Shown piece after piece: positions 1 to 64,000 of a stretch of 64,000 nt of DNA. The stretch lies in NCBI RefSeq assembly GCF_921293095.1, contig NC_060259.1:42637812-42701811 (forward strand), given 5' to 3'. The first letter of the stretch is position 1; every line of letters begins with the position of its first letter. The position numbers and the translations under genes were made by a program. The DNA comes from Ischnura elegans. Taxonomy: Eukaryota; Arthropoda; Insecta; Odonata; Coenagrionidae. A model generated the notes under the pieces. That model searched no databases. It worked only from the letters and a program-made list of their open reading frames with translations, and was not told the origin of the DNA.

Positions 1-1860
1 ATAATGATTAGAATGCTATAAATATTAGAGCCGGAGGTTTCACTAATTTTCCGATGTCTATCACATAAAATTACCCAAGATATTTTAAATACATCTAATT
101 AATGTAATACTGGAGGCAACGTATGAAAACGTGTAACGCATATTTTGCTTAGGACACTTGTTAGAGGCTAAAAATAAAAGACGTATGTGTACACAAGCAT
201 CGCAGTCCCTCAAAATTTCTTAGAAAACATAATTTTTACTGTAGCCATCACTGTATCGCGAGCATATTCAAATTTGACATGTGGCAAATCTTGGCAAGGG
301 GCAGAGAAAATCAGTTGCCTTACACACTCACAATAGATTTTTGATGATATATAGTCACGTACATATATCAAATGATCTTCACGAAAAAGATTTTCAATAG
401 TCACAAAATTCATAAATACATTAAGGTCAATTCAAATTATAAATGATAGTCTATATCCTTTTAAAATGACACCTTCGTGCTTCCGAACATGAAGTATTTT
501 ATCACCTTTCATTTACTTTTTCTGAAGGCCCAATGGGAGGCACTTGACATTCAACGTCCTCTCTCGTCAACATCATTAGGTTTGTATAGTCAATGTATTC
601 ATCTGCAAATAGAAATAACCATGCCATTAAAAGTACTCATACTGGAAAAAGAGCTTATTTATGATTCCATTTTTAATTATTTCTGAGATCAAAGAAAGAA
701 TGCTGTTGAATGAATGAATGATGATCAAAGAAAGGTAATACTCTTGCAAAATAGTCTTATTGACCATACTTAAAATCTCTACACCATTAAATACGTGTTT
801 CGTTTATTGGTTCCTCATTTACAGTTAGTTGCCTAGGTTATACATGAAAAGACAGCAACTTCCTACTCTTAGCATAAGCCATTAATGCATTACATAAATC
901 AGCATCTATTTTTTGCACGTGTAAACATCAAGAGTAAGTATATCAGGAGAAAAATTATAGATAAAATTCTGTGATATGTTATACAGCTTCGAATACGGGC
1001 AGAAAAGGTCTATATCGATCTGAGTTCTAAATTTCGTGATACAAGTTCTGAATTGCAGCTCATACGCATGATATTGTATGCATTTAGAGTACAGGCCTTG
1101 AATAATTAGCCTACAAGTGTCTGCATTTCACCTTGCGTAGTGATACTCAGGCTATAGTTTGCATGAAATTATCATTGATAATGAAATCCATATCCAAATG
1201 ATAACTATCAAGTACTTTTTCACAAATTTTCATCTCATTATAGCCTTTTTTGAGTCACATGATGTCACATCTTTCATGAGAGTCTGGCTTCTGGTGATGA
1301 TCCTCGGGTTGACACACATTTAGTGGATATTGAATTTGTGGAAAACTGCTTGAAAATTTTCATCAATGGATTAATTGAGAATTCCAATATATCATTTAGT
1401 AATAGTGATATTATGCTACACATGTACTAAATGCAAGCTAAAATGTATTCATTCATTTAGTAACAAAAACCATAATTTATATGGCAGTCGTTGAAAATTG
1501 ACCGGAATTATTTTCGGGAAAACAAGGGTTAAAAACACAATATCCAACCTGAGGACAACATAAAATAACAAGATAAAGCCATTTACGGCGAAATATAATA
1601 ATAGTTGCGCATAGTAACGGAAGTACAATTAGCAAGCTTACCAGTAAATTTTCCCGCGAGACCGGTCAGGTCCAAAGTTTTAAGAAAATCCCTATAGTTT
1701 GGTTATCCATATCTTCTCGTCTTCAAGTGCTCTAAGAATAAAAAAAAAGTATTATGCCAATGATGGCTATATTTTCACAAATGCTAGAGCAAACAGAAAA
1801 ACCATTTACTTACCTCCAAGCACGCTAAACATGTGCACTTAAGAACTGTATGGGATTTTA
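1..1860. other. AT-rich stretch with no recognised gene
   Basis: No recognisable domain or repeat is seen. Two open stretches exist: a 67-codon frame on the minus strand at 210-413, and an open plus-strand stretch at about 1264-1430 ending in TAA. Neither shows a convincing splice acceptor or a family resemblance, so I do not call them genes. They could be terminal exons or decayed element pieces. Confidence 0.5.
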
Positions 1861-1904
1861 TCGCTAGATGGCTCTGGCGTAGAAGCAATATTCACCACCG
1901 AGTT

Positions 1905-2110
1905 GGCTGTGGGATCCAACAGTTGGATGAGCGATCTCTTCATGATTGGTGTGGGGACCAACACGTGGACCCTACAACCAAGTTGCGAGCGTCCAATTTA
2001 GTTGGATAGTACACCCAATCGCATTGGCTGCCGTGTCTTTTGCAGTGGATACTGTATCCAACTTTCACTTACCCAATAAAAATTGGATGCCACATCCAAT
2101 CCTTTTTTTG
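1905..2110. repeat. Cluster of ATCCAA/TTGGAT motifs, possible subterminal binding sites
   Basis: Within about 200 bp the hexamer ATCCAA or its complement TTGGAT, with near variants such as CCCAATC, recurs about ten times in both orientations. It includes the palindrome ATCCAACAGTTGGAT near 1914-1928. The cluster lies immediately upstream of the Harbinger transposase start. Subterminal arrays like this often bind transposase or the accessory protein. That role is inferred. Confidence 0.45.
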
Positions 2111-2197
2111 AGTGCGGTATTGACCTTGGCATTACCTGGACTACGCATACGGAAACTGGAGTTTGGGAGTCAATTTGAATCCAATTTTGTGAATAAT

Positions 2198-3562
2198 ATG
2201 GATTCAAACAAGGCAGCGATTGCAGCCATAGCAGTCATATCCATTATGCTTGCTGCTGCAGAAGTTATGAGAAGACAAGGGAGGAGGAGGAGATCCGCTT
2301 GGACTAGGCCATGGATTCGGAGGAGAGAAGAAGGTCGTGGGGTGTTGGACATGGTGCATAGGGAGCTTGCATCGGAAGACCGTGATGCTTTCAAAAATTT
2401 TTTAAGGATGACAGAGGAGCAATTTTTTGAAATCCTGAGCATGGTCAGAGACGACATTCAAAAGCAGGACACTGGAATGAGAGAGTCGATGTCTCCGGAA
2501 AAAAGGTAAAGTTTTTAAGTTCGTGTTGATGAAAAAGTAATGATGACTGATATACTGTGTCGTTAAACGTGGGATAAAGTAAAATTAATGGAATGAAATA
2601 ACTGGTTCCAGGCTATCACTAACCTTGCGATTCTTGGCTACCGGAGAGACCTATCGGTCTATGATATATTCCACTAGAATACACCACGGTACCATAGGGG
2701 GGATTATTCCAGAGGTCTGCGAAAGTAATTACCGAAATCTTAAAGGAAAATACCTCAAGGTAATTATCTTATAATTTTTACCCTTATGAGAATGATAACT
2801 GGCGCATAAGATCAATTTCTACAAAGTTTAAATCTTTGAGGTACCACAAACACGCAAGGAGTGGGAGGATATAGCCAATGAGTTCGAAACAATACGGAAC
2901 TTCCTAATGTGCGTTGGTGCAATTGACGGGAAGCACATAGCTTTCAGCCCACCAGCCAGCGCGGGATCTCATTATTTTAATTGTAAAGGGAGTCACTCCA
3001 TTGTGCTGCTGGCAGTTGCTGATGCCAATTGTAAATTTATTTATGTTGACGTCGGGTTCAAAGGAAGAATTAGTGATGGTGGTGTGTTTCGGCAAAGTAA
3101 ATTGTCAACAGCTATTGCCCAGAACTCTCTTAACTTCCCACCCCATAAAAACTGCCCAATGGACAAGTGGAAGTACCATTTGTGTTTGTGGCCGATGATG
3201 CCTTCCCGCTCACTACCCGCATGTTAAAACCCTACCCGAATAGAGACCTCAATGAAGAGAAGAGGACGTTTAATTATAGGCTTTCAAGGGCCAGGAGGGT
3301 AGTGGAGAATGCGTTCGGCATTCTGAGCAACAGATTCAGAATTTTCCTGACCACTATCAATCTTAGTCCCGAAAAAGTGGATAAAATTGTACTTGCATCA
3401 GTTGCCCTACATAATTACCTCTGCGAAAAAAATGGTGCAACATACATTGGAAATGCAGAGGATTGTCCATTGCTGGAATTACCACAACAGGCTGGGAATA
3501 GACCAGTGAATTCCGCAATTACCGTACGGGATGAATACAAAAATTATTTCAGTGCTAATTAA
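2198..3562 (+). CDS. Harbinger transposase (HARBI1-like DDE nuclease), one frame disruption
   Basis: Three exons join in phase: 2198-2505, 2612-2759 and 2841-3562. The donors are GTAAAG and GTAATT, and the acceptors are TTCCAG and TTTGAG. The start at 2198 (MDSNKAAIAAIAV...) is preferred over an in-frame start further upstream because the upstream part falls in the TTGGAT cluster. The N-terminal part ends in FFEILSMVRDDI, then comes SLTLRFLATGETYRSM, as in HARBI1 proteins. The DDE_Tnp_4 catalytic core is visible: GAIDGKH (first Asp), GRISDGGVFRQSKL (second Asp region), FVADDAFPL, and RARRVVENAFGILSNRFRIF with the Glu. The protein would nick and join the transposon ends in the nucleus. Near 3150-3165 the frame shifts between PHKNCPMDK and EVPFVFVADD, so this copy is probably inactive unless that is a sequence error. 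Confidence 0.88.
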
Positions 3563-3627
3563 CTGAAAAAATGTAAGATTGAAAACGGAAATAAAAATGA
3601 AAATATGATTGAGTACATTTCACAGGT

Positions 3628-5169
3628 TTATTCACCGTTGTCATAAAACACCTTCCAAATTTCGAACATATTTTTTTTTTCAGCATTCTTTTCTTTCAGC
3701 ATCGTCCTAAGTTTGGAGGCAATGGTAACCCCAAAGCTTCCCTCCAAGTCCTCAGTTATCTTTGAGGTCAGGCTTCCTAGTGCCTGAGAGGCACTTTTAA
3801 ATAGATCACTGGCCTCATCTGGTGATGCCACTTTTCTCTTTTTGACGGACCCAGATGGCCCAGGAGTAGGCGGAGTATGTCGGCCAGGGCCAGGAGTAGG
3901 AGGAGCACTCGTTGGACGGAACATCGTCATCGACGAATACAAGGTCCAGCATCGCTTCTGTCCCTGCCCCCTCCAACTCTCCTTCCTCTACCACAGGAAT
4001 CTCGTCCTCATAAACAAGAAAGTCCTGTAGATCATAAGAAATGACCTGATGTTTATCTTTAAGATAGAAAGAGTAAATATTTACAATATATTTTTTTTTG
4101 AAAAAATTGTCTTTTCTCATGAATACCGCAAGGTAGATAGTGGCAGCTTACTTAAGTAGCCTGTGGCATTAAATTTTTTTTGAATTAGGCACAGTATTAT
4201 AATAGTTATTGGTCGTCTTAATTATCCATAAGTTTAATCCATTAATTATTGTAAAAGGTTTAATCATCCACAGTAGAATGAAGTAAGTTTAACTCAAGAA
4301 GACAGTTATAATGAAGATGTTTAAATCTTTAACGTGACGTCCAAGATATCTTTCATACAAAATTTTTAAGGAAGGATAAAACCTACCTCAGCTTCCTCAT
4401 CAAGAGTAGAGATGCTCTCCCTGGGTGAGGTGTACTCATCAATGAATGATAATTCGTTGAAATAAAAAAGTGATGGCACGTAAACCTGGAACAATCAATA
4501 TATAGTGTATGCAATTACGTAGCAGGTATGACAAGATCAGCAGTAAAAGGCCTGTTATTAAATAATATATATTTACCGATTCCACCCCTACTCCACTTTT
4601 TTTGGACGATATCACCTTCCTCCTCTCCGCCAAGTAGTTGGTTCTCAGGGAATACCACTTCTTCCTGCATTCCTCGGAGGTAGTATTCGGTCTGGAGATA
4701 ATGCAAAGAAGCCAACTTATCAAAATATCAATATTCATCGCCGTTGAAACAGTATCACAATTAATTGAAAATAAAAAAAGTATGAAATATTTTTAGTGAA
4801 GCATCAAATTTAACAGGGTAGTTTCCTATAATTTTTTTATTTCCTACATCGAAATATTATTACTCCTGGAGTACGTACTTCACGCATTTAACATTATGAA
4901 TACACTAATGGTGGTAACGAATCGCAATCAATGCCTTTCGTTTTCTTTGATGAAGGAAACTACCCTATTGTTTCATAATACGCTAAAATATAAAAGTTTG
5001 GCTTGGCTTTTGATATTTACCTTGCAGGAATCATCCCCTCAGCAATCTCGCGGAACCCGATCAGTCTCTTCCCCTTATTTTTATATAAGCTATTCCTAGG
5101 GTCAAAGAGGTAAGGCCTCTCGCTGACCAAAAGAATCAGCCTCTCCACTTGGCCCCTGGTCCACGACAT
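3628..5169 (-). CDS. Harbinger accessory MADF-domain protein, one frame disruption
   Basis: Four minus-strand exons join in phase: 5021-5169, 4577-4691, 4387-4485 and 3628-4045. Donors are GTAAAT, GTAAAT and GTAGGT. The first two exons make a MADF (Myb/SANT-related) DNA-binding domain: RLILLVSERPYLFDPRN..., then KRLIGFREIAEGM, then SEECRKKWYSLRTNYLAERR. The third exon and the start of the fourth are acidic. The C-terminus (SLTSKITEDLEGSFGVTIAS...) may be a dimerisation segment. In Harbinger elements this second protein binds the transposon ends and helps import the transposase into the nucleus. I infer the same here from the convergent layout. A frame change occurs near 3930, inside the fourth exon. 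An upstream in-frame ATG at 5211 is an alternative start. Confidence 0.8.
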
Positions 5170-5519
5170 CACTTCAACCAGGTCAATAAATATACCTTGA
5201 GAGTCGTCCAAACAATGCGAAGGTCAACATAGGGATAAAGCCGTCGAAAATTACGCCGAGGTATATAAGTTCCGAAAGAGTAGTCCAAATTGTTGCAGGG
5301 GTCACACCGGTGGAGGAAGGGCCAAACGAAGCAAAGGTCAAAATCACAAAATAATCCAACGTAAACAATCACGACAGCACAAGAGCACAAGCGAGATGAC
5401 AACTAAATTTGTCGTTTCCCACCAGGTGGCTCTGTTATCAACTTGTGCGAATGCATGAACGAAATTAGAACAGGTTCTATTTTCCGTTCACGCGTTCATG
5501 CATTTGTACATTTTGGGGT

Positions 5520-5606
5520 GGTTACACGGTGCATTTTGGCGTTCATTCTCGCGTTCATACATTTAGACATTAACCCGTACGGGTTTATGCACCGTGTAAC
5601 CAGGCC
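5520..5606. repeat. Right terminal inverted structure of the Harbinger element
   Basis: The sequence GGTTACACGGTGCAT at about 5520 is mirrored by ATGCACCGTGTAACC at 5588-5602, so the element end can fold back on itself. The outer end is GGCC at 5603-5606, followed by TTA. It could also be a tiny independent MITE. The position right after the accessory gene favours the Harbinger terminus. Confidence 0.6.
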
Positions 5607-6880
5607 TTAAAAGAGTGTGAAATGCGCACTCCAGGAGTAATAACCTTTCGATTTAGGCAATAAAAAATAATAGGAAACCACCCTATTAACGCTGAAGCTT
5701 TTCGATCAGCGAACATAACATATATATAGAATATCCGCCGCAATATCGCAGCAAATAATGCCACTGAGTGTTAAAATTCAATTTGATTTAGTGACACCAG
5801 AAGACTGGTTTATTCCCTTGCCTGCCAAACCTCGTAATGAATCCCCGTTTGAGTGAACGAGTGAGATGGACTAGTGTTTAAGGAGAAGACTTACTACGGT
5901 AGTAATCTGATGACGGTGTTTCGAACCACTCTGCAATAATTGTTTTTCAGTTACACAATATGGCAGTTATAATTTTTTATTCACTTTAACGCATATTAAT
6001 TTAATTAAACACTGATGTCGTTATAAAATTTTGAATGGAGAAAATTCTCTTTTTGCTTTCCGCGGATATCATTATTCGTTTTTACCGAAATATCAATGCA
6101 CCAAGAATATGGAAAATATTTCAGTCAGGTAAAATGCTCCATCAAGCTCTTTTTCGTATTACTCGAATATTCTATCGGTATCAATAATACGTAGACAATC
6201 ACCGGATCCGCTTAATTGATGGGGCCGGGTCGGTGTAAACTTGAAAGGTTGGCACATGAAGCAACCAGCATCCTTTGCCTTCGCGGCGAGCCGACGAGGA
6301 CGGGCACGGACGCGACTGAGCAATCGAAGCTAGAGTCAAACTCCAGGAGCATCGAAATTAAGATAAGCGGATGGAATGCATTGAGGTAATACACGTCCCT
6401 GCAGATGTTGGGCCGTCGGAGTGTTTTATTTCGGTCTCCGTGGCGACGTTTTTCCTATGTTTAGATTCATATTTGGACTCACCGTTTACCTGTTACTAAT
6501 GCGTGGCTCCGTGGCCGAGTGGGTCTATACTATGTGCTTGAATTTCATGTGAGTCCTGCGAGGGATCGTGAACGAAGTAATCATACTTCTTTTCATTTTT
6601 AGAAAGATGTATTCTTAATATGAACTTAATCTATGCAGATGACTCAAGAAAAATTCAATTCTTAACTTTTAAAGGAGTAAAGTTTTTTAACTATATATCT
6701 CCGAGGCAATCCACATTGCGAAAATCCTCACATCACATGAAGTAAATGTAGGAGCAATATTGCAGGGAAATAACGATAATTCCAAAACGCCTTCTCCAGG
6801 GAAAGCGATTATATATAAATTAATTAGCACTTTCAGAGTGATACATTCATCTTATACACGTAAGCGAGGAACAGAACCAA
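5607..6880. other. Intergenic stretch, no gene recognised
   Basis: AT-rich sequence with a GC-richer island at about 6200-6440. No long frame or splice-consistent exon is seen. The only recognisable item is a tRNA-like fragment at about 6500-6590. Confidence 0.5.
6500..6590 (+). repeat. tRNA-like fragment, possible SINE head
   Basis: TGGCCGAGTGG at 6512-6522 matches the RNA polymerase III A-box consensus of leucine/serine tRNAs. A weak B-box-like stretch (GAGGGATCGTGAACG) follows about 45 bases later. No full cloverleaf can be formed, so this is more likely a tRNA-derived SINE remnant than a tRNA gene. Confidence 0.3.
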
Positions 6881-8126
6881 CCCAAAGGCAATATAAAAAA
6901 TATGACGTTAACTTTGTCGCAATTAATTGTCATAGCGTTATAAACAGGAGTGCTAAAATCGAGTACAAATTTAAGGACGCAGACATGATCATTGTAACAG
7001 AGAGTTGACTTACTTAGAGTTGACTGTAACAGAGACTTGACGGATGTAAGCGACAGTGAAGTTTTCCCTCCAGTATATAAGATCTACCATTGCGATCGAC
7101 ACTTTGGGATAGGTGGTGGAGTTTTTCTAGCAGTTAAATCACATAGCGCCTCCCATGTATTAACTTATATTTAAATAGAAAGTTTATGGTGCATAGTTAA
7201 TCGACGAAATTATATTATTTTCCAATAAGAAAATCAAATATCCTCATTTACTTTTTCAATCTCCCATCTATAAATTTGGAATCTAACACTCTTAAACCTA
7301 AATCAAGGAATATATAAATCTCCGAGATCGTAGTAAACGCACTAGCAAATCACTCACTTGCACAAGTAGTTGACAAGCTCGCTAGAGGAAATAAAAATTA
7401 TACCTTTAATAAGTAAGCCATCCAAAGTAGATAAAACAAATAGATGTCATAGACGATATATGTGATCACAGAGTAACTTTTGCAGCTTTAAAAATTGGAA
7501 TAGAGTCATTTGTAAAGCCAAAACGGATTACTTGATTTCAGGCATATTTTGGAGTAAACATAAAGGCAACAGATGAAGAGAAGTATCAAGGAGTTTCGAT
7601 GGCTTCGAACCTATTGCTGGGAACACACAAAGAAAATATTTGCTGAGAGCCCTGAAGAAATTATCATTCGTCAAGCGTAATGTGAGAAGATTTTCGGACG
7701 ATTAAGTAGAAGAGAGGTGCTTTTTTGCACTCGTCCCACAATATCTTAAATATGCCACAAGAATATGGGATGCAATGTATAAAGACTTAATTGATGAACT
7801 TAATAAAACACAAATGAAAGCTGTAATATTAGCCGCAGGTGTGCACGAAGCTTTACATATATGTTTAACGCATTAGGTTGGGAGCTGCTAGATACCCGGA
7901 AAGCACGACCGTAGCTTATACCGCTTGAGCAATTGAGAATGGATATCTTTAACAGTGACACGGAGAACATGATATTAGAACGCCACTACATTTCCGGATC
8001 CATCAGAAACGACAAATTAAGAGAGATATTTTTCCGAACGGATAGGTGTGGGAATTCATTTTTCACCCGCGCGATAAAGGAATTTTTATATGCAAGCGGC
8101 TGGTGTTTCTGGTATGTCCCGCCGTA
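6880..8126 (+). pseudogene. CR1/L2-type non-LTR retrotransposon (LINE), internally deleted and decayed
   Basis: The plus strand holds pieces of a LINE ORF2 in the correct order. The apurinic-type endonuclease start is seen at about 6907-7005 (FVAINCHSVINRSAK, then DADMIIVTES). After a change of frame it continues at about 7035-7170 (SDSEVFPPVYKIYHCDR, then GIGGGVFLAVK). Much of the endonuclease and the reverse-transcriptase core are missing. From 7631 the C-terminal part of the reverse-transcriptase region resumes (FVKRNVRRFSDD, a stop, then ERCFFALVPQYLKYATRIWD). The characteristic tail follows at about 7868-8090 (LGWELLDTRKARP, then FFRTDRCGNSFFTRAIKEF). The copy has several stops and frameshifts and is dead. 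It ends where the next element begins. Confidence 0.8.
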
Positions 8127-8783
8127 AAGTGGGCTGAAATCGAAAAAAGCTGGACAAAAATGATTTTTTTCACTTCTTAATTTGGAAAAAACTATTATAT
8201 TTTCAAATTATAGAATGATCAGTGACCACACTACTGAAATGATTTTATTTATAGCTCATTTTTTAAAGCAGGAGACGTATGTCAATTTAATGAAATATGA
8301 TTTCAATTTTTTTCCCCATTTTTGAAATAATTTACTGAAGTCTTTTGCTACTGTTGCGTTATGTTTTAAAATGCCTAAATTTAAATCATTGTATCATAGA
8401 AATGAACATTTTTAGAAGCCGATGTAGTGAATTTTTTTTATTATAAGCAGTAATTTTTATTACTTTTACTTAAACAATTAAAATGCCCTGTTTTTAACGT
8501 AAGGTAGAGAAAAACTTGATTTTTTTCACTTTGCTTCACGAAGTATTTAGCACCATATTATAAAATAAAGTGTCAACTTTAGTTATCAATTGAAAAATCC
8601 TTCCCCAATTTGCCACCCCGCTTCTCCTATCAAGTTATGTGCGTGAATGTCCAACCGCCCGACGCGGTGGTTAGATGCGAACATTTGTTCAGACTTAGTT
8701 GTAGTCGAGGATAATTCGTTAAAAGTGAGACGAAATTAAATTTTTCTACACTCATATAAACTGCATACATTTAGCATGCCATA
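8127..8783 (+). mobile_element. 5' fragment of the CAGTGGGCTG transposon family (copy 3)
   Basis: It begins AAGTGGGCTGAAATCG and tracks the first ~660 bp of the complete element at 13,228-16,217 closely, up to the shared TTTAGCATGCCATA, after which similarity stops. It contains no coding part. It is a truncated copy directly abutting the LINE remnant. Confidence 0.8.
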
Positions 8784-8948
8784 CCATCCGGAGCTGCCGC
8801 AGACTACGCGTGGGGCAAAACATCGATTTTTATTTTGCTTGATGCTAACGGTCGTAGTTGATTTTTTTGGATGAACACTCTAAAACGCTTGATGTAATTC
8901 AACGTAAATACCTCGAGGTAACTCGGTCATCCTTTTTTATTATCATGC

Positions 8949-9860
8949 ATGAACACAAAATTTCGACGAAAAACAGTCTTCCAATTTGTATCATATCAAC
9001 GGTAAATACCGAATGAAATCGAAGATATTAAGCTATATAATGTAAAATAAATGTGGCACTAAATAAATTATATCTTATACACTATTCACTTGCTAAAAGA
9101 TTCACTTTTCAACGTCCGTCGAGCACGGTATTCCCCGTGGACTGCAGCAAGCTCCGAACTGTGCCGCACGTTCGAAAAATCGATCTTAATTTCGGCGTCG
9201 CAGGTGGTCGCAATTCTCCTTATGGTATCATACTCTATAGGTTGTGTTTTATATGTCTTGTAGACATTGATTCGAGGTAACTCGTTGATCCTTTTTTTAT
9301 AATCCAACACTCGTTCACTGCAAAAAATTGCAGCGAAAAAGTGAGCTCCTTTGCTAATTATTCCCTTGGCCCTTGGCTGGGGTCGCTCCTCTTGCAGATG
9401 TTTAATGTAATGAATGGAACTTGGGAAAAACCCAGAGCGCCCTATTATAAAAGGCATGCACTGGAGGGGGTAGTCCTTTGCACGAATTGTGAGATATTTC
9501 CTGTCTCTGTTTCCGTGGATAGACCGAAAGACCCTAGGCGAAACTCGCTTCAAAGTTTCCAAATAATTTCCTAGCCCTCAAAATTTGCTTGCTTTCATGT
9601 ACCAATGTATTGGAATAAAATCATCGCTGTTACAACGCATGAGTTTTCTCTGTTCAGGATATGTATCGAAGGAGTTCATATATTATGGTACGCATGGACA
9701 AAAGTCTCTTTTTCCGCCCGAGATTATTCTCTCCGAGCGCAAGGAGTTGGCAAGGCAAGGCGAGAAGCTCCGCTCAGTGGCGCCTAAATATTTATTAAGA
9801 ACTTGTAACCCCCTTCAAAATTAAGATAATTAAATAATCTTTTCACTAAAAATAACATCG
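8949..9860 (+). repeat. Dispersed repeat D, copy 1 (family unknown)
   Basis: About 0.9 kb that recurs in the same orientation at 46,667-47,638. It starts near AACACAAAATTTCGACGAAA and ends TTCACTAAAAATAACATCG in both copies. The copies differ by scattered substitutions and by an extra TTTACAATACACTA-type tandem stretch in copy 2. The long antisense frame across 9086-9562 is interrupted in copy 2, so I do not treat it as a gene. No inverted ends or recognisable protein are visible. Confidence 0.7.
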
Positions 9861-9954
9861 TGCGTGAGGAACTTCCTTCTCCATCCAACGGAATCTTAGC
9901 GTTTGAATTTCCCAAATTTACGGCTCACGAGACTTTCTGTTCGTAGCGCCGAGA
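9861..9954. other. Short spacer between repeats
   Basis: Nothing recognisable. It links the end of repeat D to the repeat R fragment. Confidence 0.4.
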
Positions 9955-10116
9955 CATGGAGACAGAAGCCGAAGCGCCTCGGGGGAGAGAAAGTGGCCAC
10001 TTCTCTCCCAACTACTCCCGCGACAACTACCAGGAGAAATTTGATACTCTCGATAAACTTGATACGGGTCGCCTGAACAGGGGTCTTGCAATTGTTTAGA
10101 ATTGATATGTGATACC
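9955..10116 (-). repeat. Repeat R fragment (left part of an interrupted copy)
   Basis: It matches the segments at about 45,290-45,435 and 52,205-52,350. The copy continues at 13,177-13,227 and 16,218-16,448 but is split by two insertions. Its last nine bases, TGTGATACC, are repeated at 13,177-13,185 as a target duplication of the first insertion. Confidence 0.75.
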
Positions 10117-11080
10117 ATAAATACTCTACACAGGATTCTCCACTCCCTTGGTTCCTGTGATTCCCACCAATCGCATCAAATAGCGGCGCTGATGTAGCGA
10201 GCCCCGGTTGTCACGCCCACAAGAGGCACGCTACGCGGCGAATTTGAATCCACGTTTCGCAACGCAGAGCTGTGAAGGGCAAAATTTGCTGGCGGAGCGG
10301 GAGCTCTCGTGGCGTCGACGCAACGCGGAGCTGTGAAGGCACCCTAATATGGCCGCGAGAGGCACGCTTTGCGGCGAATTTGAATCCATGTCTCAATCGT
10401 TCATTGCTAAGAAATAAAGTTCGTGTCAACTGTCCACGAAAATATAACTATCACCGTGAGTTTATGTAGTTTCCTGGTGGTGAAAATGTACGTAATCACA
10501 AAATCGGTACGCTAATTCACGTTGAGAGAAGGGAAGAATAAGTGGGTAAGGAAACGCTGTTAACTTTCCCTAGCCTGAATTAAGTTTGAGGGCCCATAGA
10601 TATCAACCATGTCTTTAAACATGCGACACCTATGTTTTAGAGAATTAAGAATGATTCCTGCGCAGCTCATAAAGAAGAGCACTCGTTGACATCATTACCA
10701 GACCACCTAGGCACACTTGGGGAAGGGTCAGATCCGGTATTAGGACCATAGCAAGAATTTTTATCATACAGACTGTCCCAAGGGTCGTGTGTCATTTTTG
10801 ACCTGTAATTTTAGTAACTTTGCATGGAGCAATATTCATGAAAATTGTCACACTTATGGGGAAAGGTCCTAAGTTTTGTTAAGTGTAAGCAAAATTTTAC
10901 AATTTTGACCTTTTGACCTCACAAAGTGGGTCCAAACCAAAAATTTGAATTTGCCTTATGGGGTTTCAATGTTAAAAAAATCGAGATAGACAAAAGTGTG
11001 AATTTCATTGACCAATATGTCAATTCTTAGGTTTTCGGACACGAGAGAACCGAAAATAACACTTTTATTTACGAATATTC

Positions 11081-11680
11081 AACCGTTGACCCAGTAAGGT
11101 CACCGTCAAGGTCATAAGGGTGGCAAAAGGAATAGCATACCAACAAAGGTGTCGATCCATGGGTTTTGTAGGGTGCCCAAGTCATTGGTATTGTCCAAAT
11201 AGCCGTATTAATCACTAATTGACCTCCGAGGGTCACCACGGGGGTCAAAGGTCATAGAGTTAAAAGTGGGGCAATCATAAAAACCAAGGGGTCAAATCAT
11301 AGGTTTTGAAGGGTGCCAAAGTCGGTTAGGCTGTTCGTAGATCCGTATTGTTGATATTTTGACCTCCGAAGGTCACAATTGGGGTCAAAGGTCATAGAGT
11401 CAAACGTCGAGCCATCATGACAACCAAGGTGTCAAACCATAGGTTTTCAAGGGTGCCAAAGTCGGTTAGGCTGTTTGTACATCCGTATTGTTGATATTTT
11501 GACCTCCGAAGGTCACAATTGGGGTCAAAGGTCATAGAGTTGAATCGGCCCACCATGACAGCAAAAGAGTGTAACAATGTGTTTTAAAGGGTGCCCAAGT
11601 CAGTTTTGCTGTTTTCAAATCCATATTGTCGACTTTTTATTACCAGCGAGGGTCACAATGGGGTCAGAGGTCATAGAGGC
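11081..11680 (+). repeat. 140-bp tandem repeat in the left foldback arm, about 4-5 units
   Basis: The block GACCTCCGAAGGTCACAATT recurs with a 140-bp period at 11,221, 11,361 and 11,501. Diverged units start near 11,081 and 11,641. Several units contain GGGTCAAAGGTCA (11,242, 11,382, 11,522), a direct repeat of an AGGTCA-type half-site with one spacer base. Confidence 0.85.
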
Positions 11681-11759
11681 ATGTTTTGAAATAATAGGAA
11701 ACAAACAACAAAACAACCTTTGGTTGGGGACATTAGTTTTCCTATTATTTCAAAACATA

Positions 11760-12520
11760 CCTCTATGACCTCTGACCCCATTGTGACCCTCGCTGGTAAT
11801 AAAAAGTCGACAATATGGATTTAAAAACAGCAAAACTGACTTGGGCACCCTTTAAAACACATTGTTACACTCTTTTGCTGTCATGGTGGGCCGATTTAAC
11901 TCTATTACCCTTGACCCCCATTATGACCTTCGGAGGTCAAAATATCAACAATACGGATGTACGAACAGCCTAACCGACTTTGGCACCCTTGAAAACCTAT
12001 GGTTTGACACCTTGGTTGTCATGATGGCTCGACGTTTGACTCTATGACCTTTGACCCCAATTGTGACCTTCGGAGGTCAAAAAATCAACAATACGGATCT
12101 ACGAACAGCCTAACCGACTTTGGCACCCTTCAAAACCTATGGTTTGACACCTTGGTTGTCATGATGGCTCGACGTTTGACTCTATGACCTTTGACCCCAA
12201 TTGTGACCTTCGGAGGTCAAAATATCAACAATACGGATCTACGAACAGCCTAACCGACTTTGGCACCCTTCAAAACCTATGGTTTGACCCCTTGGTTTTT
12301 ATGATTGCCCCACTTTTAACTCTATGACCTTTGACCCCCGTGGTGACCCTCGGAGGTCAATTAGTGAATAATACGGGTATTTGGACAATACCAATGACTT
12401 GGGCACCTTACAAAACCCATGGATCGACACCTTTGTTGGTATGCTATTCCTTTTGCCACCCTTATGACCTTGACGGTGGCCTTACTGGGTCAACGGTTGA
12501 ATATTCGTAAATAAAAGTGT
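11760..12520 (-). repeat. 140-bp tandem repeat in the right foldback arm, one unit more than the left
   Basis: This is the mirror image of the left-arm array. CGGAGGTCAA recurs at 11,931, 12,071, 12,211 and 12,351, with diverged units at each end. Pairing from the centre outwards leaves one unit of the right arm without a partner, so the arms differ by 140 bp. TGACCTTTGACCC is present at 12,045, 12,185 and 12,325. Confidence 0.85.
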
Positions 12521-12837
12521 TATTTTCGGTTCTCTCGTGTCCGAAAACCTAAGAATTGACATATTGGTCAATGAAATTCACACTTTTGTCTATCTCGATT
12601 TTTTTAACATTGAAACCCCATAAGGCAAATTCAAATTTTTGGTTTGGACCCACTTTGTGAGGTCAAAAGGTCAAAATTGTAAAATTTTGCTTACACTTAA
12701 CAAAACTTAGGACCTTTCCCCATAAGTGTGACAATTTTCATGAATATTGCTCCATGCAAAGTTACTAAAATTACAGGTCAAAAATGACACACGACCCTTG
12801 GGACAGTCTGTATGATAAAAATTCTTGCTATGGTCCT

Positions 12838-12919
12838 GTATCCCCAACCGCTTATTTTCCCTCAGCTCCCAATCGTAGCCTGAGCTGCATCCGGGCACAA
12901 AACACCGAGATTTACCCAT
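12838..12919 (-). pseudogene. THAP-type zinc-finger protein start, broken by the foldback insertion
   Basis: A minus-strand ATG at 12,919 opens MGKSRCFVPGCSSGYD, which resembles the beginning of THAP domains (Met, basic residues, C-x-V-P-G-C). THAP domains bind DNA and occur in P-element-like transposases. The frame runs into the foldback element. Across it, after removing one GTAT copy, the frame continues on the other side at 10,740 (PDLTLPQVCLGG...). The remaining THAP Cys/His residues are not seen, so this is a fragment and the family call is tentative. Confidence 0.4.
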
Positions 12920-13176
12920 GATATTTCGTAAATATCTTACTGGTGGAGAAATACTAAAAAAAACACCAAAATCGGTGAAATTCTCGGCTCACAGAGGATG
13001 ATAACAGCCGCTCACTCATAAGCCGCCATTGACAACAAGCCAAATGAAAGGAATAGTAGTGTCGGTCGCGCCACAAGTGGCAAAAGTTGGAACTTGAATT
13101 AATGCGCGGGACCCGTGTTCAAATTATGACTGCTACCGCCACCTAGTGGGGCCTCCTTAGTAATGTAAACTCTATG

Positions 13177-13227
13177 TGTGATACCTAGATGGTGGCGAGC
13201 CAGTTACACGTAGGTAAGTAAATCCTA
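13177..13227 (-). repeat. Repeat R fragment (middle part)
   Basis: TGTGATACCTAGATGGTGGCG continues the interrupted repeat R. Its final ~15 bp (GGTAAGTAAATCCTA) are the reverse complement of the sequence found at the same place in the uninterrupted copies. Confidence 0.75.
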
Positions 13228-16217
13228 CAGTGGGCTGAAATCGAAAAAAGCTGGCCAAAAATGATTTTTTTCACTTTTTAATTTGGGAAAAACTATTATA
13301 TTTTCAAATAATAGAATGATCAGTGACCAAATCACTGAAATAATTTTATTTTTAACTCATTTTTTTAAAGCAAGAGACGTCTGTCAATTTAATGAAAAAT
13401 GATCTCAAATTTTTTCCCCATTTTTTGAAAAAATTGACTGAAGTTTTTTGCTACTGTTACGTTATGTTTTAAAATACCTAAATTTAAATCATTACATAAT
13501 AAAAATGAACATTTTTAGAATCCGTTGCAGTGAAATTTTTTGTTCTAGCAATAATTTTTATTAGTTTTATTTAAACAATTAAAAATGTCCATTTTTCACG
13601 TTTTTTTTAACATAATGTAGAGAAAAACTTGGTGTTTTTCACTTTGCTTCACGAAGTTTTTAGCACCACATTATAAAATAAAGTGTCAATTTTAGCTATC
13701 AATTGAAAAATCCTGCCCCAATTTGCCTCCCCGCATCTCCTATGTGCGTGAATGTCCAACCGCCCGACGTGGTGGTTAGATGCGAACATTTGTTCAGAGT
13801 TAGCTGTAGTCGAGGATAATTCGTTAAAAGTGAGACGAAATGACATTTGTCTACACTTACATGCACTGCTAACATTTAGCATGCCATATTAGTGCTATTG
13901 TTCCAATTTTTCCAAGGGCACCTTACCATTTCTTTCATAAGACATATAATTGACTTAACGATTGCGCCGGCAAGTCAGATTCTTGCCTCGGGAAGCGGGC
14001 GGCTGCGAAGCATTATATATTAATTTTTAGAAAACCCAATTCTAAACACTATGCACTTGCATATTTTGCTCTCCACGCCCTCCGAAGCCTTTTATAACTC
14101 CCATCAGCTCAAACAATGGAAAGGGCACACGGGTGGCGCAGCGCCGTCGCAGCGGGCACTACCCTGCCGACCGCGTTAATCCTATTGTACCCGAAAACCC
14201 AACCACCCTGTTATTATTCTTATCCGGCTCTAAAGAAGTTCTGTACTCGATTCATAACTGTCCTTTTGTAGAAATGCCGCTTATTGCTTTATTGCCTCGG
14301 TGTATGAAGGGGTTTTTGCACTGTTGAGGATCGCTTCCCTTCGACATCCGCGCAAACGTTTTCTACGCAGTATCTCGCGCGGAGTTTTCCACAAATGCTT
14401 CTTTCCAATTGGTTGAAAACTATTCTCTTTTATAATTTTACCGAGAAAATTTGTCAGCTTGTCTTCGTTAATGCGAAAGGATGAGAGTGCTTGTGCCACG
14501 GAAGCGAAGAACCAGGGTTTATTTTCCCTACATCGTGAAATTTCAGCGTTGAGGCCGAACTAGCACTAGTGAAGGATATCTCGGAACGATAAAAAGGTAT
14601 GTTTTCCAAGTAAAATATCTCTGTGATCGTGTGTGTTATTCAGGGAATTATTTTCTATTTTCGCTTTCCTTACCCGGTGATTTAGATTGTTGATATTTTG
14701 GATGAGAGAAAATGGAGCGCATGAAAGTAACCCGCAAAGAAATACATGACGTTATTGTTAATGAAAGTGGAAATTCGCTGTCGTCAAAACGTAAATGGCC
14801 CTTTAATATCTTTAAGGTAAGTTTAACCTGGGGAAAGACAAGAAGACAAAGGAAATGTTGAAGAACGTCATGAATAAATACTTTTTCAATAGGTATTTCC
14901 AGAAATGGGAAGAATGCGAGAGAACCAGTGTATTTTTCCTACAAACCTCGTTTGTAGGAAAATTTCTATGTCGGTTAGAGATGGATATACCGCTCCCAAC
15001 AGTTATGTATGCTCCCAACAGTAAAGCATGGTCAAGGCACGACTAATAATGGGAACACTGCCCAACGTTTTTTTTCTGAACCTAAGCTAACATCAGAAAT
15101 TACCAGTATGTTTACCATCAAAAAGTCATATTATATAGATTTTAATTTATTAATTCCAAAATTTGTTATGAATATTTAGAATTTTTTGGAAGAAGGATTG
15201 TGTGAGAACTTTTTTTCCTTTTTAAATAGGCATTAGCGAGGAACTCATCTCAAGGTTTGCCTCAATTTTAAAAGCTCTGACATCTGGACTTGAGATAGAT
15301 TACGCCTATTTCAGCGAGTATTGCTCAGGAACTGCATCCCTTTTGTGGATTTGTAGCCGTGGTATTACATGCCTGCCACGGTGCTCGAAGTGCAGTTTCA
15401 TGGAGCATCACTTGCTAAGGCATCAGTGCTTCCAATTGGCCAATTTTCTTAGGAAGCTTTGGAATCTCGCCACAAAGATATCAGAAGATTCGGAGCGCAC
15501 CACGCGAAGACTGTTGCGCTTAGCATAAATGGGAGATCTTTTCCGAAGGCTCCTCCTTACTTCAGATCATCTAATATCGAATTGTTATGTAGGTAAAAGT
15601 GCTAAAATAAATGTTTCAAAGGATATACGAAACTTACTTGAATTAGAGGAGCCAACTACTGATGAGGACAGTGACGGCTGGGAATCCGATGAAAACTGGT
15701 AGTGGGCTGGTAAATTTATCCCTATTTCTTTCTTATGCTTGATATATTTATGTTAATTTTTTATGGTTCATAAATAATTTTATGTGGTATTTTGGTTTAT
15801 GGTATAAACTTTTGCTTGGTGATTTCTTATGTGTGTTCTTTCAGACAAAATGTTGACACAAAATTAGTTGACTAAATCATTAATAATGTTAAAAAATAAT
15901 TTTACGTATTTAATATGTAAATTTTTATTTATATTATTAAATTTAATGTTAAACTACTTACTTTTTTATTCCTAACTATTGATTTCAATTAAAATTTCCC
16001 TGTTTACAGAAGCGGTCCAAATAGTCGATTTTTGTTTTTTTTTCCGTTTCGGCGAATTTGTTTAAAAAAACTCCCAAGATAAATTTTTCGGCAAAAGGTC
16101 TTTATATTCATGTTATATAGCCTAAATTAGAATAGTAGGAAAAATTTCATCGAGCCAATTATAAAAATATGGAATATATATGATTTTTGGCCAGCTTTTT
16201 TCGATTTCAGCCCACTG
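13228..16217 (+). mobile_element. 3.0 kb DNA transposon with perfect 35-bp terminal inverted repeats (copy 1)
   Basis: The left end CAGTGGGCTGAAATCGAAAA... and the right end ...CGATTTCAGCCCACTG are perfect inverted repeats over about 35 bp. The CAG...CTG termini are hAT-like, but no 8-bp target duplication is visible and the encoded protein is not a typical hAT transposase, so I leave the superfamily open. It is inserted in repeat R; empty counterparts exist at about 45,235 and 52,410. Relatives are a 5' fragment at 8127-8783 and a second, invaded copy at about 34,050-38,906. Confidence 0.88.
14712..15702 (+). pseudogene. Decayed transposase-like gene of an arthropod transposon family
   Basis: A plausible first exon at 14,712-14,816 (MERMKVTRKEIHDVIVNESG...) ends at a GTAAGT donor. 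A later exon at about 15,230-15,590 contains PWYYMPATVLEVQFHGASLA and LPIGQFS, then ESRHKDIRRFGAHHARTVAL. This resembles the WYYMPATVHKxLIHG...LPIGQLSEEAQEARNKDIKRFR block that I know from long uncharacterised, transposon-associated arthropod proteins. The acidic end TDEDSDGWESDENW stops at 15,700-15,702. At least one internal stop and frame changes show that this copy is dead. The matching exon in copy 2 (about 34,846) also has an early stop. Confidence 0.65.
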
Positions 16218-16448
16218 TGGGCCGTGTTCCTCTCTCATGCCCTCAAAAAATAATCCTTTAAATGGGCAGGTCATTTTCAGCTAACACCTTTTTCTAATTA
16301 ACCTGCGATGCTACCTTCATTATGTATCCAGCCATTACCTCAATATCAAATTCATTATTGAATTTTGGGTGATAATGTTTTTTTAACAAAATGTAGAGTC
16401 TGTTTACACAATGAAGATGTCATCGCAATAGGGAATGTAGAATGTAGA
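16218..16448 (-). repeat. Repeat R fragment (right part)
   Basis: It matches 45,010-45,230 and 52,410-52,612, including GGGTGATAATGTTTTTT, CAAAATGTAGAGTCTGTTTA and CACAATGAAGATGTCATCG. It ends in a short GAATGTA tandem just where the 17 kb palindrome starts. Confidence 0.75.
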
Positions 16449-17791
16449 ATGTATCACTTTTCCTGCTCTTTGCCAAATAGACCTTGGGGCCCGAAAGAAT
16501 ATTATCTCGCTTTACCGGTCTGTCTGCAACGGCGAATACTGCGAGAGGGGACTAGTCGTATCTCGAAGGCTCACTTATTCTAGAATCACCTGCTCTTGCT
16601 CATTTTACTTTGCTCTACCAACCAAGGGCAACTGATTGCTACTTTAGCCTATATTTTGTAAATACGCATGACCTAAACTGAAAAAGATTATTTAAAAAAC
16701 TTTGGACCGAATCACTCAAATGAAGAGCAAGCGATAATCGACATCGCCGGAAGGACGACAGAGATAATTGCATAGGAGATGTGATTTAAATCTGAAGCTA
16801 GTTGTCTGTTGTCAAGCTTGTTGTCAAGCTTGTTGCAACATGTCTGTTGCAACACGGGATGGCCTTTAGAAAAATACGATGAACCAGTTGCAAATGGTAT
16901 TTTGTACTTTTAAGGATGTGATCTGAGAATCTGTGGCTGAGAATCCATCACATTCAGCGTATGTAGTAAAACCGTTTAAAAAAACTGTATGTAGACCCTT
17001 GATGTTGATGGGACTCAAAGAGTAAATATCTGTGTTCAAAGCCTTTATATAATTGTTTTTCACAAGGTTGCATCTTCTTTTTAGTGATTATTTATTCTTT
17101 TTCACCTCATTATTTATTCTTTTTTTATACATTTCTAAGTACGTGAATGGTAAGCGAAAGCTTAATCCACCAGTTTCCAATAATTAATTTTGGATGCAAT
17201 GTGCCGAAAAGTACGATTCTATGATCATCAACATTACTTCTGCATTTTAAAAATACACATGCGAGCTTACATTCAAATAGTGTAATATAAGGGGTCAAAA
17301 GGAGAAAACCATTTCTTCAATAGCGTAGCTTAGCACAAGGTGATATAATTAAAATGAAAATCTGACTTATTGCTCGGCGTATGTTATTGAAATGGCAGTT
17401 GTAAACCTTTAGCATTAATCACGAACTCTGAGTGACAATAATTTGGGAAAAATTAAGCTACTCCATCCGCGCCGTCACTTACTTCTTACTAGCCAGAAAA
17501 AGTTTATACATCCTTTCTTTCATCATTTTCAGAATTATCTTATCAATCATGAACTAAATCCACGGATCAGACACAAAAAGTGCTCCATTAACACATCATA
17601 TTAATGTAAACATTCTAAAAGAGGGTGTAAAAAACATTATTTCATATACTTCTATGACCAAATATGTGATTTATTACATTTTAAACAATTTGAAGACAAA
17701 AATACAGTGGATCATATAAATGTAATAAAGCCAACATTTAAAAATTTACTTTTATAAATTATATTTGGATATTAAATCTTTGTATGTAGAG
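16449..17791. other. 3' flank of gene A, no gene seen
   Basis: AT-rich sequence mirrored at 32,214-33,553. It holds a possible polyadenylation signal for gene A: TTTATT on the plus strand at 17,670-17,675, AATAAA on the coding strand. No exon was recognised. Confidence 0.6.
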
Positions 17792-20700
17792 TTACACCAT
17801 TAAGTCAATTTGCAAGCTCAAGCTGTTATTCCTGCTGGAAGCATTGTTGAATGCATTTGTAGTGTCATTTTTAGCTGCTTTCGCAGGCTTGTAAACAATG
17901 TTATTTATGTTAACTATCACATGGGGAGTATCGTTTGAATGCACCGTAAGGAGTGCTGCACATGGGGGTAATGTTGGCAATGTAGGGAGTGCTGGATGTG
18001 GGGGTATTGTTGGCAATGTAGGGAGTGTTGGAAGTGGGGGTAGTGGTGGCATTGTAGTGAATGCTGGAAGTGGGGGTAGTGGTGGCAATGGACGGAGTGC
18101 TGGATGTGGGGGTAGTGGTGGCAATGGAGGGAGTGCTGGAAGTGGGGGTAGTGGTGGCAATGGACGGAGTGCTGGATGTGGGGGTAGTGGTGGCAATGGA
18201 GGGAGTGCAGGAAGTGGGGTAAGTGGTTGCAATGGAGGGAGTGCTGGAAGTGGGGGTAGTGGTGGCAATGGAGGGAGTGCTGGACGAGGGGGTAGTGGTG
18301 GCAATGGACGGAGTGCTGGACGTGTGGGTAGGGGTGGCAATGGAGGGGGAGCTGGAGTTGGGGGTAGTGGTGGCAATGAAGGGAATGCTGGAAGTGGGGG
18401 TAGTGGTGGCAATGGAGGGAGTGCTGGAAGTGGTGGTAGTGGAGGCAATGGAGGGAGTGCTGGAAGTGAGGGAAGTGGTGGACATGGAGGGAGTGCTGGA
18501 AGTGGGGGAAGTGGTGGAAATGGAGGGAGTGCTGGAAGTGGGGGTAATGTTGGAAATGGAGGGAGTGCTGGAAGTGGGGGTAGTGGTGGCAATGGAAGGA
18601 GTGCTGGACATGGGGGTAATGTTGGCAATGGAGGGAGTGCTGGAAGTGGGGGTAATGTTGGAAATGTAGGGAGTGCTGGAAGTGGGGGTAGTGGTGGCAA
18701 TGGACGGAGTGCTGGAAGTGGGGGAAGTGGTGGCAATGGACGGAGTGCTGGACGTGTGGGTAGGGGTGGCAATGGAGGGGGAGCTGGAGTTGGGGGTACG
18801 AGTGGCAATGTATGATGTGCAGCTATTTTCTCAGGGATTTGAAGTGGTGCAGACGTCGGCTTTATAGTCATTTTAGGAACACTAGTGGTTGCCACTGTAG
18901 AATCCGGAAGAGGCTGGTTAGTGGGTGGTGTGCTGATGTCCTGTGAAATTCCAACATTTACTTCTGGATGAGATTGACTGCTTTGGATCGTGTGTGACGC
19001 GGGTATAGCTGGTTCGTCATCATGGATCGCTGAAATGGAAAATGTAAATGCAATTAGATAAAGGAGATAACAACTAAATATTTAGCCCTTAAGTCTCAGG
19101 TCGCTGGAAGGATGAAAGGAGAACATGTTGGGGATAATATTAATAGGTATCCATTTAAAATGAAGTCATCTAAAAAAAATCCCTCACGTGTCTTTTCCAA
19201 AATTATTGTCGTTCGTTTCGTTATCCCTGAACTGAATGAGTATCTCGACCTACTTACAACGCCGGATTCGTTTAAATTTGACCGCAGGTGTGGGATAATT
19301 GAAAACAGATATATTGTATTCTTGTAAAATTTGTTTCTTGATAACTGTTTTTAATAAGCCTGTTATTGTTAGGCATTTTTAACATTTCTCCACATTACCT
19401 AATTTTTGGTATAAGTGCATCTCAATTCAACTCTTTCAGCAACACACGAGCCTTATTATTTATTTCATATCGGCTCGCAATAGCTGCAGAGGTATGTTGC
19501 TTTCCGCATTTTCCAGCCTCATTTTTTAATTAGCTAGTTCAATATGAATCGGCTTCTTGATGTTTCTATTAGTGGTTTTGCAATACTTGACAGAACATTA
19601 GAAACAGAGCGTCAGCATTCCTTAAAGTGATTCAAAATTACGACTCGAAGAAATTCATAAGTTTTCAAAACCGTTTCAATAAGATCTATATTATCAGACG
19701 CGGCAAGGGAAGTAAAGCGGTATTTTAGGGGACCATCGAGTCATTGGATTGCTTAATTGCTATACGGGTAACTTAGCAAATTTTCTGGTGAAAAAACCAT
19801 AAAAAATTACCTAATATATAGCAGTTTCAGTTTTAATTTTGCTCCTTTTCACAGATAGAATCACGAGAATCTTATACTCTTCTATTGTACCAGGGAAGAA
19901 GATATAATTAAAAAAAATGGAAAAAAGATTTTCGAATGGTTTTTATGAAAAAAAAAATTGAAACACATCAAATACCATGCATCTGCATCAAACTTCGCTG
20001 GAACGAAACCTTTAGTTTTCTATCCATAGGATGAGGAATTATCCACATCTTGCTTCATCTGAATAACCCATTCCTTCGCCACTTGTGTGCATTGACATAC
20101 CACGCTCACACCCCAGTTTCAATTTAGAACGGTTGCTATTTGTTTCTGTGACGTGCGTTTTCGATTTCGTTACTGAAATTTTCTGTGTCTCGATATTTTA
20201 AAATTATTTTTATAATGGTGCATTTGGTATCAGATAAGATTCGCTACTTAACCGAAATGTGTTTAACTACTCAAGTGATAGGGACATTTATTCCCCATTG
20301 GGTTTTTAACTGCAGAAATACGGATGCATTACAAATGTTTCTTTGCCATTGAAACTAAAGCATGATCTTCCACCGTTTTTCTTATTTGGGGCAATGCAAC
20401 CTCAATGCCATACTGTGAAATAAGAGAGAAGCGTGTCGTGTTGGAAAATTTGGCCGCAAGTGTTGAATGATTGAAAACAGATATATATTATTTTATTTAA
20501 TTTTTTCGTGATAATTATTTAAAATTATCCTACTGTTCTTAGGTATTTTCTATCATATCCTGCATATCACATTATGTTTGGTAAATGTGCATCTAAACTC
20601 TTAAAACTACACACGAGCCTTATTATTGGTTGCATATCGGCTCCAAATTTGCTGCGGAGGTGTAATGTTTTCCGCATTTTAGAGCATCATATATTATTTA

Positions 20701-23700
20701 ATAATCTAATTTAATCTCATTCGGCGTCTTGATAATCGTATTAGTGTTTAACAATAGTTGACAGAACATTAGAAGCAGAGCGTCAGCATTTCTAAAAGTG
20801 ATTCAAAATTACGACTCGAAAAAATTCATACGTCTTTAAAACCATTTCAATATGATCTATCTTATCATACGCTACAAGGGAAGCATGGCGGTATGTTAAG
20901 GGGCCATCGGGTCATTGGATTGCTTACCGGTTTCAAAGGAAAACGTAGCATTTTTATGATTGTAGTTGTTTGATGCCTCCAGATTTGATGTAACATTTTT
21001 AATTTTAACGTCATAAATGCTTAGTCCATTCCTTGGCTCATCTAAAAGAAAAATAATATTTAGTAATAGTCATGTGAAGAATTTACGCATAGTTAATTGG
21101 TATACGGGTAACCTAGTGAAAATTCTGGTTAAAAAAACATTAAAAATTTACCTCATATATAGCAGTATCAGTATTAATTTTGCTCGTATTCACAGATATA
21201 TCCCCGAGAATCTTATACTCTTACATTGTGCAAGGGAGAAGATATAATTCGAAAAAATGGAAGTAATATTTTCAAGTGGTTTTTTTGAAAAAAAATTTAA
21301 TCGCTATCAATAATACCATGCATGTGAATCAACCTTCGCTGGAACGAAACTATAGTTTTCTATCCAAAGGATAAGGAATTAACCACAACTTGCTTGAAAA
21401 CAGATATATATTATGTAATTTAATTTTTTCGTGATAATTATTTAAAATAATCCTATTGTTCTTAGGTATTTTCTATCATATCCTGCATATCACATTATGT
21501 TTGGTAAATTTGCATCTAAACTCTTAAAACTACACACGAGCCTTATTATTGGTTGCATATCGGCTCCAAATTTGCTGCGGAAGTTTAATGTTTTCCGCAT
21601 TTTAGAGCATCATATATTATTTAATAATCTAATTTAATCTCATTCGGTCTCTTGATAATCGTATTAGTGTTTAACAATAGTTGACAGAACATTAGAAGCA
21701 GAGCGTCCGCATTCCTAAAAAATATTCAAAATTACGACTCGAAAAAATTCATACGTCTTCAAAACCGTTTCATTATGATCTATCGTATCAGACGCTGCAA
21801 GGGAAGCATGGCGGTATGTTAAGGGGCCATAAGGTCATTGGATTGCTTACCGGTTTCAAAGGAAAACGTAATATTTTTATGATTGTAGTTGTGTGATGCC
21901 TCCAGATTTGAGGTTACATTTTTAATCCTCACATCATAAGTGTTTCGTCCATTCTTTGGCTCACCTAAAAGAAAAAATAATAATTAGTAATAGTCATAAG
22001 AAAGAATGACGCATAGTTAATTTGTATACGGGTAACCTAGAGAAAATTCTGGTGAAAAAACAATAAAAATTACCTAACATATAGCAGTATCAGTATTAAT
22101 TTTGCTCGTATTCACAGATATATCCCCGAGAATCTTATACTCTTACATTGTGCAAGGGAGAAGATATAATTCGAAAAAATGGAAGAAATATTTTCAAGTG
22201 GTTTTTTTGAAAAAAAAATTAATCGCTATCAATAATACCATGCATGTGAATCAACCTTCGCTGGAACGAAACTGTAGTTTTCTATCCAAAGGATAAGGAA
22301 TTAACCACAACTTGCTTGAAAACAGATATATATTATGTAATTTAATTTTTTCGTGATAATTATTTAAAATAATCCTATTGTTCTTAGGTATTTTCTATCA
22401 TATCCTGCATATCACATTATGTTTGGTAAATTTGCATCTAAACTCTTAAAACTACACACGAGCCATTTTATTGGTTGAATATCGGCTCCAAATTTGCTTC
22501 GGAGGTGTAATGTTTTCCGCATATTAGAGCCTCATATATTATTTAATAATCTAATTTAATCTCATTCGGTTTCTTTATAATCGTATTAGTGTTTAACAAT
22601 AGTTGACAGAACATTAGAAGCAGAGCGTCCGCATTCCTAAAAAATATTCAAAATTACGACTCGAAAAAATGCATACGTCTTCAAAACCGTTTCATATGAT
22701 CTATCGTATCAGACGCTGCAAGGGAAGCATGGCGGTATTTTATGGGGCCATCGGATCACTGGATTACTTACCGGTTTCAAAGGAAAACGAATCATTTTTA
22801 TGATTGTAGTTGTGTGATGGCTCCAGATTTGATGTTACATTTTTAATCCTCACATCATAAGTGTTTCGTCCATTCTTTGGCTCACCTAAAAGAAAAAATA
22901 ATAATTAGTAATAGTCATTGGAAAGAATGACGCATAGTTAATTTGTACACGGGTAACCTAGTGAAAATTCTGGTTAAAAAAACATTAAAAATTTACCTCA
23001 TATATAGCAGTATCAGTATTAATTTTGCTCGTATTCACAGATATAACCCCGAGAATCTTATACTCTTACATTGTGCAATGGAGAAGATATAATTCGAAAA
23101 AATGGAAGAAATATTTTCAAGTGGTTTTTTTGAAAAAAAATTTAATCGCTATCAATAATACCATGCATGTGAATCAACCTCCGCTGGAACGAAACTTTTA
23201 GTTTTCTATCCAAAGGATAAGGAATTAACCACAACTTGCTTGAAAAAAGATATATATTATTTGAATTAATTTTTTCGTGATAATTATTTAAAATAATCCT
23301 ACTGTTCTTAGGTATTTTCTACTATATCCAGCATATCACATTATGTTTGGTAAATGTGCATCTCAACTCTTAAAACTAAACACGAGCCTTATTGTTGACT
23401 ACATATCGGCTCCCAATTGCTGCGGAGGTGTAATGATTTCCGCATTTTAGAGCATCATTTATTATTTAATAATCTAATTTAATCTCAATCGGCTTCTTGA
23501 TGTTTCTAGTAGTGGTTTTGCAGTACTTGACAGAACATTAGAAGCAGAGCGTCAGAATTCCTAAAGGTGATTCAAAATTACGACTCGAAGAAATTCATAA
23601 GTCTTCGAAACCGTTTCAATATGATCTATCTTATCATACGCTGCAAGGGAAGCATGGCGGTATGTTAAGGGGCCATCGAGTCATTGGATTGCTTACCGGT

Positions 23701-25351
23701 TTCAAAGGAAAACGTAGCATTTTTATGATTGTAGTTGTGTGATGCCTCCAGATTTGATGTAACATTTTTAATTTTAACGTCATAAATGCTTTGTCCATTT
23801 CTTGGCTCACCTAAAAGAAAAATAATATTTAGTAATAGTCATGTGAAGAATTTACGCATAGTTAATTGGTATACGGGTAACCTAGTGAAAATTCTGGTGA
23901 AAAAACGATAACAATTTACCTAATATATAGCAGTATCAGTATTAATTTTGCTCGTATTCACAGATATAACCCCGAGAATCTTATACTCTTAAATTGTGCA
24001 AGGGAGTAGATATAATTCGAAGAAATGGAAGAAATATTTTCAAGTGGTTTTTTTGAGAAAAAATTTAATCGCTATCAATTATACCATGCATCTGAATCAA
24101 ACTTCGCTGGAACGAAGCTTTTAGTTTTCTATGCAAAGGATAAGGAATTGACCACATCTTGCTTCATCAAAATCGCCCAATCCTTCGCCATATTAGTGTA
24201 TTCACATACTACACTCACACCCCAGTTTTAAATTTCAACGGTTGCTTTTAGTTTCTGTTACGTGGGTTTTCTATTTCGTTTTCAACGGAAAACAAAGCAT
24301 TTTTATGACTGTACTTGTGTGATGCCTCCTGATTTGATGTTAAATGTTTAATTTTCAAATAATTAATCTTTTGTCCATTCCTTAGCTCTCCTATAAGAGA
24401 AAATAATAATAAATAATAGTCATGTTGAAGAATGACGTATAGTTATTAGGTATACGGGTAACCTAGCGAAAACTCTGGCGAAAAAGCCATAAAAATTACC
24501 TAATATATAGCAGTTTCACTTTTAATTTTGCTCGTATTCACAGATATAACCACGAGAATCTTACACTCTTCTCTTTTGCCAGGGAGATGATATAATTCGA
24601 AAAAATGGAAGAAATATTTTGGAGTGGTTTTTTTTTTTTTAATTGAATCGCTATCCCAAATACCGTGCATCAGAATCGAACTACGCTGGAACGAAACTTT
24701 TAGTTTTCTATACATTGGATAAGGAATTAACCAAATCTTGCGTCCTCAAAATGACTTATTTCTTCTAATTTTTTTGCATTCACATTTGCATTCGGACTTG
24801 GTTGATTGGAGAGAGGTGAGGTTAGAGTGGAAGGGAATATCAAGTTAAAATTATTATCTGAAGATGCCATCTCATACAATGCCATATTATGATATAAAAA
24901 AGTTACAACTGTGGTTTTGCATTGTTTGGAAATACGGTCGACCCCACAATTAGGGGCGCACCCCTGCGATAACCATCTGTATCCGCCACACATGAAGATG
25001 TTAAACATTCAGTAGAAATACCGAGGAGACTTCAGTGGAGACGAGGCTCGTTGTGGAGCGGTTTTGAAGCGGTAATGCTCTAAAAATGCTAGGGGGAATG
25101 TTTGCAAGTAAGGTAGTGGCAGAAAGTATTATTTGTACACACAAAGACAGCGAATAGGCCTTATTTTGAGTTGAAGAGGTGAGTTCAATATTTCAAGACA
25201 TTGATCAGTGCGATTAAAAATCTTCTCCGGGTAAAAAAACTTGTACCGGTAGAAAAGGGAATGAAAGAATATTTCGTAACTTACTTTGGTCCGACAGGAG
25301 AACTCCCGTAACACAAAGTGCCACAGCAAGGATGAAATGTCTTGCAGACAT
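17792..25351 (-). CDS. Gene A: secreted modular proline/leucine-rich repeat protein (586 aa predicted)
   Basis: Function and family are not recognised. Predicted coding exons on the minus strand are 25,285-25,351, 23,697-23,810, 22,772-22,885, 21,851-21,964, 20,928-21,041 and 17,792-19,029. All junctions are GT/AG and all are phase 1, and the total of 1761 nt is 587 codons including the stop. Exon 1 encodes a signal peptide ([16 protein letters not shown]...). Each of the four 114-nt exons encodes a 38-residue module of the type [18 protein letters not shown], then SHNYNHKN[ADI][ST]FSFET, with two N-glycosylation sequons. The last exon starts with a Ser/Thr/Pro linker. It then has about two dozen 12-residue Pro/Leu repeats ([12 protein letters not shown]) and ends in an Asn-rich tail ([16 protein letters not shown]...). 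It is probably an extracellular structural or coating protein; that is inference. A seventh module-like exon at about 24,277-24,390 has lost its donor and is probably skipped. Confidence 0.75.
17960..18830 (-). repeat. 36-bp minisatellite in the last exon of gene A, about 24 units
   Basis: The plus-strand unit is approximately GGAGGGAGTGCTGGAAGTGG followed by GGGTAGTGGTGGCAAT. The period is 36 bp, so the reading frame is kept through any unit gain or loss. In the coding frame it gives [12 protein letters not shown]. Every other frame is also nearly free of stops, which creates long spurious Gly/Ser-rich and Val/Glu-rich frames on the plus strand and a Ser/Thr-rich frame on the minus strand. 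Confidence 0.95.
19850..24720 (-). repeat. Tandem exon-plus-intron units of gene A
   Basis: A unit comprising one module exon and its flanking intron is repeated in tandem. Exons at 20,928, 21,851, 22,772 and 23,697 are about 920 bp apart. In gene B the equivalent units are about 1330 bp. The inner gene A units therefore look like amplification of a shortened unit. Recurrent intron landmarks are ATTCACAGATATAACCCCGA, TTGACAGAACATTAGAAGCA and TACGGGTAACCTAG. A further partial unit at 19,740-19,850 lacks its exon altogether (TTGCTTAATTGCTATACGGG). Confidence 0.85.
24277..24390 (-). pseudogene. Decayed module exon in gene A
   Basis: It is recognisable as a 38-residue module (acceptor TCTTATAG, then GAGAGCTAAGGAATGGACAA). 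The 3' end runs directly into unit-internal intron sequence instead of CCG|GTAAGC, so no donor remains. The same decayed exon is present at the mirror position in gene B, so the loss predates the palindrome or was copied between the arms. Confidence 0.65.
24890..25000. repeat. Small intronic repeat fragment, gene A
   Basis: GGTCGACCCCACAATTAGGG, then GCGCACCCCTGCGATAACC and TGTATCCGCCAC, resembles the GC-rich head of arthropod short repeats. It is mirrored in gene B and present in gene C. The open frames over it (93 codons) are not supported as exons. Confidence 0.4.
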
Positions 25352-26097
25352 TTCAAGTACGCTGGAAGAGACCTAAGAAGGTAGAACTTGATCACGAACT
25401 AGAAGCTAGAACTTGAGCACGATCAATCGACGACCGCTCTAGAACAGTCCCACTTTTATTCTCTCTCGCCATCCATGGGGTCGGTCTTCGCCCACTCTTT
25501 TCGTCCATCCCATCCGGTCTACGCCCACGATTTGCGTCAAGTGATCATATGACTCTTATTAGAAGTTACAAGAAACAAATAGAGGATGACGTCGTGCTAA
25601 ATAGCTTTGCAATGAATCATAGCATATTTGTTTTTTGCATCGAATGTCTTCCGTTCATGTGTTTATATTATGATGACTTTCATTCCAAACAGTGGTGGAA
25701 ATTGTAAATTCAAACACAACACCGTCGCCAACGGCCGAAATTTACAATTTCTACCACTGTTTGGAATGAAAGTCATCATTGTATAAACACGTGAACGGAA
25801 GACATTCGATGCAAAAAACAAATATGCTATGATTCATTGCAAAGCTATTTAGCACGACGTCATCCTCTATTTGTTTCTTGTAACTTCTAATAAGAGTCAT
25901 ATGATCACTTGACGCAAATCGTGGGCGTAGACCGGATGGGATGGACGAAAAGAGTGGGCGAAGACCGACCCCATGGATGGCGAGAGAGAATAAAAGTGGG
26001 ACTGTTCTAGAGCGGTCGTCGATTGATCGTGCTCAAGTTCTAGCTTCTAGTTCGTGATCAAGTTCTACCTTCTTAGGTCTCTTCCAGCGTACTTGAA
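25352..26097. promoter_or_regulatory. Shared divergent promoter region of genes A and B, spanning the palindrome centre
   Basis: Both start codons lie about 375 bp from the palindrome centre. A TATA-like AATAAAAG is at 25,989-25,996 for gene B, with its mirror CTTTTATT at 25,453-25,460 for gene A. A 5' leader rich in AGTTCTAGCTTCTAG-type repeats follows. The same promoter block precedes gene C (CTTTTATT at 60,354-60,361). Conservation in all three copies suggests a functional promoter. Start sites are inferred. Confidence 0.6.
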
Positions 26098-29000
26098 ATG
26101 TCTGCAAGACATTTCATCCTTGCTGTGGCACTTTGTGTTACGGGAGTTCTCCTGTCGGACCAAAGTAAGTTACGAAATATTCTTTCATTCCCTTTTCTAC
26201 CGGTACAAGTTTTTTTACCCGGAGAAGATTTTTAATCGCACTGATCAATGTCTTGAAATATTGAACTCACCTCTTCAACTCAAAATAAGGCCTATTCGCT
26301 GTCTTTGTGTGTACAAATAATACTTTCTGCCACTACCTTACTTGCAAACATTCCCCCTAGCATTTTTAGAGCATTACCGCTTCAAAACCGCTCCACAACG
26401 AGCCTCGTCTCCACTGAAGTCTCCTCGGTATTTCTACTGAATGTTTAACATCTTCATGTGTGGCGGATACAGATGGTTATCGCAGGGGTGCGCCCCTAAT
26501 TGTGGGGTCGACCGTATTTCCAAACAATGCAAAACCACAGTTGTAACTTTTTTATATCATAATATGGCATTGTATGAGATGGCATCTTCAGATAATAATT
26601 TTAACTTGATATTCCCTTCCACTCTAACCTCACCTCTCTCCAATCAACCAAGTCCGAATGCAAATGTGAATGCAAAAAAATTAGAAGAAATAAGTCATTT
26701 TGAGGACGCAAGATTTGGTTAATTCCTTATCCAATGTATAGAAAACTAAAAGTTTCGTTCCAGCGTAGTTCGATTCTGATGCACGGTATTTGGGATAGCG
26801 ATTCAATTAAAAAAAAAAAAACCACTCCAAAATATTTCTTCCATTTTTTCGAATTATATCATCTCCCTGGCAAAAGAGAAGAGTGTAAGATTCTCGTGGT
26901 TATATCTGTGAATACGAGCAAAATTAAAAGTGAAACTGCTATATATTAGGTAATTTTTATGGCTTTTTCGCCAGAGTTTTCGCTAGGTTACCCGTATACC
27001 TAATAACTATACGTCATTCTTCAACATGACTATTATTTATTATTATTTTCTCTTATAGGAGAGCTAAGGAATGGACAAAAGATTAATTATTTGAAAATTA
27101 AACATTTAACATCAAATCAGGAGGCATCACACAAGTACAGTCATAAAAATGCTTTGTTTTCCGTTGAAAACGAAATAGAAAACCCACGTAACAGAAACTA
27201 AAAGCAACCGTTGAAATTTAAAACTGGGGTGTGAGTGTAGTATGTGAATACACTAATATGGCGAAGGATTGGGCGATTTTGATGAAGCAAGATGTGGTCA
27301 ATTCCTTATCCTTTGCATAGAAAACTAAAAGCTTCGTTCCAGCGAAGTTTGATTCAGATGCATGGTATAATTGATAGCGATTAAATTTTTTCTCAAAAAA
27401 ACCACTTGAAAATATTTCTTCCATTTCTTCGAATTATATCTACTCCCTTGCACAATTTAAGAGTATAAGATTCTCGGGGTTATATCTGTGAATACGAGCA
27501 AAATTAATACTGATACTGCTATATATTAGGTAAATTGTTATCGTTTTTTCACCAGAATTTTCACTAGGTTACCCGTATACCAATTAACTATGCGTAAATT
27601 CTTCACATGACTATTACTAAATATTATTTTTCTTTTAGGTGAGCCAAGGAATGAACAAAGCATTTATGACGTTAAAATTAAAAATGTTACATCAAATCTG
27701 GAGGCATCACACAACTACAATCATAAAAATGCTACGTTTTCCTTTGAAACCGGTAAGCAATCCAATGACTCGATGGCCCCTTAACATACCGCCATGCTTC
27801 CCTTGCAGCGTATGATAAGATAGATCATATTGAAACGGTTTCGAAGACTTATGAATTTCTTCGAGTCGTAATTTTGAATCACCTTTAGGAATGCTGACGC
27901 TCTGCTTCTAATGTTCTGTCAAGTACTGCAAAACCACTACTAGAAACATCAAGAAGCCGATTGAGATTAAATTAGATTATTAAATAATAAATGATGCTCT
28001 AAAATGCGGAAATCATTACACCTCCGCAGCAATTGGGAGCCGATATGTAGTCAACGATAAGGCTCGTGTTTAGTTTTAAGAGTTGAGATGCACATTTACC
28101 AAACATTATGTGATAAGCAGGATATGATAAAATATGCCTAAGAGCACTAGAAGTATTTAAAATAGTTATCACGAAAAAATTATAAAAGAATAATATATAT
28201 CTGTTTTCAATTATCCAACACTTACGGCCAAGTTTTCCAACACGACACGCTTCTCTCTTATTTCAATGCATCGTCATGAGGTTGCCTTTCACCCACTAAG
28301 AAGAACGGTGGAAGATCATGCTTTAGTTTCAACGGCAATGAAATATTTGTAATGCATCCCTATTTCTACAGTTAAAAATTCCAAATGGGGAATATATGTC
28401 CCTATCACTTGAGTGGATACACACAATTCGGCTAAGTAGGGAATGTTATCTGATACCAAATGCACCATTATAAAAATAATTTTAAAATTTCGAGACACAA
28501 CTAATTTCAGTAACGAAATCGAAAACCTACGTAACAGAAGCTAAAAGTAACCGTTAAAATTTAAAACGGGGGTGTGAGTGTAGCATGTGAATGCACACAT
28601 ATGGCGAAGGAATGGCTGATTTTGATGAAGCAAGTTGTGGTTAATTCCTTATCCTTTGGATAGAAAACTAAAAGTTTCGTTCCAGCGAAGGTTGATTCAC
28701 ATGCATGGTATTATTGATAGCGATTAAATTAAAAAAAAAAAAAAAAACCACTTGAAAATATTTCTTCCATTTTTTCGAATTATATATTCTCCCTTGCACA
28801 ATGTAAGAGTATAAGATTCTCGGGGTTATATCTGTGAATACGAGCAAAATTATTACTGATACTGCTTAATGTTGGGTAATTTTTATTGTTTTTTCACCAG
28901 AATTTTCGCTAGGTTACCCGCATACCAATTAACTATGCGTCATTCTTTCACATGACTATTACTAATTATTATTTTTTCTTTTAGGTGAGCCAAAGAATGT

Positions 29001-32000
29001 ACGAAACATTTATGACGTGAAAATTAGAAATGTAACATCAAATCTGGAGGCATCACACAACTACAATCAGAAAAATTTTTCGTTTTCCTTTGAAACCGGT
29101 AAGAAATCCATTGACTCGATGGTCCATTAAAATACCGCCATGCTTCCCTTGCAGCGACCGATACGATAGATCATATTGAATCGGTTTTGAAGACGTATGA
29201 ATTTTTTCGAGTCGTAATTTTGAATCACTTTTAGAAATGCTGACGCTCTGCTTCTAATGTTCTGTCAACTATTGTTAAACACTAATACGATTATGAGATT
29301 AAATCAGATAATTAAATAATAAATGATGCTCTAAAATGCGGAAAACATTACACCTCCGCAGCAAATTTGGAGCCGATATGCAACCAATAATAAGGCTCGT
29401 GTGTAGTTTTAAGTGTTTAGACGCACATTTACCAAACATAATGTGATATGCAGGATATGATAGAAAATACCTAAGAACAGTAGGATAATTTTAAATAATT
29501 ATCACGAAAAAATTAAATAAAATAATATATATCTGTTTTCAATTATCCAACACTTGCAGCCAAATTTTCCAACACGACACGCTTCTCTCTTATTTCACAG
29601 TATGGCATTGAGGTTGCATTGCCCCAAATAAGAAAAACGGTGGAAGATCTTCCTTTAGTTTCAATGGCAAAGAAACATTTGTAATGCATCCGTATTTCTG
29701 CAGTAAAAAACCCAATGGGGAATAAATGTCCCTATCACTTGAGTAGTTAAACACATTTCGGCTAAGTAGCGAATCTTATCTGATACCAAATGCACCATTA
29801 TAAAAATAATTTTAAAATATCGAGACACAGAAAATTTCAGTAACGAAATCGAAAACGCACGTCACAGAAACAAAAAGCAACCGTTCTAAATGAAAACTGG
29901 GGTGTGAGCGTGGTATGTCAATGCACACAAGTGGCGAAGGAATGGGTTATTTAGATGAAGCAAGATGTGGATAATTCTTCATCCTATGGATAGAAAACTA
30001 AAGGTTTCATTCCAGCGAAGTTTGATTCAGATGCATGGTATAATTGATAGCGATTAAATTTTTTCTAAAAAAAAACAACTTGAAAATATTTCTTCCATTT
30101 CTTCGAATTATATCTACTCCCTTGCACAATGTAAGAGTATAAGATTCTCGGGGTTATATCTGTGAATACGAGCAAAATTAATACTGATACTGCTATATAT
30201 TAGGTAAATTTTTATCGTTTTTTCACCATAATTTTCACTAGGTTACCCGTATACCAATTAACTATGCGTAAATTCTTCACAAGACTATTACTAAATATTA
30301 TTTATCTTTTAGGTGAGCCAAGGAATGGACAAAGCATTTATGACGTTAAAATTAAAAATGTTACATCAAATCTGGAGGCATCACACAACTACAATCATAA
30401 AAATATTACGTTTTCCTTTGAAACCGGTAAGCAATCCAATGACTCGATGGCCCCTTAACATACCGCCATGCTTCCCTTGCAGCGTATGATAAGATAGATC
30501 ATATTGAAACGGTTTTGAAGACTTATGAATTTGTTTGAGTCGTCATTTTGAATCACTTTAAGGAATGCTGACGCTCTGTTTCTAATGTTCTGTCAAGTAT
30601 TGCAAAACCACTAATACAAACATCAAGAAGCCGATTATTATTGAACTAGCTAATCAAAAAATGAGGCAGGAAAATTCGGAAAGCAACATACCTCTGCAGC
30701 TATTGCGAGCCGATATGTAATAAATAATAAGGCTCGTGTGTAGCTGAAAGAGTTGAATTGAGATGCACTTATACCAAAAATTAGGTTATGTGGAGGATAT
30801 GTTAAAAATGCCTAACAATAACAGGCTTATTAAAAACAGTTTTCAAGAAACAAATTTTACAAGAATACAATATATCTGTTTTCAATTATCCCACACCTGC
30901 GGTCAAATTTAAACGAATCAGGCGTTGTAAGTAGGTCGGGATACTCATTCACTTCAGGGATGACGAAACGAAGGACAATAATTTAGGAAAAGACACGTGA
31001 GGTATTTTTTTTGAGATGACTTCATTGTAAATGGATACCTATTAATATTATCCCCAACATGTTCTCCTTTCATCCTTCAAGCGACCTGAGACTTAAGGGC
31101 TAAATATTTAGTTGTTATCTCCTTTATCTTATTGCATTTTAATATTCCATTTCAGCGATCCATGATGACGAACCAGCCATACCCGCGTCACACACGATCC
31201 AAGGCAGTCAATCTCATCCAGAAGTAAATGTTGGAATTTCACAGGACATCAGCACACCACCCACTAACCAGCCTCTTCCGGATTCTACAGTGGCAACCAC
31301 TAGTGTTCCTAAAATGACTATAAAGCCGACGTCTGCACCACTTCAAATCCCTGAGAAAATAGCTGCACATCATACATTGCCACTCGTACCCCCAACTCCA
31401 GCTCCCCCTCCATTGCCACCCCTACCCACACGTCCAGCACTCCGTCCATTGCCACCACTTCCCCCACTTCCAGCACTCCGTCCATTGCCACCACTACCCC
31501 CACTTCCAGCACTCCCTACATTTCCAACATTACCCCCACTTCCAGCACTCCCTCCATTGCCAACATTACCCCCATGTCCAGCACTCCTTCCATTGCCACC
31601 ACTACCCCCACTTCCAGCACTTCCTCCATTTCCAACATTACCCCCACTTCCAGCACTCCCTCCATTTCCACCACTTCCCCCACTTCCAGCACTCCCTCCA
31701 TTGCCTCCACTACCACCACTCCCAGCACTCCCTCCATTGCCACCACTACCCCCACTTCCAGCATTACCTTCATTGCCACCACTACCCCCAACTCCAGCTC
31801 CCCCTCTATTGCCACCCCTACCCACACGTCCAGCACTCCGTCCATTGCCACCACTACCCCCACTTCCAGCACTCCCTCCATTGCCACCACTACCCCCACA
31901 TCCAGCACTCCGTCCATTGCCACCACTACCCCCACTTCCAGCATTCACTACAATGCCACCACTACCCCCACTTCCAACACTCCCTACATTTCCAACAATA

Positions 32001-32213
32001 CCCCCACATCCAGCACTCCCTACATTGCCAACATTACCCCCATGTGCAGCACTCCTTACGGTGCATTCAAACGATACTCCCCATGTGATAGTTAACATAA
32101 ATAACATTGTTTACAAGCCTGCGAAAGCAGCTAAAAATGACACTACAAATGCATTCAACAATGCTTCCAGCAGGAATAACAGCTTGAGCTTGCAAATTGA
32201 CTTAATGGTGTAA
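26098..32213 (+). CDS. Gene B: secreted modular proline/leucine-rich repeat protein (488 aa predicted)
   Basis: This is the mirror copy of gene A on the right palindrome arm. Exons are 26,098-26,164 (signal peptide), 27,639-27,752, 28,985-29,098 and 30,313-30,426 (three 38-residue modules), and 31,156-32,213. All introns are GT/AG and phase 1, and 1467 nt make 489 codons including the stop. Modules end in [16 protein letters not shown] and NITFSFET, so each keeps an N-glycosylation sequon with a different middle residue. The last exon lacks exactly five 12-residue repeats relative to gene A, but its C-terminal tail is identical. A decayed module at about 27,061-27,174 has no donor. AATAAA lies at 32,331-32,336, about 120 bases after the stop. 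Function is unknown; the signal peptide, sequons and polyproline-like repeats point to an extracellular product. Confidence 0.75.
26640..30840 (+). repeat. Tandem exon-plus-intron units of gene B
   Basis: Units of about 1330 bp (exon starts 27,639, 28,985, 30,313) mirror those of gene A but keep an extra ~0.4 kb intron segment with ACGAAATCGAAAAC and CGACACGCTTCTCTCTTATT. The inner gene A units have lost that segment. Confidence 0.85.
31385..32060 (+). repeat. 36-bp minisatellite in the last exon of gene B, about five units fewer than gene A
   Basis: Unit CACTTCCAGCACTCCCTCCA followed by TTGCCACCACTACCCC. The frame is kept throughout, and the repeat region is 180 bp (5 x 36) shorter than in gene A. 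Two divergent units near 31,790 and 31,830 (CCCAACTCCAGCTCCCC, CCCACACGTCCAGCACTCCG) match divergent units in genes A and C, so unit order is partly conserved. Confidence 0.95.
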
Positions 32214-33553
32214 CTCTACATACAAAGATTTAATATCCAAATATAATTTATAAAAGTAAATTTTTAAATGTTGGCTTTATTACATTTATATGTTCCACTG
32301 TATTTTTGTCATCAAAATTGATTAAAATGTAATAAATCACATATTTGGTCATAGAAGTATATGAAATAATGTTTTTTACACCCTCTTTTAGAATGTTTAC
32401 ATTAATATGATGTGTTAATGGAGCACTTTTTGTGTCTGATCCGTGGATTTAGTTCATGATTGATAAGATAATTCTGAAAATGATGAAAGAAAGGTTGTAT
32501 AAACTTTTTCTGGCTAGTAAGAAGTAAGTGACGGCGCGGATGGAGTAGCTTAATTTTTCCCAAATTAGTGTCACTCAGAGTTCGTGATTAATGCTAAAGG
32601 TTTACAACTGCCATTTCAATAACATACGCCGAGCAATAAGTCAGATTTTCATTTTAATTATATCACCTTGTGCTAAGCTACGCTATTGAAGAAATGGTTT
32701 TCTCCTTTTGACCCCTTATATTACACTATTTGAATGTAAGCTCGCATGTGTATTTTTAAAATGCAGAAGTAATGTTGATGATCATAGAATCGTACTTTTC
32801 GGCACATTGCATCCAAAATTAATTATTGGAAACTGGTGGATTAAGCCTTCGCTTACCATTCACGTACTTAGAAATGTATAAAAAAAGAATAAATAATGAG
32901 GTGAAAAAGAATAAATAATCACTAAAAAGAAGATGCAACCTTGTGAAAAACAATTATATAAAGGCTTTGAACACAGATATTTACTCTTTGAGTCCCATCA
33001 ACATCAAGGGTTTACATACAGTTTTTTTTAAACGGTTTTACTACATACGCTGAATGTGATGGATTCTCAGCCACAGATTCTCAGATCACATCCTTAAAAG
33101 TACAAAATACCATTTGCAACTGGTTCATCGTACTTTTCTAAAGGCCATCCCGTGTTGCAATAGACATGTTGCAACAAGCTTGACAACAAGCTTGACAACA
33201 GACAACTAGCTTCAGATTTAAATCACATTTCCTATGCAATTAGCTCTGTCGTCCTTCGGGCGATGTCGATTATCGCTTGCTCTTCATTTGAGTGATTCAG
33301 TCCAAAGTTTTTTAAATAATCTTTTTCAGTTTAGGTCATGCGTATTTACAAAATATGGGCTAAAGTAGCAATCAGTTGCCCTTGGTTGGTAGAGCAAAGT
33401 AAAATGATCAAGAGCAGGTGATTCTAGAATAAGTGAGCCTTCGAGATACGACTAGTCCCCTCTCGCAGTATTCGCCGTTGCAGACAGACCGATAAAGCGA
33501 GATAATATTCTTTCGGGCCCCAAAGTCTATTTGGCAAAGAGCAGGAAAAGTGA
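32214..33553. other. 3' flank of gene B, no gene seen
   Basis: Mirror of 16,449-17,791. It holds the candidate AATAAA at 32,331 and otherwise AT-rich sequence. Confidence 0.6.
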
Positions 33554-34050
33554 CTTTTCAGCCATAATCAATGTCTGGAAAAATCAGGGATCGCACCTGA
33601 TCGAAAGAATATTAGATAACTTGCCTATCATTTTCCTGAATATATTGGGCTAGCTTGGCCTTCAATGCAGAACTGAAGGTGGTGGTGCGTTACGACTGGC
33701 TTAAAACATTTTGTAGAAAAAGTTCAGAACTTTGCGTTTGGCAGTATCAAGAGTTCTCTCTAGCTAGACGTGAAGAACTGAATAAAGAAAGTGTTAGTCA
33801 CTTTTCCAATGTACTCTGAGAATTATTTCAGGAGAACGGTTTTTTACCATGCCGGCACCCGTCTACAATATGAACGAGTGTGGTTGTCGGCTAAACACGT
33901 CCTAGAGAATTTTTACATTCAATAGATTCCGGCTCAACTTTGAGGAATTTGGAATTTACAAATGACAAATGAATATTTTTGGAGGAGTTCCGGGGGGAAA
34001 GTCATATTATTCCTACGAATAATATTCGCCCCCCACCTTCGGTAAAACTT
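33554..34050. other. Junction sequence outside the palindrome, no gene seen
   Basis: No similarity to other parts of the window was noticed, and no domain. It separates the palindrome from the second 3 kb-transposon copy. Confidence 0.4.
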
Positions 34051-35550
34051 TCGTCTTCCGAGCACGTCAGAAGCTTGTCCTCGAAAGCGGGTGGCTGCAA
34101 GGGAAATAGCTTCTTACTATTGGAGAACCCATATCTTACCGCTTTGCACCCGCATTTTGCTATCCACATTCTCCTAGGCCTTTTATAGATTCCATAAGCT
34201 CAAACATGGAAAGGGCAAAAGATCGAGTGGTGACGGGCACTACCCTGCCTACTGCGTTATTTCATATTGCGCCTGAAAATCTTACTTCAGTCTCAAGATT
34301 TCTCGGCACGAGTCTAGCATTTAAGAAATTTGGTACTCAAGGCATAACTGTCCTTTTGAAGTAATACCGCTTTTGCTTTATTGCCTCGTTCTAATGAGAG
34401 TTTTTGCACTTTAGAGGCTCGCTTCTGCCTCTTCGATATCTTTTTTTAAACATTTTCGATACATACATGGACGATTTCTACAAGGTAGCTCGCTCGATGC
34501 TTTTCAAAAAATGTGTGCAGTTAATTAAAATCGTTCTTCCCAATTGGTTGAAAAACATTCCTTTCACGATTTACCGAGGAAATCAGTCAGCTTTTTCTTC
34601 TAACAGCGAAAGTATATCGGTGCATGTGCTAAGGAAGTGAAGAGCCATGGTAATTTTCCTCAGGGCGTGAAATTTCAGCCTTGAGACCGAACTACCACTA
34701 GTTGAGGGGATCTTGCAATGATAAAAAGTTATGTTTCCCAAGGTAAACAAGTTACTGATTGTGTGTGTCATTGCGCAGGGAATTTTATTCTAGTTTCGAG
34801 GCTCTTCTTCGGTGATTCAGAGTGTTCATATTTCGAATAAGAAAAAATGGAGCGCATGTAAGTAGCACGAAAAGAAACACATGACGTTTTTGTAAATGGA
34901 GGTAGGAATTCGTTGTCTTCAAAGCGTAAATTAGCCATGCAATATCTTCTCAATAAGTTCAACTTAGAGCATGAAGTGAAAATGAAAAGTATTTAAGAAC
35001 GTCAGTAAAAATACTTTTTCAATACGTATTTCGAGAAATTGGACGAGACAATTAGCGACACGTTTGAAAAAAAATAGGGATGAGTCGATTCCACTTTTTT
35101 TCGATTCCGATTCCAATTTCGATTCCTTCAAATCGATTCCCGATTCTCGATTCCGATTCCATCGATTCTTACTCCTTATAGCAGGTGGGATTTTGATTTA
35201 CCTGTGGTATTGCTGTCATTAAAATTTAAGAATTGAATGGAATAAAATAACTAGGGATGGACAGATTCAAGATTTTTGGAGCCAGATCTTTCGAATCGGA
35301 TATTTTCGATTCCAAATGCATTTTCGAATTCCTGCCATTAAACAAAGTCATTATTCAAGTTTATTGTGGGTACATACAATTAATGGAATGCTTTTTAGAT
35401 TTTCATACACATTTTTATATTTTTATAAATTAAAAATTATTTTATGGGCTTTCAAGTTGTTTTTTAAAAACATCTTTACATACTGAGGGCCTAAACTGTA
35501 ACGCTTGGGTTTGGAAATGAAAATAGGAAAAATCTTAGGATGAACCACTG

Positions 35551-35811
35551 ACCAGTAGCGTAGCGAGAGGACCCCCCAAAATATAAAAACACAATTACTT
35601 TCCTTCATGAAAGGAAACAAAATATTAAAAATCATGAATTTACAAAAATGAAAAAAATAATAATCTCTGAAAAATGAAGTTTTTTCTATTATGAAGGGCG
35701 TTAAAATTAGTTTGAAAACCTCTCCTTTGTACCCTGTTGTTTAAAAATTTTCCCCCCTGGTTTTGGACCCCCCCTTAACAAAATTCCTGGCTACCCCCCT
35801 GCTATCGACTG
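35551..35811. repeat. MITE-like short repeat
   Basis: It is bounded by CAGTAGCGTAGCGAG and GGCTACCCCCCTGCTATCG, an imperfect inverted pair of the widespread AGTGGCGTAGCCAGG type, with poly-C/poly-G tracts inside. A partial copy in the opposite orientation is at about 36,172-36,310 (AGTGGCGTAGCCAGGAATTT). Confidence 0.5.
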
Positions 35812-36171
35812 AATTCAAATTTTCTTCACACGCGTTTCCCCCGAATTTTACTTTCTCATCGCATACGGACTTGTGTTTCATCCGAAAATGCTTCAGTATG
35901 GTGAGGTGGATTTAGCACATCCTCGCAATAATTTACGCCATAGTGCACGCACACTGCATTCATTGGTTCTCCTGTTAATGGAAATGTTTATACACAATGA
36001 AAGACATTTTTATTGGTGCATCATTAAATTAAATTGAAACTGCGCAATCAGCAACACAATTAAAAGTATTTAAAACGGTAATAAAGTCACGTGCGACGAG
36101 GTGCTCAACCGCTCAGCATGAGGAAGGAGTGGGCAGCAAAAGCGTGTAAAGGAGAGGTGGAGGGGAAGGAG

Positions 36172-36310
36172 CAGTGGCGTAGCCAGGAATTTCAATTGGG
36201 GGGGGGGGGGATCCAAAACCAGGGGGGAAAATTGTTGAAAAAACCGGGCACTTAATAATGGGTTTTAAACTAATTTTAACACTTTCCCAGAAAGTCACTC
36301 TCCTAGCATT
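36172..36310. repeat. Partial second copy of the AGTGGCGTAGCC repeat
   Basis: AGTGGCGTAGCCAGGAATTT followed by a run of twelve G and CCAAAACCAGGGGGGAAAAT. It matches the right half of 35,551-35,811 in inverse orientation. Confidence 0.5.
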
Positions 36311-38906
36311 TGTAGTCTAGAAACGGAGAATTGAAGCAGGTAGGCCAAAAGAGGTCAGTTGGTGAGACGAGGTAGGGATGAAACACGCTTCAATTGTTTT
36401 CGTGTGATTTGATATTTTCCTTAGAAGACAATGATTTTTGGTCCGTGTGATTTCGGATGCGAAAAAAAAACAACAGAGGCACGGGCTGATGGACGGCCGA
36501 GGGTGGTTTTCTGAAATCTGCGACATAGTTACTTTTGAAATGCTGAAAATCCTGGCCACGGCTGAAATTCTACTTGCAACCTCTGCGAGAGCTTTCAAAC
36601 AAAACAGTTCATGAGTAGGACAAGAATCGCATGCGACGGCGCATTCGAAGAGAGAATCGGAAATCTTTCCACTCTTATGGGGCGTTACATTCACTGAAGC
36701 TATTATTTAAAATTTCCGATCCAGATCCGATGTCTTCCGCGACTTTGGATCCGATGAAGGGCAATATGCGGGTATTTGGATCCGAGGTATCCGATCCGAC
36801 CATCCCTAAAAATAACAATAGCCGCGGTGGCTACATTCTCGTTTGGCCGCGGTGGCTAAACAATAATGTAGCGTTCATGGCGTCGATACATACCAGAGCA
36901 GCCCGGCGGGTGCGCCGTGGCGGCCGAACGCAACCTGTCGAGTCCGCCCGGAGGCCGCGGCGGCTTATGCCAAGCAAGTATAAACTTCCTCAAGGGTTGC
37001 ATTGATGAAACTGGGCTATACAAACGCGAATGTGTCTAATTTTTTTATTATTGACGCAGGCGCGTGTTAGTCTAAAAAAGTTACTTATATAAAAAAACCG
37101 CTCTCAGCGCGTATTTATAAGAAACTTTTTTCACAGAAAAACTCGCTCTCTGCACGTTTTTATTATCATCAGACTTCAAATATCATTCGAAAGTAAAAAA
37201 ATATATTTCGATCTATTATACTTTAAAATTGGTGGTCCAGATGAATTCTCCGAATGTGATTCATAATCGTAACAATTTGATTTGCCGTGACCAGCGGTTA
37301 ATAAAAGTACGGAAAACGCATGCGTTGCTTCCCGATCCCGTGGTTTCCAATTTTTTTTCTCTGAGAGTTGATCATGAACACGAGGTATTTCAGGGTTCGT
37401 CGGTTTTTCGCTCTTGCCGACATTTTAATGTTTCCGAGGCCGCTTAGGCATGTTCGTCGCAGCACCCGCGTGCGGGGCGTATCCTCCGCGCGGGCAAGGC
37501 TGACACCGCGGCCGCTTAGGTGTGTAGCAGCATTTATGCCCCAAACTTATAGTCTATGCTCAAAACATTTATCTTCCTGGAATCGATGGAATCGGAATCG
37601 ACTTTAGGCGATCGATTCTCGATTCCGATTCCGTGCCCGAGAATCGGTGGAATCGAGAATCGACATTTGGAATCGACTCATCCCTAAAAAAAATGTCGAT
37701 GATGGTTAGAGATGTAAGGTTCCTAGCACATGTGTATAATAATCTCCTTCACCTTCACAAGTTGTAACGTATCATTGTTTAAGGTATTCGTATTGACTTT
37801 ACTTTCCCCCAGGCGGTTTTATTTCACTATTGCTGTTTCAATCCGGGTTCTTCTGGGTTAGGCAGCAAAGAAAGGCCGAAGAAATACATAAGAGGTTTGG
37901 TGATAGCTTTAACAATAAGAGAAGAAAAGTGGTTGATTTGACAGAGAAAGCATCAGCAGCAAAGCTATAGGTAGCCACATCTATGACACTGCGCTCGCAA
38001 GTGAAAGATGCGGCAGCGAAGATAATCACCGAAATGACCACGACCACCTCAACATGAGGGAAACGGATGTTACCGAACTGGAGTGCAATACCTATAACTC
38101 AAAACGAACTGACGCCAGAAGAAGCTCTTTCGCCAATTGTTAATTGAAATTTAACAAAATTTCGATACAAAATTATTCGCAAGACTGCCAGCAAATGTGG
38201 CATCCATCTTTACCCTAGTTATGAAAGGGCTTTACGAAAAAAAATCTTCATACCCTAAGGGGATATCAATGGAAGAAGAAAATGTAATCGGGACCATCAA
38301 GAGCTCCTTAACAACACAGCCTGTCGCGTTTTAGCATCAATGTCAAGATTCAATAATGGACATGGGGCCATCAACCTTTCCCTTGATTACAAATTAAAAG
38401 TAGTGTTGAGTTGGTGTATTCATAATATAAGTTGGTTTATGGTGTTAATATTGATGTTAATTTAAATAATTTCATGTTTTCAATTACATCATTCAAGATA
38501 CAAAAAGCCTGCGAGATAACTTATGATGTGTGTTCTTTCTTAAAAAAAGTCGGCACAAAGTTCAACTGGTAATTAAGTACTATGTCATTAATAAAAAATT
38601 ATGTACTTTATATGAACTTTTTCACTTAAATATTTAAATTTATTTTAAACTACTTACTTTCACATGGCAAACTTTTAATTTCAATAAAATGCTCCCACTA
38701 TACTAAAGCGGTCCGAATAATCAAATTTTGGATTTTTTCGATATCCAAGAATTTGTATTAAAACTCGCCGGCAAAAGTTTTCGGCAAAATGCCATTAAAT
38801 TCGTGTTACATAGCCTATAAAACATAGTTGGAAAGAATTCATCGAGCTACTCATAAAAAATGTAAGATTTGATATTTGGCCAGTTTTTTTCGATTTCAGC
38901 CCAGTG

Positions 38907-39309
38907 TACGTCACTTCTGCCACATATAATGTTGCTTGGATAGAGACGAAGAAAGTAGCTGTGTGAGAATGTGGGCTCAAGATTAAAGAAAATGGAGTGG
39001 ATAAAGACCGTACATCGCTGACAACAGTGGCATGTGATGGATAATGGCCAAAAAGATCCCACCACATAAATTATAACTCCTTGTCAGTAGTGGTTCGTAC
39101 TTTTACATAGACGCCAGGGGCCTGATTCTGGTTCTTTCTGGCTATAGCCAACGCGAATTGTAGAAAAGACTGGCGCACGGTGACTGAATTCATATACCAG
39201 TTTCATTTGCTATCTATTTCACCAGAAAAAAATCGCTTAGACCCTCTGGCGACCAATCAGTTATTCTCGTTCGAAATTCTTGCGTAGGTTTCCGCGGCTT
39301 GGTTCACGA
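38907..39309. other. Short intergenic segment, no gene seen
   Basis: No recognisable domain. It ends where the inverted terminal repeat of the Penelope-like element begins. Confidence 0.4.
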
Positions 39310-39354
39310 TGACTGCTAATTTTCGGGTTCTCCAGCCGCGTCTGTCGTTAATTG

Positions 39355-39400
39355 TTGACAATAGTCTCGGGAGCCCTCCTGCTTCCGTCTTCAGGTCGAA
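39355..39400 (-). ncRNA. Hammerhead ribozyme-like motif, left terminal repeat (core altered)
   Basis: On the minus strand CTGAAGA (39,388-39,394) is followed by a short hairpin and GAGAC-TATT-GTC. This mirrors the right-hand motif, but the GAAA of the core reads GAGA, so this copy is probably not catalytic. Confidence 0.45.
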
Positions 39401-39649
39401 GGTGAAACATTTTTAAGTCAGTCAAGTCAAAAATTGTTTATTTCACGAGCAAGTGCCAAATACATAAAATTTGAAACAACAACATTACAACAAAGCTCGT
39501 GAAGCTGTTATAGGCTTACGCCTCTTCAGCATTACTGGGATTTTTTACTGGCACAGGAGTGGTGTCGTCCCGGCATTCGCCCTTATGAGGGGGGAAACCC
39601 GTGAAACCACCGTCAGGCTACCACGGTTCAAAATAACCCTTGTGAATAA

Positions 39650-40824
39650 TAGTCCTTGGGAATTCCCCAAGCTTGTGGAGCACTGCCTGAAACAACTTCT
39701 TCCTGTGGAATGACAACTATTATGAACAATCAGACGGAGCAGCAATGGGTTCGCCCCATTCCCCTGTGTTGGCCAACCTCTTTATGGGAAATTTTGAGGA
39801 GGAGGCCGTGAATACCTACCACAAGCAACAAAAGCTTTGGCTTCGGTATGTTGATGACACGTTCATCATATGGCCACACGGTGCAGAGGAATTGGACAAA
39901 TTTTTGATACATCTCAACAACCAGCACCGAAGGATCCGCTTCACAATGGAAAAGGAATGCGAAGGCAAGTTGCCCTTCTTGGACGTGATGGTTAAGAGGA
40001 AAGACGATGGCAGTCTTGGACATGCGGTATATAGAAAGGAAACGCACACGGACTGATACCTGGACGCAGCATCACACCAACATCCCGCCCAGAAGGCCTC
40101 GGTGGTAACCTCTCTACTCCACCGAGCCTTCACCATTTCCGACGCCGAATCATTAGATTCAGAGAAGAAGCACCTGACCAAAGCACTTATCAGGAATGGC
40201 TACGACCGGAAAATGGTCCTCAAAAGGGCCGCTAAGGTCAAGAAGATGCACTCATCACCATCTGAAGAACGCCTGGCCACAGAGGAGGAGGAATTGTCCA
40301 AACCTGCGGCACGCCTTACAATTCCATTCATAGCAGGAGTGTCAGAATGTATTGCTAGGATACTAAGGAAGCATGACGTGGTCACACGGTTCAACTGCGT
40401 GACCAAGATACAAAACGTTGTACCTGGACCAAAAGATCGTATCCCGCAGGCAATATGCGAAGGCGTGTACACAGTGCCGTACTCCTGCGGAAAATCATAT
40501 GTTGGCGAAACATGCCGAGGAATGGCGACAAGGATGAAGGAACATGTGAGAGCTACTAATAAAAAACAACTGCACTTGTCAGCCAATGCAGAGCATGTTT
40601 GGAGTGAGGCGGGCCATAACATTGAATTCGAAAAAGCGAAAATAGTGGCAAAAGCGAGTCGGTACTATCCAAGGCAAATCAGGGAAGCAATTGAAATTCA
40701 AAAAAAAAACACAAAATATCAACAGGGACAACGGCTACCCAATCAGCAACGTTTGGAAGAGAGTTCTGACCAATCAGCGCACAGGAGGAGATCGGCCAGT
40801 GCCATGTTAGACGGCAAAAAATGA
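39650..40824 (+). pseudogene. Penelope-like reverse transcriptase with GIY-YIG endonuclease, partial
   Basis: The frame contains DGAAMGSPHSPVLANLFMGN (reverse-transcriptase motif) and LRYVDDTFIIWPHG (catalytic YVDD). A connecting region follows. The GIY-YIG nuclease comes next, with VYTVPYSCGKSYVGETCRGM and TRMKEHVRA. The order RT then GIY-YIG is diagnostic for Penelope-like elements, which use target-primed reverse transcription at nuclease-made nicks. The N-terminal part of the RT is absent. The copy looks inactive. It is a fossil and shows no sign of domestication. Confidence 0.85.
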
Positions 40825-40838
40825 AAACTTCTCAATGA

Positions 40839-41735
40839 GTGGTAGATCGAACGGACAGCCCAGCAGCCAAGGAAGGAAAGAAGGAGGGAAGGAAGGAAGG
40901 AAGGACGACGACAACGATGAGTTCGCGGCAAGGCCGGAGTAAGGCGTCTAAAGACCCTTACGATGGCGTGTTTTGGATGAAGGCACCGAGAAAGAAGAAG
41001 GCCGTCGTAACCGGAGTGGTCAGCAAGCCGCCCGCCAACCCCGCTACTGCCCAGCCGCCGCACCCAAGCCCCGGTCCAGCCAATTCCTCAGCAGCAGAAT
41101 CAGACGCCTCGTGTCAATCCTACACGGCGTCTGACACCGAGCTATCTCCCTTTCCCTCCCCCTCTCAAACCCCAACCCAACGACAACCGACTCCAACGAC
41201 CTCTGCCACTTCCAAACCACCTGCCAATGACACTTCGGTGTTCATTGGTAATATTCGTGTCTCCGTTACCCAAAAATCCTTCTTCCCTAGAGCCCTCCCA
41301 TCCGCCACGCTGTCAACCCGCCCAATGCCGCAGGTGTCAGGGTTTCGACCATCCGACATACAGGTGCACGAAGGATCTTCGTTGCGCAAGGTGCGGAGCG
41401 AGCCATCGCTCCGGAGCTTGCGAGACGGAGGTTCTGAAATGTGCCAACTGCGCAGGAAGGCATCACGCCGGGGACTGGAAGTGCCCCGTGCGGCCGGCCC
41501 ACTAACGTCTTGCGCTTCTCTCCCCTCTCCAGGTCCGGCATCCGAGTCCATCGTCACCAAGGACGACCTCCTGCGGCTCCTGAGTCTCCTAGTGGCCAAC
41601 CTGCACCCGCAGGAGAGAGCAACAGTGGCCAACATACTCGACAACGCGGCGCGTGATATCCTTGGGTATTCCGTGAAGACGGTTTACTCATGGAATCAAC
41701 AGCTGGCGGCGGTGCAGAAGATAGACGGATGAGCA
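40839..41735 (+). pseudogene. Jockey-type LINE ORF1 remnant with CCHC zinc knuckles
   Basis: The N-terminal part is a Ser/Pro/Gln-rich linker (SRQGRSKASKDPYDGVFWMK). In another frame, 41,300-41,505 encodes SHPPRCQPAQCRRCQGFDHP, then CARCGASHRSGAC and CANCAGRHHAGDWKCP, a run of CCHC-type knuckles typical of Jockey/I-group LINE ORF1 proteins that bind the element RNA. The C-terminal stretch (VTKDDLLRLLSLLVANLHPQ) returns to the first frame. The RNA-recognition-like middle segment normally expected is missing, so the gene is internally deleted and frame-disrupted. No ORF2 (endonuclease/RT) follows. Confidence 0.7.
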
Positions 41736-42866
41736 AAATTCCATTTTCTTACCTAAATTAATTTTAAATTCTATCGCACTGTTGACCCTAACGGCAAAAT
41801 CAGTAAACCTGCTCTCTATTTTAATATCAAAATCCCTTAGGTGCAATTAAATTCAATTTAAATTAAAGTAAACTCAGTAACATAAACATCTAAGGTTCTC
41901 AAATGTTGTGATTCCATGGTGAATAATTTCAAATTTAATCATTAATCCAGGAACGAATAACTTCAATCAAATACATCAATACCTATAGTTAAATTTCTAT
42001 GCACAAATTTAATCTTACAAATCCTGCTTTCAAAATCAATATGCATGACCTTTAACTTTATCTTGCATTACGGATACCAAGAAATATTTGTTAAACAAAT
42101 TTAGTTTCACTTAGTCAATACTATCAAATTATGTACTTTACTTAATATGAACATAGATTGCATAAATTTAACGCCAATTAGGCACAGGACTGAACTAAAT
42201 TCCTTTCCTATCTTGTCCTAAGTAATTTCAAAATAATATCATTAAATAAGCTCATTCGTCTATTAAATTAAATGTAAATATGTAAATCAAACTCTAGCCT
42301 GAAAATTATCTTAATTCTGACGAAGGGCATGTAAATAAATATACAAATGACAATGACCATAACGATTTGCTTACCATGTAAATTAATAATATATTTGTTA
42401 ACTTGTATATAAACTAATGTGCCCAATGACAAACTAGTGCTTGCTTTATTGTATTATTATATTAATTCCGATCTGTAAAATTACAGCACTCCACACCGGC
42501 TAAGCAAAGGACACCAGGATAACGCCTTCCAGAAACCACTTGACTTCTTCTGCAACATCAACATTCATCAGCATCTTTTACACGGCGGTATACGTGGGGT
42601 TTTGCCGGTTTCCCTAACGTCTCGGACGAATGTCAGGCCAAAAGCCATCCCGGAGGAAAAGAGTTCCAGCAAAATCTGTATAACAATGCTGCTACAAGCT
42701 CACAAACATCTGTAAACTTAAAATACCAATGACAAGCCCTGAAGAGGAAAAATGTCCTATAACGTGGTTCATGCCGTAAATATGTCAATATATATAACTA
42801 ATACTATGTAAATATCCATGTGCACTGGCAGCATTGCAAATAAACGCTTTTTTGACTTTGACTTGA
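41736..42866 (+). other. AT-rich 3' tail after the LINE ORF1 remnant
   Basis: About 1.1 kb without genes; the first 0.75 kb is very AT-rich. It ends AATAAACGCTTTTTTGACTT TGACTTG (AATAAA at 42,839-42,844), a form common at LINE 3' ends. A similar end lies inverted at about 39,413-39,445, so part of this tail belongs to the inverted pair around the Penelope-like element. How LINE and Penelope sequences were joined here is not resolved. Confidence 0.45.
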
Positions 42867-42878
42867 AAACTTCTCACC

Positions 42879-42925
42879 TTCGACCTGAAGACGGAAGCAG
42901 GATGGCTCCCGAAACTGTTGTCAAC
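42879..42925 (+). ncRNA. Minimal hammerhead ribozyme motif in the right Penelope terminal repeat
   Basis: The conserved core is present in order: CTGAAGA (CUGANGA) at 42,885-42,891, a stem II candidate (GGAAGC...GCTCCC), GAAAC at 42,911-42,915, a four-base loop TGTT, and GTC at 42,920-42,922 as the cleavage triplet. The very short stem III (C-loop-G) is the form known from Penelope-like elements. Stem I is weak. Activity is unproven. Confidence 0.6.
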
Positions 42926-43011
42926 CATAAACGACACACGCGGCTGGAGAACCCGAAAATTAGCAGTCATTATTCTCGTTCGGTCTGACAAGTATATCGC
43001 GAATGTAGACA

Positions 43012-43073
43012 TTCGCCAAGAGCAAATTTTTGTAAGCGACGACAGTAAAGTCGTTGTAGCGTCTTGGCGAAAG
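43012..43073. other. Nested hairpin-forming sequence
   Basis: TTCGCCAAGA and TCTTGGCGAA form a perfect 10-bp outer stem. Inside it, ACGAC-AGTAAA-GTCGT forms a second stem. Further out CGGTCT/AGACCG can also pair. It may be a MITE relic or a structured RNA; no family was recognised. Confidence 0.5.
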
Positions 43074-43109
43074 AATTGATGAGAGACCGACTTGTGATTA
43101 AATTACAGC

Positions 43110-43550
43110 TATACACCATTATCATGCTATATTTTTGATCTCAATGAGTTGAATTCTTATTCAAATCCTTGGCATACAACCCGTGTTTTGCTTTGCTCGT
43201 CTTGACGTTCTACGCAATTCAATAGATGGGATTAAGAGTAGGTTTGCATTTTCATGAACCACGAAGCTTTTGTCTGGCAAGCGTATCGTGTTATCGTGGA
43301 AGTGCTGTTATTCTGAGCATATAAATGTGTTGGATTGCCTGAGAAAACTTGTTTATTCGGTTCTATTGCTCGTTAACGTTTCATTGGTAACAATAAGTAA
43401 GAGACTGACTGTAGTTCTGCCACGCAAGAGCATGTCATAAATTAATCGAAATAGCGGTGTAGTGGATAGCATGGCTACCTACCAGCCATAAAGCCACACG
43501 GTCGTTTCCTACTATCATGAGGCAAGTCACCTGAATTTATCAAAATATTT
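43110..43550. other. Intergenic segment with a tRNA-like SINE fragment
   Basis: GCGGTGTAGTGGATAGCATG GCTACCTACCAGCC at about 43,450-43,485 looks like the 5' half of a tRNA-derived SINE (A-box-like TAGTGGATAGCATGG). Nothing else was recognised. Confidence 0.35.
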
Positions 43551-45009
43551 TCTATATACCTACAGGAAAATCTCTCATCAGTTGTTCAACTCTTATAATG
43601 ACTCACCGAATCTCACTATTAGGCTTTACATTTATGTCCGGCAGAGATCTCGGCAATATAGGATGTGTAGTACGCTGTTATGCCGCCTTTGGTTTTCATC
43701 CAAAATCAGCAAACTATATTAATATGAGAATATTTGACTGCATTCCTTGCTTATTTTCCCTAAAATCTTATTCTTGCCTTACAGAAGTTCCTTAGCGTAC
43801 GATAAGCTACTTGTCATTTTCTTCCGTAATAAAATCATAAGGAACAGATAGCTGTCTTCTTTTTTGCCATCTGGGATAAGTGAAATAGAAAATGTTACCC
43901 CTAAGTTTCACCGGAGTGAATTTTTTGACTAAATGTTTACATATAAGAAAACATTGAATACCAAAGGCAACGGTTTTATGTTAAACTACGGAAAACAACT
44001 AATGAATCAGAAAAATTGTGCAACAATCCTTAATGTAGCACTTTGATAGTCTCACGCAATAAGCAAAGCATAGCATAATATATTTAAGAAATACGATTTG
44101 AACTTATCAACGTGCTTCGCGCTCTTCAATTGTTTCGGAATGCGGAGGCAGTGTGGTGTTCGCTGAAATTATCTTTTGCCCAATGACTTATGGGTAATTC
44201 GTCACTGCTTACGTTACAATAATTCGTCAAGAGAACGAAGCTGCCCGAACTGAAGCAATAGGCGGGCGAAAAGAACAAGAATAATATCGGAGAAAATTTT
44301 CGCTTACTTCGAGTGCCGTGCAGAAGCAAAGACCCGGGCGAAAGGCGAACGATAATCACCGCCCAGGTCACTCTCAATAAACTAAAAACCCCTCAATTAA
44401 TTCTTCCGCAGAATCTCTTTAGCTATCAAAAATTCAATTTTAGATATTAAGTACTGTAGGATTCAGAACAAAAAAAATTATCTCTATTGTAGTGAGAAAT
44501 ACCTAAGTACTGCCGTACATGTGCAAAGGCTATTTCAAAGGACTCTAGAACTTAAGCAAGACCTCATGTCCGTTTCACAAACTGGAATGCTTCTTTGACG
44601 GCTACAGAAGCAGATATCATTGACGAAGGATTCAAAGCAGCGTATTAATGTTTAATTTTAAGAGCAACAGACTCATAGGTATAGATATATTTATTTTGTG
44701 TCATTTTCTAAAGGGGAAGAACATTCATAATTTATCGTCATCGGATTCTTTAACTTACATTTTATATGGATCCTACCTTTCTTCACTTGGAATTCCCAAC
44801 TCTCCCGCATTCACACAATTTGTGACATGAAAAGAGAAGATAGAATTTGATACTCTCCGTCCAAATGACCTTCTTCTTCCTCTTTTCCCCCCGTACCATA
44901 CGAAATACTTTTCTTCTGCATTCCTATTCTGAAACCTTTGATTTCAATATCCCAGCAATCTTATTCGATCCCTAAACATATTCAAATCCCTGATAGGAGC
45001 ACACCCTTC

Positions 45010-46671
45010 TACATTCCCTATTGCGATGATATCTCCATTGTGTAAACAGACTCTACATTTTGTTAAAAAACATTATCACCCAAAATTCAATAATGAATTT
45101 GATATTGAGGTAATTCCTGGTTACATAATGAAGGTAGCATCGCAGGATAATTAAAAAAAGGTGTTAGCTGAAAATGACCTGCGCATTTAAAGGATTATTT
45201 TTTGAGGGCATGAGAGAGGAACACGGCCCCGGTAAGTAAATCCTACCTGTAACTGGCTCGCCACCATCTAGGTATCACATATCAACTCTAAACAATTGCA
45301 AGACCCCTGTTCAGGCGACCCGTATCAAGTTTATCGAGAGTATCAAATTTCTCCTCGTAGTTGTCGCGGGAGTAGTTGGGACAGAAGTGGCCCCTTTCTC
45401 ACCCCCGAGATGCTTCGGCTTCTGTCTCCATGTATGTTAAAAATACATACAAACTCAATGCTACTCTTCGTTATTACAAACACTATACAGCAAAATGTTG
45501 GGGAAAAGGGATCTCAACGAACTCAATACCGTGAGGTGGATATTTTTAAAATCCTATAAAAATGCATTCCTTTGTGTAGTACATTCATCAATCGACAGTA
45601 AGGACATATTGAAAGGATTTTAGGCACTATATGCTTCGCTATTTCGGTAAAAGCAACATTGGAGACTTAGCTGACGTAGCCCTGAGTGATTCGCTTAATT
45701 GCCAGATCTGATTAGCGGTGTAACGTGATTTGACTGAGGGAAACGACGCAACTTTATGCAAAAATAAATTATCACTCACGAACACGGAGGAGACAAAAAT
45801 GAAAGACAGGATGCTCTATCATGCAATCGCGACTTTTCTACCGAGTCATACTGTCGTCATGACCAACCAATCGCTGAGAAAATTGTGAGGAGAAACACAT
45901 AAAAATGTCCTTTTCTATCTGTTTAGCATTGTGTTTGTTATGGAAATGATTATAAAAGCGTTCCTTGCCCAACACATAACGGAGAACCCTGAAAATGTTC
46001 GTATGTCTTTCAGATGTAATTCAAATGAATGTATGATGATGATTCACTTTGTATGGTGCTGTTAATCAAGATGAAAGGGGAAAAATATGTCTGGATGTTG
46101 CATTGGTGGCTTCCGTCTATCAAGGGCGTATTCGGAGGCGCAGTGAAATTTGCGTTGTAAAAAGCGCTGAATTCCTAGACCGCATGGGAGAACGCGTGGA
46201 CGTGAGATGGGAAAATACCTCATGTTCTAATTTCATTCGTGCAATCGCGATATTCCACGCCGTATGAGACACAAATGTAGTTCTAACCTGCGCAATTACA
46301 TGCATTATGTAAAACGGCCTTCACACGGATATTCTTCATTATATTTGAGTTTGAGGATATCTTGACCTCTATTAAATGTTGATAGTATTTTATGAGGAGG
46401 TTCATCTTTGTCTATGAGGCACCATGCAAGCCGTCACCAGAATGTGGCACTGGGTAATTCCACCTGAAGGTGAAAGGTGAAAATGAAAATGATAGGCTAA
46501 AGTTTAAAAAATATGACGCAATGCTTGTGACTGCAGTGTGCTTCATGCTCCTCTCGCGGCGCCACTGTCACCTGTAGCGAGAGCGCCCGCAGATGCGGCC
46601 GGGGGTGGGGATGCAACCATTGTAGACGCTGTATTCTGACGCGGTCTCTAAGGTGTTTGTCAGGGGGTGAA
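45010..46671 (+). repeat. Repeat R, left full copy
   Basis: It matches the right arm 50,740-52,612 in inverse orientation, and the fragments at 9955-10,116, 13,177-13,227 and 16,218-16,448. It contains the uninterrupted target sites of the two insertions at 10.1 and 13.2 kb. Short open frames in it (MQDPCSGDPYQVYREYQISP and MYGAVNQDERGKICLDVALV) are identical in both arms but have no recognised domain and no support as genes. Confidence 0.75.
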
Positions 46672-47638
46672 CACAATATTTCGACGAAACACACAGTCTT
46701 CCATTCAAACGTTAAATTTCGAATGAAAGCGAAGAAATTAAGCTATATAATGTAAAATAAATGTGGCACTAAATAAATTATATCTTATACACAATTGTCA
46801 TCAAATTTACAATACACTATTCAATTACAAATTTACAATACACTATACAATATACTATTAGTGTTCAATACACTGGCTAATAGATTCACTTTTCAACGTC
46901 CGTCGAGTACGGTATTCCCCGTGGACTGCAGCAAGCTCCGAACTGTGCCGCACGTTCGAAAAATCGATCTTAATTTCGGCGTCGCAGGTGGTCGCAATTC
47001 TCCTTATGGTATCATACTCTATAGGTTGTGTTGTATATGTCTTGTAGACATTGTCTCGAGGTAACTCAGTGATCCTTTTTTTACAATCCAACACTCGTTC
47101 ACTGCAAAAATATGCAGCGAAAAAGTGAGCTTCTTTGCTAATTATTCCCTTGGCCCTTGGCTGGGGTCGCTCCTCTTGCAGATGTAATGAATGGAACTTG
47201 GGAAAACCCAGAGCGCCCTATCATAAAAGGCATGCACTGGAGGGGGTAGTCCTTTGCACGAATTATGAGATATTTCCTGTCTCTGTTTCCGTGGATAGAC
47301 CGAAAGACCCTTGGCGAAACTCGCTTCAAAGTTTCCAAAAAATTTCCTAGCCCTCAAAATTTGCTTGCTTTCATGTACCAATGTATTGGATTAAAGACAT
47401 CGCTGTTATAACGGATAAGTTCTCTCTGTTCAGGATTGTATCGAAGGAGTGCATATATTATGGTACGGATGGACAAAATTCTCCTTTTCTGCCCGAGATT
47501 ATTTCCTCCGAGCGCAAGGAGTTGGCAAGGCAAGGCGAGAAGCTCCGCTCAGTGGCGCCTAAATATTTATTAAGAATTTGTAACCCCCTTCAAAATTAAG
47601 ATAATTAAATGATTTTTTCACTAAAAATAATAACATCG
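46667..47638 (+). repeat. Dispersed repeat D, copy 2
   Basis: Same orientation as 8949-9860. It has an added run of TTTACAATACACTAT-type repeats at about 46,795-46,865. It lies at the inner edge of the left arm of the second inverted repeat. Confidence 0.7.
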
Positions 47639-50600
47639 TAGTTGTCTTCACATTTAACACACATTATATCACCTACGACGTAAGAAACGTCTTTAAGTGG
47701 CCGACGACTTTTTACCTTACACAAGTCCAAATTTTCTTATCCTAAAGGGTGTTACATCGGTATAACTACTTTTTTCCTCAATTAAAGTAAAATTGGTGAA
47801 AACCGTCAAAGTTATATTAGTGTGAAGAGCTTCGTGTAGAGGATTCAATTCAATATAATTAACAGTTAGACGACAATTGCGAGAAGAAAATTAAGTAAAA
47901 AAATACACGCATGTAACGTAAATTTATGGAATTTTTTTTATAGCCTTTGATATAATTTTATGTAAAAACTATTGACGCCAATGAATGCAGCGTCTTATTC
48001 TACATTGGAGTACAGTGTTGAACAGTTCATAGCGCAATATTAATTTTTATGTTACTTTTGACAACACCGCGCTCCCGGCCTTGTGGAGAATAGACTACAT
48101 GGGAAACGAATGTCCATAAAAACCACACTTTCAACTGAATGTGGAACGCTCTGTCCATTCAATTTTTGCTTTCGAGGTAAACGGTAAGAATACATCTACA
48201 TCTAAATAATACACTGCTTCCCACCCCTACGGTGTATGGCAGGGGTGATCAATCACCAGCATGCAACATGATCCGAAAAACTGGCAGCGAATTCCAAATA
48301 TATTTCCAAAGAGGGAGAAATAGCTGGATTCTCTCACTTTGCCGTCATGATTTGCTAGTATTCTTTTAACAAACCCCGATTCACGATTAGCTTCACATCT
48401 TACTTTCCGAATAAGTATGTTTATTCCACGGTAGATCATTATTGAGTCTAACATCCACATATTATATTGACTCTACAATTTCTTATTGGGTACTCTGAAT
48501 GAAGAAGCTATGTTGTGAGGGCTTATTTTTTCTAGAAATTAATTACTACCATTTTTTTAGATTTAACACTAACTTCCAGGAATCGAACCATACTTGGATA
48601 GTATCATGGTCGTTCGTTAGTTCATACTTATCTTTGCTGCATCGAATTTCTACTAAAAACTACAGCGGCTACACATTGTTTAAACATTTTCGTTAATTTA
48701 CTACATCTTACTCGATCTAATAGTACTCCGATGCCATTATACGTATCTTGATTGCTTTTCGCGACGTATTGTTGTATTTAAATTCTATAGACTTAGAGCT
48801 ATTCTCTAGCTTGATTTCCAAGTTGACACAATTGACATATTGTGTCAAATTGGAAATGACATTGACACAATGAATAATTTTACGATGCGCGGAGGTACTT
48901 ACTGTACTGATGTGTCTACATTTTTGACTTTCTCATAATACTAAAAAGCAGAATTTCATATTAAATTTTCTTAAGAGTGATGTATCATTCATCGTATTAG
49001 CATTCACACAGGTCGACATATGAATTTGCAAGATAATGGCGTCGCATCATTTTGATGCCTACATGGAAGTGACAGCGCCCGCGCACTGGTCGATTATCGG
49101 AAGAATCCAGTCAAAATTACACAATTGCTGTATTTGAGATGAAAACTTGAGTCTTCGCAAGTAAAGTCATATATGATTATGCGTTACGAAAACAATCAGA
49201 CTATGACTTGGATTTCATCCTTTACTGAGATACAGAGGCTCACAGGTGAGCGAATTTCCGTAAAAACGCCCCTCTTTAGATCTCTCTGAAAATCTTCCAA
49301 ATTAAGTAGATTCGTCCAAAGTATCTTCTTCATCTTCCAAAGTTATTGGTGGATTTGTACGGAATATAAAGCTATATAACCTGTTAGCAACGTGCGTTTT
49401 CTTTAAATTTCAGTAATCATAAAGAATAACTTCGATAAACTCTAAAAATGCAGTTACAAAATGGCAGATAAGTACTGTTTTTCAACAAAAGTAAATATTA
49501 ACTAAGAGTTTCAGATGGGGTTTCCAAAGTTACGCAAAGGAACTTAGATCAGAGTTTAGATTTGAAGATTTCTCAAGCTGTATACGCAATGAGCTTTGAA
49601 ATAATTTTGCGACACCGGAAATTAAATTGATTTTTTGATCAAGCGGTAGGGTTCGTCTCCGCGCGCCCGGAGCTGGATTAGCCGCGACGCGTTAAGGTTA
49701 TTGAAAGCGGATGGATTTTAAAGCTCAAAGTTTACCGGAATTAATCTGACCTTAATGCGCTCGATCCCCAATTCGTCTATGGTGAAGAAAACGGAGGGTT
49801 TTCCGCCGAGGTAAGTGCACGCCAAGAAGTAAATTTAGTTTTCTTTGGATGCGATCGGGGACATGCTTTTTTTAAATACGCATAAGCCACGAAAAAGTGA
49901 GTTCTTTTCCTAATAATTTCCACAAAATCTTCCCAGAGAGACGCTGACTGACCTTTCATGCCCTCTTTAATCTCCCTAACCCCAAGGATTCAACTTCGAA
50001 AACGGTCGTTTTATGACTCCACGGAGGGGAGCCTTTGACAGTCTCCATTGAACATTTCCACGGAAACTTCTCCTAGCCTTTTTAAAATGTGCATCATACT
50101 CTCAGTTCTACTCTGACTGTGGTGGAAGGAAGTTGTGTTTCCTTGTGTGCCCAGAATTTTCGAAAGTGGTTTGAAGTAGCCAGCGGAGACTTCAAGCGCT
50201 TGCTCCGTGACTAACCGGTTATCGTCAGCGGTAATATTTTATGATTATACATCCAACCATTAAATCAGGCATGCTATGCGTTTTCTTTTTTCAACATTTG
50301 CTCCGTCACGCCTGTTTTCAACCATATTTTTTCACGTGCCGTAAAAGATATTCATTATGCGCCTTTGTCGTTCAAAATAAAATGCATTCTTACTTGATTA
50401 CACCTGTAGGTATTCATAAATGATATTTAAATCTAGAAAACAATCATTCGTCCAGAAAAAATTGCTGGATTATTGCTGAAGCTGAATGTAAGACGCTGAC
50501 GCTCTGAAATTTCTGTGATTTCCGGACGAAACGCATCTTATGACTTTCCCATAAGAAACGGATAATTACTTATAGAATAGTTAACTTATAAAGTTCTTGT

Positions 50601-50739
50601 TCTTCCTTCATAGACAGATTTTCCCCATGAGTATTTGGCAAATTTTTCCTGTGCATGAATGTGGAAGTATAATTTGTTATTAACACTTTTATTGCCGTGT
50701 GGTGTGCATGTGGGGCTCCTCTTGCATGCTGTTTACTGA
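47639..50739. other. Spacer of the second inverted repeat, no gene recognised
   Basis: AT-rich, with no long open frame, splice-consistent exon or known domain. A small perfect palindrome TTGACACAAT-TGACAT-ATTGTGTCAA occurs at about 48,822-48,848. A GC-richer patch lies at about 49,640-49,700. Confidence 0.5.
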
Positions 50740-52612
50740 TCACCCCCTGACAAACACCTTAGAGACCGCGTCAGAATACAGCGTCTACAATGGTTGCATC
50801 CCCACCCCCGGCCGCATCTGCGGGCGCTCTCGCTACAGGTGACAGTGGCGCCGCGAGAGGAGCATGAAGCACACTGCAGTAATAAGCATTGCATCATAAT
50901 TTTTAAACTCTAGCCTATCATTTATATTTTTACCTTCAGCTGATGATTTTATATTTCCACAATCGACAAGTGAACGATTTTTATACACCCGATGAAAGGT
51001 TAGGGCATGGCGAAAGGATGTTTCGAAGTCCAAATTAGCGAGCATGTAAATGTTTTTCCACCAGTATCTAATACCTTTATTTACATGGTAGCATATACGT
51101 GACCATAGCGCACTCTAAATTTCTGGTATGACCGTATCTCGATGTCCAATGTGGTTGGCAAACGAGCGCGTGTCTGAATGAGTATAGGATGAGTACTGCA
51201 CGCTTACTGTGGAATTACTCCTTATAGACAAAGATGAAGCTCCTCATAAAATACTATCAACATTTAATAGAGGTCAAGATATCCTCAAACTCAAATATAA
51301 TGAAGAATATCCGTGTGAAGGCCGTTTTACATAATGCATGTAATTGCGCAGGTTAGAACTACATTTGTGTCTCATACGGCGTGGAATATCGCGATTGCAC
51401 GAATGAAATTAGAACATGAGGTATTTTCCCATCTCACGTCCACGCGTTCTCCCATGCGGTCTAGGAATTCAGCGCTTTTTACAACGCAAATTTCACTGCG
51501 CCTCCGAATACGCCCTTGATAGACGGAAGCCACCAATGCAACATCCAGACATATTTTTCCCCTTTCATCTTGATTAACAGCACCATACAAAGTGAATCAT
51601 CATCATACATTCATTTGAATTACATCTGAAAGACATACGAACATTTTCAGGGTTCTCCGTTATGTGTTGGGCAAGGAACGCTTTTATAATCATTTCCATA
51701 ACAAACACAATGCTAAACAGATAGAAAAGGACATTTTTATGTGTTTCTCCTCACAATTTTCTCAGCGATTGGTTGGTCATGACGACAGTATGACTCGGTA
51801 GAAAAGTCGCGATTGCATGATAGAGCATCCTGTCTTTCATTTTTGTCTCCTCCGTGTTCGTGAGTGATAATTTATTTTTGCATAAAGTTGCGTCGTTTCC
51901 CTCAGTCAAATCACGTTACACCGCTAATCAGATCTGGCAATTAAGCGAATCACTCAGGGCTACGTCAGCTAAGTCTCCAATGTTGCTTTTACCGAAATAG
52001 CGAAGCATATAGTGCCTAAAATCCTTTCAATATGTCCTTACTGTCGATTGATGAATGTACTACACAAAGGAATGCATTTTTATAGGATTTTAAAAATATC
52101 CACCTCACGGTATTGAGTTCGTTGAGATCCCTTTTCCCCAACATTTTGCTGTATAGTGTTTGTAATAACGAAGAGTAGCATTGAGTTTGTATGTATTTTT
52201 AACATACATGGAGACAGAAGCCGAAGCATCTCGGGGGTGAGAAAGGGGCCACTTCTGTCCCAACTACTCCCGCGACAACTACGAGGAGAAATTTGATACT
52301 CTCGATAAACTTGATACGGGTCGCCTGAACAGGGGTCTTGCAATTGTTTAGAGTTGATATGTGATACCTAGATGGTGGCGAGCCAGTTACAGGTAGGATT
52401 TACTTACCGGGGCCGTGTCCCTCTCTCATGCCCTCAAAAAATAATCCTTTAAATGCGCAGGTCATTTTCAGCTAACACCTTTTTTTAATTATCCTGCGAT
52501 GCTACCTTCATTATGTAACCAGGAATTACCTCAATATCAAATTCATTATTGAATTTTGGGTGATAATGTTTTTTAACAAAATGTAGAGTCTGTTTACACA
52601 ATGGAGATATCA
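50740..52612 (-). repeat. Repeat R, right full copy
   Basis: Inverse partner of 45,010-46,671. It begins TCACCCCCTGACAAACACC and ends near AATGGAGATATCATCGCTCG. It carries a ~270-bp segment (about 50,950-51,215) absent from the left copy. Confidence 0.75.
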
Positions 52613-53571
52613 TCGCTCGTAGTTTTCGAAGTTGAATGGGAAAACGAGTGGCTTACAAAAATGGCGAGGTTATTTATTTGATGTATACGCAAAATACATT
52701 CAACTAACATAATAAATTATCAATAAAATATGACAAGCACTCTCGTCTGACTTGCTTGAAAGTTATACTTGGCTGTGAAAAACAATGAATGTTAGCATTG
52801 AAGCTAGAAATAATTTTTATATTTCACCCGATGAAAAGAAGCAATAAAACAGAAGACGATGAAGAATTTTTTCTTCGAAGGAGCCGAAATCTGCGTTTCA
52901 AAAAATAATAAAGTATTAACTAAGTCACGGAAAAAATAGAAACACATCAGGAGCACTTAAATCCCATCTAGCTCAAAGGATGTGCTGCTATCAAAATTTA
53001 AATGTGCGTAAAAACTAATAAATTTATGCTATTAGGCGAAAGCCTAATTTTATTTCGCACGATTTTCTACCATTCACGCGTCATCTTACATAAAAGCTGT
53101 AAATTTTCTGGCAAAAGTGACGCCATATAAAATCATCTGAAATAATCATGGAATTTAGAATAACGTTTGGTATAAATATATTTCTTATTTGTAATGCACT
53201 AAGGAAATTTTAAAACGCAAGAATAAGATTTAAGGGAAAAATAGGCAAGGAATGCAGTCCCATATTCTCATATTAACATAATTTGCTGATTTTGGATGAA
53301 ATCCAAAGGCGACATAACAGCGTACTACACATCCTATTTTGCCTAGAGCTCTGCCGGACATAAATGCAAAGGCTAATAGTGAGATTCAGTGAGTCATTTT
53401 AAGACCTAAACAACTGATTTTAAAGGTTCTCATTGAAATTCAGCTTCTTTTTAATTTCGTTTGACCACCACACATAAAGGATATTGAAAGTGGATAGAGG
53501 GGGGGAATTAAGATTCATAACTTTAAAAAAGTGGATTTTAAAACTAGATTAAGTGCGGACAGGAGGTCAAG
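52613..53571. repeat. Extra segment in the right arm, containing an inverted copy of 43.56-43.8 kb
   Basis: The part at about 53,170-53,400 is the inverse of 43,590-43,800 (for example GGATGTGTAGTACGCTGTTA). On the left side that sequence lies outside the outer block. On the right it lies between the two blocks, so the order is not a simple mirror. Confidence 0.65.
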
Positions 53572-54706
53572 GAAGGGTGTGCTCCGATCGGGGATTTGAA
53601 TATTTTTAGGGATCGAATAAGATTGCTGGGATATTAAAGTCAACGGTTTCAGAATAGGTATGCAGAAGAAAAGTATTGCGTATGGTGCGGGGGGAAAAGA
53701 GGAAGTAGTAGGTCATTGGGACGGAGAGTATCAAATTTTATCTTCTCTCTTCATGTCACAAATTATGTGATGGCGGGAGGGTTGGGAATTCCAAGTGAAG
53801 AAAGGTAGGATCCATATAAATCCATAAGAGATTAAAAAAAAATGTAGATCCAAAGAAGCATTCCAGTTTTTAAAACGGACATGAGGTCTTGCCTAAGTTC
53901 TAGAGTCTTTTGAACTAGCCTTTGTAGTACATATATGGAAGTACTTAGGTATTTCTCACTACAATAGAGATAAATTTTCTTGTTCTAAATCCTACAGTAC
54001 TTAATATCTAAAATTGAAGTTTTGATAGCTAAAGAGATTTTGCGGAAGAATTCATTGAGGGATTTTTAGTTAATTGAGAGTGACCTGGGCGGTGATTATC
54101 GTTCGCCTTTCGCCCGGGTCTTTGCTTCGGCACGGCACTCGAAGCGAAGCTAAAAATTTTCTTCGATATTATTCTTGTTCTTTTCGCCCCACCTATCGCT
54201 TCAGTTCGGGCAACTTCGTTCTCTTGACGAATTACTGTAATGTAAGCAGTGACGAATTACCCATAAGTCAATGGTCACAAGATAATTTCAGCGAACACCA
54301 CACTGCCTCCGCATTCCGAAACAATTGAAGAGCGCGATGCACGTTGATAAGTTCAAATCGTATTTCTTAAATATATCATGCCATGCTTTGCTTATTGCGT
54401 GAGACTATCAAAGTGCTACATTAAGGATTGTTGCACAATATTTCTGATTCATTAGTTGTTTTCCGTAGTTGAACATGAAACCCTTCTCTTTGTTTTTCAA
54501 TGTTTTCTTATTTGTTAACATTGAGTCGAAAAATTCACTCCGGTGAAACCTAGGGGCAATATTTTCTATTTTACTTATCCCAGATGGCTGTAAATCCACG
54601 GAGCAGACAATAAAAGTTGCTCCATCAACACATCATATTAATGTAAACATTCTAAAACAGGGTGTAGAATACATTCTTTCATATACTTCTATGACCAAAT
54701 ATGTGA

Positions 54707-54712
54707 TTTATT
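54707..54712 (-). terminator. Candidate polyadenylation signal of gene C
   Basis: AATAAA on the coding strand (TTTATT on plus), in the same context as 17,670-17,675 (gene A) and 32,331-32,336 (gene B). Confidence 0.5.
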
Positions 54713-55019
54713 ACATTTTTATCAGTTTGATGACAAGAATACAGTATCAGAATTTTTATCAGTTTGATGACAGAATCATATACATGTAATAAAGCCAACA
54801 TTAAAATTTTACTTTTATAAATTCTAATTGGATATTTACTCTTTGTATATAGAGTGACACCATAAAGTGAATTTGCAAGTTCCAGCTAAATTATTCCTGC
54901 TGGAAGCATTGTTGAATGCATTTGTGGTGTCATTTGTAGCTGCTTTCGCAGGGTTGTAAATAATGTTATTCAAGTTAACTAGCAAATGGGGAATATCATT
55001 TGAATGCACTGTAGGGAAT

Positions 55020-55495
55020 GCTGGAAATGGGGGTAATGTTGGCAACTTAGGGAGTGCTGGAAGTGGGGGTAGTGTTGGCAATGCAGGGAGTGCTGGAAGT
55101 GGTGGTAGTGGTGGCAATGCAGGGAGTGCTGGAAGTGGTGGTAGTGGTGGCAATGGAGGGAATGCTGGAAGTGGGGGTAGTGGTGGCAATGGAGGGAGTG
55201 CTGGAAGTGGGGGTAGTGGTGGCAATGGAGGGAGTGCTGGACGTGGAAAATTAAAATGGTAGTGGTGGCAATGGACGGAGTGCTGGACGTGTGGGTAGGG
55301 GTGGCAATGGAGGGGGAGCTGGAGTTGGGGGTAGTGGTGGCAATGAAGGGAGTGCTGGAAGTGGAGGTAGTGGTGGAAATGCAGGGAATGCTGGAAGTGG
55401 GGGTAGTGGTGGCAATGGAGGGAGCGCTGGAAGTGGGGGTAGTGGTGGAAACGGAGGGAGTGCTGGAAGTGGGGGTACGGGTGGCAATGTATGAT
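55020..55495 (-). repeat. 36-bp minisatellite in the last exon of gene C, about 13 units
   Basis: Same unit family as in genes A and B, interrupted near 55,243-55,256 by an AT-rich insertion that ends the main frame. Confidence 0.9.
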
Positions 55496-58400
55496 GTGCA
55501 GCTATTTGTTTAGGGATTTGAAGTGGTGCAGACGTCGGCTTTATAGTCATTTTAGGAACACTAGTGGTTGCCACTGTAGAATCCGGAAGAGGCTGGTTAG
55601 TGGGTGGTGTGCTGATGTCCTGTGAAATTCCAACAATTACTTCTGGATGAGATTGACTGCCTTGGATCGTGTGTGACGCGGGTATGGCTGGTTCGTCATC
55701 ATGGATCGCTGAAATGGAAAATTAAAATGCAATAAGATAAAGGAGATAACAACTAAATATTTAGCCCTGAAGTTTCAGGTCGCTGGAAGGATGAAATGAG
55801 AACATGTTGGGGATAATATTAATAGGTATCCATTTACAATGAAGTGATATCGAAAAAAATACCTCACGTGTCTTTTCCTAAATTATTGTCGTTCGTTTCG
55901 TTATCCCTGAAGTGAATGAGTATCCCGACCTACTTACAACGCCGGATTCGTTAAAATTTGACCGCAGGTGTTGGATAATTGAAAACAAATATATTGCTTT
56001 CTTGTTAAATTCGTTTCTTGAAAACTGTTTTTAATAAGCCTGTTATTCTTAGGCATTTTTAACATACCCTCCACATTACGTAATTTTTGGTATAGGTGCA
56101 TCTTAATTCAACTCTTTAAGCTACACACGAGCCTTATTATTTATTACCTATCGGCTCGCAATAGCTGCAGAGGTATGTTGCTTTCCACATTTTCCAGCCT
56201 CATTTTTTAATTAGCTAGTTCAATCTCAATCGGCTTCTTGATGTTTGTATTAGTGGTTTTGCAATACTTGACAGAGCATTTGAAGCAGAGTGTTAGCATT
56301 CCTAAACTTGATTCAAAATTACTACTCGAAGAAATTCATAAGTCTGAAGACTTATGAATTTCTTTGTTTCCATATGATTTATCTTATCAGACGCGGTAAG
56401 GGAAGCATGGCGGTATTTTAAGGGGCCATCGAGTCATTTGATTGCTAACCGGTTTCAACGGAAGACGAAGCATTTTTATGATTGTACTTGAGTGATTCCT
56501 CCTGATTTGATGTTAAATTTTAAATTTTCACGTCATTTATATTTTGTCCATTCCTTTGTTCACTTAAAAGAAAAAATAATTATTAGTAATAGTCATGTGA
56601 AATAATGACGCATAATTAATTGGTATACGGGTAACCTAGCGAAAATACTGGTGAAAAAACCATAAAAAATTTTCTAATATGAAGCAGTTTCAGTTTTAAT
56701 TTTTCTTGGATTCACAGATATAACCACGAGAATCTTACACTCTTCTATTGTGCCAAAGAGAAGATATAATTCGATTAAATGGAAGAAAAATTTTCAAATT
56801 GTTTCTTTAAAAAAAATAATTTAATCACTATCCCAAATACCATGCATCAGAAACAAACAAAGGAGGAGTAACTTACCACATCTTACTTCCTCAAAATCAC
56901 CCATTCCTTCGCTACTTTATGAATTCACATACCACAATCATACCCCAATATTAAAATTTAACGGTTGCTTTTCGTTTCTGTGACGTGCGTTTTTGGTTTC
57001 GTTACTGAAATTTAATGTGTCCCGGAATTTTAAAATTTTTTTTAAAAATGGTGCATTTTGTATCAGATAACATTCCTTACTTATCCGAAGTGTTTATCCA
57101 CGCAAGTGATCGGGACATTCCCCATTTTTCCCCATTCGTGTTTTTAACTGTAGAAATACGGATGCATTACAAATGTTTCAATGCTATTGAAACTATAGCA
57201 TGATTTCCACCGTTTTGCTAAGTGGGGCAATACAACCTCATGACCATGCTGTGAAATAAGAGAGAAGCATGTCGTGTTGCAAAATTTGGCCGCAAGTGTT
57301 GGATAATTGAAAACAGATGTATTTTATTCCAATATAAATTTTTGCTGGATAAATATTTTAAATAGCCCTGATTTTCTTAGGCATTTATTTATCATATCCT
57401 GCACCTTTCCTAATTTTAGGTAAAAGTGCATCTCAATTCAACTCTTAAAACTACACACGAGCCATATTATTGGTTACATATCGGCTCCCAATTGCTGCGG
57501 AGGTGTATTGTTTCCTGCATTTTGAAGCATCATTTATTTTTTAAGTAGCTAATTTAATCACAATCGGCTTCTTGATGTTCGCGTTAGTGAGTTTGCAATA
57601 CTTGACAGAACATTAGAAGCAGAGCGTCAGCATCCCTAAAGGTGCATCAAAATTACGACGCAAAGAAATTCATAAGTTTTCAAAGCCGTTTCAATCTGAT
57701 CTATCTTATCAGACGCTGCAAGGGAAGCATGGCGGTATTTTAAGGGGCCATCGAGTCATTGTATTGCTTACCGGTTTCAAGGGAAAACGAAGCATTTTTA
57801 TGATTGTGCTTGTGTGATGCCTCCTGATTTGAGGTTACATTTTTAATCCTCACATCATAAGTGTTTCGTCCATTCTTTGGCTCACCTGAAAGAAAAAATA
57901 ATAATTAGTAATAGTCATAAGAAAGAATGACGCATAGTTAATTTGTATACGGGTAACCTAGTGAAAATTCTGGTGAAAAAACGATAACAATTTACCTAAT
58001 ATATAGCAGTATCAGTATTAATTTTGCTCGTATTCACAGATATAACCCCGAGAATCTTATACTCTTAAATTGTGCAAGGGAGTAGATATAATTCGAAGAA
58101 ATGGAAGAAATATTTTCGAGTGTTTTTTTGAAAAAAAAAATTGAATCGCTTTCCTAAATACCTTGCATCAGAATCGAACTACGCTGGAGCGAAACTTTTA
58201 GTTTTCTATCCAATGGATGAGGAATTAACCAAATATTGCGTCCTCAAAATGACTTATTTGTTCTAATTTTTTTGTATTCACATTTACATTCAGACAGGGT
58301 TGATTGGAGAGAGGTGAGGTAAGAGTGCAAGGGAATATCAAGTTAGAATTACACTAGTCAACAGCCATTTTGCATCTCGGATGTGATACATCAATTTTTA

Positions 58401-60251
58401 TGTAATTTAGTGTGTAGAATTCGAATATGCCTTTCAAAATGTTCTAGCACGTGCCATTTTTAGTTTTTAAAGTTTTTTTTTATTCTTCGTATTTAGTATT
58501 TCGCTTTTTTTCTGGTCTTCTGTTTTAACGTTTAATTGTTTGTTGTTAATTGTTTTTATTTGCCGAGGAAAGCTGGAAGATCTACAAATCGTCTGTAAAT
58601 GGTTGGTTTGGTGATCCATTGGAGTGAAAGAGATTCTCAGTGAGTGTTTTGTGTGAAAGATGGTGGAAATTTTTGTGTATGAAGCTTACACTAAGAAAAA
58701 TGGCAACTGGTAAATCCCGTTGCTATGTAAACCACCCCGACAACTTTTGTTTTGTGTGTGGGAAATTCACTCCAAAAACCGAAGGAAAACCAATCACTGA
58801 TTTGGTTGAGAAGGCGTATAAAACTTATTTTGATTGCCCTCTTGGCGATCAAGATAAATATTTTGCACCTCATATTGCCTGCATAACCTGTAATACAACC
58901 TTAACCGGGTGGTTGAAAGGAAAACGCCGAGGCATGCAATTCGCTGTCCCAGTGGTGTGGTGTGAGCCTAAAGACTGTTACTTCTGTCTTACAAATATTT
59001 CGGGACATTCAAGCAAGACTAGACATAAAATAAAGTACCCAAATTTATCTTCAGTGCATTTGCCCGTGCCCCATGATGAGGTCTTGTTAGGGATAGTAAT
59101 GAAAAGGCAAACAAAAGAACCCGTCGTCGCATTTTTCAAAAAAGAAAGACGATTAGAGGTGAAAATATCTTCTGAACTATTTTGGATCTTTTATTGGCAT
59201 CATACCCATATATCATACAAATATTTGTATGAATGTATTTTAAGTGTATTGATTTCAAACTTTCTGAATGTCTGTTTTTGTTTTTCTTAATTGTGTCAAT
59301 TTTCGCTATTACCATTTTTATTCTGCTGTGTATCTAGGAAAAATGACGTCCTAGAGATGAACTGATTTTACCATTGTATTCAGAACCCCAAAGTTAGGTA
59401 AATCCACCCATTTACAAACCAGATGCAAAAAAAGAGTTTAAATTTGTTAACTAGTGTTATTATCTGAAGATACGTTTTGCACGATGTGGATATCCTGGAC
59501 GCTAAGGAAGCAGGGCGGCTAATGGCTTGATTCGCTGGTTGCATTGGCACGGAAGAGAATGGAGAGTTTAGTTTGGAATGGGTTTGAAGCAAAGAAACTT
59601 TATGCATGGTGGGTGAAGAGCAGTAGCGGATAAAGAAATTACTTAAGTGGGGCGCAAAAGATACCTTGTGTTACCTTTACTTTATCGTAATAAAAAATAA
59701 TAAAGTTACATGCAAAGTTTAAACAGGCTTTAATTTAAGTGATTATGTAAATATAAAATACAATGCCATCTTATGATATAAAAAATTTACAACTGTGGTT
59801 TTGCATTGTTTGGAAATACGGTCGACCACACAATTTGGGGCGCACCCCTGCGACCCCCATCTGTATCCGCCACTGATGAAGATGTTAAACATTCAGTAGA
59901 AATACCGAGGAGACTTCAGTGGAGACGAGGCTCCTTGTTGAGCGGTTTTTAAGCGGTAATGCTCTAAAAATTGTAGGGGGAATGTTTTCAAGTAAGGTAG
60001 TGGCAGAAAGTATTATATGTAAACACAAAGATAGCAAATAGGCCTTATTTTTGTTGTTAGTTACTTGTTAGTTGAAGAGGTGAGTTCAATATTTCAAGAC
60101 ATTGATCAGGGCAATTAGAAATCTTCTCCGGGTAGAAAAACTTGTACCGGTAGAAAAGGAATGCAAGAATATTTCGTAACTTACTTTGGTCCGACAGGAG
60201 AACTCCCGTGACACAAAGTGCCACAGCAAGGATGAAATGTCTTGCAGACAT
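55251..60251 (-). CDS. Gene C: third, shortened copy of the secreted proline-rich family (212 aa predicted)
   Basis: Usable exons are 60,185-60,251 (signal peptide [16 protein letters not shown]...), 57,772-57,885 (one intact 38-residue module ending NASFSLET) and the last exon from 55,708. Joined in phase 1 they give 639 nt to a stop at 55,251-55,253. The stop arises where AAAATTAAAATGG replaces regular 36-bp repeat sequence. Beyond it the Pro/Leu repeats continue in another frame down to 54,836 with a recognisable but diverged tail ([20 protein letters not shown]). A second module at about 56,450-56,563 has an altered acceptor (AAGTGAAC for AGGTGAGC) and would shift the frame. Gene C may be a pseudogene or may make a short secreted protein. 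Its divergence from genes A and B shows it is an older duplicate. Confidence 0.6.
58352..59456 (+). mobile_element. CACTA-like insertion in an intron of gene C
   Basis: It is absent at the equivalent places in genes A and B, where AAAATTATTATCTGAAG is uninterrupted. Here AATTA is followed by CACTAGTCAACAGCC, the insertion ends TTAACTAGTG, and TTATTATCTG resumes. The ends CACTAGTYAACA are short inverted repeats, and TTA is duplicated (58,349-58,351 and 59,457-59,459). CACTA ends with a 3-bp duplication fit the CACTA/CMC class. At 1.1 kb it carries only one partial gene, so it is a deleted copy. Confidence 0.75.
58700..59290 (+). CDS. Cys-rich N-terminal fragment of a transposon-associated arthropod protein
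   Basis: The frame starts [20 protein letters not shown] (an upstream in-frame ATG at 58,640 also exists). Zinc-ligand pairs are visible: [21 protein letters not shown] and DCYFCLTNI. The linking motifs [29 protein letters not shown] and [14 protein letters not shown] are hallmarks of a long, repetitive arthropod protein family of unknown biochemistry that behaves like a transposon protein. I believe the WYYMPAT-LPIGQ block at 15.3 kb belongs to the C-terminal half of such proteins. Similarity ends near residue 150, where GAG|GTGAAA could be a donor. The remaining codons to 59,290 look like read-through into intron. It lies inside the CACTA-like insertion. Confidence 0.7.
   Translation: MATGKSRCYVNHPDNFCFVCGKFTPKTEGKPITDLVEKAYKTYFDCPLGDQDKYFAPHIACITCNTTLTGWLKGKRRGMQFAVPVVWCEPKDCYFCLTNISGHSSKTRHKIKYPNLSSVHLPVPHDEVLLGIVMKRQTKEPVVAFFKKERRLEVKISSELFWIFYWHHTHISYKYLYECILSVLISNFLNVCFCFS
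59472..59757. repeat. Second intronic insertion in gene C
   Basis: About 285 bp absent from genes A and B lie between TATCTGAAGAT and ATACAATGCCATCTTATGAT. It contains AGTAGCGGATAAAGAAATTA and GGGGCGCAAAAG, reminiscent of short repeat heads. No clear target duplication was seen. Confidence 0.5.
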
Positions 60252-60640
60252 TTTGAAGTACGCTGGAAGAGACCTAAGAAGCTAGAACTTGAGTACGAAG
60301 TAGAAGCTAGAACTTGAGCACGATCAATCGACGACCGCTCTAGAACAGTCCAGCTTTTATTCTCTCTCGCCATCCATGGGGTCGGTCTTCGCCCACTCTT
60401 TGCGTCCATCCCATCCGGTCTACGCCCACGATTTGCGTCAAGTGATCACATGACTCTTATTAGAAGTTCTAAGAAACAAATAGAGGATGACGTCGTGCTA
60501 AATAGCTTTGCACTGAATCATAGCATATTTGTTTTTTGCATCGAATGTCTTCCGTTCACGTGTTTATACAATGATGACTTTCATTCCAAACAGTGGTAGA
60601 AATGGTAAATTCCGGCCGTTGGGGACGGTGTTGTGTTATT
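60252..60640 (-). promoter_or_regulatory. Promoter and upstream region of gene C
   Basis: It is strongly similar to the divergent A/B region, including CTTTTATT at 60,354-60,361 and CTCTCTCGCCATCCATGGGG. It continues past the point where the A/B palindrome turns (GGCCGTTGGGGACGGTGTTG), so it represents the unduplicated upstream sequence. Confidence 0.6.
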
Positions 60641-62826
60641 TGTAGGAAATTGTTCACGATGCAGATCTTTGGCTTGGTTCTCCCCTTTTGATGACGTTGA
60701 TTGTGACTTATTTTGATTTCTGGTGGCGTCAATGGCTACTATAATTACGTACCACTTGTTTCATTGCATCGAAAGAAAAAAAGCAATTGATACGAAATAT
60801 AATAAATTTTTTATTCCATTCAACTCACTACTCAAATGAAGTATTAAATATTTATATCATTGCATTTACATGAAATCAAGGGAATTCCCATTTTGCCAAA
60901 AGCAGAATATCTTTCAAATTTTCCTTGCAATGAAGGGAGTGTATTCGCAGGGCCTAGTAAAATGCAGCCAGAGGACTATTTGAAATTAAAATATCTTTTC
61001 TCATGTATTTTTTATGCAAAAAATATTCAATAGTATTTTAAATACTCTTAAAAATACAAAGTACATTACATGCTTACATGTGTTGACTGTCTAACCCTTT
61101 GAAGCCGGTGGTATTTTCATGTGCTGGTAGCATAAAACTCAGGGTTTATGTAGTTTTTTATAAAACTATTTCCTAGTCTGAAAAGTTAGATTGAGGAGCC
61201 ACTAAATGACATCACCTGCCATACAAGAAGACCAGATAGCTTTATAAAGAGGCTAAATAGTTCAGGCCATAGAAATACGCACGGAGTTTTTTCCCCAGAA
61301 TCAAATACGAAAGCCTGAGCTCTACTCAGGCTCGGGTCCCTGGTAGAAAATATACATCTCGGGGAATATTTCGGCTTGGGCTTTAAAGTTTCAATGGTAG
61401 CATTTTATGAAGACATGGTGCATATAGAGTGTTGGGCCAACAAGCTCAAATTGGTAGCCAGTATATATGGACTACACAACTACAGGGGCTCAACACGTGT
61501 TACACTATGCAAACTTTTGTTCTTGAAGAAAGTATTGATACTTGTCACACCTGAGGAACAAGTACCCTAATGGAGACAATTATGCTAACTTCTTCCCGTA
61601 TTAACGAACTGGATTAGCTGGGATATGTTAGCGGGATACATTAAAGAATATTGTAAGGACTTAAGAATTTTGGTCAACTTCGGATGAAGAGGTAAATTAT
61701 GTGCTTTAAAATTTCATGCTATTGCTATGCATAAAGACTATTCACTATTTTCTATCCTAGGAAGTTGCTTAGTAAGTTTGAAGTTTTTAATAGTTTGGGT
61801 TACCTTGTTATCAGTATATACCCCTTTCATATGAGTTACTTAGTGGTATTTGGCTCGATAAAAGTTCATTTTTGTTCTTGGAAAAGGATGCTTCACTCAA
61901 ATTTTTTTCCCCTTCATCACAAAATGGATCTTTTTACCGACTTTATATACTGAATTTTGGTCTATTTTTATACCGCTATGTGAAGCTTTTATTTACCATA
62001 ATCTAGGAACCCTACACATTAAGCATGCGACTCTCATCCTAGTCTCAATAATTAACGCGCTCGTTCGCTGGATACAGGCCAAGAACTCAAACGACGACGC
62101 CACGCGTTCAGACAATAAACCAGGAGAGTGGTAAGGACATGAACCAGAGACTAGACAAACATCAGCAAAATATTCGTTGGTAAGGTTTGATAATAATGTG
62201 TTAAAGGTTATCTAGAATCTTAACCTAGAAGGTGTTTTGTAGACAGCTTTTAGAATCCTCTTTCAGAGGTTAATTACGATTTTCGTGCAAACAATGCAAC
62301 TTAAATGGCATTATTTAAATGCATGGAAGAAGTGAATAAAGCTAATCTGCATTTTAATTTTAGTAATTTGATATTCTATAAATCTCTACATGAATATGTT
62401 AACTTCAGAAATTCTTGTTGTTGATAAAAATAATTTTGCCTACCAAGTGAGAGGAAGTTACCAATTACGTCTTCCAAAGGAAAAAAATTGTTCATTTTAG
62501 CAAATAAATTTTATTACAAAGATCAAGTCATGCAAAAAATAGTTATTTTACTATGTATAAGAAATGTTTGCAAAGTATACTCTGAATATTAACATTATAA
62601 ATAAAATTTTAAACATTTCATTTGATAACAAAGGAACTACAAAAATGACTATTACAAACTAAAATAATATCAGCAAACGATAATATTAATGTGAAGCAAA
62701 AAATATTTACCATGTGCCTCAGTATAAATAATTTTGGAAACAAAAATGTTGAATTACAGAATACAATTAGCATGACCTTCCACAGTACCATATGATATGC
62801 AAGGTAAGTGTATCATTTGCACTTAC
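60641..62826. other. Intergenic stretch, no gene recognised
   Basis: AT-rich. A short hairpin AGCCTGAG-CTCTA-CTCAGGCT occurs near 61,312. Further exons of the minus-strand gene at the right edge could lie here, but I could not place one with a phase-1 acceptor. Confidence 0.45.
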
Positions 62827-63973
62827 CTGTTGATGGGAGCACCAAAATATTCTCCCTAGTCTCCATCGTCACTGCAATCCTTTTGAGGACGCTAATTAGT
62901 TTTCTGTTTTCCTCCCTCATCCCTTTCACTTCCTCAGTTGGCGCTTTCATGCTAGAGGCAGCATCACCCAAGGACACTCCTATTTTCTGAGAATAAAAAA
63001 ATAAATGAAACTAGTGATCCCAAGTGTAAAGCCATTCTGGTACATCAATTTGCTCCAATGGAAAAATACAACAGCATTAAGGCTAGATCCTAGGAGTAGT
63101 ATATGTCACAAAACTGCTTAGACATTTTTCAAGTGCTTTGGCGGAACGAAGTGGTAATGTGTCACCAACCACTAAAATGCAGACAATGCACCTCATGCAA
63201 TGGAAATATACCTCAAAGACAACAAAGGAGAACAAAGAAATTCAATGCAACGCAAGAAATACAAGCAAATACGATATTTTAATACCTCTATTGCCTCGAT
63301 ATGTCCACTATCAGACTCTTTTATTGCCTCATAGTTTCTATCCAGCCTATGAGAAACCCCTCGAGGAAATGGACTAGAATCTGTAAGTAAGCAATGATGA
63401 TACATGGGATAAAAACTGAGCAGAAGATTCAACTGTCAAGGTGAGTAGTTAGCATGAATACTTCAAAACATATAAATTATTATTGATAGTCACTCTATAC
63501 CCCCTTGCAGCATGGGGAGGATAGTTAAATCTCTCAAGTTCTTTTCATCAAAAATGAAGAAACCTCCAATTAATCAAGGTGCAGTTACAACATTAAAAGC
63601 CTTGTGATTGAGGCAAGTAACCTATGTGTCGCATTTTTTATGGAAAAAGTACAAGAGATATTTGCAACCAATTTGAAATTGGAACATATGCCTTATTTCA
63701 TCCATTTATATCTTATATTGTCACCAGTCAGGGAAGACATAAACTCATTCAAAAGGGTTATCTTCTTTTCAGACTTACAATGTGGTGAAGATTATCTTCC
63801 TGAAAAGCATTCAAACAGTGTTCAGCACAGAAAATTTATTTGGGTGTAGCTAATACATATATAAATAGCATTTTAAAAATGAATAAACGACTCTGGTGAT
63901 TTCATCAATGAATTAATATCTCACCTGATGCTGTCTCACACACAGAATCATTGGCAACTTCATCTACACTCAC
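62827..63973 (-). CDS. Three internal exons of an unrecognised gene, continuing beyond the window
   Basis: Minus-strand exons 63,925-63,973 (49 nt), 63,286-63,380 (95 nt) and 62,827-62,986 (160 nt) have good acceptors (GTTTAG, CTTACAG, TTCTCAG) and donors (GTGAGA, GTATTA, GTAAGT). They join without a stop in phases 0-1, 1-0 and 0-1. The product reads VSVDEVANDSVCETAS, then SSPFPRGVSHRLDRNYEAIK, GHIEAIEKIGVSLGDAASSM, and a charged helix with coiled-coil character (EEVKGMREENRKLISVLKRI). Composition and splice quality argue for a real gene. The upstream part lies beyond 64,000 and the downstream exon was not found. It could be a host gene or the DNA-binding accessory gene of a transposon. No function is proposed. 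Confidence 0.6.
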
Positions 63974-64000
63974 CTAAACCTACATAATGCAATAAAGTGA

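Follow-up and report, generated by a model that had tools for sequence, protein, structure and literature searches.

Within the window, that is, the whole stretch of 64,000 nt of Ischnura elegans DNA analysed here, three related gene-like structures were found, called copies A, B and C (Table 1). Copies A and B are intact from ATG to stop. The spliced model of copy A (26098-32213, plus strand) contains a coding sequence of 1467 nt for 488 aa, and that of copy B (25351-17792, minus strand) one of 1761 nt for 586 aa, each with a single, terminal stop codon. All internal exon boundaries of A and B carry AG/GT, and the phases close. The 67-nt signal exon described in an earlier note on this DNA is present in all three copies, each time followed by GT, and it encodes a stretch that is hydrophobic by eye and may be a signal peptide. 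The 114-nt phase 1-1 modules of that note were recovered as well: BLAST at an E-value of 1e-3 found 11 module-like exons, eight of which are intact and flanked by AG and GT (three in A, four in B and one in C), while three are not. Phase 1 is the entry phase of the last exon. The TATA-like string listed for copy A, AATAAAAG, is also found upstream of B and C, and AATAAA occurs once each in the 3' flanks of B and C. Searches for tRNAs and for Rfam families at the gathering score found none.

Table 1. Positions in the window of the exons, repeats and putative signals of the three copies and of the palindrome.
Feature	Position	Strand	Remark
Copy A, TATA-like AATAAAAG	25989..25996	+	upstream of A; putative role
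Copy A, signal exon	26098..26164	+	67 nt
Copy A, module-like exon	27059..27172	+	no GT donor; presumably skipped
Copy A, module exon 1	27639..27752	+	114 nt, phase 1-1, two sequons
Copy A, module exon 2	28985..29098	+	
Copy A, module exon 3	30313..30426	+	
Copy A, last exon	31156..32213	+	linker, X-Leu-Pro array, Asn-rich tail, stop
Copy A, 36-nt repeat	31375-32055		in last exon
Copy A, AATAAA	32331..32336	+	about 120 nt past the stop
Copy B, signal exon	25285..25351	-	67 nt
Copy B, module-like exon	24277..24390	-	no GT donor; mirror of 27059-27172
Copy B, module exon 1	23697..23810	-	
Copy B, module exon 2	22772..22885	-	
Copy B, module exon 3	21851..21964	-	
Copy B, module exon 4	20928..21041	-	
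Copy B, last exon	17792..19029	-	linker, X-Leu-Pro array, tail, stop
Copy B, 36-nt repeat	17950-18810		in last exon
Copy C, signal exon	60185..60251	-	67 nt
Copy C, intact module exon	57772..57885	-	
Copy C, broken module	56450..56563	-	acceptor AA for AG, in-frame stop
Copy C, last exon	55251..55708	-	to premature stop within array
Palindrome	16454..33553	none	about 17 kb, centred near 25725, with B and A placed head to head

Copy C, which extends from 60251 to 54.8 kb on the minus strand, is damaged. One of its two modules is broken, with the acceptor lost and a stop in frame, its array is interrupted so that the gene model ends after 212 aa, and a frame shift lies at the end of the tail. 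It is therefore misleading to say, as the earlier note does, that all three genes close in phase, since this holds for A and B but not for C. In the same way, the description of three copies sharing one build applies to A and B, but the third is damaged in a module and in the repeat exon. The conserved Asn-rich tail was found in all three copies, as had been reported. Intron 1 of copy C contains about 1.4 kb (58351-59758) with no counterpart in A, and within it lies a Cys-containing ORF of 220 codons (58628-59287) with no Pfam match at an E-value of 1. The segment 53851-54588, which adjoins the 3' end of the homology of C to A and B, is 93% identical to 43866-44597.

Several other elements were found in the window. 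Two overlapping frames with DDE_Tnp_4 matches in Pfam (2832-3559, plus strand) form a frame-shifted transposase, which we take to be Harbinger-like. At 39691-40821 (plus strand), a reverse transcriptase fragment (RVT_1) is followed by another ORF that has no Pfam match and presumably resembles a Penelope-type GIY-YIG end. A pair of inverted 1.4-kb repeats (45023-46419 and 51220-52616), 99.8% identical, is probably a recent mobile-element pair, and 140-nt tandem arrays in opposite orientation lie at 11219-12438, one on each side of a point near 11.7 kb.

The modules are near-identical copies with a length of 38 residues. Both N-glycosylation sequons are kept in all eight intact modules, with A, F, I or D as the middle residue of the second. 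In total, there are 10 sequons in A and 12 in B, with four in the Asn-rich tail in each case. Shuffled sequences had 5.4 and 7.0 on average (p about 0.025 for either copy, which is overstated since the repeated modules are not independent). No cysteine occurs in the eight modules, and the whole proteins of A and B have three and four, respectively. For one module, an AlphaFold2 model from an eight-row alignment was of low confidence (mean pLDDT 55), and the helix it shows is doubtful.

The last exon contains the Pro/Leu array in a single long exon, as claimed earlier, but its true period is three residues (X-Leu-Pro) rather than twelve, the 12-residue repeat being four such triplets. Tandem Repeats Finder reported 18.9 copies of a 36-nt unit in A, 23.9 in B and 13.2 in C, with weaker rows of a 9-nt period in the same arrays. 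Leucine occupies one phase of three in 55/72 triplets of A and 72/92 of B (76-78%), and proline the phase after it in 65/71 and 82/91. This places a hydrophobic residue regularly on what would be one face of a proline-rich repeat. A polyproline helix has roughly three residues per turn according to PMC10115654, so the leucines would form a stripe along one face of a polyproline-II helix.

The array alone says little about the coding frame. Its consensus 36-nt unit is stop-free in all three sense and two antisense frames, so openness by itself proves little, and since the last exon of A has open runs of up to 241, 246 and 351 codons in the three sense frames, the array cannot decide between them. 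The coding frame is fixed by the linker, of which a single frame is open: in all three copies, the frame demanded by splicing is free of stops, and the other two contain four and six. All eight modules are stop-free in the required frame; per module, 0-2 and 4-7 stops were counted in the other two.

Searches with the sequences of the family gave no convincing relative in Pfam, and matches in the PDB were at chance level. The N-terminal domain of EF-P (PF08207) scored 23.2 bits in a query of tandem modules, with a cut-off of 23. This match was rejected as chance because its score is a sum over short stretches of the tandem modules, with 14.3 bits for one module on its own. The match consists of two stretches, the best covering 23 of the 58 positions of the KOW-like domain, and two of the eight modules match (best E-value 0.044). 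From the same query, matches to baeRF_family7 (E-value 0.003), IRS (E-value 0.0046), COBRA, AHD, FAM53 and gerPA were under the Pfam cut-offs. The chance-level PDB matches were to a phospholipase C (E-value 0.084), a phosphatidylinositol transfer protein (0.088), a polygalacturonase (0.34), a glutathione transferase (0.36), ribosomal protein L35A (0.48) and a glycoprotein (0.96). In the literature, the string LPPLPPLP was found only in work on designed binders (PMC10115654), and phrase searches for Leu-Pro repeats in titles and the beginnings of abstracts returned nothing describing such a protein. No relative was found in viral contigs and prokaryote genome contigs, as expected for an animal gene. 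As judged from Pfam, the PDB and these viral and prokaryote collections, the copies may belong to an undescribed family, as the earlier note supposed.

Known classes of repetitive secreted proteins were also considered. Mucins are defined by a Ser/Thr/Pro-rich domain for O-glycosylation. A mucin-like role, which the earlier note had suggested, does not apply in the strict sense, with serine and threonine making up only 15/215 array residues in A and 17/275 in B in the frame compatible with the linker. The silk-like, cement or coating roles also raised there are conceivable. A peritrophin, which has a Cys-rich chitin-binding domain, was rejected, as the modules are Cys-free and Pfam gave no chitin-binding match. 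Glycine-rich silks and cements have Gly-rich repeats in the secreted product; here, the sense product is rich in proline and leucine, and only the antisense ORF is Gly-rich. Antisense Gly/Ser/Asn-rich ORFs with an early Met lie at 17895-18812 (plus strand, 306 codons) in B and at 31373-32110 (minus strand, 246 codons) in A.

The gene-like structures are real and probably coding. The preferred explanation, to which a probability of about 0.4 is given, is that A, B and C form a small coding family for a secreted glycoprotein with a self-associating Leu-Pro rod. The proposal of a secreted, N-glycosylated, modular protein with a Pro/Leu repeat is consistent with the sequence. An orphan secreted glycoprotein is most likely. 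Its rod may self-associate outside the cell, and a structural or coating function in the extracellular space is probable. This class is ordinary, and its one unusual feature is the X-Leu-Pro rod.

In the proposed mechanism, A and B would be transcribed divergently from the centre of the palindrome, and the signal exon would direct secretion, with subsequent removal of the signal peptide. The mature protein would consist of three to four modules, a 78-residue linker, about 70-90 X-Leu-Pro triplets and the Asn-rich tail, and could carry N-glycans at two sites per module and at up to four in the tail. The rod would adopt a polyproline-II helix with a leucine face suited to self-association or to binding hydrophobic surfaces, and the glycan-bearing ends would keep the protein soluble until secretion. 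The product would then be a component of an extracellular coat, matrix or glue.

It is quite possible that the genes are coding and their products secreted as in the preferred explanation, with the array serving simply as a disordered spacer that evolves rapidly, like those of many proline-rich gland proteins. In this case, the glycosylated head would be the part that matters and no self-assembly would take place. Several observations fit such a spacer, including the differing array lengths and the lack of visible codon constraint on the array in the Leu-Pro frame. In the last exon of A, compared with C in this frame, 20 synonymous changes were counted and 25.6 were expected, a comparison in which the repeats may be mispaired. 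An AlphaFold2 model of the last exon of A, built with no alignment, was of low confidence (mean pLDDT 50) and predicted no structure in the array. Moreover, secreted proline-rich proteins exist, for example PQN-75 of C. elegans and human PRB2 as described in PMC5612245. What speaks for a rod is the strict X-Leu-Pro register, with its leucine share of 76-78%, which exceeds mere richness in proline, but a 9-nt DNA subunit would yield this register too.

It is unlikely that the copies are decaying or non-coding duplicated DNA, composed of a minisatellite and former exons that are open mostly by chance, recent duplication and gene conversion. The broken copy C and the mirror pair of module exons that have no donors would be expected under such decay, and the modules are no more conserved than introns, differing by 9.1% compared to 6.7% in the introns upstream and 11.2% in those downstream. 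Their pooled pN/pS is 0.67 over 28 pairs of the eight modules. After 28 random changes, the chance that no module has gained a stop would be 18%, and the chance that no sequon is broken would also be 18%. Nevertheless, the linker is open in all three copies only in the frame demanded by splicing, A and B are intact, and both the linker and the upstream region have diverged less than the introns. Between A and C, the linker differs at 5/231 positions (2.2%) and the last intron at 59/729 (8.1%, p=0.0008). The corresponding values for linker and intron are 0.85% and 5.2% between A and B and 3.0% and 8.9% between B and C (p 0.002 in both cases). A 338-bp stretch upstream differs between A and C at 12/338 positions (3.6%), which is also below the intron (p=0.005).

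At the protein level, signal, linker and tail taken together have diverged less at nonsynonymous positions than the intron has overall (p=0.011 for A/C and p=0.004 for B/C). The A/C linker changes comprise four nonsynonymous and one synonymous. The A/C tail is not more conserved than the 3' flank (11.7% and 9.3%, p=0.51), and its replacements in one 11-residue stretch exchange hydrophobic residues for hydrophobic ones, which hints at constraint on residue character. Purifying selection on the modules and the array found no support in divergence, pN/pS or codon statistics. Gene conversion could be an alternative cause of the low divergence of the linker. Taken together, these comparisons of the copies give weak evidence that the protein is under selection.

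The history of A and B also affects how their similarity can be read. As they are the arms of a palindrome, which the earlier note does not mention, and are 92-98.5% identical by block, their shared exon sizes are inherited and are not independent evidence. The inner part of the palindrome (23240-28210) is 98.5% self-complementary, and the blocks 31375-33553, 30428-32055 and 28628-30261 are 96%, 94% and 92% like the opposite arm. A and B thus have a recent common origin or exchange sequence with each other. The two differ at 0/415 positions at the start of intron 1 and at 16/1285 in the 3' flank, and this high identity beyond the coding parts looks like gene conversion, which weakens the result of the linker comparison. 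The modules are spaced by about 920 nt in B and by 1330-1350 nt in A. Between the arms there is also a difference of one module, as well as differences of 36 and 144 nt in the repeat. Unequal exchange presumably alters the number of modules and the length of the rod.

The palindrome could also be partly an assembly artefact, in which two haplotypes were joined head to head, so that A and B would be allelic versions of a single gene. Such an artefact is improbable and would be compatible with any of the other explanations. Heterozygosity in some animals could reach the identity seen between the arms, but an entire module and several repeat units are not shared between the arms.

A more far-reaching version of the preferred explanation is that the product is a secreted biomaterial with a new principle: an (X-Leu-Pro)n rod of 70-90 triplets, in which a leucine stripe would zip molecules together outside the cell, capped by exon-encoded N-glycan modules. 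The number of glycan modules would be tuned by exon duplication inside the palindrome. This is speculative and decidedly improbable. If transcribed and secreted, the product would represent a long (X-Leu-Pro)n protein made in nature. It would also illustrate how the dose of glycan modules in a secreted protein can vary by means of a palindrome and symmetric exons. If it is merely an orphan proline-rich gland protein, it would be one of many.

That the true product comes from a different frame of the array or from its opposite strand, as either a mucin-like sense frame or the antisense Gly-rich ORF, is very unlikely: both frames remain open throughout the arrays of A and B, and a Ser/Thr/Pro repeat would be usual for a mucin, but the mucin frame has six stops in the linker and z -1.10 on distinct changes, the antisense Gly frame has z 0.53 on distinct changes, and its ORF is down to about 100 codons in C. 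These codon statistics on distinct changes (39 changes, 36 units), with z 0.21 in the Leu-Pro frame and 1.23 in the third sense frame, support no frame. A first codon count, based on 37 units including one mis-registered stretch of C, gave z 0.20 (Leu-Pro), 0.90 (third sense) and -0.84 (mucin) on distinct changes. Counted by occurrence, so that a variant passed on to several units enters more than once, the values were 0.81, 3.69 and -2.08. The value of 3.69 for the third sense frame contrasts with the two obtained on distinct changes, and this frame has four stops in the linker.

Among known systems, the nearest working analogue of the proposed rod is maize gamma-zein with its (PPPVHL)8 repeat. 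The PPPVHL sequence is described as an amphipathic polyproline-II repeat that self-assembles (PMC3224952), and the rod proposed here is predicted to behave alike. The differences are that gamma-zein has a hexapeptide and is a storage protein of the seed that stays in the ER, and no sequence kinship is claimed. PLP tripeptide repeats can adopt polyproline II according to PMC10115654, and the designed (PLP)n peptides described there share both the tripeptide and the conformation proposed here. In contrast to the putative natural protein, they are synthetic, have four to six repeats and are bound by designed proteins. Since polyproline II is the form in which these binders hold a few PLP units (PMC10115654), a putative natural rod with 70-90 such units would be testable as a self-assembling material.

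Other secreted proteins resemble the copies in their build. TsetseEP is secreted and has a simple proline-rich repeat domain, but its repeat is Glu-Pro and it is described as carrying a lectin domain, and the modules here match no Pfam family convincingly; kinship is not claimed. Insect mucins and peritrophins are secreted, repetitive and often glycosylated. For peritrophins, these traits are in part described in PMC3998921. Both differ from the array found here, which is poor in serine and threonine, and from its modules, which are Cys-free and in which Pfam found no chitin-binding domain. PQN-75 of C. elegans and human salivary PRB2 have a signal peptide and a long proline-rich repeat, as is predicted for the proteins here, and are described as gland products of unclear function (PMC5612245). 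PQN-75 differs in having GSPP and FG repeats (PMC5612245), and kinship is again not claimed.
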